Part shown: one piece after another, positions 1-64,000 of the stretch
Layout of the letters: each line of letters begins with the position of its first letter
How positions within the stretch are numbered: position 1 is the first letter of the stretch
Assembly: GCA_947302715.1 (NCBI GenBank)
Contig: CAMYVY010000010.1
Coordinates: 1-64,000 of the forward strand
Direction: 5' to 3'
DNA: 64,000 nucleotides
Source of the DNA: an uncultured Clostridia bacterium
Lineage (GTDB): Bacteria > Bacillota > Clostridia > Peptostreptococcales > Anaerovoracaceae
The notes under the pieces: model-generated
What the model saw: the letters and a program-made list of their open reading frames with translations, nothing else
The model's database searches: none
What the model was told of the DNA's origin: nothing
Translations under genes and position numbers: made by a program

Positions 1-325
1 TTTTTGACGTTTCGCTCCGGAGTATTTTTGATTTTTGATGCAGATACACAGAAATTCTGGTAATTAAGTCAATATTTCGGAGTATTTTTGATTTTTTGAC
101 GTTTCACTCCGGAGTATTTTTGATTTTTGATGCAGATACACAGAAATTCTATCAATCAAACCAAAATTTCGGAGTATTTTTGATTTTTTGACGTTTCGCT
201 CCGGAGTATTTTTGATTTTTGATGCAGATACACAGAAATACCAGCAATCAAGCCAAAATTTCGGAGTATTTTTGTTTTTTTGTCATTTCGCTCCGGAGTA
301 TTTTTGATTTTTGATCAAAATACTC
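1..325. repeat. Tandem array of a ~92-bp unit (CTCCGGAGTATTTTTGATTTTTGATGCAGATACACAGAAAT...TTTCGGAGTATTTTTGATTTTTTGACGTTTCG), about 4 copies, continuing beyond the left edge
   Basis: CTCCGGAG recurs at 15, 107, 199 and 291 (exact 92-bp period). Confidence 0.9.
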
Positions 326-661
326 CGAAAAATAGAAAGTGTGTAAACGACACAGTCCATAACCTGAGGATATGGGATATTTCAGTAGTGCTCAGCGGAA
401 GCAAAAAACTAAAACCCCCAAAATCAAACGATTTCGAGGGCTTTAGCGAAAGTGTGTGTATTCAATAAAAGAAGGAAAGTTTGCATTTAACAAACTTTAT
501 TGAACAAGGATATAATACACCATAATCAACAAGAGTTTGTGAAGGTTTAGTGAAAAATATTCATTGTTTCATCACAATCACAATTGGAGATCGATTTCTT
601 GTTTTTAAACTAAACAAATCGTTGGCATATGCCTCATTATTTATTATTCTATACACATCTA

Positions 662-1942
662 TCAATCTACGTAGACCTTTGGTAGTCGTTGGCCAAATGC
701 GCAGCAAATCTCGTAGCTAATGGTTCCGGTTGCATCAGCAATATCCTCGGCGGTGATGGAATTAACACCGTCGGAACCCATTATGATTACTTCATCTCCT
801 ACTTTTACGTCTGGGACGTCCGTAACATCGACCATGCACTGATCCATGCAAATGTTACCTGCGATGGGGCAAACGACTCCGTTTACAATAACCTTTGCCT
901 GCGAAGAGTATGGTCTGGGATAGCCATCTGCATATCCAAGCGTCAGCGTTGCAATTTTTGATGGTCTATTAGCGATAAATCTTCTGCCGTAACCGCAGGA
1001 GAAGCCAACCGGCACATCCTTTAGCAACACGATGTTTGCCTTGACCGACATTACTTGTTCGATATCAAGAAGGCTTCGGTCCACCTCGTTTGACGGATAG
1101 CATCCGTAGAGGATTATTCCGGGGCGAACCATATCAAAGTGAATCGATGGAATCTCCATAATCGAAGCACTGTTGGCAAGCGTACACATTGGTATATCGA
1201 TCCCCGCATCGGTTAGATCTTTATAGAAGGCATTGTACCTTGCCTCCTGAACCTTTGCAAAACCTTTATCAAAGGCATCAGCCGTCGCCATATGAGAAAA
1301 AATTCCCTTGATTTTGAAATTGGTTAGCGCATCAATTTTACGTATATCCTCAATTGCTGTTTCATTCGTATAAGTTATATTGTCTCCGGATAGGATAAAA
1401 CGTCCCTCATCGTCGGCCGAAGTCTTTGATGTATTTGCAGAATTATTTGATGTCGCGCTTTCTGCCATTGACTGATCAGCTGCAACGTAGCCAATCCTGC
1501 CCATTCCAGTATCTATCGCAATTAAGCCGTGTACTGTCTTACCTGCGGCTTCGGCTGCTTTGCTGATGGCTGCAGCATTTTCCGAATCGCAAACTACAGG
1601 GATTATATCGTAATTAACAATTGTTTCTGCATACATATCGGGAGTGAGTCCGAGCATAATTATATCCTCGGTGGCTCCAGCTTCTCGTAGCTCAATGGCT
1701 TCCTGGAGAGTAGCTATAGCAAAAGTCTTCACGCCGTTCTTCCTAAGAACTTCTGCACATTTAACTGCTCCATGTCCGTATGCATCAGCCTTAATCACGC
1801 CGACTATTTCGCGAGGATTATCATCTGATGCGGTTTCATTGGCTTTAGCCATTATGTTTTTAATGTTTCTGTCCAATTTTCCGAGGTCCACCTCTACCCA
1901 GGCAGGCCTCAAAGCTTCCTTGTACATTTTAAGTCCCTCCAA
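662..1942 (-). CDS. alr: Alanine racemase
   Basis: PAWVEVDLGKLDRNIKNI, GVIKADAYGHGA (PLP-lysine motif), HFDMVRPGIILYG, GNICMDQCMVDVTD. Carries a Ser/Thr/Asn-rich insertion. Confidence 0.95.
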   Translation of the reverse strand: MEGLKMYKEALRPAWVEVDLGKLDRNIKNIMAKANETASDDNPREIVGVIKADAYGHGAVKCAEVLRKNGVKTFAIATLQEAIELREAGATEDIIMLGLTPDMYAETIVNYDIIPVVCDSENAAAISKAAEAAGKTVHGLIAIDTGMGRIGYVAADQSMAESATSNNSANTSKTSADDEGRFILSGDNITYTNETAIEDIRKIDALTNFKIKGIFSHMATADAFDKGFAKVQEARYNAFYKDLTDAGIDIPMCTLANSASIMEIPSIHFDMVRPGIILYGCYPSNEVDRSLLDIEQVMSVKANIVLLKDVPVGFSCGYGRRFIANRPSKIATLTLGYADGYPRPYSSQAKVIVNGVVCPIAGNICMDQCMVDVTDVPDVKVGDEVIIMGSDGVNSITAEDIADATGTISYEICCAFGQRLPKVYVD

Positions 1943-2049
1943 ATCGCTAAAATATATTTGATTTACCGTTTTGCAAGCGGTGATTTAACCAAGTGTTCAC
2001 GATCATCCCATCCAGTAAGTCACCTTGCCAGGTCGCTCGTCAAACCAAA

Positions 2050-3552
2050 CTACACATTTATCTCAGCCTGAACGCCGAGCAGGTCGCGGTTTTCCTCCAA
2101 TATCGGCTTAATAACACCATCGAGGAACTCCGTAACCTGAGAAGGCGCACGGCCAACGTAGTTCTCTGGCTTAAGGAGCGCCGTAAGCTCATCCTCTTTA
2201 ACCCCGAACAAGGGATCCGCTGCTACCCTTGAAATTAGGTCGTTTGGAAGCCCCTGTTCCTTAACGACCTTTGCTGCTTCCATAGAGTGCTGCCTGATTC
2301 TCTCGTGGAGCTCTTGTCTGTCTCCGCCGGCTTTTACCGCATCCATTATTATATTCTCGGTTGCCATGAACGGGAGCTCCGCCATGAGATGCTGCCTGAT
2401 AACCTCCGGATAAACAACCAGCCCCGACGTAATGTTTAAATACAATTCGAGTATGCTATCAGTAGCAAGGAAGGCCTCGCTTACCGCAATTCTCTTATTA
2501 GCCGAATCATCAAGAGTCCTTTCAAACCACTGAGTTGCAGCGGTTAATTGAGGATTCATGGCATCGCTCATAACGTAATTCGCAAGCGAGCCCATTCTCT
2601 CTGAACGCATCGGATTTCGCTTATATGCCATTGCCGACGAACCGATTTGGTTTTTCTCAAACGGTTCCTCGACTTCCTTCATATGCTGAAGGAGTCTAAT
2701 ATCATTACTGAATTTATGTGCGGACTGCGCAATTCCGGCAAGGACGTTAACAACCCTACTGTCGACCTTTCGGGAATATGTTTGACCGGTCACCGGATAT
2801 ACGCCTCCGCAAATCATTGATTTTACTGCATTTTCGCCGCAATTAGCGGTCGATGTTTCTGGGTTTCCAGCACCGCCAAATCCCATCTTCTCCGCTATCA
2901 TAAGGTCGAGCTTGCGGCATTTCTCTTCGTTCCCGTCAAATAGCTCCATGAACGAAGCCTGCGTCCCCGTAGTTCCCTTTGCTCCCCTAAGTCTAAGGGA
3001 TCCGAGCACATAATCCAAGTCCTCTAGATCCATCACCAAATCCTGGAGCCAGAGAGTTGCTCTTTTTCCAACGGTTGTGGGCTGCGCCGCCTGGTAATGA
3101 GTGAAGCCAAGTGTCGGAAGATTCTTATACTCTTCGGCGAATTTCGCAAGCTGAGAAATAGCGTTTATGAGCTTTGTTCGAATAAGTTCAAGCCCCTCCG
3201 CCATCAGGATGATATCCGTGTTATCGCCCACGAAGCAAGAAGTCGCTCCAAGATGAATTATGCCTTTCGCCGTCGGGCACTGCTGCCCATAGGCGTAAAC
3301 ATGGCTCATCACGTCGTGACGAACTTCCTTCTCGCGCGCCTTCGCAACGTCGTAATTGATGTCATCGGCGTGAGCCCTTAGCTCCGCAATCTGCTCTTCG
3401 GTGATATCGAGCCCAAGCTCGCGCTCCGCCTCCGCCAAGGCGATCCAAAGCCTTCGCCAGGTACGGAACTTCTTTTCCGGCGAGAAGATGTACTTCATCT
3501 CCTTACTCGGATATCTTTCAGAAAGTGGGCTGGTATATCCTTGATAATCCAT
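2050..3552 (-). CDS. purB: Adenylosuccinate lyase
   Basis: GSSAMAYKRNPMRSER signature; start moved to the internal Met (MDYQGYTSPLSERYPS), ORF track opens at 3618. Confidence 0.93.
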   Translation of the reverse strand: MDYQGYTSPLSERYPSKEMKYIFSPEKKFRTWRRLWIALAEAERELGLDITEEQIAELRAHADDINYDVAKAREKEVRHDVMSHVYAYGQQCPTAKGIIHLGATSCFVGDNTDIILMAEGLELIRTKLINAISQLAKFAEEYKNLPTLGFTHYQAAQPTTVGKRATLWLQDLVMDLEDLDYVLGSLRLRGAKGTTGTQASFMELFDGNEEKCRKLDLMIAEKMGFGGAGNPETSTANCGENAVKSMICGGVYPVTGQTYSRKVDSRVVNVLAGIAQSAHKFSNDIRLLQHMKEVEEPFEKNQIGSSAMAYKRNPMRSERMGSLANYVMSDAMNPQLTAATQWFERTLDDSANKRIAVSEAFLATDSILELYLNITSGLVVYPEVIRQHLMAELPFMATENIIMDAVKAGGDRQELHERIRQHSMEAAKVVKEQGLPNDLISRVAADPLFGVKEDELTALLKPENYVGRAPSQVTEFLDGVIKPILEENRDLLGVQAEINV

Positions 3553-3709
3553 GGTAGAATCCTCGCTATAAAAGGTGCTTTCTGATTGCAACATTTTCTG
3601 CTGCTGGAATTTCTGCAATCACTTTTATCAAAAACGATTGCGACTGTAATTATATCATCAAAACCATAGCGATGAAACATAAACATCTCGTCGTCAAGTT
3701 CCATTAGTT

Positions 3710-3762
3710 AATCTCATCAACAAATCTCATCAACAAATCTCATCAACAAATCTCGTCAACAT
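3710..3762. repeat. 4 tandem copies of 13-bp AATCTCATCAACA
   Basis: aatctcatcaaca x3 plus aatctcgtcaaca upstream of purB. Confidence 0.85.
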
Positions 3763-3909
3763 CGCAACAATATCTTATCAAGAGGGCATGAGTAATTGTT
3801 CGATTGTTGCCCGAAAGTATGATTTGATGTACAATAATATAGGCATTTTGTTGCTAAGAACCGTATATTTGTTTAGCACGTTTATACGTGTCATATAAAA
3901 TGCATATTA

Positions 3910-5589
3910 TTGGGGGCTATTTTGTATTGCAAGAAATGTGGTAATACGCTCAGTGAAAAAGATCGGTTTTGCAGGAAGTGCGGCGAGCGCGCATGGTTTT
4001 TGGATGTGATCGAAGTACCTGAGCCTGCCGAACCGGTTAAACCGGCAGAAGTACTCGAACCTGCCGAACCGGTTAAAACTGCAGAAGTGCCTGAAACTGA
4101 GCTAAGAATACAGGAAGCAAGAAAACAGGAAACAAGAGCACAAGAGACAGGTGCAAATACTGTTGATAAGGACGCCAAGGACGCATTCGACTTTTTAGAC
4201 AGAATGTTTGCGGACCTTGGTTTTGGTGAGGAAACGAGCAGCGTAGGACAAAAAGCTTCCCAAGCAGAATCAAAAAACGTAGAAGCCAGTTTCCGTACTG
4301 ACACTGCTACAAACAGCAATACCGGTACCACTACCAACAACAGCAATGCCAACACTACTACTGATATCGCCTCTGATATCGCCTCCGCTACCACTACTGC
4401 CACAGATATAGAATCAAGAATTCTTGAAAGCATTACAGGGCAGGAAGAAGACGATTACGAAGGTGACGACTATAGTGACAGCAATGGCACCGAACAAGGG
4501 GTTGCTCCAAAAACCAACGGAGCCAACGGATTCGACGAAAACAAAAAACCCAACGGAGCCAACGAAGCCGGAGGAACCAACAGCGCCCACGAATCCAAAG
4601 AAGCAAACGAAGCCGAAGGCACAAATGAAACCGAGAAAACAAAAAGCACAGCGGACGCGGAACCAACCAAACCAAAGAGATCCATTTTAAAGACACTGCT
4701 TTGGTTGCTTGCCGCCATAGCGATAATTGCTGTAGGCACGGTGATTTTCCTGAACCAGTGGCCAAAGATATTCCAGGAAGAAGTTCAGAATCAGCAAAAC
4801 CAACCGAGCCAAGGGAACTCGTATGACCCAAGCCAAGGTGGCTCCCCGAACGCCGGAGGGGCCGGCAGCCAGGGCACTTCAGGCAACGCTGGAACTTCCG
4901 GAATCCCAACCGCGACAGTAAATCCGCTCGACTTCGTGGATGACGACAAGGACATAATGCAAGCGTCCATAGAAGTCTTTGCCGGAAACGGCCCGAACAT
5001 CAAGGCCATAGAAACCATCTACAACCTAAAATTCACGGAAGACAGAGACTACCACCTTGAAGGTTTAAACAAAGCAATCCTCTTTGATGATGACCTATGG
5101 TACATGAATGATTTGATGGAGAACATCCACTACACTCCGGAAATCGTCAGGACGATAATCGAATTTGTCTCAACTTGGATGGATCAAAAGTCTGCAGGAA
5201 CAGGAGCTGTTCTATCCTACATCAAGGAGGACAGCGAGCTTTATAAGGAAATGCAGGACCTAAAGCCGGACGGAAAAGTCCACGCCATAGAAAAGATGCA
5301 GATTGGCGAAATGCGTCGAAGCGGCGAAGACTTCTATATTCTGCTTAATTTAACCGAGTCCGTGGATGGAGCAAATCAACAGGAATACGTAAAGGCGCTC
5401 CATTTGTTCGCGCGACCAAAAGTCCTTGAGGTTAGGGAAATGCGCGACCCGGTAGAAACAAAGAGCGCCGAATCGGACAACGCAAACACAGACAACACAA
5501 ACGCAGATACAGCAAATGCAAACACAGACAACACAAACGCAGACAACACAACGAATGCAGGCGAATCAACAGAGGACAAGGACGGCTAA
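3910..5589 (+). CDS. Zinc-ribbon membrane protein with long low-complexity linkers
   Basis: N-terminal CKKCGNTLSEKDRFCRKCG; Glu/Pro- and Asn/Thr-rich linkers; one TM (TLLWLLAAIAIIAVGTVIFL); TTG start. Confidence 0.75.
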   Translation: MGAILYCKKCGNTLSEKDRFCRKCGERAWFLDVIEVPEPAEPVKPAEVLEPAEPVKTAEVPETELRIQEARKQETRAQETGANTVDKDAKDAFDFLDRMFADLGFGEETSSVGQKASQAESKNVEASFRTDTATNSNTGTTTNNSNANTTTDIASDIASATTTATDIESRILESITGQEEDDYEGDDYSDSNGTEQGVAPKTNGANGFDENKKPNGANEAGGTNSAHESKEANEAEGTNETEKTKSTADAEPTKPKRSILKTLLWLLAAIAIIAVGTVIFLNQWPKIFQEEVQNQQNQPSQGNSYDPSQGGSPNAGGAGSQGTSGNAGTSGIPTATVNPLDFVDDDKDIMQASIEVFAGNGPNIKAIETIYNLKFTEDRDYHLEGLNKAILFDDDLWYMNDLMENIHYTPEIVRTIIEFVSTWMDQKSAGTGAVLSYIKEDSELYKEMQDLKPDGKVHAIEKMQIGEMRRSGEDFYILLNLTESVDGANQQEYVKALHLFARPKVLEVREMRDPVETKSAESDNANTDNTNADTANANTDNTNADNTTNAGESTEDKDG

Positions 5590-5591
5590 GT

Positions 5592-7286
5592 ATGTACATT
5601 AACCGAAACACCAAAATCATGATAGCGGCATGCGTCTTCCTCTACTTGCTTGCGGGAGTGCTCAGGCTGCTCGACATGGGATTGGGGCTGCTTCCTCTGA
5701 AGCTGGCCGCGATTTCCTATATCGCCCACTGTGTGCTCTGCATGCTTTGCTTGATATACCTAAACAGAGACATTCCGAACAACCAATCCCGGAAGTACCT
5801 GATGCTCACCATCATCTTCCTCTTTGCATGGCAGATAGTCGGAATGTTCAAGGACGTGCTCTTCCCCGAGGAGGTGGCTATAAACAGATGGCTTTGGTAC
5901 TTTTACTACGTGCCGATGACCTTCATACCGACCACGCTTTTTCTGGCCGCGCAGCACTCTGGCCTTCACAACGAACAAAAAATAAACCGCGCATGGTACT
6001 GGACACTCGCCGTATCAGCCGCGCTGTCGCTCTTGGTCCTGACAAACGACAGTCATCAAATGGTCTTCGGCTTTGCTGACGGACCGCAGAGCTTCTATCT
6101 GGGGCACAGCTATCAAGGTGGCTTCTTCCTGGTCATGACCTGGATATTCATAAACTTCGGTATGATATGCTTCACGCTCTGGAACCGAATAGACGTCGAA
6201 AAAACAAGAACCTACATATGGATCGTCTTCGTCAGCATCGGCCTCGGCGGCATCTACCTGCTTTGGCGCGTAACCAACTACAAAGTCATACCCTGGCTTA
6301 ATGACATGTACGACGTCCCGCAGATTTTCGAAGGCATAATAATCCTCGCGATTGAGCTCTGCGTGCGTATGGGCGTAATCCGTTCCAACTACAACTTCCT
6401 GGAGTTCTACACCGCATCCACCATATCATCATCCTTGGTGGACGCAGATGGAACAGTTAGGTATCAGACCAGTGGTATAATTCCATCGACCCGCGAGCAA
6501 AGGCTGGAATCCCTAAACCAGAACGTGTACATCGATCGCGACCACAGATTGAGCGGTAGATACATTCCGGGCGGCTACGCATTTTGGACCGACGACCTTT
6601 CGCAGTTCAATGAACTCGGACAACGCTTGACGGAATCCAGAGAACAGCTTGAAGAGGAAAACAACCTCATCAAAGCCGAAAACGAAATCATCGCCCGCCG
6701 CTCCAAGGCAGACGAAAGAAACAAAATTTACGACCTCATGGCAAGAAGCGTTAGTCCCGAACTCGACGCCATAGAGTACCTGATAAGAAGCGCGTCCCCG
6801 GATAGCCCCGATTTCAAGGACAAGCTCTCTCGGGCCTGCATTTACAAAGCCTACATCAAGAGGTACTGCAACATGATGCTCCTCGCCCAAGACAGCGACG
6901 AGCTATCGTCCTTCGAACTCGAAAACAGTATCAGGGAGTCCATGCAGTACATCGAGCTCAACGGAATCGAATGCGACTACCTGAAATTCGGAGAAGGCTT
7001 CTACCCTGCAGAGGCGCTGCTCCTGGCCTATGCCATCTTTGATAGAACGGTGGTAAAGGCACAGAATCTGGAAACGCTTACCGTAGAGCTGTCCGCAAAC
7101 GAAAGAGCGCTAAGACTCAGCGTCCACCTGGGCGGAGACGGCATATACATAGACGAAAAATCACTTGAGGAATTCGACTCCCGCCTGGAAGCCTTGGGCG
7201 GCAGCAAGAAAATCCGAACAGAAGAAAATATAAAGAATGTCCGAATAGATATTCCCAGGAACAAAAAGGTGGGTGAGGCAGCATGA
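5592..7286 (+). CDS. Multi-TM histidine-kinase-like protein with degenerate catalytic region
   Basis: Multiple TM helices, then coiled coil and a C-terminal region without recognisable H, N or G boxes; overlaps the next kinase by 4 nt. Confidence 0.65.
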   Translation: MYINRNTKIMIAACVFLYLLAGVLRLLDMGLGLLPLKLAAISYIAHCVLCMLCLIYLNRDIPNNQSRKYLMLTIIFLFAWQIVGMFKDVLFPEEVAINRWLWYFYYVPMTFIPTTLFLAAQHSGLHNEQKINRAWYWTLAVSAALSLLVLTNDSHQMVFGFADGPQSFYLGHSYQGGFFLVMTWIFINFGMICFTLWNRIDVEKTRTYIWIVFVSIGLGGIYLLWRVTNYKVIPWLNDMYDVPQIFEGIIILAIELCVRMGVIRSNYNFLEFYTASTISSSLVDADGTVRYQTSGIIPSTREQRLESLNQNVYIDRDHRLSGRYIPGGYAFWTDDLSQFNELGQRLTESREQLEEENNLIKAENEIIARRSKADERNKIYDLMARSVSPELDAIEYLIRSASPDSPDFKDKLSRACIYKAYIKRYCNMMLLAQDSDELSSFELENSIRESMQYIELNGIECDYLKFGEGFYPAEALLLAYAIFDRTVVKAQNLETLTVELSANERALRLSVHLGGDGIYIDEKSLEEFDSRLEALGGSKKIRTEENIKNVRIDIPRNKKVGEAA

Positions 7287-8671
7287 CAATAAACACATTG
7301 CTCGACAGCATCTTTGATGGTCTTACGCCGCTGGGCACCATGACACCGATTGGAACGGTACTTTGCTTCATGATTGCGACCGCATTGATACTGATGGGCG
7401 CATACTCCATGATTAGCGTTGCGACCACACTGACACCGAGAGCAATCTACGTTGGAATCGCATTCCTGACCTTCGACGTAATAGTGTTCTACATGGTATA
7501 TGAAGTCTGCAAGGCCGCCTTTGTTGAAGAGCACGCAAGCACCGAGTTGGGCTACTGGTTCAGCAACATGATTCCGCACTACCGATGGTTCCTGATGTGT
7601 GCACTACTGGCTGCCGGAATCGTGAGACTCATCTGGGTTCAGCGAACCATGAGCACTACAATAAACCAATTCTCGGTAGGAACGACCCTGGATCTAATCC
7701 CACTCGGAGTTGCATTTTCCAACGATTACGGACAGGTAATGCAAGCCAACGACAAAATCGACGAGCTCTGCTATCACCTGACAGGGAGCGCTCTTAGCAA
7801 CGAAAACGAATTTTGGAAAGCAGTAACCACGGGAAATATAAAGAACGGAACGCTGATAAGTAGACCTGACCTAACAGGGGAACTGAGGGGAGATATAAGC
7901 GACGGCGAACTAATCACAGAAAAGCCTGTAATAAGGATGCCCGACGGAAGCATATGGATGTTCTCCAAAACGGAGATCCAAACGGACATCGGTCCGGTTA
8001 GCCAACTGATCGCCATCGACGCGACGAAGGAAGAGGGTCTGGTTCAGGAATTAAATCAAAGCAACAAACAGCTAAGAGCGATGAACCAGAGACTCCGCCG
8101 CTACCATGAGGAAGTGGACGACACCGTCCGAAGCGAAGAGCTTCTTCAGGCAAAGATGCGAGTTCATGACAAAATGGGCGAAACGCTCCTTGCGGCCAAG
8201 ATATATCTAACAAACGAAGAAAGCCCGGTGGACGCCGAAACCGTTCTAAACAGCTGGGAACAGGACCTCGCCCTTCTGAGAGAAGAATCCAGAGGAGATG
8301 AACAACCCAAGCAGATGGAACGATTCGTGGACGCGGCGAAGCACCTTGGAATCGACCTGCAGATCATAGGAGAAATCCCGCAGAACCGCGAAATCCTGAA
8401 TCTGATATGCGTTGGAATTCAGGAATGCATGACCAACGCCTTCCAGCACTCGGGAGCCGACCAAATGTATGTAACCATCATCAAGGATGACTTCGCGTAC
8501 ACTGTCGACTACAGTGACAATGGAAAAACCCCGACCTACCCGATAAAAGAAGGCGGCGGCTTGGGAATGCTCAGGGAAATGGCAGAAAAAATGGAAGCAA
8601 CAATGAATTACGGCGACGGGAGACATTTCAGACTTACCCTGGAAATCCCGCGAACCTATGTCGAAATATAA
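7283..8671 (+). CDS. Sensor histidine kinase (NarX/DegS-like HisKA_3/HATPase_c)
   Basis: KMRVHDKMGETLLAAK phosphoacceptor-like motif; ECMTNAFQHS (N box), DNGK and GGGLGMLRE (G boxes); N-terminal TM segments. Confidence 0.85.
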   Translation: MTINTLLDSIFDGLTPLGTMTPIGTVLCFMIATALILMGAYSMISVATTLTPRAIYVGIAFLTFDVIVFYMVYEVCKAAFVEEHASTELGYWFSNMIPHYRWFLMCALLAAGIVRLIWVQRTMSTTINQFSVGTTLDLIPLGVAFSNDYGQVMQANDKIDELCYHLTGSALSNENEFWKAVTTGNIKNGTLISRPDLTGELRGDISDGELITEKPVIRMPDGSIWMFSKTEIQTDIGPVSQLIAIDATKEEGLVQELNQSNKQLRAMNQRLRRYHEEVDDTVRSEELLQAKMRVHDKMGETLLAAKIYLTNEESPVDAETVLNSWEQDLALLREESRGDEQPKQMERFVDAAKHLGIDLQIIGEIPQNREILNLICVGIQECMTNAFQHSGADQMYVTIIKDDFAYTVDYSDNGKTPTYPIKEGGGLGMLREMAEKMEATMNYGDGRHFRLTLEIPRTYVEI

Positions 8672-8688
8672 ACTTAGGAGGAAAAACC

Positions 8689-9327
8689 ATGTATAATGTG
8701 CTAATAGTTGAAGATGATGCAATAACCCGTCAGCTCTTGGAAATGTTCATAAATCAAAGCGACAAATACGAACTGGTAGCCGCCATCGACGACGCCGACC
8801 TTGCTCCTGTTTATTGTGCCAAGGGAGGAATCGACCTTGTGCTTATGGACATAAGAACTGCCATGCGCGCAAACGGTCTTGATGCTGCCGAGAAAATCAA
8901 GAAGAAATACAAAAACGTAAAAATCATTATATGCACATCAATGCCGGAATACTCCTACCTCACAAGAGCCAAGGAAATCGGAGTCGACAGCTTTTGGTAT
9001 AAAGAAGTCGTGGGCGATGCCTTCTTCGATTTAATTGACAGAACCATGGAAGGTGAAAGCATATTCCCGGACAAGACTCCAGAACTGCAGCTTGGTCAAG
9101 CAACAAGCACGGAATTCACGAGCAAGGAACTCGAGGTTCTAAAGGAGCTCATGAGCGGAGACAGTAACCAGGAAATCGCAGACAGACTTTGCATCTCCAT
9201 CAGCACTCTAAAAACGCATATTCAGCATTTGCAGGACAAGACCGGCTTCAGAAACCGCACGGAGCTCGCGGTACGCGCGCGCGAAATCGGACTTGTAATA
9301 AACGACGACGCAGCAGCAACCGACTGA
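8689..9327 (+). CDS. NarL/LuxR-family response regulator
   Basis: Receiver NVLIVEDDAITR..DLVLMDIRT; LuxR HTH FTSKELEVLKELMSGDSNQEIADRLCISISTLKTHIQHLQDKTGFRNRTELAVRA. Confidence 0.93.
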   Translation: MYNVLIVEDDAITRQLLEMFINQSDKYELVAAIDDADLAPVYCAKGGIDLVLMDIRTAMRANGLDAAEKIKKKYKNVKIIICTSMPEYSYLTRAKEIGVDSFWYKEVVGDAFFDLIDRTMEGESIFPDKTPELQLGQATSTEFTSKELEVLKELMSGDSNQEIADRLCISISTLKTHIQHLQDKTGFRNRTELAVRAREIGLVINDDAAATD

Positions 9328-9412
9328 TAGCCGTGAGAGCTCAGGGTTTATAATTACCGATGGCTACGAATGAGAGCCGCAAGATGTATTAAACATATTA
9401 AAGGACGAAAAA

Positions 9413-9883
9413 ATGGCCAAACAAAAGAACGCAGCAAAAGAACTCAGGAAACTGAACCGTGGCGAGCTTCTCACCATGCTTATTTCCATTACTAAAAGAT
9501 GCGACGACTTGGAAGCAGAATTGGAAGAAGCCAACCGCAAGCTTGCGGACCGCTCCATCAAGATTTCCGAATCCGGCTCCATGGCGGAAGCACTGCTTAA
9601 GATAAACGGTGTAATGGAAGCTGCCGACAGAGCCAGCAGAGAATATGTAGAAACGATTCGTAGCATGTACGAAAATCAAGACGATGCAGTTCTTAACATG
9701 ATCGACGACACCAAGAGCAGGTGTGCTCAGATAGAAAAGGAAACGAAGATACGCTGTCAGGACATGATAGAAAAGGCCAAGGCTGAGTCCCAAGCCTACT
9801 GGAATGAAGCCTACGATAAAGTCAGGCAGTATAAGGCCGTAATCGATTCGATGAAAGAAATGATGGAAAAGCAGAAACAATAA
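9413..9883 (+). CDS. Coiled-coil protein (DivIVA-like)
   Basis: Long heptad-rich helix (LNRGELLTMLISITKRCDDLEAELEEANRKL...). Confidence 0.5.
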   Translation: MAKQKNAAKELRKLNRGELLTMLISITKRCDDLEAELEEANRKLADRSIKISESGSMAEALLKINGVMEAADRASREYVETIRSMYENQDDAVLNMIDDTKSRCAQIEKETKIRCQDMIEKAKAESQAYWNEAYDKVRQYKAVIDSMKEMMEKQKQ

Positions 9884-9889
9884 CTGAGG

Positions 9890-10474
9890 GTGGAAATGAG
9901 TAAAGCAGAAACTATGCGCTACTCCGTGGATGAACTCCAGGAGGAGTTGAGACGAGAGCAGAGGAAAAAACAGTATAGCAGCACGACCAGAAATACATTC
10001 TATGTAATGATAGTAGTTGCCGCAGTGGCTATCTTGGTGGCTACGCTTTGGATGCCGGTGCTGAGGATTTACGGTACGTCGATGACGCCGACACTGGAAG
10101 AAGGAAACATCGTGCTTTCGCTTAGAGGAGCGGATTTCGAAACGGGAGACATCGTAGCCTTTTATTACGAGAACAAGCTTCTGGTGAAGCGTTGTATCGC
10201 AGGTCCGGGAGATTGGGTTGATATGAGTGAGGAAGGTGACGTCTTTGTTAATGGGGAGCAAATAAACGAACCATACATAGATGAAAAATCCTACGGTGAC
10301 GTTACGATAACCTTCCCCTATCAAGTTCCGGAAGGAAGATACTTCGTAATGGGTGACCACAGATCGACATCTGCGGACTCCAGGCTTGCCATAATTGGCT
10401 GCGTTGCAGAGGAACAAATCGTTGGGAAAATAGTGTTTAGGATAATGCCATTTGATGAAATGGGAAACATTTAG
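9890..10474 (+). CDS. lepB: Signal peptidase I (S26)
   Basis: Single TM, YGTSMTPTLEEGNIV (catalytic Ser), LLVKRCIAGPGDWV (catalytic Lys), GDHRSTSADSR. Confidence 0.92.
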   Translation: MEMSKAETMRYSVDELQEELRREQRKKQYSSTTRNTFYVMIVVAAVAILVATLWMPVLRIYGTSMTPTLEEGNIVLSLRGADFETGDIVAFYYENKLLVKRCIAGPGDWVDMSEEGDVFVNGEQINEPYIDEKSYGDVTITFPYQVPEGRYFVMGDHRSTSADSRLAIIGCVAEEQIVGKIVFRIMPFDEMGNI

Positions 10475-10555
10475 AACATCGACATCGTAGATAATTAAGC
10501 AGAAAACAAGATAAAGATCAAAATCGACATCGTAGATATAATATGTGCCATATAT

Positions 10556-10596
10556 AGAGACGGTTAATATATTAAAAACCGTCTCTAATTTATTTT
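10556..10596 (+). terminator. Rho-independent terminator
   Basis: AGAGACGGTT..AACCGTCTCT then T-rich. Confidence 0.75.
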
Positions 10597-10717
10597 TGTC
10601 AAAAAAAACAAAAAATACAGCTGCTTTTTGTTTTGTTACTTTTTCGACGAAAAAATGTTACCGAAACGCTACAAACGGCGAATTTTCAAGCCTTTTGGGC
10701 CTTGCTTCGAGAATAAA

Positions 10718-10735
10718 ATCATACTTTTGTACGAT
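10718..10735. promoter_or_regulatory. Candidate operator ATCATAC-TTTT-GTACGAT
   Basis: Imperfect inverted repeat (7-bp arms, 4-bp spacer) upstream of the giant surface protein; identical copy at 33733. Confidence 0.55.
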
Positions 10736-10960
10736 GTTGCAGAGCCTCTTCTAAAATAAACTCTACTTGTAAAATTAAACAAGGCCGTTAAGTGAGGGGG
10801 ATCACGCTGATGATTTATGGCCGTATGACAGACCATGGATTTGTAGACTTCCCCGAACTTTCGAGAAGCGTCCGTGGTTTTTGTTTAGAGTCATACAAGT
10901 TTTTGACATTGGATATTTTTTTGCTATATAAATTTGCTATATAAAGAGGGAGAACTTTAG

Positions 10961-13900
10961 ATGAGAACTGACCATCTCGAAAGAAGCGCGAGGACCATCA
11001 GCGCAAAGAAGAGGACGCATAAGCGGTGGATGAGAGTGGTGAGCACGCTTGCCGCTATTACCGTTTTTTGTACAACATATGCATTGATACTTCCCGCAAT
11101 TACAATCAGTGCAAATACATACTGCGGTTTGGATGAGCATGAACATACTGACGCTTGTTACGAGCGTCGGTTTATTTGTGGTTATGACGAAGAAGGAATT
11201 GTAGAAAAAAGTGTAGAAGGCGTAGCCGGAGATGCTGCGCCAACCATGGAAACAGAAACTCAAACCGTAACTGAAACTGTACTCGTAGATGCCGGTCACA
11301 TCCACGATGATTCTTGCTATGAAATAGAAAAAGTTCTCACATGTGAAAATACAGAAGAAGATCACGAGCACACTGATGCTTGCTACGAAGAAGTTAGAAC
11401 TCTCATCTGCGGTGAAGAGGAAAGAGAAGCCGTATACGAAGAGAGAGAAGTTGAGGCAGAGGCTGCACCTTTAGTGGCTGCTGTACCTGAAGTGGCTTTG
11501 GAAGAAGAACATGTACACACGGAAGAATGCTATGATAAAGTACTTGTCTGCGAGAAGCCGGAGCATAAACATACTGATGAATGCCGCGCCAACAAAGAGG
11601 CAGATTTAGAGACAGCTTCCATTTGGGAAAATACTCTTCCTGAAAAGTCCGAAATGAATGACGACTGGAAGAAGGACACGCTGCTTATTGCTCAGAGCCA
11701 GCTTGGATATAGAGAGTCCGAAGCCAATTTCATCGTGGTAGATGAAGAGCACAAGGGATATACACGTTATGGCGAAATGATGGGATCCCCATATGGCGAC
11801 TGGTGCGCCATGTTCCTGCAGTTCTCACTCCACTACGCCGGAGTAGACGTAAGAGCAATGGCAGGCAATCCTTCCGTGCCACTATGGATGGAGCAGGAAA
11901 TCGAAAATGAAAACTTCCATAAAGCAGATGACAAGGACTACGAACCGAAGTCAACCGACCTTATCTTCTTCGAATGGGAAGGAGACGAGTCACCTGACCA
12001 TATCGGTATCATTGAAGAAATAAAGAAGAACGATGATGGCAAGATTGAATCCATCATTACTATAGAAGGTAACTCCCAGAACGAAGTTCGCAAGAATTCT
12101 TACAAGGCCGACGACAAGCACATCTTCGGATTCGCCGAGATTCCGGACAAGATGACGGAAGAAGAACTTCAGGCACTGGTCGGTGACCGTGAAAAAGCAG
12201 CAGAGAAAAAAGCAGAAGCTATAGAGAAAGCTATGCACCTGTCGTTCGAACTTGAGCATGCAGAAGTTGAAGCTACCATTTATACGGACGACACATATCA
12301 AACAATAGCGGACGATGACGAGACTAAAATCTTTGTCACCGGAATGTTGCCGTATGCAAAAAGAATCGACACAGAAGATGCCGATAAAGAAGATGCCGCT
12401 GCTGAAGATGCCGACACAGAAGATGCCGATAAAGAAGAACCCTCCCCGGAACTTGCCGTAGAAGTAAAGGCATATCCAATAGAGATGGAAAGTCCAAGCG
12501 GCGCCAAGATGATTCTTTCCTATGACATCAAGATTCTCTACAAGGAAGAATTCAAGACTCTTGATACAGGGGACGAATTCCAGCCAACGGTTCCGGTAAG
12601 CGTTAGCTTTGAATCACCGCTTCTTACAGAAGACAAAAATAGTGGAACCCGATTCAACGTCTACCACACTACAGATGAAGGCGTAACAGAACTCGTAGCA
12701 GCAGAGAGCAGGATTTCACAAACATCAAAGGACGTTGAAGAAATGATTCCTGCGGAAGCAAAGACCAGTGATTTAACCGAAGAGGAAAAAGAATTAGCTG
12801 AAGCAACAAACACGTTGGACGAGCTCACGAATTCCATAGAGAATCGTTTTGAAAATGAAAACACATATGAGACACTAATCAGTGGACGTATGGAACTAAT
12901 CTCAAAAGAGTTGGCAGAGGCCATAGCAGGAAACTCTGTTAGCGCAAATCTCGGAGTGGATCAAACCGCTGAAACATATGAATCTGCGGAGATGGCTCAA
13001 GATGCTCCTCCTTTGATTGTAAAAAAGGATGAAGAGAATGTAAGAATTACATTTGAAGCCTCACATTTCTCTCCATACGGCGTATCCGCTGAAAAGCAGG
13101 GAGATTACGAGGATAGAACCGACGAAGCTGAAGTAACCAGCATACAGGTTCTTGAAGATGGAGCAACGGTCAATCCGCATCATGCTCACAAAAACCAGAC
13201 TGTCAAACTTACAATTTCCGCGCAAAAGAAAAAGGATTACAATTTTGGAGTAGGCGATTATTTCACAATTGCATTACCGGAAGAACTGGATTTCAGAGGA
13301 CTCGTCGGAAGCAACATCAATGCTGATGGAAACGGCGGATTCAAGGGTCTTGGTAAAATTTATTATAAGGACGGAAAACCATACCTCGACATTGAGATAA
13401 CCACAGTAGGAACGGAACCAAGTCTAGCTGTATTTGGTTTTGCCGCCAATGTACCTTTTGATTTCACTCGAAGCAGCGTTGTCCCGAATGCGAATCTCAA
13501 TATGACAGCAAAGTCCGATTACAGCGGCGCTACTCCGGCAACCACCAATGTTAGACTGAACAACTACAATGATGGCGTAAACCGTAATCTGACGAGCGAT
13601 GCTGAAGTAACAGGTATCGGTGTCTTTGGCATGAACCTGAGCTATAGCAGCATGGAAATGCAGAGATTGGAAAGAGGCGAAACTGATACCACATACACTT
13701 TAAGAGTGAATTTCAAGTGGAATGCAGGAGAGAGTGCCCCACATATTAAAGCGGGAGATTATATCGTAATAGATATGCCGGCGCCCGTAGATGGTTTTGT
13801 TTATAGGGATCCATTCGGCATGTCATTCCCCATCACCAAGATTGTAACCAATCCTGTAACCGGAGTAAAGGAAGAAGTTCAGATTGCTGATGCAGTATAT

Positions 13901-16900
13901 AATCCTGAAACAGGAAAAGCGACAATTACATTTAACGACAATGTAGGCACAAGTGGTGATGCAATCTATGCCGGCGGTTATTTCCCAATGAACGTAAGTT
14001 TCACAACTACAGGAATTAAGCGCCTTACAGCGACTACCGAGGGTAAGTCGGGCAAATCAACAAACATCAAAATTGGTCAGGAAAGTGTAGTTTCCGGAAC
14101 ATGGAAAGCGGCGGAGTATCCATACTATTATGAACTCAGTAGCTACACTGCCACCACAAAAAGGAATGGCAGCACGCATAAGTCGACTGGTATTACTACA
14201 TTCCTACTTTATCCTGCAGGCAATAAGCCTAACTGGAATAGTATTAGAGCTAATCAGCAGTGGTATAAGGCAGATGGAACAGATCCCTATGCAGTAGTAT
14301 ACTGTGCAGATCATGATACTGACTATGCTGTTTCCACATTTAACAAGTATCCTGTAATGCAGGCACCGAACACTAAGCTTGACGAGACGACCAAGAAAAA
14401 GATGTCCGGAATAGTTACTCACAGTTATCCATTCGTATCTGCTGCGGATATGTATAAGGCTTTAGGCTTAACATCGCTTACCCCTGACGAGGATGTTGCT
14501 ATGACTGCAGCTCAGCTGGCACTTTGGGATGTGATAAACAACCGTACTTTAACATCTGTTAGTCAGACGAGTCTCTCTACAACTGCAGCAGAGTATATGC
14601 TTAAGGCAAGACAGAAGACCTGGGGAAGACAGGACGACGTTTGGACAGTATATAATGCGCTTAAGTCTAAAGCACTGGATTTATATAATGATTCCGTATC
14701 TACAGCCAGCGACGATAATCCAATCACATTAGTAAAGGGATTTACGCAGATTGTTTCTCAGCAGGCGATTAATTCGGATGGTGACCAGGAATACTGGGTA
14801 CAGTTCAAGTTAAGCAGAAAAATTGAAGAGGATGAAAACCTTGATAGCTTTGTTCTCGCTGCTTCATCCTCCACACAAGATAAATATAAGACTGTAATCA
14901 CACAGGCTGACCTGGATGGTAACAGTGCCAATTTCCAGTGGATAGACAAGAATGCAAGCCAGCCAACATTCAAAGTAAGGGTAGTTGTTCCTGTTAATGA
15001 AACTCAGATCAACTTCAGCGGCAAGATTAATGGTGCAATAGTTGAGACTGTAACTCCGTATTATTACTATAACGGCCATAGTCAGTCTATGATTGGTGCT
15101 GAGAAGACCGATGACTTTGGTTGCTTCGAGTTGAATGACACGATTCCAATTGTACCGGACATCGCCATCAAAGAATACACAAAGCTTGTTGTTGAAAAGA
15201 AGTGGTACGATGCTGATGGTACAGAAATGACATCTGCTCCGAGTGGCATTAATTCGATTCAAGTACAGCTCTATAAGAATGGACGCCCCGAGGGCGAGCC
15301 TGTAACAATTACTCCGGGAACTGATGGCAAGTGGAGATATGAGTGGCCCGAATTACAAACCAAAGAAACAATCAATGGCGTCACTTATGTATACTCATAT
15401 TCTGTGAAGGAAGTTAACGTTCCTGCAGGATACCGTGTTGAGTATGATGAAGTGAAACTGGAGACTCATACTACTACAGGTGGAGGATACCGCTTTGTTA
15501 GAATGGAGAGCTTAAGTGAGCTGACTGACGCAGATAGAATGAATAGTGTAATTATTTACGCCCCAGGAAAAGGTTATTTAAGAGCCACAAATGCCGGCTT
15601 CTATTGGGATTCCACAAACGATATTCAAAATGCAACTGCGACACAGAATGGCTACTGGCCTTCGGAATATGATGATGCTATTTGGCGTTTTTCTAAGGTT
15701 AATGATGTTTATCAAGAGTATTTTGACTTATACCATCCGGCCACGAATAAATCTCTATATGATACAGGTCTAAGACCAAGACTGATGTCAAGCGATGACG
15801 CTCTGCGAGGTGATTTCAAGGTAGCAAAACTATATCCGACTTCAGGTAGCGAAGCAAGAATGATTAAATTCTACAACCGTGCTACAAGTCATATGGATTA
15901 TATTACGGGGCATGGAGCGACAGGTACAGGTGAACAGCTTGAGCTAATGACTTGGACGGATATCAACTCTGCGCTTAACTTCTACTTCTATTCGTGGAAG
16001 TATAGCGATACTAAGACTGAAACATATCTCCTTGCCGGAATAAACAATATAGCGGCAGGAAATACTGAGGTTGAGGTAGAGAAGAAGTGGCAGGATGAGA
16101 ATGGAAATCCAACTGACGTTCCAGTAGGAATTGATTCTATAACAGTTAAGTTACTCCAAAATGGACAGGAAGTAGATACGATAAATGGTGTAAGTGGAAC
16201 CCAAATCCTAAATGCAGGAAACAGCTGGAAATACAAATGGGAAAATCTGCCCGTATATGATGAAAACGGAGAGAAATACACATACCAGGTAATTGAAATT
16301 CAACCTGAAGGCTACGATCTTGTAGATATTTATGTCAATAAGGTTAAAACCAAGATAGGTGGCGGCAATTCATCTTCAGGAGAAGGTGGACCTGGAACAG
16401 GATCAACGGGTAGTGCACAGGGGACAGTGGGTCCAATCACAAATACTACAAACACGGTGCTGCAAGCTGCACAGACAGATCCGGACATTAGCAGGTCGAT
16501 TTCATTTACATCAAGCGATTATATTAACTACTCGGAGCACACTGGCAATCAAGTTCAGATTATTTCCAATCAAGGAGCATTGGCTTATGATGGAAGTAGC
16601 ATTAGATGGCAAACGAGAAAAACCGGACAAAGCAATAATAGTTATGACGATGTAAGGAAACAACTTTGGAAAGTCGTTTACTCTGGTAATCAAACAGGAT
16701 CCAGCGAGTATAATGGTTATTACTATAATCTACAGAATGTTTATGATCCAAACGTATATCTAAGCTATAATAGCAGTGAATACTTTACAGTGGGTTCTTC
16801 TGACGACTTGGGGTATTTTGGTAGTAGTAGCTCCTACAAAAATAGACTAATAGGTTACGTGGATGGCTGGAGATACTGGAATTACGGAAATATTAGTGGC

Positions 16901-17932
16901 GTTAATCGAGACTATTTTACTAGGTATAAGAGTAACGGCGGAAATATAACGTATCATAAGATAAACAGTAACTTGACTACGGGTTCGCATCCATATGTTC
17001 CAGGCGCTTCTGACAGTGTAACCTTCGGACTTTCTGGTACTGATCATACTATTGATACCTATGGAAGAGTTCTCTTTGATGCGGTAGGTGATGTTGCAAC
17101 AATTACTCAGAATGTATCATCATCCAATTCTCAGTACACTGTTACATACAATATAAGCGGTGATGCAGGAGTTATCAGTGTCGCGCAGGATGGAACAGTG
17201 ACGGCCTTAGCAGACGGCGATGCAACTGTAGTAGCAACTGTTAATACAGGAAACACTACACAGTCTAAAGCATATGCCTTTAGAGTATCGCTACCGGCAG
17301 CTGAGCCGGACCCTGAAGATGAAGGACCGGCTGACGATTCGGATGCGGCAGATGATGAATATGTATCCAAGTACGAATACAGATTCACAAACAGAAAATC
17401 TACATACATCTACGACGTTAAACTGCTAAAGGTAGCGAGCGAGAATAAACCGGTTAAAAGCATAGACGATGTAGAAGAGCAATACAAAGATATGTCCAAT
17501 AATCCGGCTAAATTCGAGCTCTATGTACAGTACGAAGATGAATGGGACCTTGTTAGAGAAGTAGAGGTAACCATGAACAGCAATAGAGAGGTTGCTTTAG
17601 ACAATCTCGAGGCCGGAAGAACATATAGGCTGGTTGAAATTGAGGCACCGGCAGGACGCAAGCTGTTAGAAGTACCCGTTGAATTTACAATCACTGCAGG
17701 ATCTGACGGGACAGGCTTTGTAACCTGGAATGGTTCACCGCTTAATATAACAGGACCTGCTCTGGGAGGAAATGCAGCAACTATTGTGATTCCGAATGAA
17801 AGAATCGAAAATGGTGTCGAGCTCCCACACACCGGTGGTATCGGAACCGTAATCTTCACAGTACTCGGTGTGGTCCTGGTAGTAGGTGCAGCACTTGCGC
17901 TTCTCCTAAGCAGGAGCAAGCGCCGGGACTGA
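10961..17932 (+). CDS. Giant LPxTG-type surface protein: Cys/His repeats, CHAP-like domain, putative thioester domain, Cna-B-like repeats
   Basis: Signal/TM near N-term; HEHTDACY/HIHDDSCY/HVHTEECY/HKHTDEC repeats; DWCAMF..PDHIGIIEE..IEGNSQ; YCADHDTDY..AAQLALW; Cna-B-like repeats; C-term LPHTGG + TM + SKRRD. Confidence 0.88.
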   Translation: MRTDHLERSARTISAKKRTHKRWMRVVSTLAAITVFCTTYALILPAITISANTYCGLDEHEHTDACYERRFICGYDEEGIVEKSVEGVAGDAAPTMETETQTVTETVLVDAGHIHDDSCYEIEKVLTCENTEEDHEHTDACYEEVRTLICGEEEREAVYEEREVEAEAAPLVAAVPEVALEEEHVHTEECYDKVLVCEKPEHKHTDECRANKEADLETASIWENTLPEKSEMNDDWKKDTLLIAQSQLGYRESEANFIVVDEEHKGYTRYGEMMGSPYGDWCAMFLQFSLHYAGVDVRAMAGNPSVPLWMEQEIENENFHKADDKDYEPKSTDLIFFEWEGDESPDHIGIIEEIKKNDDGKIESIITIEGNSQNEVRKNSYKADDKHIFGFAEIPDKMTEEELQALVGDREKAAEKKAEAIEKAMHLSFELEHAEVEATIYTDDTYQTIADDDETKIFVTGMLPYAKRIDTEDADKEDAAAEDADTEDADKEEPSPELAVEVKAYPIEMESPSGAKMILSYDIKILYKEEFKTLDTGDEFQPTVPVSVSFESPLLTEDKNSGTRFNVYHTTDEGVTELVAAESRISQTSKDVEEMIPAEAKTSDLTEEEKELAEATNTLDELTNSIENRFENENTYETLISGRMELISKELAEAIAGNSVSANLGVDQTAETYESAEMAQDAPPLIVKKDEENVRITFEASHFSPYGVSAEKQGDYEDRTDEAEVTSIQVLEDGATVNPHHAHKNQTVKLTISAQKKKDYNFGVGDYFTIALPEELDFRGLVGSNINADGNGGFKGLGKIYYKDGKPYLDIEITTVGTEPSLAVFGFAANVPFDFTRSSVVPNANLNMTAKSDYSGATPATTNVRLNNYNDGVNRNLTSDAEVTGIGVFGMNLSYSSMEMQRLERGETDTTYTLRVNFKWNAGESAPHIKAGDYIVIDMPAPVDGFVYRDPFGMSFPITKIVTNPVTGVKEEVQIADAVYNPETGKATITFNDNVGTSGDAIYAGGYFPMNVSFTTTGIKRLTATTEGKSGKSTNIKIGQESVVSGTWKAAEYPYYYELSSYTATTKRNGSTHKSTGITTFLLYPAGNKPNWNSIRANQQWYKADGTDPYAVVYCADHDTDYAVSTFNKYPVMQAPNTKLDETTKKKMSGIVTHSYPFVSAADMYKALGLTSLTPDEDVAMTAAQLALWDVINNRTLTSVSQTSLSTTAAEYMLKARQKTWGRQDDVWTVYNALKSKALDLYNDSVSTASDDNPITLVKGFTQIVSQQAINSDGDQEYWVQFKLSRKIEEDENLDSFVLAASSSTQDKYKTVITQADLDGNSANFQWIDKNASQPTFKVRVVVPVNETQINFSGKINGAIVETVTPYYYYNGHSQSMIGAEKTDDFGCFELNDTIPIVPDIAIKEYTKLVVEKKWYDADGTEMTSAPSGINSIQVQLYKNGRPEGEPVTITPGTDGKWRYEWPELQTKETINGVTYVYSYSVKEVNVPAGYRVEYDEVKLETHTTTGGGYRFVRMESLSELTDADRMNSVIIYAPGKGYLRATNAGFYWDSTNDIQNATATQNGYWPSEYDDAIWRFSKVNDVYQEYFDLYHPATNKSLYDTGLRPRLMSSDDALRGDFKVAKLYPTSGSEARMIKFYNRATSHMDYITGHGATGTGEQLELMTWTDINSALNFYFYSWKYSDTKTETYLLAGINNIAAGNTEVEVEKKWQDENGNPTDVPVGIDSITVKLLQNGQEVDTINGVSGTQILNAGNSWKYKWENLPVYDENGEKYTYQVIEIQPEGYDLVDIYVNKVKTKIGGGNSSSGEGGPGTGSTGSAQGTVGPITNTTNTVLQAAQTDPDISRSISFTSSDYINYSEHTGNQVQIISNQGALAYDGSSIRWQTRKTGQSNNSYDDVRKQLWKVVYSGNQTGSSEYNGYYYNLQNVYDPNVYLSYNSSEYFTVGSSDDLGYFGSSSSYKNRLIGYVDGWRYWNYGNISGVNRDYFTRYKSNGGNITYHKINSNLTTGSHPYVPGASDSVTFGLSGTDHTIDTYGRVLFDAVGDVATITQNVSSSNSQYTVTYNISGDAGVISVAQDGTVTALADGDATVVATVNTGNTTQSKAYAFRVSLPAAEPDPEDEGPADDSDAADDEYVSKYEYRFTNRKSTYIYDVKLLKVASENKPVKSIDDVEEQYKDMSNNPAKFELYVQYEDEWDLVREVEVTMNSNREVALDNLEAGRTYRLVEIEAPAGRKLLEVPVEFTITAGSDGTGFVTWNGSPLNITGPALGGNAATIVIPNERIENGVELPHTGGIGTVIFTVLGVVLVVGAALALLLSRSKRRD

Positions 17933-18015
17933 GCTAAAACCTAGCAGCATGCGCTGAAACAGGTAACAAAGTTCATATGCAGCCTAACAATGGCGGTAAT
18001 CCATATTAATAAATT

Positions 18016-18058
18016 GGGACGGTTTCCTTGACATCGGTCGAGGTAAACTGTCCCTTTT
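18016..18058 (+). terminator. Rho-independent terminator
   Basis: GGGACGGTTT..AAACTGTCCC followed by TTTTGTTGTTTTT. Confidence 0.7.
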
Positions 18059-18180
18059 GTTGTTTTTGATAGTTATTTCACCCCTTTTTTGTCTCTGTGA
18101 CTTAAGCGATATTTTTTTGCTACCAAAGTGTGATAAAAACGCTGAAAAATAGGGAATTGTGAAAACCAAAAAACAAAAAA

Positions 18181-18198
18181 ATCATACTTTTGGCTGAT
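18181..18198. promoter_or_regulatory. Degenerate copy of candidate operator (ATCATACTTTTGGCTGAT)
   Basis: Left arm and spacer identical to 10718 and 33733; right arm diverged. Confidence 0.4.
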
Positions 18199-18528
18199 GG
18201 GACGAAATAGGGGTTCTAATAGAATTTATGTATCACAAAGCTGGGTTTCAAAATGACTGTATAGTATGAGGGGGGAACTCACCTATATTGTGTAGCAATG
18301 ACGATTGCTGCGACGTAGATTTCTGCCCCTCCAGGTAGGTGCATTCAGGTAACGATTCCTGTACCCTCACCTGATATAAGGGCATTTTTTAATATAGATA
18401 CCGTTACATCAAGGCGTTTTAAGCGCATAAAGATAAGGAAACCATAAGGAAAGTAAATTAGAAACAAGAATAAACAAGTTAAAGAGAAGCAATAAAAGAG
18501 AAGCATTAAGAGAAGTGAGGATAAACAA

Positions 18529-21500
18529 ATGAGAACTGACCATCTCAATAAGAGCGCAAAGGCCATAAGTGCCAAAAAAAGAACGCATAAGCGTTGGATG
18601 AGAGTGGTAAGCACGCTTGCCGCTATTACTGTTTTTTGCACAACTTACGCATTGATACTACCTGCGATAACGATTAGTGCAAATACACATTGTGGACTGG
18701 AAGAACACGAACACACTGACGAATGTTATGAACGTCAGCTTGTTTGTGGTTTTGATGATGAAGGAAATGCGGTTACGCCTCAAGAAGGCGAGGCTGCCGA
18801 AGTCGCTCCAACAACTGAAATAGTCACAGAAAGCGTACTCGTAGATGCTGGTCACATCCACGATGAATCTTGCTATAACGTCGAAACAACTCTTATATGT
18901 GAAAATACAGAAGAAGATCATGAACATACAGAAGCCTGCTACGAAGAAGTGCAGACACTCGTTTGTGGTGAGGAAGAAAGAGAAGCCGTATACGAAGAAA
19001 GAGAAGTTGAAGTACCTGTAGAAGCACCGGCAGAGACAGTGGCACCGGCGGAAGCTGAAGCTGCTGCTGAGGCAGACCACGTACACACAGACGAGTGCTA
19101 CGAGAAGGTTCTTATCTGCGGAAAGGAAGAGCACAAGCACACAGATGGATGCTTCTCAAACAGCGATGCTGACTTAGAGACAGCAGAGATTTGGGAGCGT
19201 ACACTTCCAGAAAAGTCCGAAATGAAGGACGAGTGGAAGGAAGACACACTCCTGGTTGCACAGAGCCAGATAGGCTACAAGGAATCTGAAGCAAACTTCG
19301 TAGTAGTAAATGAAGAGCGCAAGGGATACACTCGCTACGGCGAGATGTTTGGCGTTCCATACGGTGATTGGTGCGCTATGTTCCTGCAGTTCTCACTCCA
19401 CTATGCAGGAGTAGATACCAGAGCAATGGTTGGATCCCCATCCGTTCCGCTTTGGGTAGAAGCAGAAATCGAAAACGAAAACTTCTACAAGGTCGGCGAA
19501 AAGATCAAAGACGAAGAAACCGGCGAAGAAAAAGAATATATGCCAAAGGCAACAGACATCATCTTCTTCGATTGGGAAAACGACGGATCCCCGGACCACG
19601 TAGGTATCATAGAAGAAATCAAGATGGACGAAAATGACGAAACCAAGATCGATTCCATCATCACAATCGAAGGTAATTCCCAGAACGAAGTTCGCAGGAA
19701 TACCTATAAATCAAATTATGAGCATATTTACGGCTACTCCGAAATCCCGGACAAAATGACCGAAGAAGAGCTCCAGGCACTGGCTGAAGGGAAACCTCTC
19801 CCCTCTTCCGAAGAAGCAAAGAAGCCTAGAAAAGAATACGTTGGTGTGGACGGAGAACTGGTTGTTGATGAAGACGACTATACCGTCACTGTAACATACA
19901 CAGCTGAAGCAGGCATTCCTGAGGGTGCGACACTTCAGGTTTCAGAGATACTGCAGGATACCGAGGAATATAGCATCTACAATGACAAATCAGCAGAAGA
20001 AATTTACGGAAAGAACGAATCCCTGCTGTATGCTCGTTTCTTTGACATCACGATTCTTGACGAGGAAGGTCTGGAAGTAGAGCCTGTATCTACAGTATCC
20101 GTTGTTATCGATACAAAGGACGATGCGCTTCAGACAGAAGACGTCAAAGTTGCTGCTGTCCACTTTGTTGATGAGAACAAGCAGGCTGCAGAAAGTGCAG
20201 AAGCAGCTGAGACTGCAACTCCAGCGGAAGAATCTGCAACAGAGACTGTAACTCCAGCAGAAGAGACAGCAACTGAGGCAACAGAAGCTGCTGAGGCAGC
20301 AGATAGTGAAACTGCTGAAGAAGAAGCAGCTGCACAAGAAACTCCGGTAGAAACTACTGAACCAGCAGCAAGCACTTCAGCAGCACCGGTAGATCCAGCA
20401 GCACTTACAACAACAGTACTCGATGTTGTAACCAGTGACGTTGTATCATTTGATACGGACGGATTCTCGGTGTACGGCGTTGTTATTTACTATACCGTTG
20501 ACTTCTATTACACATTCCCGGCAGACGATGAGACTACCGAAGAAGTTGAAGTGGACATGACGGAATATCACATGCCTGGCGGATCAGAGATGATGATGTC
20601 TGAGTTGTTTACAAAACTTCAGATCGAACGCAATACAGCAGACATAGCAAATGTTGAATTTACCAACTATGAGCTCGTTACATTCACTAAAGAAGATGAT
20701 GATTATAGAATTAAATCCCTCATCCCGTTCTTGAGCCACGAGATGCTGACCATTACATTTAATGATGGCGAGGTGCTTGAGATTGCTGTAGATGACGCTC
20801 AGGTCAACGGAAAGAACAAGAAGATAGATAGCTGGACAGACCTTAAGGTTGAAATTGATTGGGCGTTTAATAGGCAGAACAAATCCGAGGTAGTAGTATC
20901 AGGTATTGATTACACATTCTTTGGTGCAAACCAGACGATTACTGTACCGGACGGCAAAACACTTAAGATTATATTCAAAGAAGGCACCACTATTGGTAAA
21001 GCAATGCTTGCAATCAATACAAATTTATCTGGTATCGCAAGCAACTTTGGACCATTCTTCTCGGTAGGCGAAAATGCAACGCTTGAGATTGAAAATGCTA
21101 CATTCACAGGACGCCAGGTCTTTGTTGAAGGAAAGGATGTGTGGGCAAATAATAAGGCCTACCGTTATCCTCAGGATGATCCCTCAGGACTCAACAGATT
21201 TAAGAAAGGTGATTACGCCGGGGTTGCTCCGTATTTCTCGTGGTTAAATACAGATATAGCTAACAGTGTAGCAGGCAAAGGGTACTTCATAGATTCATAT
21301 GGAACAACAGTAGTTAAAAACACTGTATTTAAAAACATAAACTCCAACGAGGCAGGAGATGGACCAAGAGATTTAAGGGCCACTGCAAATAATGAACTAG
21401 TGGCAAGCAACTTTAGAGATACTGCGCCAATATATTCTCATAAAGGAAGCCTGACGGTTAATAACAGCACATTTGAGAATAACTATTTGTTCCAAAGCCC

Positions 21501-24500
21501 AGACCAGAACAGCAACGCTGGTGCAATTATCGCGAATGGTTCTCTAAACATTACGAATTCTCAATTCAAGAATAATGGTGCTAATGGTGGCGTAATTATC
21601 CATAATAGCGGTAACGCCAGCATATCGGGAACCACCATTGATGGAAATGTAATAAACGGAGCTGATGCTGCGCCAATCGTTTCAAAGTCTGGTTCTACCA
21701 TGACTCTAAATAATACAAATATTAAAAACAACTTGGCTCTTTATCCACGTTGGGAAGAGGCTGCAGCAAGGGGTGGCAATAACGAAGCATTCCTGAGGAC
21801 CGATGACTTTGATAATTTCTTTACTTATCTATCGGGGTTGAGTCTTGAAAGTTACGGTGGCAAGGCAAGGTCTACACCGTATACACAAAAGGATAACAAC
21901 CATCCCTATGGAGGGTATTTCTACGGTGATACGGGCCTCAGCGTAGGTGATCCAGACTCCCCGGCTTCATCTGTAGGATCGTCTACTGGATATCTAAACA
22001 ATGATCCTACCAGAACAGCCGGTGCGGTTTTGGTCTCCGGAGGGAACGTTACCATGAACGGCGGATCCATGAGTTATAACATGGGTGACCATGGTGCAGT
22101 TCTTGTAACTAATGGCGGAACATTTACACAGAATAGCGGCAGCATAGACCACAATAAGGGATATCATGCTGGTGCAGTTGCTATGGCAGGTAATGGCGGC
22201 ACTAATACCTACAACTTGAATGGCGGTGAGCTCCATAACAATCTGAGCATATGGTATGGTACTGTTAACGTATCAGAGCAGAACTCAAGATTTACCATGG
22301 GTGTGAATGGTGGTAATCCAACTATCAGAAATAACTTTACCTTGCACAAGGGTGCAGGCATATACGTAAACTCCAGTAATACGGATATTAAGAGCGGAAC
22401 TATCAAAGATAATACGGCTGCGATATTTGGCGGAGGTATTTACCTTGAAAGATATCGTGATTTAAAGCTCCAAGCAACTGAGATACATCACAATACAGCG
22501 ACATCAAACCTTCCGCTTACAAAAACAGATGGAGTTGCAATAGCGAAAGTTTCCGGCGGAAGCGAAGAGCTCTGGAAACAAGCATGGTGGTCAAACCTTG
22601 GTTCAGGTCTTGGTGGTGGCGTATGGTCGTGCCCAACAGGAAGAACGTCGTTTGATAATACGGAGGTAGCCATTTATCAGAACACAGCGTCTACTAATGG
22701 CGGCCAAGACTTCAGCATTAGAGATCATGGTGACAAACTTACTTTCCGCACGAACGAAACATGGGTAATGGAGAATGCCCCATTACCTGCTCCTAGAATT
22801 GCGGGAACTGTAACTCAGAATCCTACAGACCCTGCGTTTATCCCTACAGAAGGGAAAAAGGAAATAAGATTTACAAATTCGAATCACAGTTCGGTTGCAG
22901 GAAATAAGACGTACAATCTTGTCATCACCGGAAACGCAGCTCCATGCGGAGGCGGTATTGCATCGAACGGTAACCTGGGTCTTATAGATAAGAAGCTGGT
23001 AGACGCAAACATAAACTTCGAAAAGACATATGCAACGGGTGCTCCAGTACATCGAGTAAGAGTTACGGTTACTCTAATTGATGAAAATAGTAATATCGTT
23101 CAGATTGAGGGTGAAAACTCTAAGACTCTTTATCTGAATGAAACCAACAATTGGAAAGCATCCATGAAGCTTCCTGCGGTTCTTGAAGCAACAGAAGGCT
23201 CTGCAGCATATGCTGCCTTGAATAATGGTACACTTACGGTTGGTGATACCAAGATTGGGAAGTGGACCATTAGAGTAAAGGAAGAAGTAGATATTTCCAA
23301 TGACAATAGTGGAAAATGGATTGATGCAGCTGAACAATATACCGTTGGTCTTAACAAGTCTACACTTAATAAAGACGACAAGGAGTTCTCGGTTACATAC
23401 AACGTTAAGGCATCATTGCATAATGTACCAAGTATTGTTCCGAAGGCAGAGTGGCAGCCACAGGTAACGAAGTCATTCACCACTAATGATGAAACTCGCG
23501 CTAATGAGGAGTTTACGTTTGCTCTATATGCTGCGAGCGGTGAGAACTTTGTACTTGGTGATGTAATAGAGCGTGTAACAGTGCAAGGAAGCGGAACCGC
23601 AAGCTTCGCTAAGATTCAAAACCTTGAACCTGGAACATACAGATATGTGATGAAGGAAGTCATAGCTGCCTCTGATGAAGAAGTTGGTATGACTTTCGAT
23701 AGAAGTGAAAAGAGGATTACTGTAGTTGTTACTAGAGATGCGAACGACGAGACAAAGGCAGTTGCAACGGTTACAGGCAATAATCCTACATTCAACAACA
23801 CCTATACTAAGCCTCAACAGGGCGAGCTTGTCATACAGAAGGTAGACCAGAATGGTGTGGCATTACCTGGTGCGACATTCGAAGTATGGTCATTCGATGG
23901 CTATACACATAAGACAATAACAGCTTCAGGCGACGGAAGCGTATTTAAGATTCCAGGAAATGTTTCAATACAGGAGTGGTTCAGCCCATGGGAGAATGCT
24001 AATGACAAGCATTACTATAACAATACGCTGTACTTTATAAAAGAAGTTAGTCCACCAGATGCAGCTACTTATAAGCCGCTTGAAACTGTTATACCGTTTA
24101 AGCTTAGCGTAAACGAAACAACGGGAGACATCTCCTTCGTTCCGCTAACACATATTGGGGCTGCAACTAATGGTAGTAACGAAGTTACTGGTGATCCGAA
24201 TGCCATACCGTCTAATCAGTGGATGATCTACAGCAATAGCAATGGCATTACAACGCTTAAGAAATCAGGAGACACTGGTGGCTATAGCAACAACCAAAGA
24301 ACAGAAAGGGAAGTTATCAATTGGAATCTAATAGGTAGCGGCAAGCAGGTTTCCTTCGCTGAATTCCAGAGTGGAGACAAAAAGGCCATAACTTATACTG
24401 TATCCAATGAAGAAAAACAAAATCCTGGCATTACCGTACAGAAGATTGACGAAAGCGGAAATCCAATTCCTGGCGCAGTATTTAAGATTCGTCCGATAGA

Positions 24501-27500
24501 CGAGCCAAATAATCAGAAGACCTTTACTGATCAGGGCAACGGAATTCACGTTTATGGTCAGTCAGGCACTGAGCGTCTTGAAAACGACAGGATATACACT
24601 ATTTGGGAGTCTACAGCACCAAAGGTCGGCAATGTTAGTTATGAGACTCTTGGCATTGATATTCCAATCAAGGTCAGCGCTAATGGTACAGTGACTATAC
24701 TTGCAGCTGACGCGGAATTCCCAATTGATTCGGACATGTATCCGGGATCGAAGAATGTTCTTGGACCGTGGCGCACAGCGTGGGCAAAGCTATATAATGG
24801 CAATAGCTCAGATACGAACAACATGGTCTATTTAGACACTTCCGGATCTGGACCCGTTATCAAGATAAAGAACATTGCACCAAAGGAACTCCTAATTACC
24901 AAGGTGGATAATAGCAGCGATGCAAGCCCTGTAATTGGCGCGAAGTTTAGGGTAGAAGAAGTTGAAGCAGATGGAAACGATTATAAACAAGTTGCTGGAA
25001 CGCAAGCCATTATAACCAACTCTTCAACAAACGTTCATAGAGTAACAGGCCTCGAAACAGGCAAGCTCTACAGAATAACAGAATACGAGGCTCCGGAAGG
25101 ATATAACAAGAATTACGGTTCTGTTGTTATTAGAGTAAACAATAATGGCTTCGAAAAGGTCAAAGAAACCAATGGTGCAAATGGAAAGACGTTCATAAAA
25201 GACAACACCTTCGTAACAACGACGGATTCCTTACCTTATACTGTAGGGTTCCACGTTGTAAATGATGTAACTGGAAGTCTAACAGTTGGTAAGGAACTCG
25301 AGGTTGCGACTGCAAATGGAACTTCGATCTATGGTAATGCGTCCGAGACAGACCTATTCAAGTTTGAAGTATCTATTTTGAAGGACGGCGGATTAAACAC
25401 TTGGAGGGATGGCGTAACATTCTCTGTATATGAAAACGGCAGACTAATTCAAGGAGAACTTCCTGGATTCACGATTAGAACTACAAGCAAACCTGTAGAC
25501 AATCAGTCTCACCCGCTCACTAAGGTAGGCGAAGGGTATACTGCAGAGGATCCAGTAGAGACATGGACGAATGCACCCTCTAATCTCAGTGGCATAGGAA
25601 ACGGAATTAGAGATGTTTGGTGGCTTAGCAATGATGGTAATACTGCAAACATGACATTCTACCTCAAGGCTGGTCAAACTGTAACATTTAATAACCTCCC
25701 ATTAGGCGCAACTTGGACAGTTAAGGAAGTAAACCTTGCGGATAAGTATGACTTTGTTAAGTATACCAAGGACGGTCAGGATGCTAAGATCGGAGAGGGT
25801 GATACCGCGACACTTATACCACAGGCGACTGGCATTTCAGGAAGTATCACCAAAGAGGCTTCAAGCAGTACAGTAATTGCCCACAACAGAGAAGACACAG
25901 GCGAGCTAAAAATCAAGAAAGAGATTATTAACGAAGGATTTGTTGATAATGATAGCGCCTTCACGTTTGAGGTAACTATAGGAGAAAACGGAACACCAAC
26001 GCAACATATAGTAAAAGCTGGTGAAACAAAGCCTATAACCAATCTTCCTATAGGCGCAACTTGGAAGGTCAAGGAGATTAGCATTCCAAGTAACTATGAG
26101 CTAAAGGGCTATAGACGTGACACAGTGGGTGAAAACAATGAGATCACTGAAGGCACTCTGGAAAATACCGAAGAGATCCAAGGAACTGTCGGAAAAGATA
26201 ATAACCTTATCATTGTTGCCAGAAACGAAAAGACTACCTGTGACATTATAGTCACCAAGAGCTTGATAGATGAAGCAACTGGCGAAGAACTGACTTACGA
26301 ATCGGATTCGACACTGTTCACTATAACCGGTAACATACTAAAGGCCGATGGTACTCCGTATGCAACGAGTTCAGATCAGGTTACATTCTCGGTTCTTGAT
26401 AAGGATGGACATGTAATTGAAGAGGATATAGTTGGCTTCACTATACGAGGAAACGGCATGTTGCCAGGAAGTGTAGACACATATACAAAACAGGGCGGCG
26501 GTGAAGAAACTCTTCCTTTAGGTGTTAGAAGAACGTACTGGCTTGGTACAGGCGGAAACACAAAGAACATGGAGTTCTACCTTAAGGCTGGACAGTCCGT
26601 CATATTCGAAAATGTACCGGTAGGCGCAACATGGAACTTCTCCGAAGCCTCTATCCCAGGCGGATACAGCTTGACTGCATATGAGGTTAACGACACAGAG
26701 ACAGTCAATAAAGCAACTCCTGGAGGCAGCATTTCGGAGAATTCCACAGAGGTGAACATTGTAAACAGCAAGAAGCTGCCGAAGCTGAAAATCCTGAAGG
26801 TGGATGGATCGACAATAAGCAATGACAATCCGACACCACTCCAAGGCGCTGAGTTCCAGATTTACGCGGATCTTGACAGTCTAAAACAAAGAATTACATG
26901 GCTGGAGAATGGTGAAAGCGGCAATGGTATCGGTGACTGGTACTTTGTGAACGTATTTGCTGAAAGAAAACCAGCGGGATATACAGGAGATTACAATGGT
27001 TGGTGGAATCATACGGTCAACACGTATCAACATAAAATGAATAATAACCTCTTCGATGCCTACGGCTTCCAGCTTGGTTCGAACGGCCGCATGCTAGATG
27101 ATAATGGTCAGCTTATACGTTATATGCCATGTTATAGGGATTATGAAAGCACAAAGAACTATAACAAGGTATTTACCTCTGGAGCTGATGGTATTGTAGA
27201 CTTTGGTGAACTTCCAGACGGTACATACAAGATTGTAGAAAAGAAGGCTCCAGCAGGTTACAACACCCTTAGTGGCGCTATTACAGTAGTTATCTCTAAT
27301 GGCGAGATTATAAGTGTAAGTGGAGCAGACACAAATGCATCCAACATCCAGCAAGCTACAGAAAGTGTAGATTCCGATGGCTACAAAGTCTATACCTTTG
27401 CTGTACCGAACACATCCGGTGCTTCCCTCCCGAACACTGGTGGCATAGGAACTGTGATCTTCACAGCCCTCGGTGCAGTCCTGGTAATCGGAGCGGCTAT

Positions 27501-27534
27501 CGCACTCCTCGCAACCAGAAAGCGCAGGGGATAG
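18529..27534 (+). CDS. Giant LPxTG-type surface protein, paralogue of 10961 gene: Cys/His repeats, CHAP-like domain, beta-helix-like region, Cna-B/DUF5979-like repeats
   Basis: N-terminus nearly identical to 10961 product; DWCAMF..PDHVGIIEE..IEGNSQ; Asn/Gly-rich parallel-beta-helix-like repeats; C-term LPNTGG + TM + RKRRG. Confidence 0.88.
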   Translation: MRTDHLNKSAKAISAKKRTHKRWMRVVSTLAAITVFCTTYALILPAITISANTHCGLEEHEHTDECYERQLVCGFDDEGNAVTPQEGEAAEVAPTTEIVTESVLVDAGHIHDESCYNVETTLICENTEEDHEHTEACYEEVQTLVCGEEEREAVYEEREVEVPVEAPAETVAPAEAEAAAEADHVHTDECYEKVLICGKEEHKHTDGCFSNSDADLETAEIWERTLPEKSEMKDEWKEDTLLVAQSQIGYKESEANFVVVNEERKGYTRYGEMFGVPYGDWCAMFLQFSLHYAGVDTRAMVGSPSVPLWVEAEIENENFYKVGEKIKDEETGEEKEYMPKATDIIFFDWENDGSPDHVGIIEEIKMDENDETKIDSIITIEGNSQNEVRRNTYKSNYEHIYGYSEIPDKMTEEELQALAEGKPLPSSEEAKKPRKEYVGVDGELVVDEDDYTVTVTYTAEAGIPEGATLQVSEILQDTEEYSIYNDKSAEEIYGKNESLLYARFFDITILDEEGLEVEPVSTVSVVIDTKDDALQTEDVKVAAVHFVDENKQAAESAEAAETATPAEESATETVTPAEETATEATEAAEAADSETAEEEAAAQETPVETTEPAASTSAAPVDPAALTTTVLDVVTSDVVSFDTDGFSVYGVVIYYTVDFYYTFPADDETTEEVEVDMTEYHMPGGSEMMMSELFTKLQIERNTADIANVEFTNYELVTFTKEDDDYRIKSLIPFLSHEMLTITFNDGEVLEIAVDDAQVNGKNKKIDSWTDLKVEIDWAFNRQNKSEVVVSGIDYTFFGANQTITVPDGKTLKIIFKEGTTIGKAMLAINTNLSGIASNFGPFFSVGENATLEIENATFTGRQVFVEGKDVWANNKAYRYPQDDPSGLNRFKKGDYAGVAPYFSWLNTDIANSVAGKGYFIDSYGTTVVKNTVFKNINSNEAGDGPRDLRATANNELVASNFRDTAPIYSHKGSLTVNNSTFENNYLFQSPDQNSNAGAIIANGSLNITNSQFKNNGANGGVIIHNSGNASISGTTIDGNVINGADAAPIVSKSGSTMTLNNTNIKNNLALYPRWEEAAARGGNNEAFLRTDDFDNFFTYLSGLSLESYGGKARSTPYTQKDNNHPYGGYFYGDTGLSVGDPDSPASSVGSSTGYLNNDPTRTAGAVLVSGGNVTMNGGSMSYNMGDHGAVLVTNGGTFTQNSGSIDHNKGYHAGAVAMAGNGGTNTYNLNGGELHNNLSIWYGTVNVSEQNSRFTMGVNGGNPTIRNNFTLHKGAGIYVNSSNTDIKSGTIKDNTAAIFGGGIYLERYRDLKLQATEIHHNTATSNLPLTKTDGVAIAKVSGGSEELWKQAWWSNLGSGLGGGVWSCPTGRTSFDNTEVAIYQNTASTNGGQDFSIRDHGDKLTFRTNETWVMENAPLPAPRIAGTVTQNPTDPAFIPTEGKKEIRFTNSNHSSVAGNKTYNLVITGNAAPCGGGIASNGNLGLIDKKLVDANINFEKTYATGAPVHRVRVTVTLIDENSNIVQIEGENSKTLYLNETNNWKASMKLPAVLEATEGSAAYAALNNGTLTVGDTKIGKWTIRVKEEVDISNDNSGKWIDAAEQYTVGLNKSTLNKDDKEFSVTYNVKASLHNVPSIVPKAEWQPQVTKSFTTNDETRANEEFTFALYAASGENFVLGDVIERVTVQGSGTASFAKIQNLEPGTYRYVMKEVIAASDEEVGMTFDRSEKRITVVVTRDANDETKAVATVTGNNPTFNNTYTKPQQGELVIQKVDQNGVALPGATFEVWSFDGYTHKTITASGDGSVFKIPGNVSIQEWFSPWENANDKHYYNNTLYFIKEVSPPDAATYKPLETVIPFKLSVNETTGDISFVPLTHIGAATNGSNEVTGDPNAIPSNQWMIYSNSNGITTLKKSGDTGGYSNNQRTEREVINWNLIGSGKQVSFAEFQSGDKKAITYTVSNEEKQNPGITVQKIDESGNPIPGAVFKIRPIDEPNNQKTFTDQGNGIHVYGQSGTERLENDRIYTIWESTAPKVGNVSYETLGIDIPIKVSANGTVTILAADAEFPIDSDMYPGSKNVLGPWRTAWAKLYNGNSSDTNNMVYLDTSGSGPVIKIKNIAPKELLITKVDNSSDASPVIGAKFRVEEVEADGNDYKQVAGTQAIITNSSTNVHRVTGLETGKLYRITEYEAPEGYNKNYGSVVIRVNNNGFEKVKETNGANGKTFIKDNTFVTTTDSLPYTVGFHVVNDVTGSLTVGKELEVATANGTSIYGNASETDLFKFEVSILKDGGLNTWRDGVTFSVYENGRLIQGELPGFTIRTTSKPVDNQSHPLTKVGEGYTAEDPVETWTNAPSNLSGIGNGIRDVWWLSNDGNTANMTFYLKAGQTVTFNNLPLGATWTVKEVNLADKYDFVKYTKDGQDAKIGEGDTATLIPQATGISGSITKEASSSTVIAHNREDTGELKIKKEIINEGFVDNDSAFTFEVTIGENGTPTQHIVKAGETKPITNLPIGATWKVKEISIPSNYELKGYRRDTVGENNEITEGTLENTEEIQGTVGKDNNLIIVARNEKTTCDIIVTKSLIDEATGEELTYESDSTLFTITGNILKADGTPYATSSDQVTFSVLDKDGHVIEEDIVGFTIRGNGMLPGSVDTYTKQGGGEETLPLGVRRTYWLGTGGNTKNMEFYLKAGQSVIFENVPVGATWNFSEASIPGGYSLTAYEVNDTETVNKATPGGSISENSTEVNIVNSKKLPKLKILKVDGSTISNDNPTPLQGAEFQIYADLDSLKQRITWLENGESGNGIGDWYFVNVFAERKPAGYTGDYNGWWNHTVNTYQHKMNNNLFDAYGFQLGSNGRMLDDNGQLIRYMPCYRDYESTKNYNKVFTSGADGIVDFGELPDGTYKIVEKKAPAGYNTLSGAITVVISNGEIISVSGADTNASNIQQATESVDSDGYKVYTFAVPNTSGASLPNTGGIGTVIFTALGAVLVIGAAIALLATRKRRG

Positions 27535-27571
27535 GAATAGGACCAGGAACAATTCAATAAGATTAGCGCGC

Positions 27572-27610
27572 AAGCGCACTACAAAGGGGCAGCCAAACGG
27601 CTGCCCCTGA
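27572..27610. repeat. Left arm of 39-bp inverted repeat (also a terminator hairpin)
   Basis: AAGCGCACTACAAAGGGGCAGCCAAACGGCTGCCCCTGA is the exact reverse complement of 32017-32055. Confidence 0.92.
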
Positions 27611-27627
27611 GTTGTTTTTGATGATAA

Positions 27628-28518
27628 TTACGCCTTGTACTCGGCCATGGATTCTTGGGCTTTGGAGATGTCCTCCGGGTCGAAGCCGAGATCTGCGATT
27701 TCTGCTGGTGACAGCTTAGTCAACATCATGCGTATGTTTTTGAGGCGTTCTGACAACTGCCCCTGTTGTAAGCCTTTCTCAATACCTTGCTGTAAACCTT
27801 GCTCAATACCCTGCTCAATACCCTGCTCAATACCCTGCTCGATACCTTGTTTTATGGCTTGCTTTTTCATGTATTCGATTTCCCATTCTAAAGTCATATA
27901 TTTCACCCTCATTCCTTCATTTCTTCGCGTCTCCTGAACTTCTGAATGGATACGCTGAGACATATCTCCGGTTATCTCCTCTTTGTCCACATATCTGAGA
28001 AGTTCCTCAAGCTTAGGTGTGGCTAATTCTAGCGCTCCCTTTGCGTTAACAAACACCTTGATTGCTTCGTCTCCAAGTTCGATTTCCTTGTCTTCTGAAC
28101 AATAATTCTGGAAGGTATACTTGCATAGATTTTTTCCAAAGAGGTCAAACTCACAGATGAAGATTACGTATGTCTTTTTAAGGTGATTATAGTTTTCGCC
28201 TCTACCTAGATTGTCGATGTCAATAGTTCCTTGGTAATAACGGCTTCTCTTGGGAAGATTTCGAGAATTCTCTACCTGCATCTCAATATCATAAATTGAA
28301 TTCTCGTCTTCCACATAAACATCCAGTCTAACCCCATGTCCGGTTGCACTATTTTCAATAGTCTCTTCGTCGTCTATGCGAATTATTTCCTTGACTTTGA
28401 TATCTAGGATGGCCTCAATGATTTCTTTGCATAGTTCTGGGTTGTGTTTTAGAACATAAGCAAAGATAAACTTGTTTGTAAATTTTAGATCTTCATACTT
28501 TTCTACTGATGTTGTCAT
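27628..28518 (-). CDS. Rpn-family / PD-(D/E)XK nuclease family transposase
   Basis: LKFTNKFIFAYVLKHNPELCKEIIEAIL, LDVYVEDENSIYDIEMQV (PD-(D/E)XK-like core), C-terminal (QGIE)n tract typical of this family. Confidence 0.85.
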   Translation of the reverse strand: MTTSVEKYEDLKFTNKFIFAYVLKHNPELCKEIIEAILDIKVKEIIRIDDEETIENSATGHGVRLDVYVEDENSIYDIEMQVENSRNLPKRSRYYQGTIDIDNLGRGENYNHLKKTYVIFICEFDLFGKNLCKYTFQNYCSEDKEIELGDEAIKVFVNAKGALELATPKLEELLRYVDKEEITGDMSQRIHSEVQETRRNEGMRVKYMTLEWEIEYMKKQAIKQGIEQGIEQGIEQGIEQGLQQGIEKGLQQGQLSERLKNIRMMLTKLSPAEIADLGFDPEDISKAQESMAEYKA

Positions 28519-28565
28519 TATAACATCACTCCTTTCTTGATTTCAATTGGAATAGTTGCCTTTCC

Positions 28566-28717
28566 AAAAACCAGGAAGGGGTCCTCCATATGGAGGACCC
28601 CTTGGTCACTTTGGTTTAATATTTTATCTGGGCGCTTGACCCACTTTTACTGATAGCATAATTTTATCGGAAATATCCCCTTAGTGCAATACTTCCCCAT
28701 ACATTCCCCAAAGGGGC
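28566..28717. repeat. Left arm of ~150-bp imperfect inverted repeat
   Basis: Reverse complement of about 31123-31270, including GGGGTCCTCC..GGAGGACCCC hairpin and CCCTTAGTGCAATACTTCCCCATACATTCCCCAAAGGGG. Confidence 0.9.
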
Positions 28718-28930
28718 CGCTTTGTTTGTGTTCCACAAACGTGAAAAAATCAACGAAATTTTGAAAAAAATTTTGAAAAAAATTTGAAAAAGCCCTCAAA
28801 GTAACGGTTCGATTACGAAAAAGTATCGCAACTTGAACATTTTTCGCACATTTCGGTAGTAGCGTGACCGCTATATTATAGCTAAAGAAAAGATAATAAA
28901 GCCTTGAGGGGGGCGGCGAAACTAAGAAGG

Positions 28931-28960
28931 TCCTCCTTGAGTAATCAAGAAGGATTTTTT
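28931..28960 (+). promoter_or_regulatory. Terminator-like hairpin in leader of small peptide gene (possible attenuator)
   Basis: TCCTCCTTGA-GTAA-TCAAGAAGGA followed by TTTTTT, 19 nt before the ATG. Confidence 0.5.
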
Positions 28961-28978
28961 AAATATAGGGTGGATAAA

Positions 28979-29197
28979 ATGACAAAGAGAATTAGCACAG
29001 CAATAATCGCAACAATCGCAACAGCAATCGTAATGCTGATGGTAGCAGTAAGCCAGGTATCTGGACACAGTGTAGAGGCAGCAGCAATGGAACTTATCGA
29101 AGCAATTCAGAACAATCTCGTATGGATCATCGGAATCGTTTCCGTAGATATCGTAGTTGCTATCGCTGCAAGAAGAAAGGCTGAAAAGAACAACTAA
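28979..29197 (+). CDS. Small putative two-TM membrane peptide (~72 aa)
   Basis: MTKRISTAIIATIATAIVMLMVAVSQVSGHSVEAAAMELIEAIQNNLVWIIGIVSVDIVVAIAARRKAEKNN; start refined from track ORF 28904. Confidence 0.65.
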   Translation: MTKRISTAIIATIATAIVMLMVAVSQVSGHSVEAAAMELIEAIQNNLVWIIGIVSVDIVVAIAARRKAEKNN

Positions 29198-29248
29198 TAT
29201 AATCATTTATTCGATATAATCCACCCACCCTATATACGAATAATCAGG

Positions 29249-29272
29249 GACGGCTCAAACGAGCCGTCTTTT
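29249..29272 (+). terminator. Rho-independent terminator
   Basis: GACGGCTC-AAAC-GAGCCGTC-TTTT. Confidence 0.8.
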
Positions 29273-29339
29273 GTTATGTGTAGGACAAGGGCATATAATA
29301 TAAAATCTCATTGCGTATAGCGAGTATAACATTTTGTTG

Positions 29340-29580
29340 TGCAGTCCGAAATTTCGGAGTATTCGCATCAAAAATCAAAAATACTCCGGAGCGAAAGCCT
29401 CAAAAATCAAAAATACTCCGAAAATCGGTCGCGCAGTCCGGAATTTCGGAGTATTCGCATCAAAAATCAAAAATACTCCGGAGCGAAAGCCCCAAAAAAC
29501 AAAAATACTCCGAAAATCGGTCGCGCAGTTCGGAATTTCGGAGTATCCGCATCAAAAATCAAAAATACTCCGAAATTCCT
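29340..29580. repeat. Tandem array of ~92-bp unit, inverted relative to array at 1-325
   Basis: CGGAGTATTCGCATCAAAAATCAAAAATACTCCG at ~92-bp period, about 2.5 copies; reverse complement core of left array. Confidence 0.9.
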
Positions 29581-29677
29581 AATAGTCGTCTATTCTGACG
29601 ATGCCTTCATAGTACATAAATGATATAATGAGGTATAGGTAATCGAGGCATGCTTAGATGATTATGGAGGTTCAACT

Positions 29678-31027
29678 ATGAGAAAGAACTTAGGGAAATC
29701 GCTTTTGTTAGTTTTAATAATGGCGCTCACGGTCACAAGCTTTCCCTTGATGGCAAGCGCGGATGAGGCTATGGCAGAAGCCCCGGCGACCCTATCTGAC
29801 AGTTCAGGTGGCGAGTATTCGGGTGTGATGACCAAGCGCGTCGCGGGACAAGACCGCTACGGAACAGCCTTTGCTGCAGCAGATGTGATTCACGAAATCA
29901 ATGGGCAGCATCCAAACATCGTAATTGCCAGCGGCCAGAATTTTCCCGATGCTTTATCTGGCGGATATTTGGCAAAGGTAATGGATGCACCTTTAATCTT
30001 GACGAATCCGGCCCAGGAATCAAAAATCATTTCTTACATCCAGAGCAAGCTGGCGCCAGGCGGAACCGTGTATCTGCTCGGTGGGAACTTTGCTGTAAGG
30101 GATAGTTTCGAAAAGACCTTGGCTGATGTCGGAGCGTCCGGCGCAGGGTTCAGCGTCCGAAGACTTTGGGGAATTCAGCGATATACAACGAATTTGTCGA
30201 TTTTGGACAACTCGCTTCATTTCCTCAGGCAGAACAATAAGCCGATGCCGAAGTCGCTTTTGGTGGCCTCCGGCAAAGGCTTCGCGGACAGCCTTTCGGC
30301 CAGTGCCGTCGGATTGCCGCTTCTCCTCGTCGACAAGACATTGAGCAGCGATCAAATCGCCTGGCTCACAACTTGCGGCATCAAGAACTTTGAAATCGTT
30401 GGCGGAGAAGCAGCCGTCACCAAAGCTGTCGAGGACGAGCTACGCAAACTTGGCTCAGTAAAACGAATTGCAGGCTCCAATCGCTGGGGAACATCAAAGG
30501 CAGTTGCCGACTACTTTAGACCAGATGCGGAGACTGTAACCTTGGCAAGCGGTCTCAACTTTCCGGATGGACTCTCGGGGGCACCGGTTGCTATGCTTTA
30601 CGAGTCGCCGATTGTTTTGGTTTCCAACAGCGCATACACGCACGCGCAGGAATTCGTTGCGAACAAGAGAATAGACCGAGCAGTAATAATCGGCGGCAGC
30701 TTCGCAATTAGCGACACAACTGTAAGCAAAATAATGGGAACATACGTGGATCCCGCAGATTTAAATCCAAGCGGAGGAGGCAATCAGGGCGGAGGCTCCA
30801 GAGACAACACCGGCGGAAATACTTCCGGCGGAACAGTTTCCGGCGGCGAGTATCCAATTCCGGAAGCAGACTCGAAGGGGCAAAGTTACGTACTCAACAT
30901 CAAGACCGGCAAATTCCACTTCACGCACTGCAAAAGACTCCCAACGGATAATCGCTACGACATCGTAACCACCAGGGAAAAGATAATAGCAGCCGGCTAC
31001 GATCCCTGCAAAATCTGCGGGCCATAA
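29678..31027 (+). CDS. Secreted cell-wall-binding repeat 2 (CWB2) protein with C-terminal Ada-like Cys/His zinc-binding motif
   Basis: Signal peptide; three CWB2-like repeats (RVAGQDRYGTAFAAADVI, RRLWGIQRYTTNLSIL, RIAGSNRWGTSKAVADYF); C-term GKFHFTHCKRLP...AAGYDPCKICGP. Confidence 0.85.
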   Translation: MRKNLGKSLLLVLIMALTVTSFPLMASADEAMAEAPATLSDSSGGEYSGVMTKRVAGQDRYGTAFAAADVIHEINGQHPNIVIASGQNFPDALSGGYLAKVMDAPLILTNPAQESKIISYIQSKLAPGGTVYLLGGNFAVRDSFEKTLADVGASGAGFSVRRLWGIQRYTTNLSILDNSLHFLRQNNKPMPKSLLVASGKGFADSLSASAVGLPLLLVDKTLSSDQIAWLTTCGIKNFEIVGGEAAVTKAVEDELRKLGSVKRIAGSNRWGTSKAVADYFRPDAETVTLASGLNFPDGLSGAPVAMLYESPIVLVSNSAYTHAQEFVANKRIDRAVIIGGSFAISDTTVSKIMGTYVDPADLNPSGGGNQGGGSRDNTGGNTSGGTVSGGEYPIPEADSKGQSYVLNIKTGKFHFTHCKRLPTDNRYDIVTTREKIIAAGYDPCKICGP

Positions 31028-31122
31028 GAAACAGTAATCCGAAGCCAAACCAACATCAAAGACTGTGGCGCACGCAGTAGCAATAGACCAATCGACACAC
31101 TTCCGATAAAAAAACAGCTATC

Positions 31123-31270
31123 CCCCTTTGGGGAATGTATGGGGAAGTATTGCACTAAGGGAATATTTCCGCTAAAATTATGCTATCAGTAAAAGTGGGT
31201 CCAGCGCCCAGATAAGATAAACCAAAGTGACCAAGGGGTCCTCCAAGTGGAGGACCCCTTCCTGGTTTTT
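31123..31270. repeat. Right arm of ~150-bp imperfect inverted repeat
   Basis: Reverse complement of 28566-28717 with few mismatches. Confidence 0.9.
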
Positions 31271-31401
31271 GATATGCCTTTTTCCGAGATAAGCCTTGTA
31301 CTCGTAATTAATTATCATTCTCGCCAAAAGAAGTCATTCAAAACCAAACGGTCTTGCAAGTTGATATCACATATGATACTATAAGAAGGAATGGGATAGA
31401 A

Positions 31402-31665
31402 ATGCCAACAATTGAAAAGATAATTAAAAAGATGATTAATCAGCCAAATGGCATTCGAATAGCCGAGGCAGAAAAGGTTCTAAAAGCCTATGGATACGAG
31501 ATGCTCAGGCAAAAGGGAAGTCATCAACAGTTTCTGAACAAAGGCACTGGAGAGCTAATTACTATCAAAGCATCAAACCCTCTCAAAAGGCCTTACGTCG
31601 AAGATATCCTTAATCGAATCAAAGGCAAAGAACCAGAATCGGAGGAAGATCATGAAACTAAGTGA
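31402..31665 (+). CDS. hicA: HicA-type mRNA interferase toxin
   Basis: AEKVLKAYGYEMLRQKGSHQQFLNKGTGELITI..NPLKRPYVEDILNRI. Confidence 0.85.
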   Translation: MPTIEKIIKKMINQPNGIRIAEAEKVLKAYGYEMLRQKGSHQQFLNKGTGELITIKASNPLKRPYVEDILNRIKGKEPESEEDHETK

Positions 31666-32002
31666 TTACATGAATTTACCCTACAGTATTGTTATAACCC
31701 CATATACTGATGATGGGAAAACATACTACTATGGGCGTGTTTTAGAATTGGACGGATGTCAGTCAACCGGCGACACATTAGAAGAACTAAACCAATCAAT
31801 CAAAGAAGCCATGGAACTCCATATAGAAACGCTCCTAGAGAACGGCTGGGAAGTTCCGGTGCCATCCGAAAGTCAAAAGGAATTCAGTGGCAGGCTGCTG
31901 GTTCGAATGCCACCCAGCTTGCATAAGCGCCTATATCAAGAATCCCAAAGAGAGGGAGTCAGTCTGAACCTTTTAGCCGTAACAAAGCTAGCAGGCGCAT
32001 AG
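31652..32002 (+). CDS. hicB: HicB-type antitoxin
   Basis: YYYGRVLELDGCQSTGDTLEELNQSIKEAMELHIETLLENGWEVPVP plus C-terminal DNA-binding helices; overlaps hicA. Confidence 0.87.
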   Translation: MKLSDYMNLPYSIVITPYTDDGKTYYYGRVLELDGCQSTGDTLEELNQSIKEAMELHIETLLENGWEVPVPSESQKEFSGRLLVRMPPSLHKRLYQESQREGVSLNLLAVTKLAGA

Positions 32003-32016
32003 ATTCACCACATGAA

Positions 32017-32055
32017 TCAGGGGCAGCCGTTTGGCTGCCCCTTTGTAGTGCGCTT
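32017..32055. repeat. Right arm of 39-bp inverted repeat (also a terminator hairpin)
   Basis: TCAGGGGCAGCCGTTTGGCTGCCCCTTTGTAGTGCGCTT = exact reverse complement of 27572-27610. Confidence 0.92.
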
Positions 32056-32154
32056 AAGAGCTTGTCGTTATTGATTTGTGGCTTATAGCCCAAATCCCCG
32101 ACTTTTATAAACAAGAAACCCCAAACTAAAATGCCACCATCTCTGGCGACATCC

Positions 32155-32421
32155 CTAGTTGTATATATTCATTCTGTGTCCGACTGTTAACGCTAGTATT
32201 ATCAGTTCTTCATCCTTTATCTCGCATATTATCCTGTAATCACCTACCCGGTATCGCCACAGGCCTGCGTAATTTCCGATTAATGCCTTGCCTGTTGCTC
32301 TTGGGTCTTCACAGTCCACGAGATGCTTATTAATCCATGACTTGATCATTCTTTGAGTGTAATGGTCGAGCTTTTTGAACTCTTTATTGAACCTTGTTGT
32401 TGTCTCTACTTTGTAGGTCAT
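32155..32421 (-). CDS. RelE/ParE-family toxin
   Basis: TTRFNKEFKKLDHYTQRMIKSWI..LWRYRVGDYRIICEIKDEELIILALTVGHRMNIY. Confidence 0.87.
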   Translation of the reverse strand: MTYKVETTTRFNKEFKKLDHYTQRMIKSWINKHLVDCEDPRATGKALIGNYAGLWRYRVGDYRIICEIKDEELIILALTVGHRMNIYN

Positions 32422-32639
32422 ATGTCAAGTTCCTTCCAGAGTTCCTCTATCGGTTTCGATTTCTTACCACTCTTGATGTAATCTTCATGCGCCTCGTTTG
32501 CTACAGCAATATCATACTCGTCCTCTATCTTTTCAAACAAAGCCTGTTTAAATGCCTCAGAAAGCGACATCGCATGCAGCTTTGCATAACTTGTAGCAAG
32601 CTTCTTTTCCTCCTCTGAAAGCCGTATTGAAAAACTCAT
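32418..32639 (-). CDS. RelB/DUF6290-type antitoxin
   Basis: MSFSIRLSEEEKKLATSYAKLHAMSLSEAFKQALFEKIEDEYD; 4-nt overlap with toxin; start refined from 32699. Confidence 0.8.
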   Translation of the reverse strand: MSFSIRLSEEEKKLATSYAKLHAMSLSEAFKQALFEKIEDEYDIAVANEAHEDYIKSGKKSKPIEELWKELDI

Positions 32640-32800
32640 TTTATACACCTCCTCGTGCATTTTCCGTGTAGTACAGTGTACTACACAGGAGTGCTGCATG
32701 TCAAGATTCCTTCAAAAATAGCCCCCCAGCTCCTTTGACTATAATTATAAATGACTATAAAACGCAATCAGTAGAGACAAGCAAATAAATGAAATTATAG

Positions 32801-33565
32801 ATGGTTTCACAGATATTCAAGGATGCCAAGATAAATCTGTCTTTCTTAGGATTTGGTCCAGAAATAGATTCCGAGCCACCAATCACAGACGTGGTTGTTG
32901 CATTAGACAGAATGCTGGAAAACCTATCAAAGAAAAAGAAAAAAATATTAGTCGCTTTGGACGAAGCCGTATCAAACCAATTTGTTCGTGAATTCGCCAG
33001 CCAATTTCAAATTTTTATACGCAAAGACTACAATGTATTCCTGCTTATGACCGGCCTATATGACAAGATTTACGAATTGCAAAACAAGCAGACATTAACA
33101 TTTTTATATTGCGCGCCAAAATTTGAAACACAACCTCTAAACTCAATACTAATAGAAAAGCAATATCAAAAGACATTCAAGATTGACGAGAAGGAAGCTC
33201 GAGAAATGGCGAAACTGGTTCAAGGCTACCCCTATGCCTATCAAGTCCTTGGATATCTGTGCTATAAAAAGCAGCAGTCATACAAGGTTGTAATTGACGA
33301 ATTTGACGCATACCTAATGGAATACGTATACGAAAAAATATGGCATGAATTATCCGAGCAAGATAGAGCAGTTCTACAAAGTATGGCCGACAGTGAACAT
33401 GGAAAGGTAGAAGAAATACGAGCCCTGCTAAAGATGGAATCCGCAAAATTCTCTGTATATCGCGATCGCTTAATCAAGAAGGGCTTGGTGCGCAGCAAAT
33501 CACGAGGCTATCTCGAATTCACCTTGCCTAGGTTTGATATCTTTATACGCAGAATGACATACTAA
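32801..33565 (+). pseudogene. N-terminally truncated ATP-binding protein (AAA/archaeal-ATPase-like), Walker A not found
   Basis: Walker-B-like KKILVALDEAV and C-terminal helical/wHTH region present, no GxxxxGK[ST]; stop codon directly precedes the Met. Confidence 0.5.
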
Positions 33566-33732
33566 CACTGATGCAGGCTACTGCATTCCCACACCCCGTC
33601 TATCCATTTCTACAAACAACAAGCACCAACATACCCCTTTTTCGCAAGTGTTACTTTAATGTTTAGCGAGTGTTACCAAACCGCTACAAATGGCTAAAAA
33701 TAAACGTTTTCGAGCGATTTTTTGCTCCGAAA

Positions 33733-33750
33733 ATCATACTTTTGTACGAT
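33733..33750. promoter_or_regulatory. Candidate operator ATCATACTTTTGTACGAT
   Basis: Identical to 10718-10735; flanking sequence also similar (TTACCnAAnCGCTACAAAnGGC upstream). Confidence 0.55.
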
Positions 33751-34008
33751 TACGGAAGCCCTTTTTCTCGGTAAACTTTAGTTACAAAAATTCAAGAAAT
33801 CGTGCAAGCGAAACTGAGCACGATGCGAGGGGGCTCCAATGTAAAACAAAAGTTTCACATTGTGATCAATCCCGTCGCGAACACCAAGCGGCGGGATATT
33901 ATTTTAAAAACCCAAGCAGGTAAGAAGAACTTAGAAAAGTAAATCCAAACCAAACTGAAGTTGGTACTAACGATAGAAATATCGTCTGTATATAAAACTG
34001 AGGAGAAA

Positions 34009-34077
34009 GGAGGTCACTCAGAGGGGATAACTGAATCCCGTGATTTCCGGGAGGCAGTTATAGAAAAAAAGACCTCC
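34009..34077 (+). ncRNA. Structured 5' leader hairpin of pilus operon (uncharacterised)
   Basis: Nested stems GGAGGTC/GACCTCC, ATAACTG/CAGTTAT, TCCCG/CGGGA; followed by GCTCAC-GAAA-GTGAGC at 34109-34124. Confidence 0.5.
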
Positions 34078-34209
34078 TGAAACCCGCGCAAGCGGTAACT
34101 AAGAAGCCGCTCACGAAAGTGAGCACAACCCGAACCGCAAGCGCGGTAATAAATAAGTCAATTAAGAAGAATTTTCGAAAGAGAAAAAAGAAAGAAAGGA
34201 AAAGCAAAA

Positions 34210-35724
34210 ATGAAAAAGAAAGTATTTGCACTTTTACTGATCGCAGTAATGGTACTGAGCAGCTTCAGCGCAGTATTTGCTGCAGACGCAACTATTTCTA
34301 CAGACAGCGACACTCACACTTATGATATTTATCAGATTTTCACTGGTGATCCGGTAACTGGAGAAGCAAAGAAGCTTGAAAACCTTAAATATGGTCAAAA
34401 CGCTGTTGGCACAACAGGTAATGCAGTAAGCCAGGCAGACATTGAAGCTCTAAACGCTCTGGTTGATCAAAGTAATGACCAGCTTGATATTGATAATATT
34501 GCTGAGTTTGTTGATATCACAGGAACTCCGTACAAAACAATCGGCAAAGGCGCTGAGTCAAAGAGCGTAACTGTTCCTACAGGATACTACTTAATTAAGG
34601 ACAGAGATGGAAGCATTACAGCTAATGAAGATGGTACATATGATGGTTATACTCTATACCTCCAGAAGGTTGTTACTGGAAACCTGGCCATCACACCTAA
34701 AGCTGACAAGCCAAGTTCTGAGAAGAAAGTAGATGACGTTAACGATACGACAAATGCAAAGGAACTACTGAAGGATTCTGCAGACTATGACATTGGAGAT
34801 TCTGTACCTTACACACTGACAGCAACACTTCCTTCAAACTACACAGCTTTCGAATCATACTGGATTAAGTTTAGCGATGATATGTCCAAGGGACTCACAT
34901 TTGATGGAAACGCAACAATTTACTTCGGTTCAGCTGATACAACAGGTACTCCTATCACAATGACTGCTGGTGGAACTTCTGCCTATGACAATGGCGAAGG
35001 TACAGTTTGGACATATGCAATTGACGATCTTAAGACTACTGCTCCGAATTTAGGCAATAATGATGTTATAACCATAAAGTATAACGCAACTTTAAATGAA
35101 AATGCAAAGATTGGCGCAGCAGGAAACCCGAATAAATATTGCATAGAGTATTCTAACAATCCTAACAAAGGTAAAGACGGCGAAAAGGGAACAACTCCTT
35201 GGGATGTAAACATTGTCTTCACTTATAGAACAGTAGTTAACAAGGTTGACGTCGATGGTAATGCTCTTAAGGGAGCAGACTTCAAACTTGAGAAGAAGAA
35301 TGCAGACGGAACTTGGACAGAGGTTACAAGAAAGACCACAGACGCAGCATATCCAAATGCTACAAAATTTACCTTCTCTGGCTTGGATGATGGAACATAT
35401 AGACTTTCAGAAACAGAAACTCCGACAGGATACAACTCTATCGATCCAGTAGAATTCACTATCACAGCTGATCATACATTGGTAAGTGACAACCCGACAT
35501 TGAACTCAGTGGATATAACAAGCGGCAATACAGAAGTTCTGAGCTTCGATCTTGAAGGTGTTAAGACAGAAACCGGCGCTACTGCTGACATCGTTAACCG
35601 CTCTGGCTCCACACTTCCTGAAACAGGTGGTATCGGTACAACCATCATCTACATCCTTGGTGCTGCTCTCGTAATCGGCGCTGGTGTAATGCTGGTAACC
35701 AGAAAGAAAATGAATGATCGTTAA
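34210..35724 (+). CDS. Major pilin / isopeptide-forming fimbrial protein (SpaA/FimA type)
   Basis: Signal peptide; Cna-B domain (VNKVDVDGNALKGADFKLEKK, YRLSETETPTGY E-box); LPETGGIG + TM + RKKMNDR. Confidence 0.9.
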   Translation: MKKKVFALLLIAVMVLSSFSAVFAADATISTDSDTHTYDIYQIFTGDPVTGEAKKLENLKYGQNAVGTTGNAVSQADIEALNALVDQSNDQLDIDNIAEFVDITGTPYKTIGKGAESKSVTVPTGYYLIKDRDGSITANEDGTYDGYTLYLQKVVTGNLAITPKADKPSSEKKVDDVNDTTNAKELLKDSADYDIGDSVPYTLTATLPSNYTAFESYWIKFSDDMSKGLTFDGNATIYFGSADTTGTPITMTAGGTSAYDNGEGTVWTYAIDDLKTTAPNLGNNDVITIKYNATLNENAKIGAAGNPNKYCIEYSNNPNKGKDGEKGTTPWDVNIVFTYRTVVNKVDVDGNALKGADFKLEKKNADGTWTEVTRKTTDAAYPNATKFTFSGLDDGTYRLSETETPTGYNSIDPVEFTITADHTLVSDNPTLNSVDITSGNTEVLSFDLEGVKTETGATADIVNRSGSTLPETGGIGTTIIYILGAALVIGAGVMLVTRKKMNDR

Positions 35725-35898
35725 TCTAACGTAATTCATACTCATAAGCATTAAGTATAACTTGGGGAGTCCGTAAGGGCTCCCCAAGGGACTGTAATAG
35801 GACTTGTGAACACATTGGTAACTGTAGTACAATAGACATATATGTGTTCGGAACTGCTATTACAGATCTAGGAGGAATAATCTTGGCCAGTGCCGTAA

Positions 35899-36914
35899 TG
35901 GAAAAACAAATCAAGGTCGGTACAGGCACCAAGCGTAAGGAAAAAAAGAAACGCTCCTGGCTGGCTCGTAATATATTGACCATACTACTTTCTATAGTAT
36001 TGATAGTAGGACTTGGTCTTTTGCTATATCCTACCTTTGCTAACTGGTGGAACAGTAGCAGACAATCGGGTGCTGTCAAGCAATACATGTCAGACCTTGA
36101 ACAGATTGATTACGAGGCAGTTCTTGCATCAATAGATAGCGCCAAGGAATACAATGCGGACATTGCAAAGGGTGGCAGCATTGCATGGAAGTTCTCTGAT
36201 GAGGACAAGAAGCGCTATGACAATGAATTAAACATTTCCGGTGTCGGCATCATGGGTTATATCGAGATTAACAGTTTAGATGTAACTCTCCCTATATATC
36301 ACGGAACTGATGAAGCAGTTCTTCAACAGGGAATCGGTCACTTAGAAGGTACAAGCCTTCCAGTAGGAGCCAAATCCTTTGATGATGAAATGGGAATGGT
36401 AGCAGACCCTAACGATGCATCACACTGTGTGGTATCAGGCCACAGAGGGTTACCTTCATCGAAGTTGTTTACTGACTTAGATAAAATGCAGGTAGGCGAT
36501 ACTTTTGCGCTAAATATATATAACAACTTGCTTATCTATGAGGTTGATCAAATTCGAGTGGTACTGCCGGAGGATTTGTCTCAGCTGACCCTGGAAAAAG
36601 GCCAGGACTACTGTACATTGGTAACTTGTACGCCTTACGGAATCAATTCGCATAGACTGTTGGTTCGTGGGCGCAGGGTGTCAACGCAGGATGCGGAGAG
36701 ATTCGTATATCGAATTCAGGCGAATGCGACGCAGTATAAGCCGGCGGTAGTGGCTGTCATACTGGCGGCACCTGTACTGGCAATCTTGTTCCTGATAGCA
36801 ATGTTTGGTCCAAACAGAAAGAGGAAGGACATCGGCTTTGATGCTGAAATCATGGTGGACCAGGCGATGGGGGACATTCGAGTTGGCGATATGGACAAGA
36901 ATAAAAAACAGTGA
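35899..36914 (+). CDS. Class C (pilus) sortase
   Basis: TM; LPIYHGTDEAVLQQGIGHLEGTSLPVG; VSGHRGLPSSKLFTDLD; TLVTCTPYGINSHRLLVRGRR; C-terminal TM. Confidence 0.93.
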
Positions 36915-36979
36915 CATTTTAATAAAACTGGGAATAAGGAAAATAGGAAGAATAAGTTATAGATAATTAATTGGAGGCT

Positions 36980-38104
36980 ATGATGACGAAATCAGCAAAC
37001 AAAACCAAGAGGAGAGTGGCAGCGATACTTATGGCATTCATGATGATCGCTACTCTGGGGGCCTTTGGCTTTGCTCCAGCCTATGCCTATGAGGCGTTCG
37101 ACACAGATACGCCGATTACACTTACAGCGAGGTTTACGGGCGACGCAAGCAATGTTTCCGGAATAGCCCTCCGAGCATATAAGGTGGCTGACATGGACAA
37201 CAATGCAGTGTTCACAGTGGACAGCGCCTTCTCTGGCTATTCCGTAGACTTTAATGGAATCCAGGATCAAACAACATGGAGACGCGTCGGCGAGACGTTG
37301 GCTCAGTACATCGCACGTGATAACGTAGCTGCTGACTATTCTGCAACCACGATAAACGGTGTGGCTGACTTTGGTGAAGTGGAACCAGGGCTTTACCTTG
37401 TAACAGGACCTGCGGCCTATACTGTTGGTCTCACGACATATTCTGTTAGCACGGCTATGGTTACGGCTCCACAGCTTAATGGAGATGCTTGGGTAAATGC
37501 AGTAGTATTTGGACCTAAGTTTACTTCCGAGACTGAACCGGATAATCCACCACCACCAGATAATCCGCCACCAGACAATCCGCCACCACCACCAGAGGTT
37601 CCGGAAACTGCTGGTCTCAGAGTGATAAAGATTTGGGATGATGGTGCGACCGACAGCGTTACAGCTCCTGATGTTCGCCCGCAGTTCATTGAAATTGAGC
37701 TGGTATGCGACGGCGAGGTTATCGATACAGTTATCCTGAATGCGGCAAACGGTTGGCAGCATGAGTGGGTAATTGACCCGAACAAGACCTATGCAGTTAC
37801 GGAGAAGAATGTTCCTACAGGATATACGGTGGCAATCGTAAAGGAAGGTTCGGACATTGCGGTTACGAATACTTACATTCCACCGGAAAATCCGCCTGAG
37901 GAACCACCTGATACTCCACCGGATGTACCGACAACGCCGGGCGATAATCCACCGCCGCCAACCACACCTACACCACATACTCCGGAAGTACCAAGACTTC
38001 CACAGACCGGTGTTCCGTGGATTCCGGCAATCGTGCTCGGATGTGTAGGTATGCTCTTCGTGATAGCCGGTGGGCTTCGCAGAAGAAGCGCAGCAAATGC
38101 ATAA
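36980..38104 (+). CDS. Minor pilin / LPxTG surface protein with Pro-rich spacers
   Basis: Signal peptide, PDNPPPDNPPPPPE and PPEEPPDTPPDVP tracts, Cna-B-like domain, LPQTG + TM + RRRS. Confidence 0.88.
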   Translation: MMTKSANKTKRRVAAILMAFMMIATLGAFGFAPAYAYEAFDTDTPITLTARFTGDASNVSGIALRAYKVADMDNNAVFTVDSAFSGYSVDFNGIQDQTTWRRVGETLAQYIARDNVAADYSATTINGVADFGEVEPGLYLVTGPAAYTVGLTTYSVSTAMVTAPQLNGDAWVNAVVFGPKFTSETEPDNPPPPDNPPPDNPPPPPEVPETAGLRVIKIWDDGATDSVTAPDVRPQFIEIELVCDGEVIDTVILNAANGWQHEWVIDPNKTYAVTEKNVPTGYTVAIVKEGSDIAVTNTYIPPENPPEEPPDTPPDVPTTPGDNPPPPTTPTPHTPEVPRLPQTGVPWIPAIVLGCVGMLFVIAGGLRRRSAANA

Positions 38105-38132
38105 ATATTGTTTTCTTAATTGACTACTTGGG

Positions 38133-38159
38133 ACGGCTCACACGTGAGCCGTCTTTTTT
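38133..38159 (+). terminator. Rho-independent terminator
   Basis: GACGGCTCAC-ACGTGAGCCGTC-TTTTTT. Confidence 0.88.
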
Positions 38160-38234
38160 AGGGGATGGCAAGCTACTATAAAATCCATCTTTAGTGGCTT
38201 GACTGGATAGCGCTAAAGGGCGTAAAATAAAGGC

Positions 38235-38897
38235 ATGAAGGCGAGAAGTAGAAAAATACAGGGAAATATCTTAATAGTTATAGGTGTGGTGCTACTTGCA
38301 GCCGCTTTGTTTATCGTTGCCAGAAACGTGAGGGACGATATGCAGGCCGGAAGCGCATCAGACCAAATGGCCTCTGAAATTCATGCAAATATCGGCGATA
38401 AACTTACGCCGGCCTATTCCCCCGGAGACATTGATTTAATTGACCTCCCGCCCTATGTAAAGTTCCCGGGTATGGAGCTTCCGGTCGGGAAGATAGATGG
38501 CATGGAATGTGTGGGGATTTTGCAGCTTCCCACGCTGGACAAGGAGTTTGCAATCATTTCAGAGCTTACCATGGACAACTTGGGATATGCGCCCTGTCGC
38601 TACCATGGAACGCCATATATGAATAACCTGGTAATAGCGGCCCACAACTTCTATTCTCACTTTACGCAAATTCGTAATCTTGAGCAAGGAGATAAAGTTA
38701 CATTTATAGATATGGACGGCAACGTCTTTGATTATACGGTTGAAATGAATGAGGTCCTCGACCCATACGAAGTAGACAAAATGATTAATAGTGAGTGGGA
38801 CTTATCGCTTTTTACCTGTACGTTTGACTCTGCCTCAAGATACACCGTGCGCTGCATGAGATCCGACAGCACTGCTACGGTTGTGACTCTTGAATAG
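38235..38897 (+). CDS. Sortase family protein (second sortase)
   Basis: Single N-term TM; NLVIAAHNFYSHF (His), SLFTCTFDSASRYTVRCMRS (Cys, Arg). Confidence 0.8.
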   Translation: MKARSRKIQGNILIVIGVVLLAAALFIVARNVRDDMQAGSASDQMASEIHANIGDKLTPAYSPGDIDLIDLPPYVKFPGMELPVGKIDGMECVGILQLPTLDKEFAIISELTMDNLGYAPCRYHGTPYMNNLVIAAHNFYSHFTQIRNLEQGDKVTFIDMDGNVFDYTVEMNEVLDPYEVDKMINSEWDLSLFTCTFDSASRYTVRCMRSDSTATVVTLE

Positions 38898-38939
38898 TAG
38901 GCGAAGATTAACTTAGGAAGATTTTTGAAGGAGGAGAAA

Positions 38940-39938
38940 ATGGCTAAGTGTAAAAATTGTGGAGCTGAGGTTTTGGATGGCGCATTGTTCTGCACGGAAT
39001 GTGGTGAAGCGTTGGAAAACCCATTTGAGTCCGATGTAAAGCCGAGCACTAATCCTTTTGCAGAATTTGAAAATAATGTTCCTAAGCCGGAGTCCGCATC
39101 AACACTGGTGTTTGATGATCCGGACTGGAAAAAGGCGGAGAAAATCGATGCACAGGCCGAGGCAGCGCAGGCTGTTGCGGATGAAGCAGCAAAGCAGGCA
39201 AGCCAGGTAGCCGATGAGGCAGCAAAGCAGGCAAGCCAGGAAAGACCTTCTGTTGCTGAGGCTTTCGCTGCAGGTGCTGCTGGAACCGTAGGCACGGCAT
39301 CCTCAAGTACCAGCGCAAGCGCAAATGACGATACCAACTGGCATGGACAAAGCAACTATGGAAAACCGCAGTATGATCCAAATGCGCGCCCGGAACCGCA
39401 ACCCGAGCCGCAGACATATCAGGCAAGCTATGGTGGACCAACGTATACTTACGATGAACCGCAGCAAGGAGGCTGGGGTTCTTCGAGCCAGCAATCGAGC
39501 CAGCAAGCCAGCTGGAGCGCGGCAGATGAAAAGGCTCAGCAGTCAGGCTGGGGCGCAAACAGCCAACAAAATCAACAGGCTAACTGGAATCCGACGCAGC
39601 AGTCCATCTACGCAGATGATTATCAGGATATGCCGCAGGGCAGCGACAAAGCTTGGGCGATAGCATCTTATTTCTGGGTAATTCTATGGCTTTTGGCCTT
39701 CTTCCTTGGACGTAGAGATGCAAATGGTCGCAGATCGAACTTCCTTACGCATCACCTTAATCAGTCCTTTGTACTGAATGTTGCATCAATTATAGTCGGT
39801 GCAATTACAAGGATTACATCTGCAGCCGGCATTTTAAATCTCATAATCTTCGTTCTTGCAATTATGGGTATAGTTTATGCCGCAAAAGGCTCAACCAAGC
39901 CGCTTCCAATAGTCGGCGATCTGAAAGTCTTTAGATAG
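38940..39938 (+). CDS. Zinc-ribbon membrane protein with Gln/Ser-rich linker and DUF4870-like C-terminus
   Basis: CKNCGAEVLDGALFCTECGEAL; Q/S/W-rich linker; C-term TM region DKAWAIASYFWVILWLLAFF. Confidence 0.75.
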   Translation: MAKCKNCGAEVLDGALFCTECGEALENPFESDVKPSTNPFAEFENNVPKPESASTLVFDDPDWKKAEKIDAQAEAAQAVADEAAKQASQVADEAAKQASQERPSVAEAFAAGAAGTVGTASSSTSASANDDTNWHGQSNYGKPQYDPNARPEPQPEPQTYQASYGGPTYTYDEPQQGGWGSSSQQSSQQASWSAADEKAQQSGWGANSQQNQQANWNPTQQSIYADDYQDMPQGSDKAWAIASYFWVILWLLAFFLGRRDANGRRSNFLTHHLNQSFVLNVASIIVGAITRITSAAGILNLIIFVLAIMGIVYAAKGSTKPLPIVGDLKVFR

Positions 39939-40110
39939 CTGAGTAAAGAAAGCAATTGTAACACCGGGGGTGGATCCTTCGACGACAGTCGATAGGGACC
40001 CGCCCCTTTTGAGTATCAGGGCGTGACAAATTCCCCGAAAAATGCCCATAAACTACTGACAAGAGGGCTCAAAAATGATAAAATACTAGTTTGGAAGAGA
40101 GGATAATACA

Positions 40111-41175
40111 ATGTTTGATAAACTTGATTTTATAACTGATAAATATAATGAAATGGCGCTAAAGGCATCGGACCCTGCAGTAATTGCCAACCAAAAGGAA
40201 TGGCAAAAATGCGTGAAGGAAATGGGTGAAATGGAACCCATCGTCAAGAAATACGAAGAGTACAAAGCCGCCAAGCAGAGTCTGGCCGAAGCCAAGGAAA
40301 TCGTCGAAAACGAAAGCGACGAAGAACTCCGCGACCTTGCTAAGATGGAAATCTCGGAGGCCGAGGAAAGCATCGATTCACTTACCGATGAACTGAAAAT
40401 CTTGCTTCTCCCAAAAGACCCGAACGACGAGCGAAACGTAATACTTGAAGTTCGCGCAGGAACCGGCGGTGAGGAAGCTGCGCTGTTCGGTGGTGACCTC
40501 CTTAGGATGTATACCCGATACGCAGAGCGTCATCGCTGGAAAACAGAGCTCATGGATGTTAATGACACCGGAATCGGAGGCATCAAGGAAGCCACGGTCA
40601 TGATTAAGGGAAAGGGCGCATATTCCAGACTGAAATATGAAAGCGGCGTTCACCGTGTACAGCGTGTTCCGGAGACGGAATCCAGCGGAAGAATCCACAC
40701 GTCTGCGGCAACGATTGCTGTGCTTCCAGAGGTTGACGATGTTGAAGTAGACCTTGATCCCAACGACGTGAGAGTTGACGTTTACCGCGCATCCGGAAAC
40801 GGCGGACAGTGCGTAAATACAACGGATTCAGCCGTTCGTCTAACTCATGAACCGACGGGCCTCGTAGTGACCTGCCAGGACGAAAAATCTCAAATCAAAA
40901 ACAAAGAGAAGGCATTCAAGGTGCTCCGCTCCAGGCTCTATGACCTGATGCTCCAAAAACAGCAAAGCGAAATATCTGCTGAGCGTAAAAGTCAAATCGG
41001 ATCCGGCGACAGATCTGAGAGAATCAGGACATACAATTTTCCACAGGGTCGCTGCACGGATCATAGAATCGGGATGACGCTCTACAAGCTCGACTCGATT
41101 CTTGATGGAGATATAGATGAAATCATCGACGGCCTTATCACCAGCGACCAGGCGGAAAAGATGAAGGCATTTTAA
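40111..41175 (+). CDS. prfA: Peptide chain release factor 1
   Basis: [40 protein letters not shown] (GGQ), [14 protein letters not shown]. Confidence 0.96.
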
Positions 41176-41207
41176 GAAGGCGTTTTAGTAAATTAGGAAA
41201 TATAAAG

Positions 41208-42251
41208 TTGCGTGATAGAGAACATGTAATTAGAAATAACAATGCTTTCGGCATCCAGGAAGAAATAGCAACAAAGGTTTTGACGGACGGACCGGAGGAT
41301 ATAGAAAAGGCCGCGGAGATTATTCGCGGAGGAGGGCTTGTGGCATTTCCGACGGAGACGGTGTACGGCCTTGGTGCTGACGCACTGGATGTGCTTGCTG
41401 TATCCAAAATATACAGGGCAAAGGGAAGGCCGTCGGACAATCCAATGATAGTTCATATCGCTGATAGGGGCATGCTTTCTGAACTTGCTGCTGAAGTGAC
41501 GCCCGATATGGAAAAGCTTATGGACGCATTCTGGCCAGGCCCCATGACCATGATAGTAAAGAGACTACCGGTAGTTCCGGATGTGACGACGGGAGGTCTT
41601 GATACTGTTGGTGTGAGGTTCCCATCGAACCCGGTAGCTCAGGCCTTGATCAAAGCCGCCGGCTGCCCGATTGCTGCACCGAGCGCGAATCTTTCGGGTA
41701 AGCCAAGTCCGACGACGTCAGCGCACGTGATTAATGACATGATGGGAAGAGTCGATGCGATAATCGAAAGCAGCGACTGCGAGCACGGAATCGAATCAAC
41801 TGTAATCGACATGACCGGGGTAATCCCGATTGTCCTGCGCCCGGGCGTAATCACAAGAACGATGATGAGCGAGGTCCTCGGGAAAAAAGTGAAACTCGAT
41901 CCTGCGCTTAATGCGCGTGTGGGAGAAAACTTTCAACCAAGATCACCGGGGATGAAGTACAAGCATTACGCACCGCAGGCGGAGATGCGAATCTATGCAG
42001 GAGAAGAAGCAAAGGTTCGCGAGACCATAGAGTCCGAAGCATCAAAGCTCCGGGCCGCCGGCCAGACAGTGAAGGTGATTGCCTTCGATGATGAGGTTAG
42101 TGCAGCGCACGACCTGTTCGCACTTCTGAGAGCGGCCGACAAAGAAAATGTCGATGTGATTTTGGCGGCGGCCCTGCCTGAAGAAGGGCTGGGATTTTCG
42201 GTTATGAACCGCATGCTTAAATCCGCCGGATATAACATAATAAATGTATAA
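41208..42251 (+). CDS. L-threonylcarbamoyladenylate synthase (Sua5/YrdC/YwlC)
   Basis: AAEIIRGGGLVAFPTETVYGLGADA, KIYRAKGRPSDNPMIVHI, RPGVITRTMM; C-terminal Sua5 domain. Confidence 0.94.
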   Translation: MRDREHVIRNNNAFGIQEEIATKVLTDGPEDIEKAAEIIRGGGLVAFPTETVYGLGADALDVLAVSKIYRAKGRPSDNPMIVHIADRGMLSELAAEVTPDMEKLMDAFWPGPMTMIVKRLPVVPDVTTGGLDTVGVRFPSNPVAQALIKAAGCPIAAPSANLSGKPSPTTSAHVINDMMGRVDAIIESSDCEHGIESTVIDMTGVIPIVLRPGVITRTMMSEVLGKKVKLDPALNARVGENFQPRSPGMKYKHYAPQAEMRIYAGEEAKVRETIESEASKLRAAGQTVKVIAFDDEVSAAHDLFALLRAADKENVDVILAAALPEEGLGFSVMNRMLKSAGYNIINV

Positions 42252-42306
42252 AATAAAAACCGCTGGACGCGACATAAGTAAAAATATATAACGAAGTGAG
42301 GAACAT

Positions 42307-42738
42307 ATGATAATTGCACTTGCCGCCGACCACGGCGGATACGAACTAAAAAACGCAGTCAAGGAACATCTGAAAGAAAGAAAAATTAAAGTTGTCGACC
42401 TTGGAACCAATTCCGCTGATTCCGTGGACTATCCGGAATACGGAAAAGCATGTGCGGAAGCGGTTGCATCCGGAAAAGCTGACCTTGGTATCGTCTGCTG
42501 TGGAACCGGAATTGGAATATCCATAGCTGCCAACAAGGTGAAGGGAGTCCGCTGTGGACTTTGCACGTCGGTGGAAATGGCGACCTTGACAAAGCAGCAC
42601 AACAACGCAAATATGATTGCACTCGGTGGAAGAACGACAACGCCGGAGCTTGCAATGGAAATAGTCGACGCCTGGCTCGACACCGAGTTTGAGGGCGGGC
42701 GCCACCAAAGGCGTGTAGACATGCTGGACGCAATGTAG
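42307..42738 (+). CDS. rpiB: Ribose-5-phosphate isomerase B
   Basis: IALAADHGGYELKNAVKEHL, DYPEYGKACAEAV, GIVCCGTGIGISIAANKVKGVRCGLC. Confidence 0.96.
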   Translation: MIIALAADHGGYELKNAVKEHLKERKIKVVDLGTNSADSVDYPEYGKACAEAVASGKADLGIVCCGTGIGISIAANKVKGVRCGLCTSVEMATLTKQHNNANMIALGGRTTTPELAMEIVDAWLDTEFEGGRHQRRVDMLDAM

Positions 42739-42847
42739 TTACACGCATCAAAGCTGACGATGTGAATAAAACGCTGTTAAAACGATACAAAGATGATTGA
42801 TACGAGAATGACACGAGCAGAAGCTTGTTAATGGAGAGGAGAGTAGA

Positions 42848-43477
42848 ATGGGAAAAGTATATGTATTTGACCATCCGCTGATTCAGCACAAGGTCACCAA
42901 GATGCGCAAAGCAACAACTCCGGTGAAGGAATTCCGCGATCTTGCAAAAGAGGTGTCCTTGCTGATGGGATTTGAGGCAACTCGCGACCTCCCACTAAAG
43001 GAAATCGAAATAGAGACGCCGATTTGTAAAACCAAGGCAAACGTTCTTGATGGAGAGGATATCGCGATAATACCGATTCTGAGAGCAGGCCTCGGATTTG
43101 TCGACGGCATGCTGGAACTCGTTCCAACAGCGAAGGTTGGGCATATTGGCTTATACCGTGACCCTGAATCACATGTACCGGTGGAATACTATTGCAAGCT
43201 TCCCTCCGATCTTGATAAGAGAGTTGTCTTTATTCTCGACCCGATGCTCGCAACCGGAGGAAGTGCAGTTGCTGCTGTTGACTTCATCAAGCAGCGCGGC
43301 GCCAAGGATATTCGATTCCTTTGCCTGATAGCCGCACCGGAGGGCATCAAGGCGCTTTCCGAGGCACATCCGGATATCGACATTTACATCGCGGCAAAGG
43401 ACGATAGTCTTAATGAGAAAGCGTACATAGTTCCGGGCTTGGGTGATGCCGGAGACCGTTTGTTTGGAACCAAGTAA
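42848..43477 (+). CDS. upp: Uracil phosphoribosyltransferase
   Basis: [64 protein letters not shown]. Confidence 0.97.
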
Positions 43478-43493
43478 GTTGATACAGTGCAGG

Positions 43494-43590
43494 CAGATAA
43501 CCAACGGCAGATAACCAACGATAGCAAAACCAACGGTATAAAACTAACGGGAGTAATGCCAACGGCAGCAAAACCAACGGCAGCATGACT
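43494..43590. repeat. Degenerate ~15-bp repeats (CCAACGGCAGCAAAA-like) between upp and tyrS
   Basis: ccaacggcagataa/ccaacgatagcaaaa/ccaacggtataaaa/ctaacgggagtaatg/ccaacggcagcaaaa/ccaacggcagc. Confidence 0.8.
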
Positions 43591-43678
43591 GCTGTTAAAA
43601 TAGTTAAGTAAACGCTGGGCGCCAGCGAGTTTGAAATAGCGAATTGCGGGCACCGCATTCGAAGAGGAGTAATAGAAA

Positions 43679-45022
43679 GTGAAGAACCTAATACCTGACA
43701 GTGTGAGTAAGCACGACAATGTGTATGACGTGCTGAAGGAACGTGGCTTTATTGAACAATCTACAAACGAAGAAGAAGTTCGCAAACTTCTACAGAACGA
43801 GAAAGTTAAATTCTACATCGGATTCGATCCGACCGCTGATTGCCTCCACGTAGGGCATTTCATGCAAGTCATCATCATGATGTATATGCAGAAATTTGGT
43901 CATACCCCGGTGGTGCTACTGGGCGGCGGAACCGGAATGGTCGGCGACCCATCCGGGAGAACCGACATGCGTCAGTTGATGGATGTTGAAACCATCGACT
44001 ACAACTGTGCGCAGTTTAAAAAGCTCTTTGAGCGATTTATCGAATTCGATGACGATTGGAAATACGAAGGCAACGGCGGTGTCTACGAACCGGGTCACCA
44101 AAACAAGGAACCGGAACCCGGAAAGGCAGTCTCCGTAAACAATGGCGAATGGATTCGTCCGCTCAAATGGATTGAATTCGTAAGAGAAATCGGATCACAA
44201 TTTAATGTAAACACCATGCTTCGCTCAGAAGCATTCAAGCAGAGAATGGCGAGAGAAACCGGACTCACATTCTTTGAATTCAGCTACATGCTTATGCAGA
44301 GCTACGACTTCATGGTAATGGCTCGTGACTTTGATGTAAAAATTCAATTTGGCGGAGACGACCAGTGGTCCAACATCATCGGTGGAGTCGACCTAACCAG
44401 AAAGCTTCTGAAGAAAGAAGTTTACGGCATGACCTTCTCACTCCTCACGACGAGTGAAGGAAAGAAGATGGGTAAAACTCAGAAGGGCGCACTCTGGCTC
44501 GATGCTGATCGCGTAAGCCCATACGAGTTCTTCCAGTACTGGAGAAACGTTGGCGATGCTGATGTGAACAAATGCCTCCGCATGCTGACTTTCCTCCCGA
44601 TGGAAGAGGTTGAAAGACTTTCTGCACTTGAAGGAGCGGAGATAAACCAGGCGAAGGAAATCCTTGCTTTCGAAATCACCAAGCTCGTTCACGGTGAAGA
44701 AGAAGCGACGAAGGCTCTCGAAGCATCAAGGTCTGCATTCGGTGGCGGTGCAGCAGGAGCAGCATCCGCTGATATTCCGACGACAGAGATGGCCGCTGCT
44801 GATTTTGATGGAGAAGGAAAGGGCTTGATAAGCTTGCTCGCCGAGCTTAAACTCGCGGAATCCAACGGCGATGCTCGTCGCACAATTGAGCAGGGCGGAG
44901 TGTCCTTAAACGGAGAAAAGGTAACCGACTCGAAGAAATTCATAACAGATGCTGACTTTAAGGACGGTACGCTCCTCCTCCAGAAGGGAAAGAAGAAATT
45001 CCATAAGATTGTGATTAAGTAA
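43679..45022 (+). CDS. tyrS: Tyrosyl-tRNA synthetase
   Basis: YIGFDPTADCLHVGHFMQ, QFGGDDQWSNIIGG, KMGKTQKGALWLD, C-terminal S4-like domain; GTG start. Confidence 0.95.
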   Translation: MKNLIPDSVSKHDNVYDVLKERGFIEQSTNEEEVRKLLQNEKVKFYIGFDPTADCLHVGHFMQVIIMMYMQKFGHTPVVLLGGGTGMVGDPSGRTDMRQLMDVETIDYNCAQFKKLFERFIEFDDDWKYEGNGGVYEPGHQNKEPEPGKAVSVNNGEWIRPLKWIEFVREIGSQFNVNTMLRSEAFKQRMARETGLTFFEFSYMLMQSYDFMVMARDFDVKIQFGGDDQWSNIIGGVDLTRKLLKKEVYGMTFSLLTTSEGKKMGKTQKGALWLDADRVSPYEFFQYWRNVGDADVNKCLRMLTFLPMEEVERLSALEGAEINQAKEILAFEITKLVHGEEEATKALEASRSAFGGGAAGAASADIPTTEMAAADFDGEGKGLISLLAELKLAESNGDARRTIEQGGVSLNGEKVTDSKKFITDADFKDGTLLLQKGKKKFHKIVIK

Positions 45023-45027
45023 ATGCT

Positions 45028-45112
45028 GAAACCGGCGACACTGTTTGAAATGAACGGTGACGAAACCGGCGACACTGTTGAATTCAGACAGTACTGAAAC
45101 CGGCGACACAAA
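45028..45112. repeat. Three interspersed GAAACCGGCGACAC repeats between tyrS and acyl-CoA synthetase
   Basis: Exact 14-mer occurs three times, about 35 bp apart. Confidence 0.8.
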
Positions 45113-45142
45113 TAAAAAGATAAGTAGTGTGATATATAATAA

Positions 45143-48100
45143 ATGAACAGTAAGCGTTTTGATGGCATAGACCATCCAGTACGAGAGGTTAGGGATTTAA
45201 GGGATCTCATTAACTCAAGCTGTGCGATGTTCCCGGACGTGGACGCCTACCTATATAAGGACAAGGCTGCGGGCGAGTTCAAGGGCGTCAAGTACAGCCA
45301 AGTGAAGGCAGACATGGATGCCCTGGGAACAAGGTTCCTGGATATGGGGCTAAAAGACAAGAAAATAGCAGTTATAGGTGAGACCAGTTACTACTGGTTT
45401 CTCACTTATTATGCTACCGTTTGCGGAACCGGAGTAATCGTTCCGCTTGATAAAAATCTTCCACCGGAGGAAGTTAAGACCTTGGTGCATCGCTCCAAGG
45501 CAAACGCCATCGTTTATTCAAAGAAGATGGAAAAGTCGGTAAAGCCGCTCTTTGATGATCCTTGCGAACTCGATTATTTCATCTCGATGGATGAACCGAG
45601 GCACCGCGGTCTTGCTGCTGACAGCGATCCCGCGAACGACCAGGGAGCGAGCGGAGCGGCGGCCAACAGAATACTGAGCCTCCGTGAACTTATCGCAGAA
45701 GGTGCGGACCTTGTACATCAAGGCGAACGCGGATTCATTGACGCGGAAATCGATCCAAATCAAATGGCGACCTTGATCTTCACGTCCGGAACAACCGGAA
45801 AGGCCAAGGGAGTCATGCTTTCCCACAAAAATATTGCAAGCAATGTGGTGAACATGAGCCGCCGGGAAAAGCTCGGCGACAATTTTGTTGTACTCTCGAT
45901 ACTGCCGACGCATCACACCTTTGAAAACACTTGTGTTGACTGGACGACATTCTATCAAGGGAAAACCCTTGCAATCTGCGAGGGCATCAAATATATCTCG
46001 AAGAACATGAACGAAGTGCATGCCAACTGCATGGTTGGGGTGCCACTGGTTTTCGAGAAAATCTATAAAGGCATGATGAAACAAGCGGACTCGACCGGGC
46101 AAGGCGAGAAGCTTAGAAATGCGATTCGACTTTCGCGAAGGCTCAAACTATATAATAATCCGCCAATCGTGAAGCGCATGTTCAAAGCGATACACGAAGC
46201 ACTCGGCGGAGAAATGCAGCAATTCATAGCAGGTGGCGCAGCGATCGACCCGCAGGTAATTCTTGATTTTGAAGCGATGGGAATACCGATGATGCAAGGC
46301 TACGGCATGACCGAGTGTTCGCCGATTATCGCTGTTAATCAAAACAACTACAGCATTGCGGAGTCCGTCGGCCGTCCGATGCATGGAACCACGGTAAGAA
46401 TTGATAACCCCGATTCCGAGGGGGTCGGCGAAATCGTGTGCAAGGGTCCGTCCGTGATGCTTGGATACTACGAGGACCCCGAGGCCACCGAGGAGGTTCT
46501 TCGGGACGGCTGGCTCTACACCGGTGACCTTGGTTACATGGACGAGAACGGTTTTCTCTATGTGACCGGCCGTAAGAAAACGGTCATCGTAACCAAGGGC
46601 GGCAAGAATATCTTCCCGGAGGAAATCGAGGAAGTCTTAAAACAAAACGACCTCGTCAAAGAGGTTTTGGTCCACGGCGTAACCGACAAACGAATCGGAA
46701 ACGTTGCCGTGACCGCTGACATCCAGCCCAACTTCGCGCTTCTAAAGGAACGCTATGGGGAAATGGATCAAAGTGAAATCTATCATTTTTATAAGGAACT
46801 GGTGGATAAGGTCAACGACACAATGCCTGCCTATAAGGCAATCAAGCGTGTGAACATCCGCGAAAAGGATTTTGAAATGACCACCACCGGAAAACTCAAG
46901 CGTTATGGGAACTTCGTTGAGGGTGAGGAGTCCACTGGCAGCCTGAGCTACAAGGAAATCAAAGATGAAGAGCAAAAGCGCGCCCAGGAGTTTGCGAAAG
47001 AAATCGCTGACAACTTTGATTTTGACGTGCATCCGATTACCGACATTCGCGACATTCTGCGCATGGCGAGCGAAGCATTCCCGGACGACATCGTCTTTGA
47101 TGAACTTACATATAATAACTTGCTCACTGAGGGTAATGGCACAGACGCAGGGGTGAAGGGGACCACAGATAGAAAACACCCTGGCGATGTTAATGGCACA
47201 GACGCAACGCTGAAGGAAACCACGTATAAGAATCTATTCGCGGACGTCAATGGTCTGGGAACAGCACTGATTAATCGCGGATTCCGCGGGAAGAAGATAA
47301 AGATAAAATGCGGCTCTGGCACGAGCGCGATGCCGAGCGATTACAACTCGCTGGTACTAATGCTTGCAGTTGCGTGCGGTGTAGGAACCGCAGTACTGAC
47401 CGACGAAAAGCCCGAAGCATCGATTGAAGAATTGGTTGCTGAAGGAAAAACCCAGATGGCCCAAGGCGACAGACAGTATATCGATTCAGAAATTGCAGGC
47501 ACCGACGTCGCTCTTGAAGTTGGCGGCATCCCATTCACGCACTCGAACATAGCCGAAGCACTCATGGCGATGGCACCGCTCCTCTCGGAAGTATCCGATG
47601 TCGCCCTCGACATCCGCGGCGCCGGCGCACCAAACACGAGAACCGCTGCCGGCGCATCAAACACGACAACCGACACTGCTGCTGTCACACCAAACACGAC
47701 AACCGACACTGCTGCTGCCGTCACATCAAAAACGACAACCGCCGCCGGCGCACCAAATTCGACAACCGACACTGCAACAATATCTACCGCTGCCTGCGCA
47801 CCAAATTCGACAACCTCCGCCGCCGCACCAAACACGACAAACAATACTAAGGTGACAATGGCTGAGTTCCTGATAAAGCGCCTACTTCCTTTATATTTAG
47901 GAAAGACAATAACCGTAAGAACCGAACCTTCAAATGATTCGTCATCACATTCCGCAACAGCACAGCCCGCAACGGAGAAACGAACCACAGCGAAAGAAAA
48001 GATTATCGTATACATAGTTCCCGAGTGCGCATCGCCTGTTGCACTAACTCGCGTCCCGAACTCCGGAATACGACTCGAAACCGTCACATCGCTCTTCTCG

Positions 48101-48457
48101 AAAAACGCGCGCAAACAAAAACGCGCAATAGCAGAAGGCGCGGTGGGAAACGTGGTCCCGGGTTTAGGCATACGCTTTGTTGATGTGGACCTAAGCGGAA
48201 ACGGCGAAATTTACCTCGCCGGAGGAGTCCTCTCCGAAAGCGACGCAAACGCAGCTCCTACTACGATAACAGCCAGCGACGCAAACACTGCTCCTTCCAC
48301 GACAACAGTTAGCGACGCAAACACTGCTCCTTCCACGACCAAATGGAAGGACGGTTGGTTCCACACTGGAGACCTTGGGCACTTAGACGAGGACGGCTAC
48401 CTCTACATCACCGGTAAAGTCTCCGATCGCTTTGTCGGCGATAAGCGCAGCAAGTAA
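45143..48457 (+). CDS. Long-chain acyl-CoA synthetase (AMP-binding) with second, degenerate AMP-binding-like C-terminal module
   Basis: LIFTSGTTGKAKGVMLSHKNI, MMQGYGMTECSPII, GWLYTGDLGYMDENGFLYVTGRKKTVIV; C-terminal echo KWKDGWFHTGDLGHLDEDGYLYITGKVSDRFVG. Confidence 0.88.
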   Translation: MNSKRFDGIDHPVREVRDLRDLINSSCAMFPDVDAYLYKDKAAGEFKGVKYSQVKADMDALGTRFLDMGLKDKKIAVIGETSYYWFLTYYATVCGTGVIVPLDKNLPPEEVKTLVHRSKANAIVYSKKMEKSVKPLFDDPCELDYFISMDEPRHRGLAADSDPANDQGASGAAANRILSLRELIAEGADLVHQGERGFIDAEIDPNQMATLIFTSGTTGKAKGVMLSHKNIASNVVNMSRREKLGDNFVVLSILPTHHTFENTCVDWTTFYQGKTLAICEGIKYISKNMNEVHANCMVGVPLVFEKIYKGMMKQADSTGQGEKLRNAIRLSRRLKLYNNPPIVKRMFKAIHEALGGEMQQFIAGGAAIDPQVILDFEAMGIPMMQGYGMTECSPIIAVNQNNYSIAESVGRPMHGTTVRIDNPDSEGVGEIVCKGPSVMLGYYEDPEATEEVLRDGWLYTGDLGYMDENGFLYVTGRKKTVIVTKGGKNIFPEEIEEVLKQNDLVKEVLVHGVTDKRIGNVAVTADIQPNFALLKERYGEMDQSEIYHFYKELVDKVNDTMPAYKAIKRVNIREKDFEMTTTGKLKRYGNFVEGEESTGSLSYKEIKDEEQKRAQEFAKEIADNFDFDVHPITDIRDILRMASEAFPDDIVFDELTYNNLLTEGNGTDAGVKGTTDRKHPGDVNGTDATLKETTYKNLFADVNGLGTALINRGFRGKKIKIKCGSGTSAMPSDYNSLVLMLAVACGVGTAVLTDEKPEASIEELVAEGKTQMAQGDRQYIDSEIAGTDVALEVGGIPFTHSNIAEALMAMAPLLSEVSDVALDIRGAGAPNTRTAAGASNTTTDTAAVTPNTTTDTAAAVTSKTTTAAGAPNSTTDTATISTAACAPNSTTSAAAPNTTNNTKVTMAEFLIKRLLPLYLGKTITVRTEPSNDSSSHSATAQPATEKRTTAKEKIIVYIVPECASPVALTRVPNSGIRLETVTSLFSKNARKQKRAIAEGAVGNVVPGLGIRFVDVDLSGNGEIYLAGGVLSESDANAAPTTITASDANTAPSTTTVSDANTAPSTTKWKDGWFHTGDLGHLDEDGYLYITGKVSDRFVGDKRSK

Positions 48458-48493
48458 ATCGCAGTCAGCAAACCGACAACTAACAAAAATATA

Positions 48494-48672
48494 CAGCAAT
48501 TGTGTGTAAAACCGTTACTATCCAAAAATGTGCACGCAAAAAACATGATTTTTGTTGAAATGTGCACAGAAAAACAACTATACAAGCAGCAATTGTGTGC
48601 AAAACCGTTACTATGCAAAAATGTGCACGCAAATAACAAGATTTTTGTTGAAATGTGCACAGAGAACAAACC
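48494..48672. repeat. Two tandem copies of ~93-bp repeat containing TGTGCAC..GTGCACA inverted repeats
   Basis: CAGCAATTGTGTG[TC]AAAACCGTTACTAT[CG]CAAAAATGTGCACGCAAA.. at 48494 and 48587. Confidence 0.92.
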
Positions 48673-48700
48673 AATTAATCAGCAAATATACTCGCAAACA

Positions 48701-49909
48701 ATGAACAATCGCTATCCGAGGCTTGTTGCCGACCTGAAAAAATTGAGAGAAAACATTGATACCGCCATTCGCGAATGCGGGGATTTTGGTATTCAGGTCG
48801 CAGGAGTCGTCAAGGGTATACACGCGGTCAAGGCATTCATGCCCGCATACATAGAGAGCGACTTGACGGAACTAGCGAGTTCCAGGCTTGAGCAACTGGA
48901 AAGGCTTCGCGAATTGGGGTGGAACAAAACACTGACTTTGGTCCGCATTCCCATGATTAGCGAGATCAATGAAGTTGTGCGAATTGCCGATATGTCGCTT
49001 AACAGCGAAATGTCGGTACTCCGAGCGCTGAACGACGCTTCGATACGAGCTCGCGACACTGTGCAATCCACCGCGCAATCAGCTGAGACACAAACCGGCG
49101 ATACCGCGCAGCAAACCAACAAACCGTGGGCGCCGCATCGCGTGATTTTGATGGCGGACCTCGGCGACCTGCGGGAAGGCTTTTGGAACAAAGACGACCT
49201 AATAGAGACTGCCGCAGCAGTTGAATTCGAAATGCCGGGCCTCTACCTGGCGGGAATCGGAACCAATCTCGGCTGTTACGGTGCCCTTGTTCCGACAGCA
49301 GAAAAAATCGCAGAACTACTCCCGATTGCTGATGCTGTGGAAGCACGCATCGGAAGAAAGCTGGACATTATATCCGGAGGGGCAAGCACCAGCTACCCCA
49401 GAATCACCGACGCCGACATGCCAAAAGGCATCAATCACTTGAGACTTGGCGAGAACATTTTGCTGGCGCGGGACAACGAATTGTTCCACGGCCACAGCAC
49501 CGCGCCGATGCACCAGGATGTTTTCACCCTGCAGGCCGAAGTGATTGAGGTCAAGACGAAACCAAGTTATCCGCAAGGGGTGATAAATGTAGACGCGTTT
49601 GGACGCAAGCCACATTATGAGGACCGCGGGATCAGGACACGAGCACTTGTCGCGGTTGGCCGCGTGGATGTTGGTAGCTTTGATGACCTCAGGCCGCGAA
49701 TGCCCGGAGTCGAAATCTTGGGCGGCTCAAGTGATCACATGATTCTGGATGTTGAGGAGGTCATGGCTGCTGCATTCGACGAACAAGGGGACGTGCCAAG
49801 CCCCGCGCCGATTAAGCCAGGCGATATCCTTGAGTTCGATGTGAGTTACGGCTCGCTGGTGTTTTTGACCGGGTCCGAAAACTTGCACTTCGAGGGCCGA
49901 AATCATTGA
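48701..49909 (+). CDS. PLP-dependent alanine-racemase-like family protein (ornithine-racemase-like fold III)
   Basis: YPRLVADLKKLRENI, QVAGVVKGIHA, GIGTNLGCYGALVPT, ISGGASTSYPRI; start refined from 48500 to exclude the tandem repeat. Confidence 0.8.
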   Translation: MNNRYPRLVADLKKLRENIDTAIRECGDFGIQVAGVVKGIHAVKAFMPAYIESDLTELASSRLEQLERLRELGWNKTLTLVRIPMISEINEVVRIADMSLNSEMSVLRALNDASIRARDTVQSTAQSAETQTGDTAQQTNKPWAPHRVILMADLGDLREGFWNKDDLIETAAAVEFEMPGLYLAGIGTNLGCYGALVPTAEKIAELLPIADAVEARIGRKLDIISGGASTSYPRITDADMPKGINHLRLGENILLARDNELFHGHSTAPMHQDVFTLQAEVIEVKTKPSYPQGVINVDAFGRKPHYEDRGIRTRALVAVGRVDVGSFDDLRPRMPGVEILGGSSDHMILDVEEVMAAAFDEQGDVPSPAPIKPGDILEFDVSYGSLVFLTGSENLHFEGRNH

Positions 49910-50115
49910 CAAATCAACAACTTTGCAATATAATATTTCGACTGTGATTGTTGGTATGGCGACCACAAATCGCGGGACTTGCGGCATGGCTGCGACGAGC
50001 CGAGGAGGCGTGCTGGCGGTCTTGATGGAAAAATACAAAAGATAATACCGGCCATAGCGCCGAAAATCAATATTTATAATAGTTATAGTCAAGAGATTAG
50101 AGGAGTTAATGCAAA

Positions 50116-50601
50116 ATGCCTACAGAAAACGTTATGACCCAAGACAGCTATAACAAGCTGAAAAGGGAAAGAGATGAGTTGATTTCACAACGCCCGGAAA
50201 TTGCGGAGAGGCTGAAAGAAGCCCGCGCATTCGGAGACCTTTCCGAGAACGCTGAATACGATGTTGCCAAGGAAGAGCAGGCTAAGCTCGAGGAGCGCAT
50301 CCTTAGACTAAGCGAGCGCCTTAGAACCGCAACCATCATCAAAGACGAGGACCTGACTCTTGATCACGTCAGCCTGGGCCTCACTGTCAAAGTCAAAGAA
50401 ACCAAGAGCAAAGTCACCGAAAGCTACAGCATCGTTGACGCCACAGAAATAGATCCGTTCTCCGATCCGATCAAAGTCTCCGTAGAGTCCTCCGTGGGTA
50501 AGGCCCTGGTAGGAAGCAAGGTCGGCGACAAGGTAGAAGTCTCCGTACCGGGAGGCAAACCAATCCGCCTGGAGATCTTGGAGATATTGAGAACCGCGTA
50601 A
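50116..50601 (+). CDS. greA: Transcription elongation factor GreA
   Basis: AFGDLSENAEYDVAKEEQAKLEERI; C-terminal GKALVGSKVGDKVEVSVPGG. Confidence 0.96.
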   Translation: MPTENVMTQDSYNKLKRERDELISQRPEIAERLKEARAFGDLSENAEYDVAKEEQAKLEERILRLSERLRTATIIKDEDLTLDHVSLGLTVKVKETKSKVTESYSIVDATEIDPFSDPIKVSVESSVGKALVGSKVGDKVEVSVPGGKPIRLEILEILRTA

Positions 50602-50651
50602 CAAATCGAAAAACCAACCCACGTATACGAATAAGTATAAAGGAACAAATC

Positions 50652-52253
50652 ATGGATAGTGAAAACAGAGATAACACGCAGACTGCAGCACAGCAAGCAA
50701 ACTCAGAACCAAGCGCAGCAGCCACAGAAGCAACAACCGGAGCACCAGAAGACGCAGAGCCGATGACCGAAGAAAAGCTCAGCGAGCAGCGCCAGATTCG
50801 TCGCGACAAACTGGCCGAGCTTCGCGAGGCCGGCCGTGACCCGTTCAAGCACGAGACCTGGGACGTCACCGCGCACAGCGTTGACATCAAAGAAAACTTC
50901 ATCGCGATGGAAGACCAAGAAGTCTCCATGGCAGGCCGAATCATGACGAAGAGAATCATGGGCAAGGCTGCGTTCTTTGATCTTCAGGACAAGCAGGGCC
51001 GCATCCAGTGCTACGTCAAACGCGACGAAATCGGCGAAGACGAATACAAATGGTTCAAGACCTACGACATCGGCGACATCGTCGGCATCAAGGGCAAGGT
51101 CTTCAAGACCCGCACTGAGGAAATCTCGATTCACGTCGAGGAGCTTGTTCTTCTATCAAAGTCGCTGCAGGTGCTGCCCGACAAGTGGAGCGGCCTTGTT
51201 GACCAGGACATCAGATACAGACAGCGCTATGTGGACCTGATCGTAAATCCGGAAGTCCGCGAGATCTTCTACAAGCGCGCCAAGATCATCAAGGCCATCA
51301 AGAGCGTTCTTGAAGACGACTACGGATTCCTGGAAGTGGACACACCGATTCTGACGACCATCGCTGGCGGTGCAAATGCGCGTCCGTTCGACACGCACCA
51401 CAACACGCTGGACCTCGACATGAAGCTGAGAATATCAAACGAGCTCTTCCTAAAGAGACTGATTGTTGGTGGTCTTGATCGTGTCTACGAAATGGGCAAG
51501 ATGTTCCGCAACGAAGGCATGGACAGAAACCACAATCCGGAATTTACATCCATGGAATGCTACATGGCATACGGCAACATGGAAAGCGTGATGGACGTCA
51601 CCGAGCAGGTCGTTTACAAAGCTGCGATGGCAGTAAACGGAACACCCATCGTCACATACCAAGGCAAGGAATTCGATGTGACTCCGCCGTGGCGCCGCCT
51701 CAACATGGCAGACGCCGTCAAAGAAATCACAGGCATAGATTTTTCAAAGATAGATAACGACGATGATGCCAGAAAAGCCGCCATCGGTCAGGGCATGGAT
51801 GCAGAGGAAGTCGCTGGTTGGACCCGCGGCAAAATCATTGCAGAAATGTTTGAAGAATTTTGCGAAGATGTCCCCGGATACCTCGACGGCCCGGTCTTCG
51901 TAGTCGGACACCCGGTTGAGATTTCACCGCTCGCAAAGCGCGACCCGGAGGACCCGAGAATCACCCGCCGCTTCGAAGCTTACATAAACGGCTGGGAAAT
52001 CGCAAACGCCTTCTCCGAGCTGAACGACCCGATCGACCAGTACGAGCGCTTTGTTGAACAGCAGCGCCAGCTCGACACCGGAGAAGACGACGAAGCACAT
52101 CCAATGGACATGGACTTCGTAAACGCCCTGGAAGTCGGCCTTCCGCCAACAGGCGGCCTGGGAATCGGCATCGACCGCATCATCATGCTCATCACCGACG
52201 CCCCCAGCATCAGGGACATAATCCTATTCCCGACAATGAAGCCGTTAGAGTAA
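50652..52253 (+). CDS. lysS: Lysyl-tRNA synthetase (class II)
   Basis: FLEVDTPILTTIAGGANARPF, MFRNEGMDRNHNPEFTSMECY, GLPPTGGLGIGIDRIIMLIT; Ala/Thr/Glu-rich N-terminal extension. Confidence 0.97.
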   Translation: MDSENRDNTQTAAQQANSEPSAAATEATTGAPEDAEPMTEEKLSEQRQIRRDKLAELREAGRDPFKHETWDVTAHSVDIKENFIAMEDQEVSMAGRIMTKRIMGKAAFFDLQDKQGRIQCYVKRDEIGEDEYKWFKTYDIGDIVGIKGKVFKTRTEEISIHVEELVLLSKSLQVLPDKWSGLVDQDIRYRQRYVDLIVNPEVREIFYKRAKIIKAIKSVLEDDYGFLEVDTPILTTIAGGANARPFDTHHNTLDLDMKLRISNELFLKRLIVGGLDRVYEMGKMFRNEGMDRNHNPEFTSMECYMAYGNMESVMDVTEQVVYKAAMAVNGTPIVTYQGKEFDVTPPWRRLNMADAVKEITGIDFSKIDNDDDARKAAIGQGMDAEEVAGWTRGKIIAEMFEEFCEDVPGYLDGPVFVVGHPVEISPLAKRDPEDPRITRRFEAYINGWEIANAFSELNDPIDQYERFVEQQRQLDTGEDDEAHPMDMDFVNALEVGLPPTGGLGIGIDRIIMLITDAPSIRDIILFPTMKPLE

Positions 52254-52286
52254 ATAAACGTTGAAAAATACACAAGTTATAAAATC

Positions 52287-52324
52287 AAGTGGTAATCGCA
52301 GAATTTACGGTTACCACTTTTTTA
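52287..52324 (+). terminator. Rho-independent terminator after lysS
   Basis: AAGTGGTAATCG..CGGTTACCACTT then T-run. Confidence 0.8.
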
Positions 52325-52338
52325 TTTGATAAAAGCAA

Positions 52339-52367
52339 TTGACCTAATACCGAAATTTCGGTATAAT
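52339..52367 (+). promoter_or_regulatory. Sigma-A-type promoter with embedded 18-bp palindromic operator
   Basis: TTGACC-17 nt-TATAAT; ATACCGAAATTTCGGTAT (52347-52364) is a perfect palindrome. Confidence 0.8.
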
Positions 52368-52373
52368 TAGCCC

Positions 52374-52778
52374 ATGAAACTAAAAGATTTTGTAAAAGGA
52401 AAGAAAATGACAATTAAGGCTCTGTCAGAAAAGGCAGGGCTTCCTTATAGTACGACAAACGACATCGTAAACGGAATTGTCTCCGTTGATAATGTGGGCC
52501 TTGGTAAGTGCAAGGCTATTTCGGATTGCCTCGGGATTACGCTGGATGAGTTCTTTGATCTATACAACAACGTCATCAAAATTGCCGATGGTGCAGAGGT
52601 TGTCGTGAAGAATCATAGGTATTATTTTAAGACAGGTGATAGAGAGAAGTACTTATTTAAGGCAAATGATCTTACTGCTCGCTTTGCTAGGGAGGCTGGT
52701 GAGTGGGCGTATGAGCGCATTAAGGCGCAAGAAGAATTGGATGAATTAACAAGGGGGTTGATCAATGATGTCGAATAA
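52374..52778 (+). CDS. XRE/Cro-family HTH protein (HipB-like antitoxin/regulator)
   Basis: KMTIKALSEKAGLPYSTTNDIVNGIVSVDNVGLGKCKAISDCLGITLDEFFDL. Confidence 0.82.
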   Translation: MKLKDFVKGKKMTIKALSEKAGLPYSTTNDIVNGIVSVDNVGLGKCKAISDCLGITLDEFFDLYNNVIKIADGAEVVVKNHRYYFKTGDREKYLFKANDLTARFAREAGEWAYERIKAQEELDELTRGLINDVE

Positions 52779-54030
52779 ATACATTCTTATGAGAAAGAAC
52801 AAACCGATTACGATGGTTGAATTAGATGATGATGGAACTATGTTGAACTTCTCGAAGGTAATCATCAGCAAAGAGCTCATGCCCTTGGAGAGCAAAGGCG
52901 ATAAAGATAGAGGCATTAAATCATGGTGGGCGGATAGAGCAGCCCCTATCACTCAAGGTCGAATGCGTGAGTTCCTGGAACAAAAGGGGCTTCCCGGTAC
53001 ATTAGCCTACCTTGCTAACAACCTAGGTTTAAGTCTTATGGACTACTACTGGATTAAGCCCGTGGATAGTGACATTAAATGGGAAGATGTAAATCTCTTT
53101 GATAATGAGTTCAAAGAAGAACGACTTATCCCCAAATTATCAAAGGGATCGCCAAAAGAAGCAAGCGTCCCCAAGTATTCTCCTAATGGTTCACTCATAG
53201 GGAATATAGAGAAGACATGGGTGATTATAAATGGCGAAAGATGTCTTATTAAGGGCAACTCGGGACCGCTTTCTTCGGAGAGTATCAACGAAGTAATAAC
53301 AAGCAAAATACATGAACTGCAGGGCTATGACAACTATGTCAAATATGACTTAATAAAGATCAAAGGTAGCAGATATGATTATGGTTGCGTATCTAAATTG
53401 TTTACTTCGCAGAAGTACGAATTAGTTTCTGCGTGGGCTCTGCATACGTCAGAGAAGAAACCTAATCATTTGTCTAATTTGGAGCATCTATTAAATGTTG
53501 TAAAGAAGTACGGAATGGATGTTGAGCAATTCAGAAGAGATTTAGAGTATCAAATAATGACTGATTTTATAATATCGGGATATGACAGGCATTATAACAA
53601 TTTTGGAGTGCTTCGCGATGCTGAGTCGCTTGAGTTTGTAAGGATGGCACCTATATTTGATAGTGGAGGCGCGTTGTTTGCAGGGAAGGAACTGCCGAAT
53701 AGAAGCGCCGATTTGTTAAAGGTGAAAACAAATAGCATCTTTGGCACTGAAAGGAAGCTGGTAGAACATGTATCGGATCCTATGGTTGTTGATTTGGACA
53801 AGCTCCCGCCTCCATCATACGTAAGAGAGATGTATGAGAAAGATAGCCAGGTGACAGCAAAAACAGTTGCTGCAGTTGTATTTGCCTACGAAAAGAAAAT
53901 CGATATCTGTAATGACATCCAGAAGGGGAAGGATCCCTGGAGTAAGAAATATCCAGTGTCAGGTGATTCAGGATTATTTGCCAAAGAGGAAGAGTTTGAC
54001 TACGAGCCGGCAAAGGGGAGCGTGAATTAG
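52765..54030 (+). CDS. HipA-like kinase domain protein
   Basis: Ser/Thr-kinase-like ISGYDRHYNNFGVLRD (catalytic loop) and FDSGGALF; ~14-nt overlap with XRE gene. Confidence 0.8.
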   Translation: MMSNKYILMRKNKPITMVELDDDGTMLNFSKVIISKELMPLESKGDKDRGIKSWWADRAAPITQGRMREFLEQKGLPGTLAYLANNLGLSLMDYYWIKPVDSDIKWEDVNLFDNEFKEERLIPKLSKGSPKEASVPKYSPNGSLIGNIEKTWVIINGERCLIKGNSGPLSSESINEVITSKIHELQGYDNYVKYDLIKIKGSRYDYGCVSKLFTSQKYELVSAWALHTSEKKPNHLSNLEHLLNVVKKYGMDVEQFRRDLEYQIMTDFIISGYDRHYNNFGVLRDAESLEFVRMAPIFDSGGALFAGKELPNRSADLLKVKTNSIFGTERKLVEHVSDPMVVDLDKLPPPSYVREMYEKDSQVTAKTVAAVVFAYEKKIDICNDIQKGKDPWSKKYPVSGDSGLFAKEEEFDYEPAKGSVN

Positions 54031-54480
54031 TGGGGTATAGGCTTCATATTCCGATGATGAAGCCTGGTTGTGAGAAGTGGTAGAAAATCCGGATTGCCAT
54101 TTTGGCCACAATGCTTGAAATTTACAGCATTTGGGCAGGCGCAAAATTGATTTAATAGCTATCGAGTAAATGTGAAAAATGTAATTTTACCCAAACGTTT
54201 ACCCAAATAAATCAGGCGCCATTAAGGTTGATTACCTCTCGTTATAAATTGACGGGAGGTTTTTCTTTTACAGAACAAGGAATATACCATCTAGCAACCG
54301 TTTTACGTGGTGAGCCTTGCCGTTAACAAAGGATAGCAATCGGAGAGGAAGATCAAATCCAAGCTGTCTTTACACAAAAAACGTTTACATATAGCCCTTT
54401 TTGGTCTATACTTTATTTACGCACTTGATTGCGTTAATACGCTACAGTGACAAGTGTAGTCTGGAGGAAGGGAGAGAAGT

Positions 54481-54753
54481 ATGGACGAGAACATTATGAC
54501 AGAAAACGGTTTTGTGCTAGAAGGAAATGGAATATTCAAATATGACGATGCTGGACGGGTCATCGCCGAAGTGACATTTCCGGAAACCGAACCAGGTGTG
54601 TTCACCATTGACCATACCTTTGTGGACGATAGTCTACGGGGCCAGGGCATGGCATCAAAGTTGGTACAGGCAGCCGTAGACGAAATAACGAAGCGACAGG
54701 GCGAAGTAAAGGCGACCTGTTCGTATGCTGTTAAGTGGCTTGCTGACAGATAG
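54481..54753 (+). CDS. GNAT-family N-acetyltransferase (YjdJ-like)
   Basis: GVFTIDHTFVDDSLRGQGMASKLVQAAVDEI..ATCSYAVKWL. Confidence 0.88.
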   Translation: MDENIMTENGFVLEGNGIFKYDDAGRVIAEVTFPETEPGVFTIDHTFVDDSLRGQGMASKLVQAAVDEITKRQGEVKATCSYAVKWLADR

Positions 54754-54990
54754 AGTTTGTGTAGGACATACGCCATGTAGAACATGCTATTAAATATAAT
54801 CTTTCTGTCAAGTAATTAACAAAAAGCAAACTGATTATATTTAACAGCAAAAAAACAGGAATTATTTATTGACAATTGTATAGAAAATTCTCATAATTAT
54901 AGTTGGTAGATTTATTATAATGCCGTCTTTATAATCTAACCGCAATTATTTTTGGACGGCGAGGACTAATTTATTGAAAGGAGTAGAGGT

Positions 54991-56376
54991 ATGGCTGAAA
55001 AGAAAAAAGGTTTTAGCTTACCGAGTACTACGATATTGCTTTTCTGCATCGTAGTAGTGGCCATGATCCTGACGTACATCATCCCTTCGGGTGAGTATGA
55101 CAGAGTTTTGGACGAGGAAACCGGCTACAATCTTGTAGATCCTGAGAGTTTCCACTATGTGGATAATGTCCACGTAAATCCGTTCCAGATGTTCGTTGCG
55201 ATTCCGAGAGGCTTCGTTGGTGCTGCCAACGTAATCTTCTTGATATCCTTCGGATTCTTCTGGGTTTACAGCGTAATGCAAAGTGGTGCGCTGAATGCAG
55301 GTATTATGAGAATCCTGAAGAGTAAGATGAAGGATAATCCATGGTTCATCGTAATCATGTTTGTAGTCTTCGCTCTTGCAGGTTCCACCTATGGTGAAAT
55401 GGAGACGGTATATGGACTTGTACCTGTCTTTGTAGCCTTCGCCCTGGCGTTAGGCTATGACCCGCTTGTAGGTGTGGCAATGTGCTACGTAGGCGTAGCA
55501 ACCGGATTCGCATCTGCTACAACCAACGCATTCACAATCGGTGTAGCACAGACAATCTCTGAACTTCCGATGTTCTCCGGACTTGGACTAAGATGGATAA
55601 TCTTCGTAGTATTCTGCGCAGTAATCTCTCTCTTGGTTCTGAGATATGCCAAAAAGGTAAAAGCAGATCCATCAAAGAGCTATGTTGCAGACTGCGACTT
55701 CTCCGGATTTGCACTCGATACAACTGAAGAAATTCCTTTCACAGGAAAGCACAAAATCATCCTGCTCTCCATGATCGTAACAGTTGCTTGCATCGTAGTT
55801 GGATCCCTGAAGCTTGGATGGTACATCAACGAAATGAGTGCTGTATTCATCATCTCCGCTCTCGTGGTATCCGCTATCGCAGGATTCAAGCCTGAGCAGA
55901 TCAAGGAACACCTGATGGATGCTATGAAGGAAATGGCAGTGGCTATGGCAGTTGTAGGTATTGCTCGTGCTATCCAGGTAGTACTCACAGATGGTATGAT
56001 CATCGACACAATCGTTCATGCATTCGGTACACTGATGCAGGGAATGCCGGCATGGCTGACAGGTATCATGATGCTCGTTGTTCAGAACCTGATCAACTTC
56101 TTCATCCCATCCGGTTCCGGACAGGCTGCAGCTATCATGCCTATCATGGCACCTCTTGCAGACGTAGTAGGACTCTCCAGACAGGTTGCAGTACTTGCAT
56201 ACCAGTTTGGTGATGGTTACTCCAACATGATTTGGCCGACAGCATCCTGCGCTATCGTCTGCGGTATTGCTCACATTCCACTTGATAGATGGTATAAATT
56301 CATCTTACCGCTATTTGCTGTAATGTTTGTAATGCAGTGCATCTTCATCATCATTGCAACGATGATCGGATATTAA
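54991..56376 (+). CDS. YfcC-family membrane transporter
   Basis: ~12 TM segments; ILTYIIPSGEYDRV N-term motif; NLINFFIPSGSGQAAAIMPIMAPLADVVGLSRQVAVLAYQFGDG. Confidence 0.85.
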   Translation: MAEKKKGFSLPSTTILLFCIVVVAMILTYIIPSGEYDRVLDEETGYNLVDPESFHYVDNVHVNPFQMFVAIPRGFVGAANVIFLISFGFFWVYSVMQSGALNAGIMRILKSKMKDNPWFIVIMFVVFALAGSTYGEMETVYGLVPVFVAFALALGYDPLVGVAMCYVGVATGFASATTNAFTIGVAQTISELPMFSGLGLRWIIFVVFCAVISLLVLRYAKKVKADPSKSYVADCDFSGFALDTTEEIPFTGKHKIILLSMIVTVACIVVGSLKLGWYINEMSAVFIISALVVSAIAGFKPEQIKEHLMDAMKEMAVAMAVVGIARAIQVVLTDGMIIDTIVHAFGTLMQGMPAWLTGIMMLVVQNLINFFIPSGSGQAAAIMPIMAPLADVVGLSRQVAVLAYQFGDGYSNMIWPTASCAIVCGIAHIPLDRWYKFILPLFAVMFVMQCIFIIIATMIGY

Positions 56377-56410
56377 TCCATATTAGAAGCGCGATTAAAT
56401 AAAACTACTA

Positions 56411-56445
56411 AAGCGACCTCGCCTAAAATTCGGGGTCGCTTTTTC
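56411..56445 (+). terminator. Rho-independent terminator
   Basis: AAAGCGACCTCG..CGGGGTCGCTTTTT. Confidence 0.85.
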
Positions 56446-56535
56446 TTGTAATGACTAATGCAAAGGAGGCTTAAATATATAGGAAAAAGAGGTGCGCTTC
56501 AGATGACTTACATGCGAGGAAGTTTGCCATTCATC

Positions 56536-58338
56536 CTATTCTGAGGAAAGAATGGCAAGCTCCAGCCCGGCGCCCTCTATGGTGAAATTGACGGAGATTA
56601 CGCCTCCGGAGTCTTTAGCATCAAGAGTGGCTATGCTCGACTGAGGACCTATGTTTAGAAGTGATACGTATTTTGATACAGACTTAAATCCGGCATTATT
56701 CGTTGTGCCTTCGTTCTGTCCGGGGAAGCCGAGCGCTGAAAGATAATGAAAGAGATTGTTTTCTTCGTTCAAGGAGTATCTAATCATGGCGTATTTTCTC
56801 GAAGGAACCTTAAGGTTTACGGTTAGATCCAGTCTGTCCCTAAAATCTTCAATCAAATCCGCGGTCTCGTATACGGATGACGACATCATGCACAGTTTGT
56901 CGATTCTGGCATCATGATTAAATCCAAGGACATAATAGCAAGTCGGAAAGGAGTCGGATTCCTTTCTAACCACCATGTGGTTATCTCCCCGTGAAATGAT
57001 ATCTCCGCCTCTTGCAAGAGAGAGAAAGAGATACGAGTAGTAGATTGGCTTCCTAACCCCATTGGAGAACAGCAGCGCATTACAACCTTTCAAAAATGGG
57101 AAGCTATCACCTTGGTCTCTAAGTGGAACTCTGAGACTGTCCTCACCGAAGGGCCCCTGGACAACTGAAAGGGCACCGGCTATAGTATCCCAACCATAAA
57201 TAGGAGTATCTGATGGGAGCGGATAGCTGGTGTTTATTGTTTCGGCTGAAAGAAGCTCCAAGATACTGCCGAGTGAATCGCCGAGAAACTGTCTGTCCTC
57301 TTTGCTGACAAAGGTCATTATCTTCGAAGGAAGTTTACCGATTGGCTCCGCCTGTGCGCTAACGTAGATGTCTCTTTCTTCGCGAGTGACCAAGCCCGCG
57401 GCAGCCTCTGAATTGATGCCATACATCAGGCTTTTAGTGAGATTTATGGACTTTGACAGAGGATAGTCTTCCATTACTTCCTGATTGTGAGGGCTTATAA
57501 CCTTGGTTATGTTTAATTCTCTGTGCTTTTCCGGACTGTGCCCATACCACTGCTCGAAGAATTTTCTGTAATATGCTGTGGTAGAGAATCCAACGTTTTT
57601 TGCGATTTGGCTAATCTTTTTATTCGATCCAAGCAACTCGATTTCCGAACGCTCCACGCGAACAAAAGACAGGAAGTCCCTGAAACTCATTCCCGTATAA
57701 TCCTTAATCAGGTGAGAAAGATAGTAGATGGAGAGATGTTCCTCCTTCGAAATATCTTCCAATGTAACCTTGCTTTGGTAGTTGTCGTAAAGAAAGCCGA
57801 TGATTCTGGAAAGGCGCTCCAGTATTATTGGATTCTCTTCGCTGAGAGATATAACCATCTTCTCATCGATAGTGAATAAATTGAAATACGTATAGAGATA
57901 CCTAATAAGGTCGATAGTTTCGTAGATACATTGATTCTTGTAATTGAGACTGCGCACCTGGTAGTGGAGGATGATGCTAAGTAACATGCGTCTGAGCTCA
58001 TCGAGCCTCGGTCTTTCGCCCTTGTTGGAATATGTTCGGTAGAAGCTTTTTCCGAGCGTCGGAAAATACTTGGTGAAAAAGGAATTGCTAATCTGTATGA
58101 TGGCAACCAAATTGTCCCGATCTTCCGAGGAAAGGGAATGAATCTCGTTGCCGTTATTAACAAAGATGTCGCCGGATTTAAGAGTATAGTTACAGTATCC
58201 GCTTGTGAGTGCAATCTCTCCTTCCATAACATAGACGAGTTCGATGTCAGTATGATAGTGGAGAGGGACGTTCTTAACCGTCGCCATCCTTATGACGATA
58301 GGGAAATCGTCGGAATAGGTTATCTTTTTCTGTAACAT
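56536..58338 (-). CDS. AraC-family regulator with cupin N-terminus, central HTH and long C-terminal domain
   Basis: Cupin VPLHYHTDIELVYVMEGEI; HTH KVTLEDISKEEHLSIYYLSHLIKDYTGMSFRDFL..ISQIAKNVGFSTTAYYRKFFEQWYGHSPEKHR; ~300-aa C-terminal extension. Confidence 0.87.
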   Translation of the reverse strand: MLQKKITYSDDFPIVIRMATVKNVPLHYHTDIELVYVMEGEIALTSGYCNYTLKSGDIFVNNGNEIHSLSSEDRDNLVAIIQISNSFFTKYFPTLGKSFYRTYSNKGERPRLDELRRMLLSIILHYQVRSLNYKNQCIYETIDLIRYLYTYFNLFTIDEKMVISLSEENPIILERLSRIIGFLYDNYQSKVTLEDISKEEHLSIYYLSHLIKDYTGMSFRDFLSFVRVERSEIELLGSNKKISQIAKNVGFSTTAYYRKFFEQWYGHSPEKHRELNITKVISPHNQEVMEDYPLSKSINLTKSLMYGINSEAAAGLVTREERDIYVSAQAEPIGKLPSKIMTFVSKEDRQFLGDSLGSILELLSAETINTSYPLPSDTPIYGWDTIAGALSVVQGPFGEDSLRVPLRDQGDSFPFLKGCNALLFSNGVRKPIYYSYLFLSLARGGDIISRGDNHMVVRKESDSFPTCYYVLGFNHDARIDKLCMMSSSVYETADLIEDFRDRLDLTVNLKVPSRKYAMIRYSLNEENNLFHYLSALGFPGQNEGTTNNAGFKSVSKYVSLLNIGPQSSIATLDAKDSGGVISVNFTIEGAGLELAILSSE

Positions 58339-58562
58339 ACATATACAATAACATGAAAAGCATTGAATTTCCATAGTTTACTGAAATTTTTTAGCAAAAA
58401 AATTCGAATTGAGAGCAAATTAATTATTGTTTCAATATCCGCTAAAAACTATACTTAAGGTAGAGTTTTACGGAGTTTACGGACATTGTGAAAGCTCTAA
58501 GGCAAAAATAGCCCAATATTTAGATAAAAAGTCTTTTGAATAGAAATAGAAGGAGATCAGAT

Positions 58563-60947
58563 ATGCTTACACCGAGAATAGAAAGAATGAAGGAAAAATG
58601 CCTGACCACCAGACCGAGCATTACAGCTGAGAGACTGGTTCTTGCTACAGAGGCATACCAGAAATTTGCAGGCGAGGCAGTTCCAATTTTCCGCGCCAAG
58701 GTAACCAACTATGTCATGGAGAACATGAGCACCATGATCTTTGATGATGAACTCATCGTTGGTTCCGCAACAAACGCATACAAGGGCGCTTGCCTCTTCC
58801 CAGAATTCCAGTCTAGCACCAAGTTCTACATTCCGGACATCGACGAATTCCCGACGAGAACCAAGGACCCATACAACATCACTCCGGAAGACAGAGAGAA
58901 GATTTTGGAGACCCTTCCGTATTGGGAAGGAAAGGCCATGCAGGATATAGCAAAGGCAGCACTGCCGAAGCATACGGTTGAATGCATGGATGACGACATC
59001 ATCACAATCGGTCTGACAAACGGTGTATCCGGAGAAACTCTTTGCGACCACGAGAAACTTCTCACTGTTGGTCTAAAGGGATATATGGAAGAGTGCCAGG
59101 CGAACATCGATGCCATGATGCCATCATGCCAGCTTGACGAAGAGAAGAAGAACTTTTGGCAGGCATGCATCATCCAGAGCCAGGGACTTATCACCTATGC
59201 ACATCGCATGGCAGAGGAAGCCGAACGTCAGGCATCTGTATGCTCCGACGAAAAGAGAAAGGCTGAGCTCCTTCAGATTGCAGAGAACTGCCGCGTAGTT
59301 CCTGAAAATCCGCCGCAGACATTCCAGCAGGCTCTCCAGATGGTATGGTTTGCTCACGTATACTTCCACATCGAAGTATGTACGACAGCTAACGGCTTTG
59401 GTCGTTTTGATCAGTATATGTATCCATTCTACAAGAAGGATGTAATCGACGAAAAGAATATAACAGAGGAAGAAGCTCTCGAAATGCTCGAATGTTTCTA
59501 CCTGAAGGCATGCGAAGTATTCGAAGTTAGAGACCGCTGGTATGCGACATCCTTTGCAGGATATCCAATGTGGGAAATCCTCGTCGTAGGTGGCCAAACA
59601 CCGGACGGCAAGGACGCAACCAACGAACTCTCCTACGTATGCCTCGAGGCTGCAAATCAGCTAAAGACAACTCAGCCGGTTATGGCAGTCCGTGTCTTTG
59701 ATGGAACACCGGAAGCTCTGATCAGAAAGGGCTGCGAAATGATCCAGGACGGACAGGCGAACCCGGGATTCTTTAACGACAACGCTGCCATCAAGATGGC
59801 TCTCGGAAAGGGCTGCTCGATAGAAGAAGCCAGAGACTGGACCATCGTAGGATGCATCCAGCCGGGTCCTGGTGGTGGAGCAACCGACGGCTCTCCTGAT
59901 GCCGGCTACGTCAACATGGCCAAGATGATTAACTTCGTTCTCCATAACGGAGTCGATCCTGATACAGGAAAGCTCATGGGACTTCAGACAGGAGATCCGA
60001 GGGACTTCAAGAGCATCGAGGATGTCAAGGAAGCAGTTAAGAAACAGATCCTTCACTTCTATAGAATGATCTGTGACGGATACAATGTAATGCAGAGCAT
60101 GCACATGACCAGATTCCCGGTAATATTCGCGGGCATGGTAACCAAGGGTTGCGTAGAGAGCGGCCGTTCCGTTCAGCACGGCGGAGCCAAGTATACTACA
60201 GCAGGTCTCTACATCACAGGTGCTGCAAACCTTGCAGACTCCATCGCAGCAATCGAGAAGTGCGTATTCGAGGACAAAGATATCACGATGGACGAACTCA
60301 TCAGTGCACTCGACAAGAACTTCGAAGGTGAAGAGAGAATGCGTCAGCTTCTCCTTAACAAGCCTGCCAAGTTCGGAAATGACGATGAGCATGTCGATGG
60401 AATCTATCGCGAGATGATGCAGTTCATTGCAGAGAACGTACAGGAATGGCCGGACGCAAGAGGCGGAAAGTATTCCTTCAACGTACATTCACAGACGGTA
60501 AACGTATCTCACGGCTTGGTAACCGGAGCTACACCTGACGGAAGACTGAAGGGTGAACCGCTCTGTGACAACGCATCGCCGATGATGGGACGTGATGTCA
60601 GTGGACCTACTGCGACGGTTAAGTCCGTAGCATCGATGGGTCAGGAGAACTTCCACGATGGAGCACTCTTTAACCTTCGTTTCGATCCTAAGGGAGTCGA
60701 AGGCGAGAAGGGTCTGGAGAGCATCGAGGGCGTCATCAAGACCTACTTCAAGCACGGTGGTGAGCATATCCAGATCAACGTAGTTGACGACAAGACTCTG
60801 AAGGCTGCACAAAAGAATCCTGAGAAATATCGCGGACTCATGGTGCGTGTTGCCGGTTACATGGCTTACTTCACAGAGCTTGATAAATCCGCTCAGGACA
60901 CAATCATCTACAGAACAACGCATTTCAGCAATGCTGCTGAAGCATAA
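58563..60947 (+). CDS. Glycyl radical enzyme (PFL/dehydratase superfamily), substrate unknown
   Basis: GCIQPGPGGGATDGSPDAGYVNMAK (thiyl Cys region), C-terminal RVAGYMAYF (glycyl radical loop); start refined to Met after AGGAG. Confidence 0.92.
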   Translation: MLTPRIERMKEKCLTTRPSITAERLVLATEAYQKFAGEAVPIFRAKVTNYVMENMSTMIFDDELIVGSATNAYKGACLFPEFQSSTKFYIPDIDEFPTRTKDPYNITPEDREKILETLPYWEGKAMQDIAKAALPKHTVECMDDDIITIGLTNGVSGETLCDHEKLLTVGLKGYMEECQANIDAMMPSCQLDEEKKNFWQACIIQSQGLITYAHRMAEEAERQASVCSDEKRKAELLQIAENCRVVPENPPQTFQQALQMVWFAHVYFHIEVCTTANGFGRFDQYMYPFYKKDVIDEKNITEEEALEMLECFYLKACEVFEVRDRWYATSFAGYPMWEILVVGGQTPDGKDATNELSYVCLEAANQLKTTQPVMAVRVFDGTPEALIRKGCEMIQDGQANPGFFNDNAAIKMALGKGCSIEEARDWTIVGCIQPGPGGGATDGSPDAGYVNMAKMINFVLHNGVDPDTGKLMGLQTGDPRDFKSIEDVKEAVKKQILHFYRMICDGYNVMQSMHMTRFPVIFAGMVTKGCVESGRSVQHGGAKYTTAGLYITGAANLADSIAAIEKCVFEDKDITMDELISALDKNFEGEERMRQLLLNKPAKFGNDDEHVDGIYREMMQFIAENVQEWPDARGGKYSFNVHSQTVNVSHGLVTGATPDGRLKGEPLCDNASPMMGRDVSGPTATVKSVASMGQENFHDGALFNLRFDPKGVEGEKGLESIEGVIKTYFKHGGEHIQINVVDDKTLKAAQKNPEKYRGLMVRVAGYMAYFTELDKSAQDTIIYRTTHFSNAAEA

Positions 60948-60972
60948 ACAAATGCCATAGAAAAAGCATGAT

Positions 60973-61005
60973 AGCCCGACCGGAAAAATCTCTTCGGTCG
61001 GGCTG
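60973..61005 (+). terminator. Hairpin after GRE gene
   Basis: AGCCCGACCGG..TTCGGTCGGGCT. Confidence 0.6.
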
Positions 61006-61073
61006 TATTCTAAGTAGAAAAAATACCGAAGGCAAAGTATAATTTTATTAAGTCTTATTAATAACGAGGTGGG

Positions 61074-62093
61074 TTGATGACAGAAAGAATGACAGCACTG
61101 GTAGGAGGAATACAGAAGTTCTCTACGGAAGACGGTCCGGGAATCAGGACGACGGTCTTCTTGAAGGGCTGCCCGCTTAACTGTGCATGGTGCCACAACC
61201 CGGAACTCATTAGCTTTGAACAGGAATTGATTCAAATGCCGAACAACTGCATCAAGTGTGGCTACTGTATTTCCGTATGCCCACAGGATGCAATTTTTTT
61301 TGAGGAAGTAGAGGACGACAGCAAAGCCGACAGCGAGGATGCTGCTAAGAATGAAGAAACAGTAGACAAGAGAAAAGAAGGCGCAGAGAAAAAAGTACGA
61401 ATAGCTATAGACAGAGACAAATGCGACAGATGCTTTAAATGCGTCGATGGCTGCACTGCAAATGCTTTGAGGAGAGTGGCCAAAGAAATGACCCCGGAGG
61501 AGGTCATGAAGAAGGTCGCCCAGGACAAGGACTTTTATCTCAATACCGAGGGCGGTATGACTATAAGCGGCGGCGAAATGCTGGCGCAGCCGGGCTTTGC
61601 CGAAAAACTGATCGAACTTGCCGCAGGAGAAGGCATAAACGTATGCCTCGATACATCGGGCTATGGCGATGGTGCGACGCTTAAGCGCCTGGCCTCGCAC
61701 GACAATGTTACGGACATACTCTATGACATGAAGGCGCTGGATCCGGAGCTTCACGAGGAATATACGGGAGTCGCTAACGATTTGATTCTGGAGAATCTGA
61801 GGATGCTTGCGGCGGATCCTGTAACCGCGCCAAAGATACTCATGAGGATGCCGCTGATTCATGGAGTTAACGATGATGAGGATTTGATCCGCCGAACAGC
61901 CGAGCTATACAAGGAACTCGGAATCAAGAGAGTGACGCTTCTCGCCTATCATATTTTGGGAGTGTCCAAGAAGAGACATATCGGCGGAACGCCACTGGAA
62001 TTCAAACCACCGTCGGATGAACAGCTAGATGAAATCAAGGAAACGATGGAGAGAATCTCCGGAGCAAAGGTAGAGATTTTAGGACGCGTATAG
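61074..62093 (+). CDS. Glycyl-radical enzyme activating enzyme (radical SAM)
   Basis: FSTEDGPGIRTTVFLKGCPLNCAWCHNPE; two ferredoxin-like clusters; GGMTISGGEML. Confidence 0.94.
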   Translation: MMTERMTALVGGIQKFSTEDGPGIRTTVFLKGCPLNCAWCHNPELISFEQELIQMPNNCIKCGYCISVCPQDAIFFEEVEDDSKADSEDAAKNEETVDKRKEGAEKKVRIAIDRDKCDRCFKCVDGCTANALRRVAKEMTPEEVMKKVAQDKDFYLNTEGGMTISGGEMLAQPGFAEKLIELAAGEGINVCLDTSGYGDGATLKRLASHDNVTDILYDMKALDPELHEEYTGVANDLILENLRMLAADPVTAPKILMRMPLIHGVNDDEDLIRRTAELYKELGIKRVTLLAYHILGVSKKRHIGGTPLEFKPPSDEQLDEIKETMERISGAKVEILGRV

Positions 62094-62112
62094 AGAAAAG
62101 GAGGACTGCTTT

Positions 62113-63288
62113 ATGAGAGAAATCGCTGTAAGAGTTGACGAGCTAAGAGAAGAGATTCAGGCAATCGCCCACGAGATTCACGAGAACCCCGAACTCGGAA
62201 ACGAGGAGTTTCACTCGGTTGAACTCTTAACGAATCTAATGAAGAAGCACGGCTTCAGTGTAGAGCAAGGGCAGTGCGACATGCCGACGGCTTTCATCGC
62301 GAGCTATAAGGGATCAAAGCCCGGACCTGTAATCGGATACCTTGCGGAGTACGATGCTCTCCGTGGAATGGGTCACGCCTGCGGTCACAATATGATCGGA
62401 ACTCTCGCTTGCTGCTGCGCAATCGCGATCAAGGAAGCTATCGATGAATATGGCGGAGAGGTCAGAGTTATCGGCGCTCCTGCAGAGGAAACGATGGGCG
62501 GAAAATGCGCGATGGCGGAAGCCGGTTACTATGATGACCTGGCGGTTGCAATCATGGGACATCCAGCAGGAATCCACGCAAGAAGCAGCAATATGATGGC
62601 TATAGATTCACAGAAGTTCGAATTCTTCGGCAAGGCTTCGCATGCAGCAGCCAGTCCGGAACTCGGAATAAACGCGCTCAATGCGGTGCTCCTGACATTC
62701 AGAAACATAGATGCTCTTCGTCAGCACACGGTACAGACAGCCAGAGTCCACGGAATCATCAGAGATGGTGGTCAGGCAGCGAACATCGTTCCGGAATACG
62801 CGAGCTGCGAGTTCTATATTCGCGCGGAGGACTCCAAATACTGTTTGGAATTCAGCGAGAGAGTAAAGAACTGCGCCAGAGCTGCCGCACTTGCAACGGG
62901 AGCCGATCTCAAGATTACGAACTTCGAAGGCTTCTACGACAACCTGGCCACAAACGAAGTTCTTTCCGAGCGTTGCGTCAAGCACACTCATGACTTCGGT
63001 ATCACCGATGAACTTAAGAAGAGAGAAAACACCGGATCCTCGGATATCGGAAACGTCAGCTACAGATGCCCATGCGTTCATCAGTGGTTCGATGTTGTCG
63101 GAGATCCGAACGTACCGCTTCATACACCGGAGCTCTGCGCGGGTGCAGATTCGGAATACGGTTATGACAATATGTTCACCATCGCAAAGGCCTTTGTTGC
63201 AACAGGTGAAGATGTGCTGACCGATCCGGAATTCCTCGCAGAGATCAGAGCCGAATTCGACAAGCTCGACCGCGGAGTACGTAAATAG
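62113..63288 (+). CDS. M20-family amidohydrolase/metallopeptidase
   Basis: IHENPELGNEEFHS, GYLAEYDALRGMGHACGHNMIG, GAPAEETMGGK, YRCPCVHQWF. Confidence 0.9.
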   Translation: MREIAVRVDELREEIQAIAHEIHENPELGNEEFHSVELLTNLMKKHGFSVEQGQCDMPTAFIASYKGSKPGPVIGYLAEYDALRGMGHACGHNMIGTLACCCAIAIKEAIDEYGGEVRVIGAPAEETMGGKCAMAEAGYYDDLAVAIMGHPAGIHARSSNMMAIDSQKFEFFGKASHAAASPELGINALNAVLLTFRNIDALRQHTVQTARVHGIIRDGGQAANIVPEYASCEFYIRAEDSKYCLEFSERVKNCARAAALATGADLKITNFEGFYDNLATNEVLSERCVKHTHDFGITDELKKRENTGSSDIGNVSYRCPCVHQWFDVVGDPNVPLHTPELCAGADSEYGYDNMFTIAKAFVATGEDVLTDPEFLAEIRAEFDKLDRGVRK

Positions 63289-63339
63289 AATTTAATGCAA
63301 CATGCTGATAATCAAAACGCATACACGGAGGTGGTAGAC

Positions 63340-64000
63340 GTGAAATTAGTAGTAATAGGCGGAGTGACCGGAGGAGCATCGACGGCGGCAAGAGTCAGGA
63401 GACTCGATCCGAGCGCGGAGATAGTTTTATTCGAGAGAGGACGTGACGTTTCTTTTTCTAATTGCGCTCTTCCTTACAGACTCTCGGATATAGTCGAGAG
63501 TTCGGAGGACCTGATTTTGATGGACCCCGAAGACTTCAGACTTCGCCACAATATAGATGTTCATACCAAGAGTGAGGTTACGGAAATTGACAGAAAAGCA
63601 AAGACCGTAACAGTCAAAAATCTGAAGACCGGAAAAAGAAGAAAGGTCAAATACGACAAACTGATGCTTGCGCCCGGTGCCAATCCGATCCTTCCAAAGA
63701 GCATCAAAGGTATAGATTCGCCTAATGTCTTTACGGTCAGAAACGTAGAAGACATCGAGAAACTGAAGGCGCACATCGACTTTGAGGGGATAGAGAATGT
63801 CGCTGTTGTCGGCGGTGGATTCATCGGAATCGAAGTGGCGGAAAACATCAGAGAGAGTGGAAAGAACGTCAACTTGATAGAAGGTCTTCCGCAGATACTC
63901 GCGCCCTTTGATGAAGACATGGTCCAGATTCTGCAGAAAGAACTCATGGATAACGGCGTCAATCTTTATCTCGGAAGTACGGTAAAGGAAATCGGAAAGA
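63340..64000 (+). CDS. FAD/NAD(P)-dependent disulfide reductase (CoA-disulfide-reductase-like), truncated by window end
   Basis: GTG start after GGAGGTGG; VKLVVIGGVTGGASTAARVRRLDPSAEIVLFERGRDVSFSNCALPYRLSD; VAVVGGGFIGIEVAENI; absent from ORF track because no stop. Confidence 0.85.
   Translation, partial: MKLVVIGGVTGGASTAARVRRLDPSAEIVLFERGRDVSFSNCALPYRLSDIVESSEDLILMDPEDFRLRHNIDVHTKSEVTEIDRKAKTVTVKNLKTGKRRKVKYDKLMLAPGANPILPKSIKGIDSPNVFTVRNVEDIEKLKAHIDFEGIENVAVVGGGFIGIEVAENIRESGKNVNLIEGLPQILAPFDEDMVQILQKELMDNGVNLYLGSTVKEIGK

Follow-up and report, generated by a model that had tools for sequence, protein, structure and literature searches.

An inverted-repeat box at adhesin and pilus promoters of uncultured Clostridia and its candidate NarL-type regulator

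Genes of the locus

The window (the whole 64,000-nt stretch of DNA that was analysed) carries a sensor-regulator operon, two genes for giant surface proteins and a pilus operon. The genes considered here are the following.

3910..5589, + strand: zinc-ribbon membrane protein
5592..7286, + strand: 7TM sensor, pseudo-kinase-like, with no recognisable phospho-acceptor H-box
7283..8671, + strand: NarX/NarQ-type histidine kinase (H295 in HDxxG, N385, GGL)
8689..9327, + strand: NarL-type response regulator (Response_reg plus GerE HTH), the proposed box-binding protein
9413..9883, + strand: coiled-coil protein, probable operon member
9890..10474, + strand: type I signal peptidase (S26), probable operon member
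10961..17932, + strand: giant LPXTG surface protein of 2323 aa with thioester, Cna_B and SpaA domains
18529..27534, + strand: second giant LPXTG surface protein, 3001 aa, with SpaA and FctA domains
34210..39938, + strand: pilus operon (major pilin, sortase, Cna_B pilin, second sortase, zinc-ribbon protein)

The regulator encoded at 8689 matches Response_reg (E = 1.3e-15) and GerE (E = 1.3e-14), both above cut-off. Its receiver residues D54, T83/S84 and K105 are invariant in orthologues and paralogues, while the recognition helix is nearly identical in orthologues and different in paralogues. The NCBIfam equivalogs FimZ, CsgD and NarL give 69, 58.5 and 65.1 bits against cut-offs of 271, 250 and 250, all three scores falling short. 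In the adjacent kinase, which is of the HPK7/NarX type expected as the partner of such a regulator, H295 and N385 are invariant and matches to curated models are weak. An ORF at 9398-10417 on the - strand was set aside as an artefact overlapping two real + strand genes. Near the surface-protein region lie a PD-(D/E)XK transposase (27628-28518), a HicB-like antitoxin (31652-32002) and a HipA-like gene (52765-54030).

A promoter-linked box and a second upstream element

An inverted repeat, referred to as the box, recurs in the promoters of these genes together with other elements:

3806..3823, - strand: divergent box before the regulator operon, between -35 TTGCCC (3807-3812) and -10 TACAAT (3830-3835)
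10635..10672, + strand: upstream element GTTAC-N17-GTTAC-N6-GCTAC, an 11-bp phased direct repeat ending 45 bp before box 1
10718..10735, + strand: box 1, ATCATACTTTTGTACGAT, at the promoter of the first giant surface protein, in the predicted class II position
10757..10762, + strand: -10 hexamer TAAACT, exactly 21 bp after box 1, no -35 consensus
18097..18134, + strand: upstream element GTGAC-N17-GCTAC-N6-GTGAT, before box 2
18181..18198, + strand: box 2, ATCATACTTTTGGCTGAT, second giant surface protein, a full member of the consensus
18220..18225, + strand: -10 hexamer TAGAAT, 21 bp after box 2
33650..33687, + strand: upstream element GTTAC-N17-GTTAC-N6-GCTAC, before box 3
33733..33750, + strand: box 3, ATCATACTTTTGTACGAT, upstream of the pilus operon
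33772..33777, + strand: -10 hexamer TAAACT, 21 bp after box 3, no -35 consensus
33819..33905, + strand: structured leader of the pilus transcript; contains GAGGGGG, an ATG-TAA start-stop pair, one hairpin and a stem resembling a terminator

The box is a real, promoter-linked motif. Within three mismatches of the 18-mer, only the sites at 10718, 18181 and 33733 occur in the window (0.07 expected), and none of the window shuffles reached three matches at this threshold. The identical 18-mer that the sequence-only reading had reported at 10718 and 33733 is exact at both positions. The 18181 copy lies where that reading had put it and differs at three positions; its description as half-conserved falls away, because the conserved motif is ATCATACTTTTGNNNGAT and the copy is thus an ordinary member. 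The two half-sites are parted by 4 nt in a 7-4-7 arrangement, ATCNNNC-TTTT-GNNNGAT, of which the left half is the better conserved. The dyad symmetry claimed earlier holds for ATC/GAT and for C/G around TTTT and fails at the middle triplet, so that the repeat is imperfect and its exact symmetry weak; perfect palindromes (ATCATAC-TTTT-GTATGAT) are present in two congeners (G012 and G002; L017, L025).

The genome-wide scan proposed earlier was run on a genus sample comprising the window's own 2.05-Mb genome (G000) and 12 congeners. Across these 13 genomes, ATCATACTTTTGNNNGAT with at most one mismatch has 26 matches, vs. two for the reversed pattern, and the 12-mer core occurs 28 times, vs. once for the reversed control; the motif is therefore strongly over-represented and oriented. 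In G000 itself the 12-mer ATCATACTTTTG occurs eight times and its reversed control not at all. Placement is thus non-random: the scatter over random genomic positions that had been named beforehand as the refuting outcome did not occur. The box coincides with exported-protein genes, as had been anticipated for surface-protein genes, and the proposal that adhesin and pilus loci share an operator in their promoters is supported. Several 12-mer matches were rejected as boxes, being chance or coding occurrences (L022; L008, inside an ABC-transporter gene; L013 and L021, an identical sequence in two box-less genomes, lacking GAT). Among 200 genomes of the family, an exact box was found outside the genus in one genome only (L112/G215) and was likewise rejected. 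The named neighbour genomes are mostly uncultured rumen or omasum MAGs.

Spacing to the promoter was assessed on 13 exact, promoter-like, non-tandem copies. In nine of these a -10 hexamer (TA...T) begins exactly 21 bp after the box, compared with a null maximum of six at any single offset (5000 shuffles); with orthologous pairs dropped, 7 of 11 remain at this offset, against a maximum of five in 1000 dinucleotide shuffles. The hexamers found behind boxes are TAAACT, TAGACT, TAGAAT, TAAAAT, TATTAT and TACTAT, and at L017 TATAAT follows at 22 bp. No sigma-70-like promoter with a -35 was found at 10718 or 33733. Taking the first base of the -10 as -12, the dyad centre therefore falls at about -42 from the start site, start positions being predicted from sequence. 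A box at about -42 without a -35 would occupy the classical class II activator position, i.e., near -41.5 with a poor or absent -35. The ten class II genes all encode surface, exported or zinc-ribbon membrane proteins, the first sizeable downstream frames being those of giant adhesins, pilins, Cna_B proteins, signal-peptide proteins and a zinc-ribbon membrane protein. Copies lacking a -10 at 21 bp are the serpin copies, L006, L028, L029 and L040. At L006 (ABC transporter) an exact box stands in a promoter dominated by 11-bp GTTAT repeats, with no -10 at that distance. Secreted serpin genes of the sister genomes G011 and G012 (L010, L085) carry a box at a different spacing to a -10-like element.

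Alignment of the box promoters on the -10 revealed a second element, GTKAC-N17-GYTAY-N6-GYKAY, whose last two units form an 11-bp direct repeat. Seven promoters, spread over five genomes, have this pair beginning 100 or 101 bp ahead of the -10, and L017 keeps the distance even though its box is displaced by one base. Within the genus the strict pattern occurs 10 times, vs. a single match for the reversed control; 6 of the 10 are box promoters, and the rest are close to other boxes or belong to separate promoters. Other 11-bp-period GTTAC/GTTAT arrays (L006:1501-1640, L167, L168, and L016/L018 downstream of the -10) adjoin genes for ABC transporters, RiPP-like peptides and exported proteins, which suggests a second regulon or a wider use of the array.

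The box and the array might be read by different proteins, a NarL-type regulator on the former and an OmpR/PhoB-type regulator on the latter. This division of labour, compatible with binding of the 8689 product to the box, has close to an even chance of being correct. The 11-bp-period GTTAC repeats do resemble OmpR-family sites, and at L006, L167 and L168 similar arrays do not always have a box adjacent. However, the strict array matches all lie in box-bearing genomes (G000, G002, G007 and G009, each with box and regulator), TAC plus A/T is common to array and box, and ComA, a member of NarL's own family, binds 11-bp-period direct repeats besides inverted repeats (PMC4797271).

Transcripts of the targets may carry a further layer of control. 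The pilus leader is more stably folded than expected (z = -4.3 for 33784-33905) and is conserved at the pilus operon of G009, recurring elsewhere only at the zinc-ribbon gene of G002. A covariance model built from it recovered its three source sequences and a weak match in G005 only, and the leader is therefore not a widespread family. In the adhesin leaders (10795-10910, 18265-18410; L026), GAGGGGG is followed by C-rich hairpins with CCCC in their 5' arms. These arms could pair with GAGGGGG to give a possible attenuator, and leader attenuation is best regarded as a lead.

The candidate regulator and its competitors

Box copies outside the class II arrangement are of two kinds. The reverse-strand half-site ATCATACTTT reported earlier at 3814-3823 is present there, within the full context GTTGCCCGAAAGTATGAT (3806-3823 on the + strand), before the regulator operon. 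This box is kept in G002, again between TTGCCC and the -10 (TACAAT/TAAAAT in the pair), and was not seen before the operon in G009, G012 or G007. Location between -35 and -10 is a repressor position and would imply feedback repression; autoregulation is thus plausible in G000 and G002 only, where the position of the site suggests repression. The second kind is found in G000, G009 and G002, where two reversed boxes, spaced by 33 bp, lie in the interval flanked by pgm and a phosphoribosyltransferase gene. In G000 and G009 the nearer box is 15 bp upstream of TTGACA-17-TAGAAT/TAAAAT, and the G002 promoter is similar; the boxes thereby lie at about -59 and -92. They precede a conserved, unannotated, transcript-like stretch that has a strong promoter of its own and ends in a hairpin plus T-run (L003:1550-1765, L011, L091), a region for which Rfam has no family. 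Rfam searches of the window and of 20 box loci found no known RNA except one tRNA. The occurrence of boxes in reversed orientation supports dyad recognition.

Orthologues of the 8689 regulator (77-97% identity) are present in G000, G009, G012, G001, G002 and G007, all of which are box-positive. Hence 6 of 7 box-bearing genomes have an orthologue and none of the six box-less genomes does, the latter holding only 39-51% relatives, distant weak matches or nothing. The association is significant (Fisher p = 0.005), the genomes sharing descent so that the test is not phylogeny-independent, and it may reflect one common ancestor. A LysS tree groups G000/G009/G007/G002 and G012/G011, with deeper nodes unresolved. 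The remaining box-bearing genome, G011, has its box before a serpin gene; no orthologue was detected in this assembly, which is 77% complete. A box follows shortly behind the regulator gene in G002, G007 and G012. In G009 the cassette sits between addB and rplM, far from any adhesin, and the pilus box is kept on another contig; the link between box and regulator would therefore act in trans. In the 200 family genomes, relatives of the regulator at about 40-55% identity are common, in varied contexts and mostly with both sensor genes. The cassette of 7TM sensor, NarX-like kinase and NarL-type regulator is accordingly widespread in the family (L130-L144), and some copies adjoin large exported proteins.

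Being almost confined to species that carry the sensor-regulator system, the box is probably its on-switch for the cell surface, and the 8689 response regulator is its likely cognate protein. This assignment is strong but circumstantial. What the DNA itself shows is the motif with its spacing, the array, the restriction to one clade, the co-occurrence with the regulator, the domain content and the conservation of the phosphorylation residues. As to the operator, the sequence-only reading is largely borne out, and its choice of regulator is plausible; it had overlooked the rigid -10 spacing, the upstream array, the phosphoribosyltransferase-pgm transcript and the leader structures.

Alternatively, the box could be the class II operator of a different, clade-restricted transcription factor, with the 8689 system co-occurring by descent. 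Such an explanation would accommodate the phylogenetic clustering of the co-occurrence, the retention of a box in G011 and the fact that regulator and target genes are not always adjacent. It is nevertheless unlikely, since boxes lie behind the regulator gene in three genomes and before its operon in two (G000, G002), the recognition helix is conserved in the box-bearing clade, and a dyad combined with direct repeats is the format of the ComA/NarL family (PMC4797271). The ORF beside the pilus box (32801-33565), considered as a rival regulator, was rejected for want of a convincing DNA-binding domain. It is still far less credible that the shared sequence is non-regulatory promoter DNA copied along with duplicated adhesin genes: the signal peptides of the two giant proteins are almost identical, and duplication of their promoters is thus conceivable, but the promoters compared are largely unrelated around the box except for the box itself, the -10 and the array. 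Boxes are also found at unrelated genes and in other species, as well as reversed at fixed spacing before an RNA promoter, which largely refutes the idea. Equally improbable is a core-promoter, alternative sigma-factor or A-tract/UP element; the spacing to the -10 is fixed and the left edge of the box is A-rich, yet a -35 element would not stand as far from the -10 as the 27 bp measured from the TTTTG core, and boxes are found elsewhere in reversed orientation (about -59 and -92) and between a -35 and a -10.

Proposed mechanism and relation to known systems

For the 8689 regulator acting on the box, we infer binding, phosphorylation, direction of control and signal as follows. The 7TM sensor (5592) and the NarX-like kinase (7283) would sense a cue from the surface or envelope and transfer phosphate to D54 of the regulator, whose dimer, once phosphorylated, would bind the imperfect 7-4-7 repeat at about -42 and recruit RNA polymerase to -10 elements lacking a -35 (class II activation). 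In this way the giant adhesins would be turned on along with the pilus/sortase operon and further exported proteins. The half-sites of the GTTAC array, at about -112 to -134, probably provide cooperative or additional binding. At the phosphoribosyltransferase-pgm transcript the reversed dyads would act in class I mode, and at the regulator operon the site between -35 and -10 would give feedback repression of the regulator's own promoter. In its most inclusive form, a single NarL-type regulator would read both the inverted repeat (about -42) and, at rigid spacing some 70-90 bp further upstream, the three-half-site direct-repeat array; it would co-switch adhesins, pili and a conserved non-coding transcript, with attenuation added in the structured GAGGGGG/terminator leaders. 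This combined version is tentative, holding perhaps one chance in three.

The closest known system is ComA of Bacillus subtilis, the NarL/FixJ-family partner of ComP. ComA recognises an inverted repeat with a 4-nt spacer and a better conserved first half-site, which serves class I activation, and a direct repeat, TTGCGG-5-TTGCGG, with a 5-nt spacer between hexamers and an 11-bp period, which serves class II activation (PMC4797271). The present system has the same kind of tetrahelical HTH response regulator, the same 4-nt spacer and first half-site bias, an additional 11-bp-period direct repeat on the same promoters, and proposed class I and class II activation. In contrast to ComA, the half-site is ATCATAC rather than TTGCGG: the site would work in a ComA-like way but is not itself a ComA box. 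The order of elements is reversed, with the inverted repeat here in the class II position and the direct repeats far upstream. The targets also differ, being sortase pili and adhesins, as does the kinase pair, a 7TM sensor plus a NarX-like kinase.

LuxR-type regulators such as NarX-NarL, FimZ and CsgD include some that control fimbriae or curli in Gram-negative bacteria. The 8689 system resembles them in domain architecture, in its best curated-model matches (all below cut-off) and in the proposed control of surface appendages; unlike them, it contains no equivalog member, uses a different DNA motif and would govern sortase-assembled pili. Dedicated regulation together with other adhesins is described for streptococcal sortase-pilus operons (PMC7900414). 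Joint control of the two target classes is proposed here as for RofA/Nra, MsmR and CovRS. However, the streptococcal regulators are RALP/AraC-type stand-alone proteins or the CovRS two-component system, whereas the candidate here is a NarL-type response regulator. Literature searches for a Gram-positive pilus system under NarL-type control returned nothing of direct relevance.

Judged by its sequence, the box architecture is a real and well-conserved regulatory architecture. It points to NarL-type two-component systems as possible controllers of sortase pili, and would carry the ComA-style pairing of inverted with direct repeats over to another motif, in which the order of elements along the promoter is reversed. 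For these uncultured, mostly rumen, Clostridia it offers a testable surface-adhesion regulon with a candidate regulator, an operator, a fixed geometry and a list of targets.
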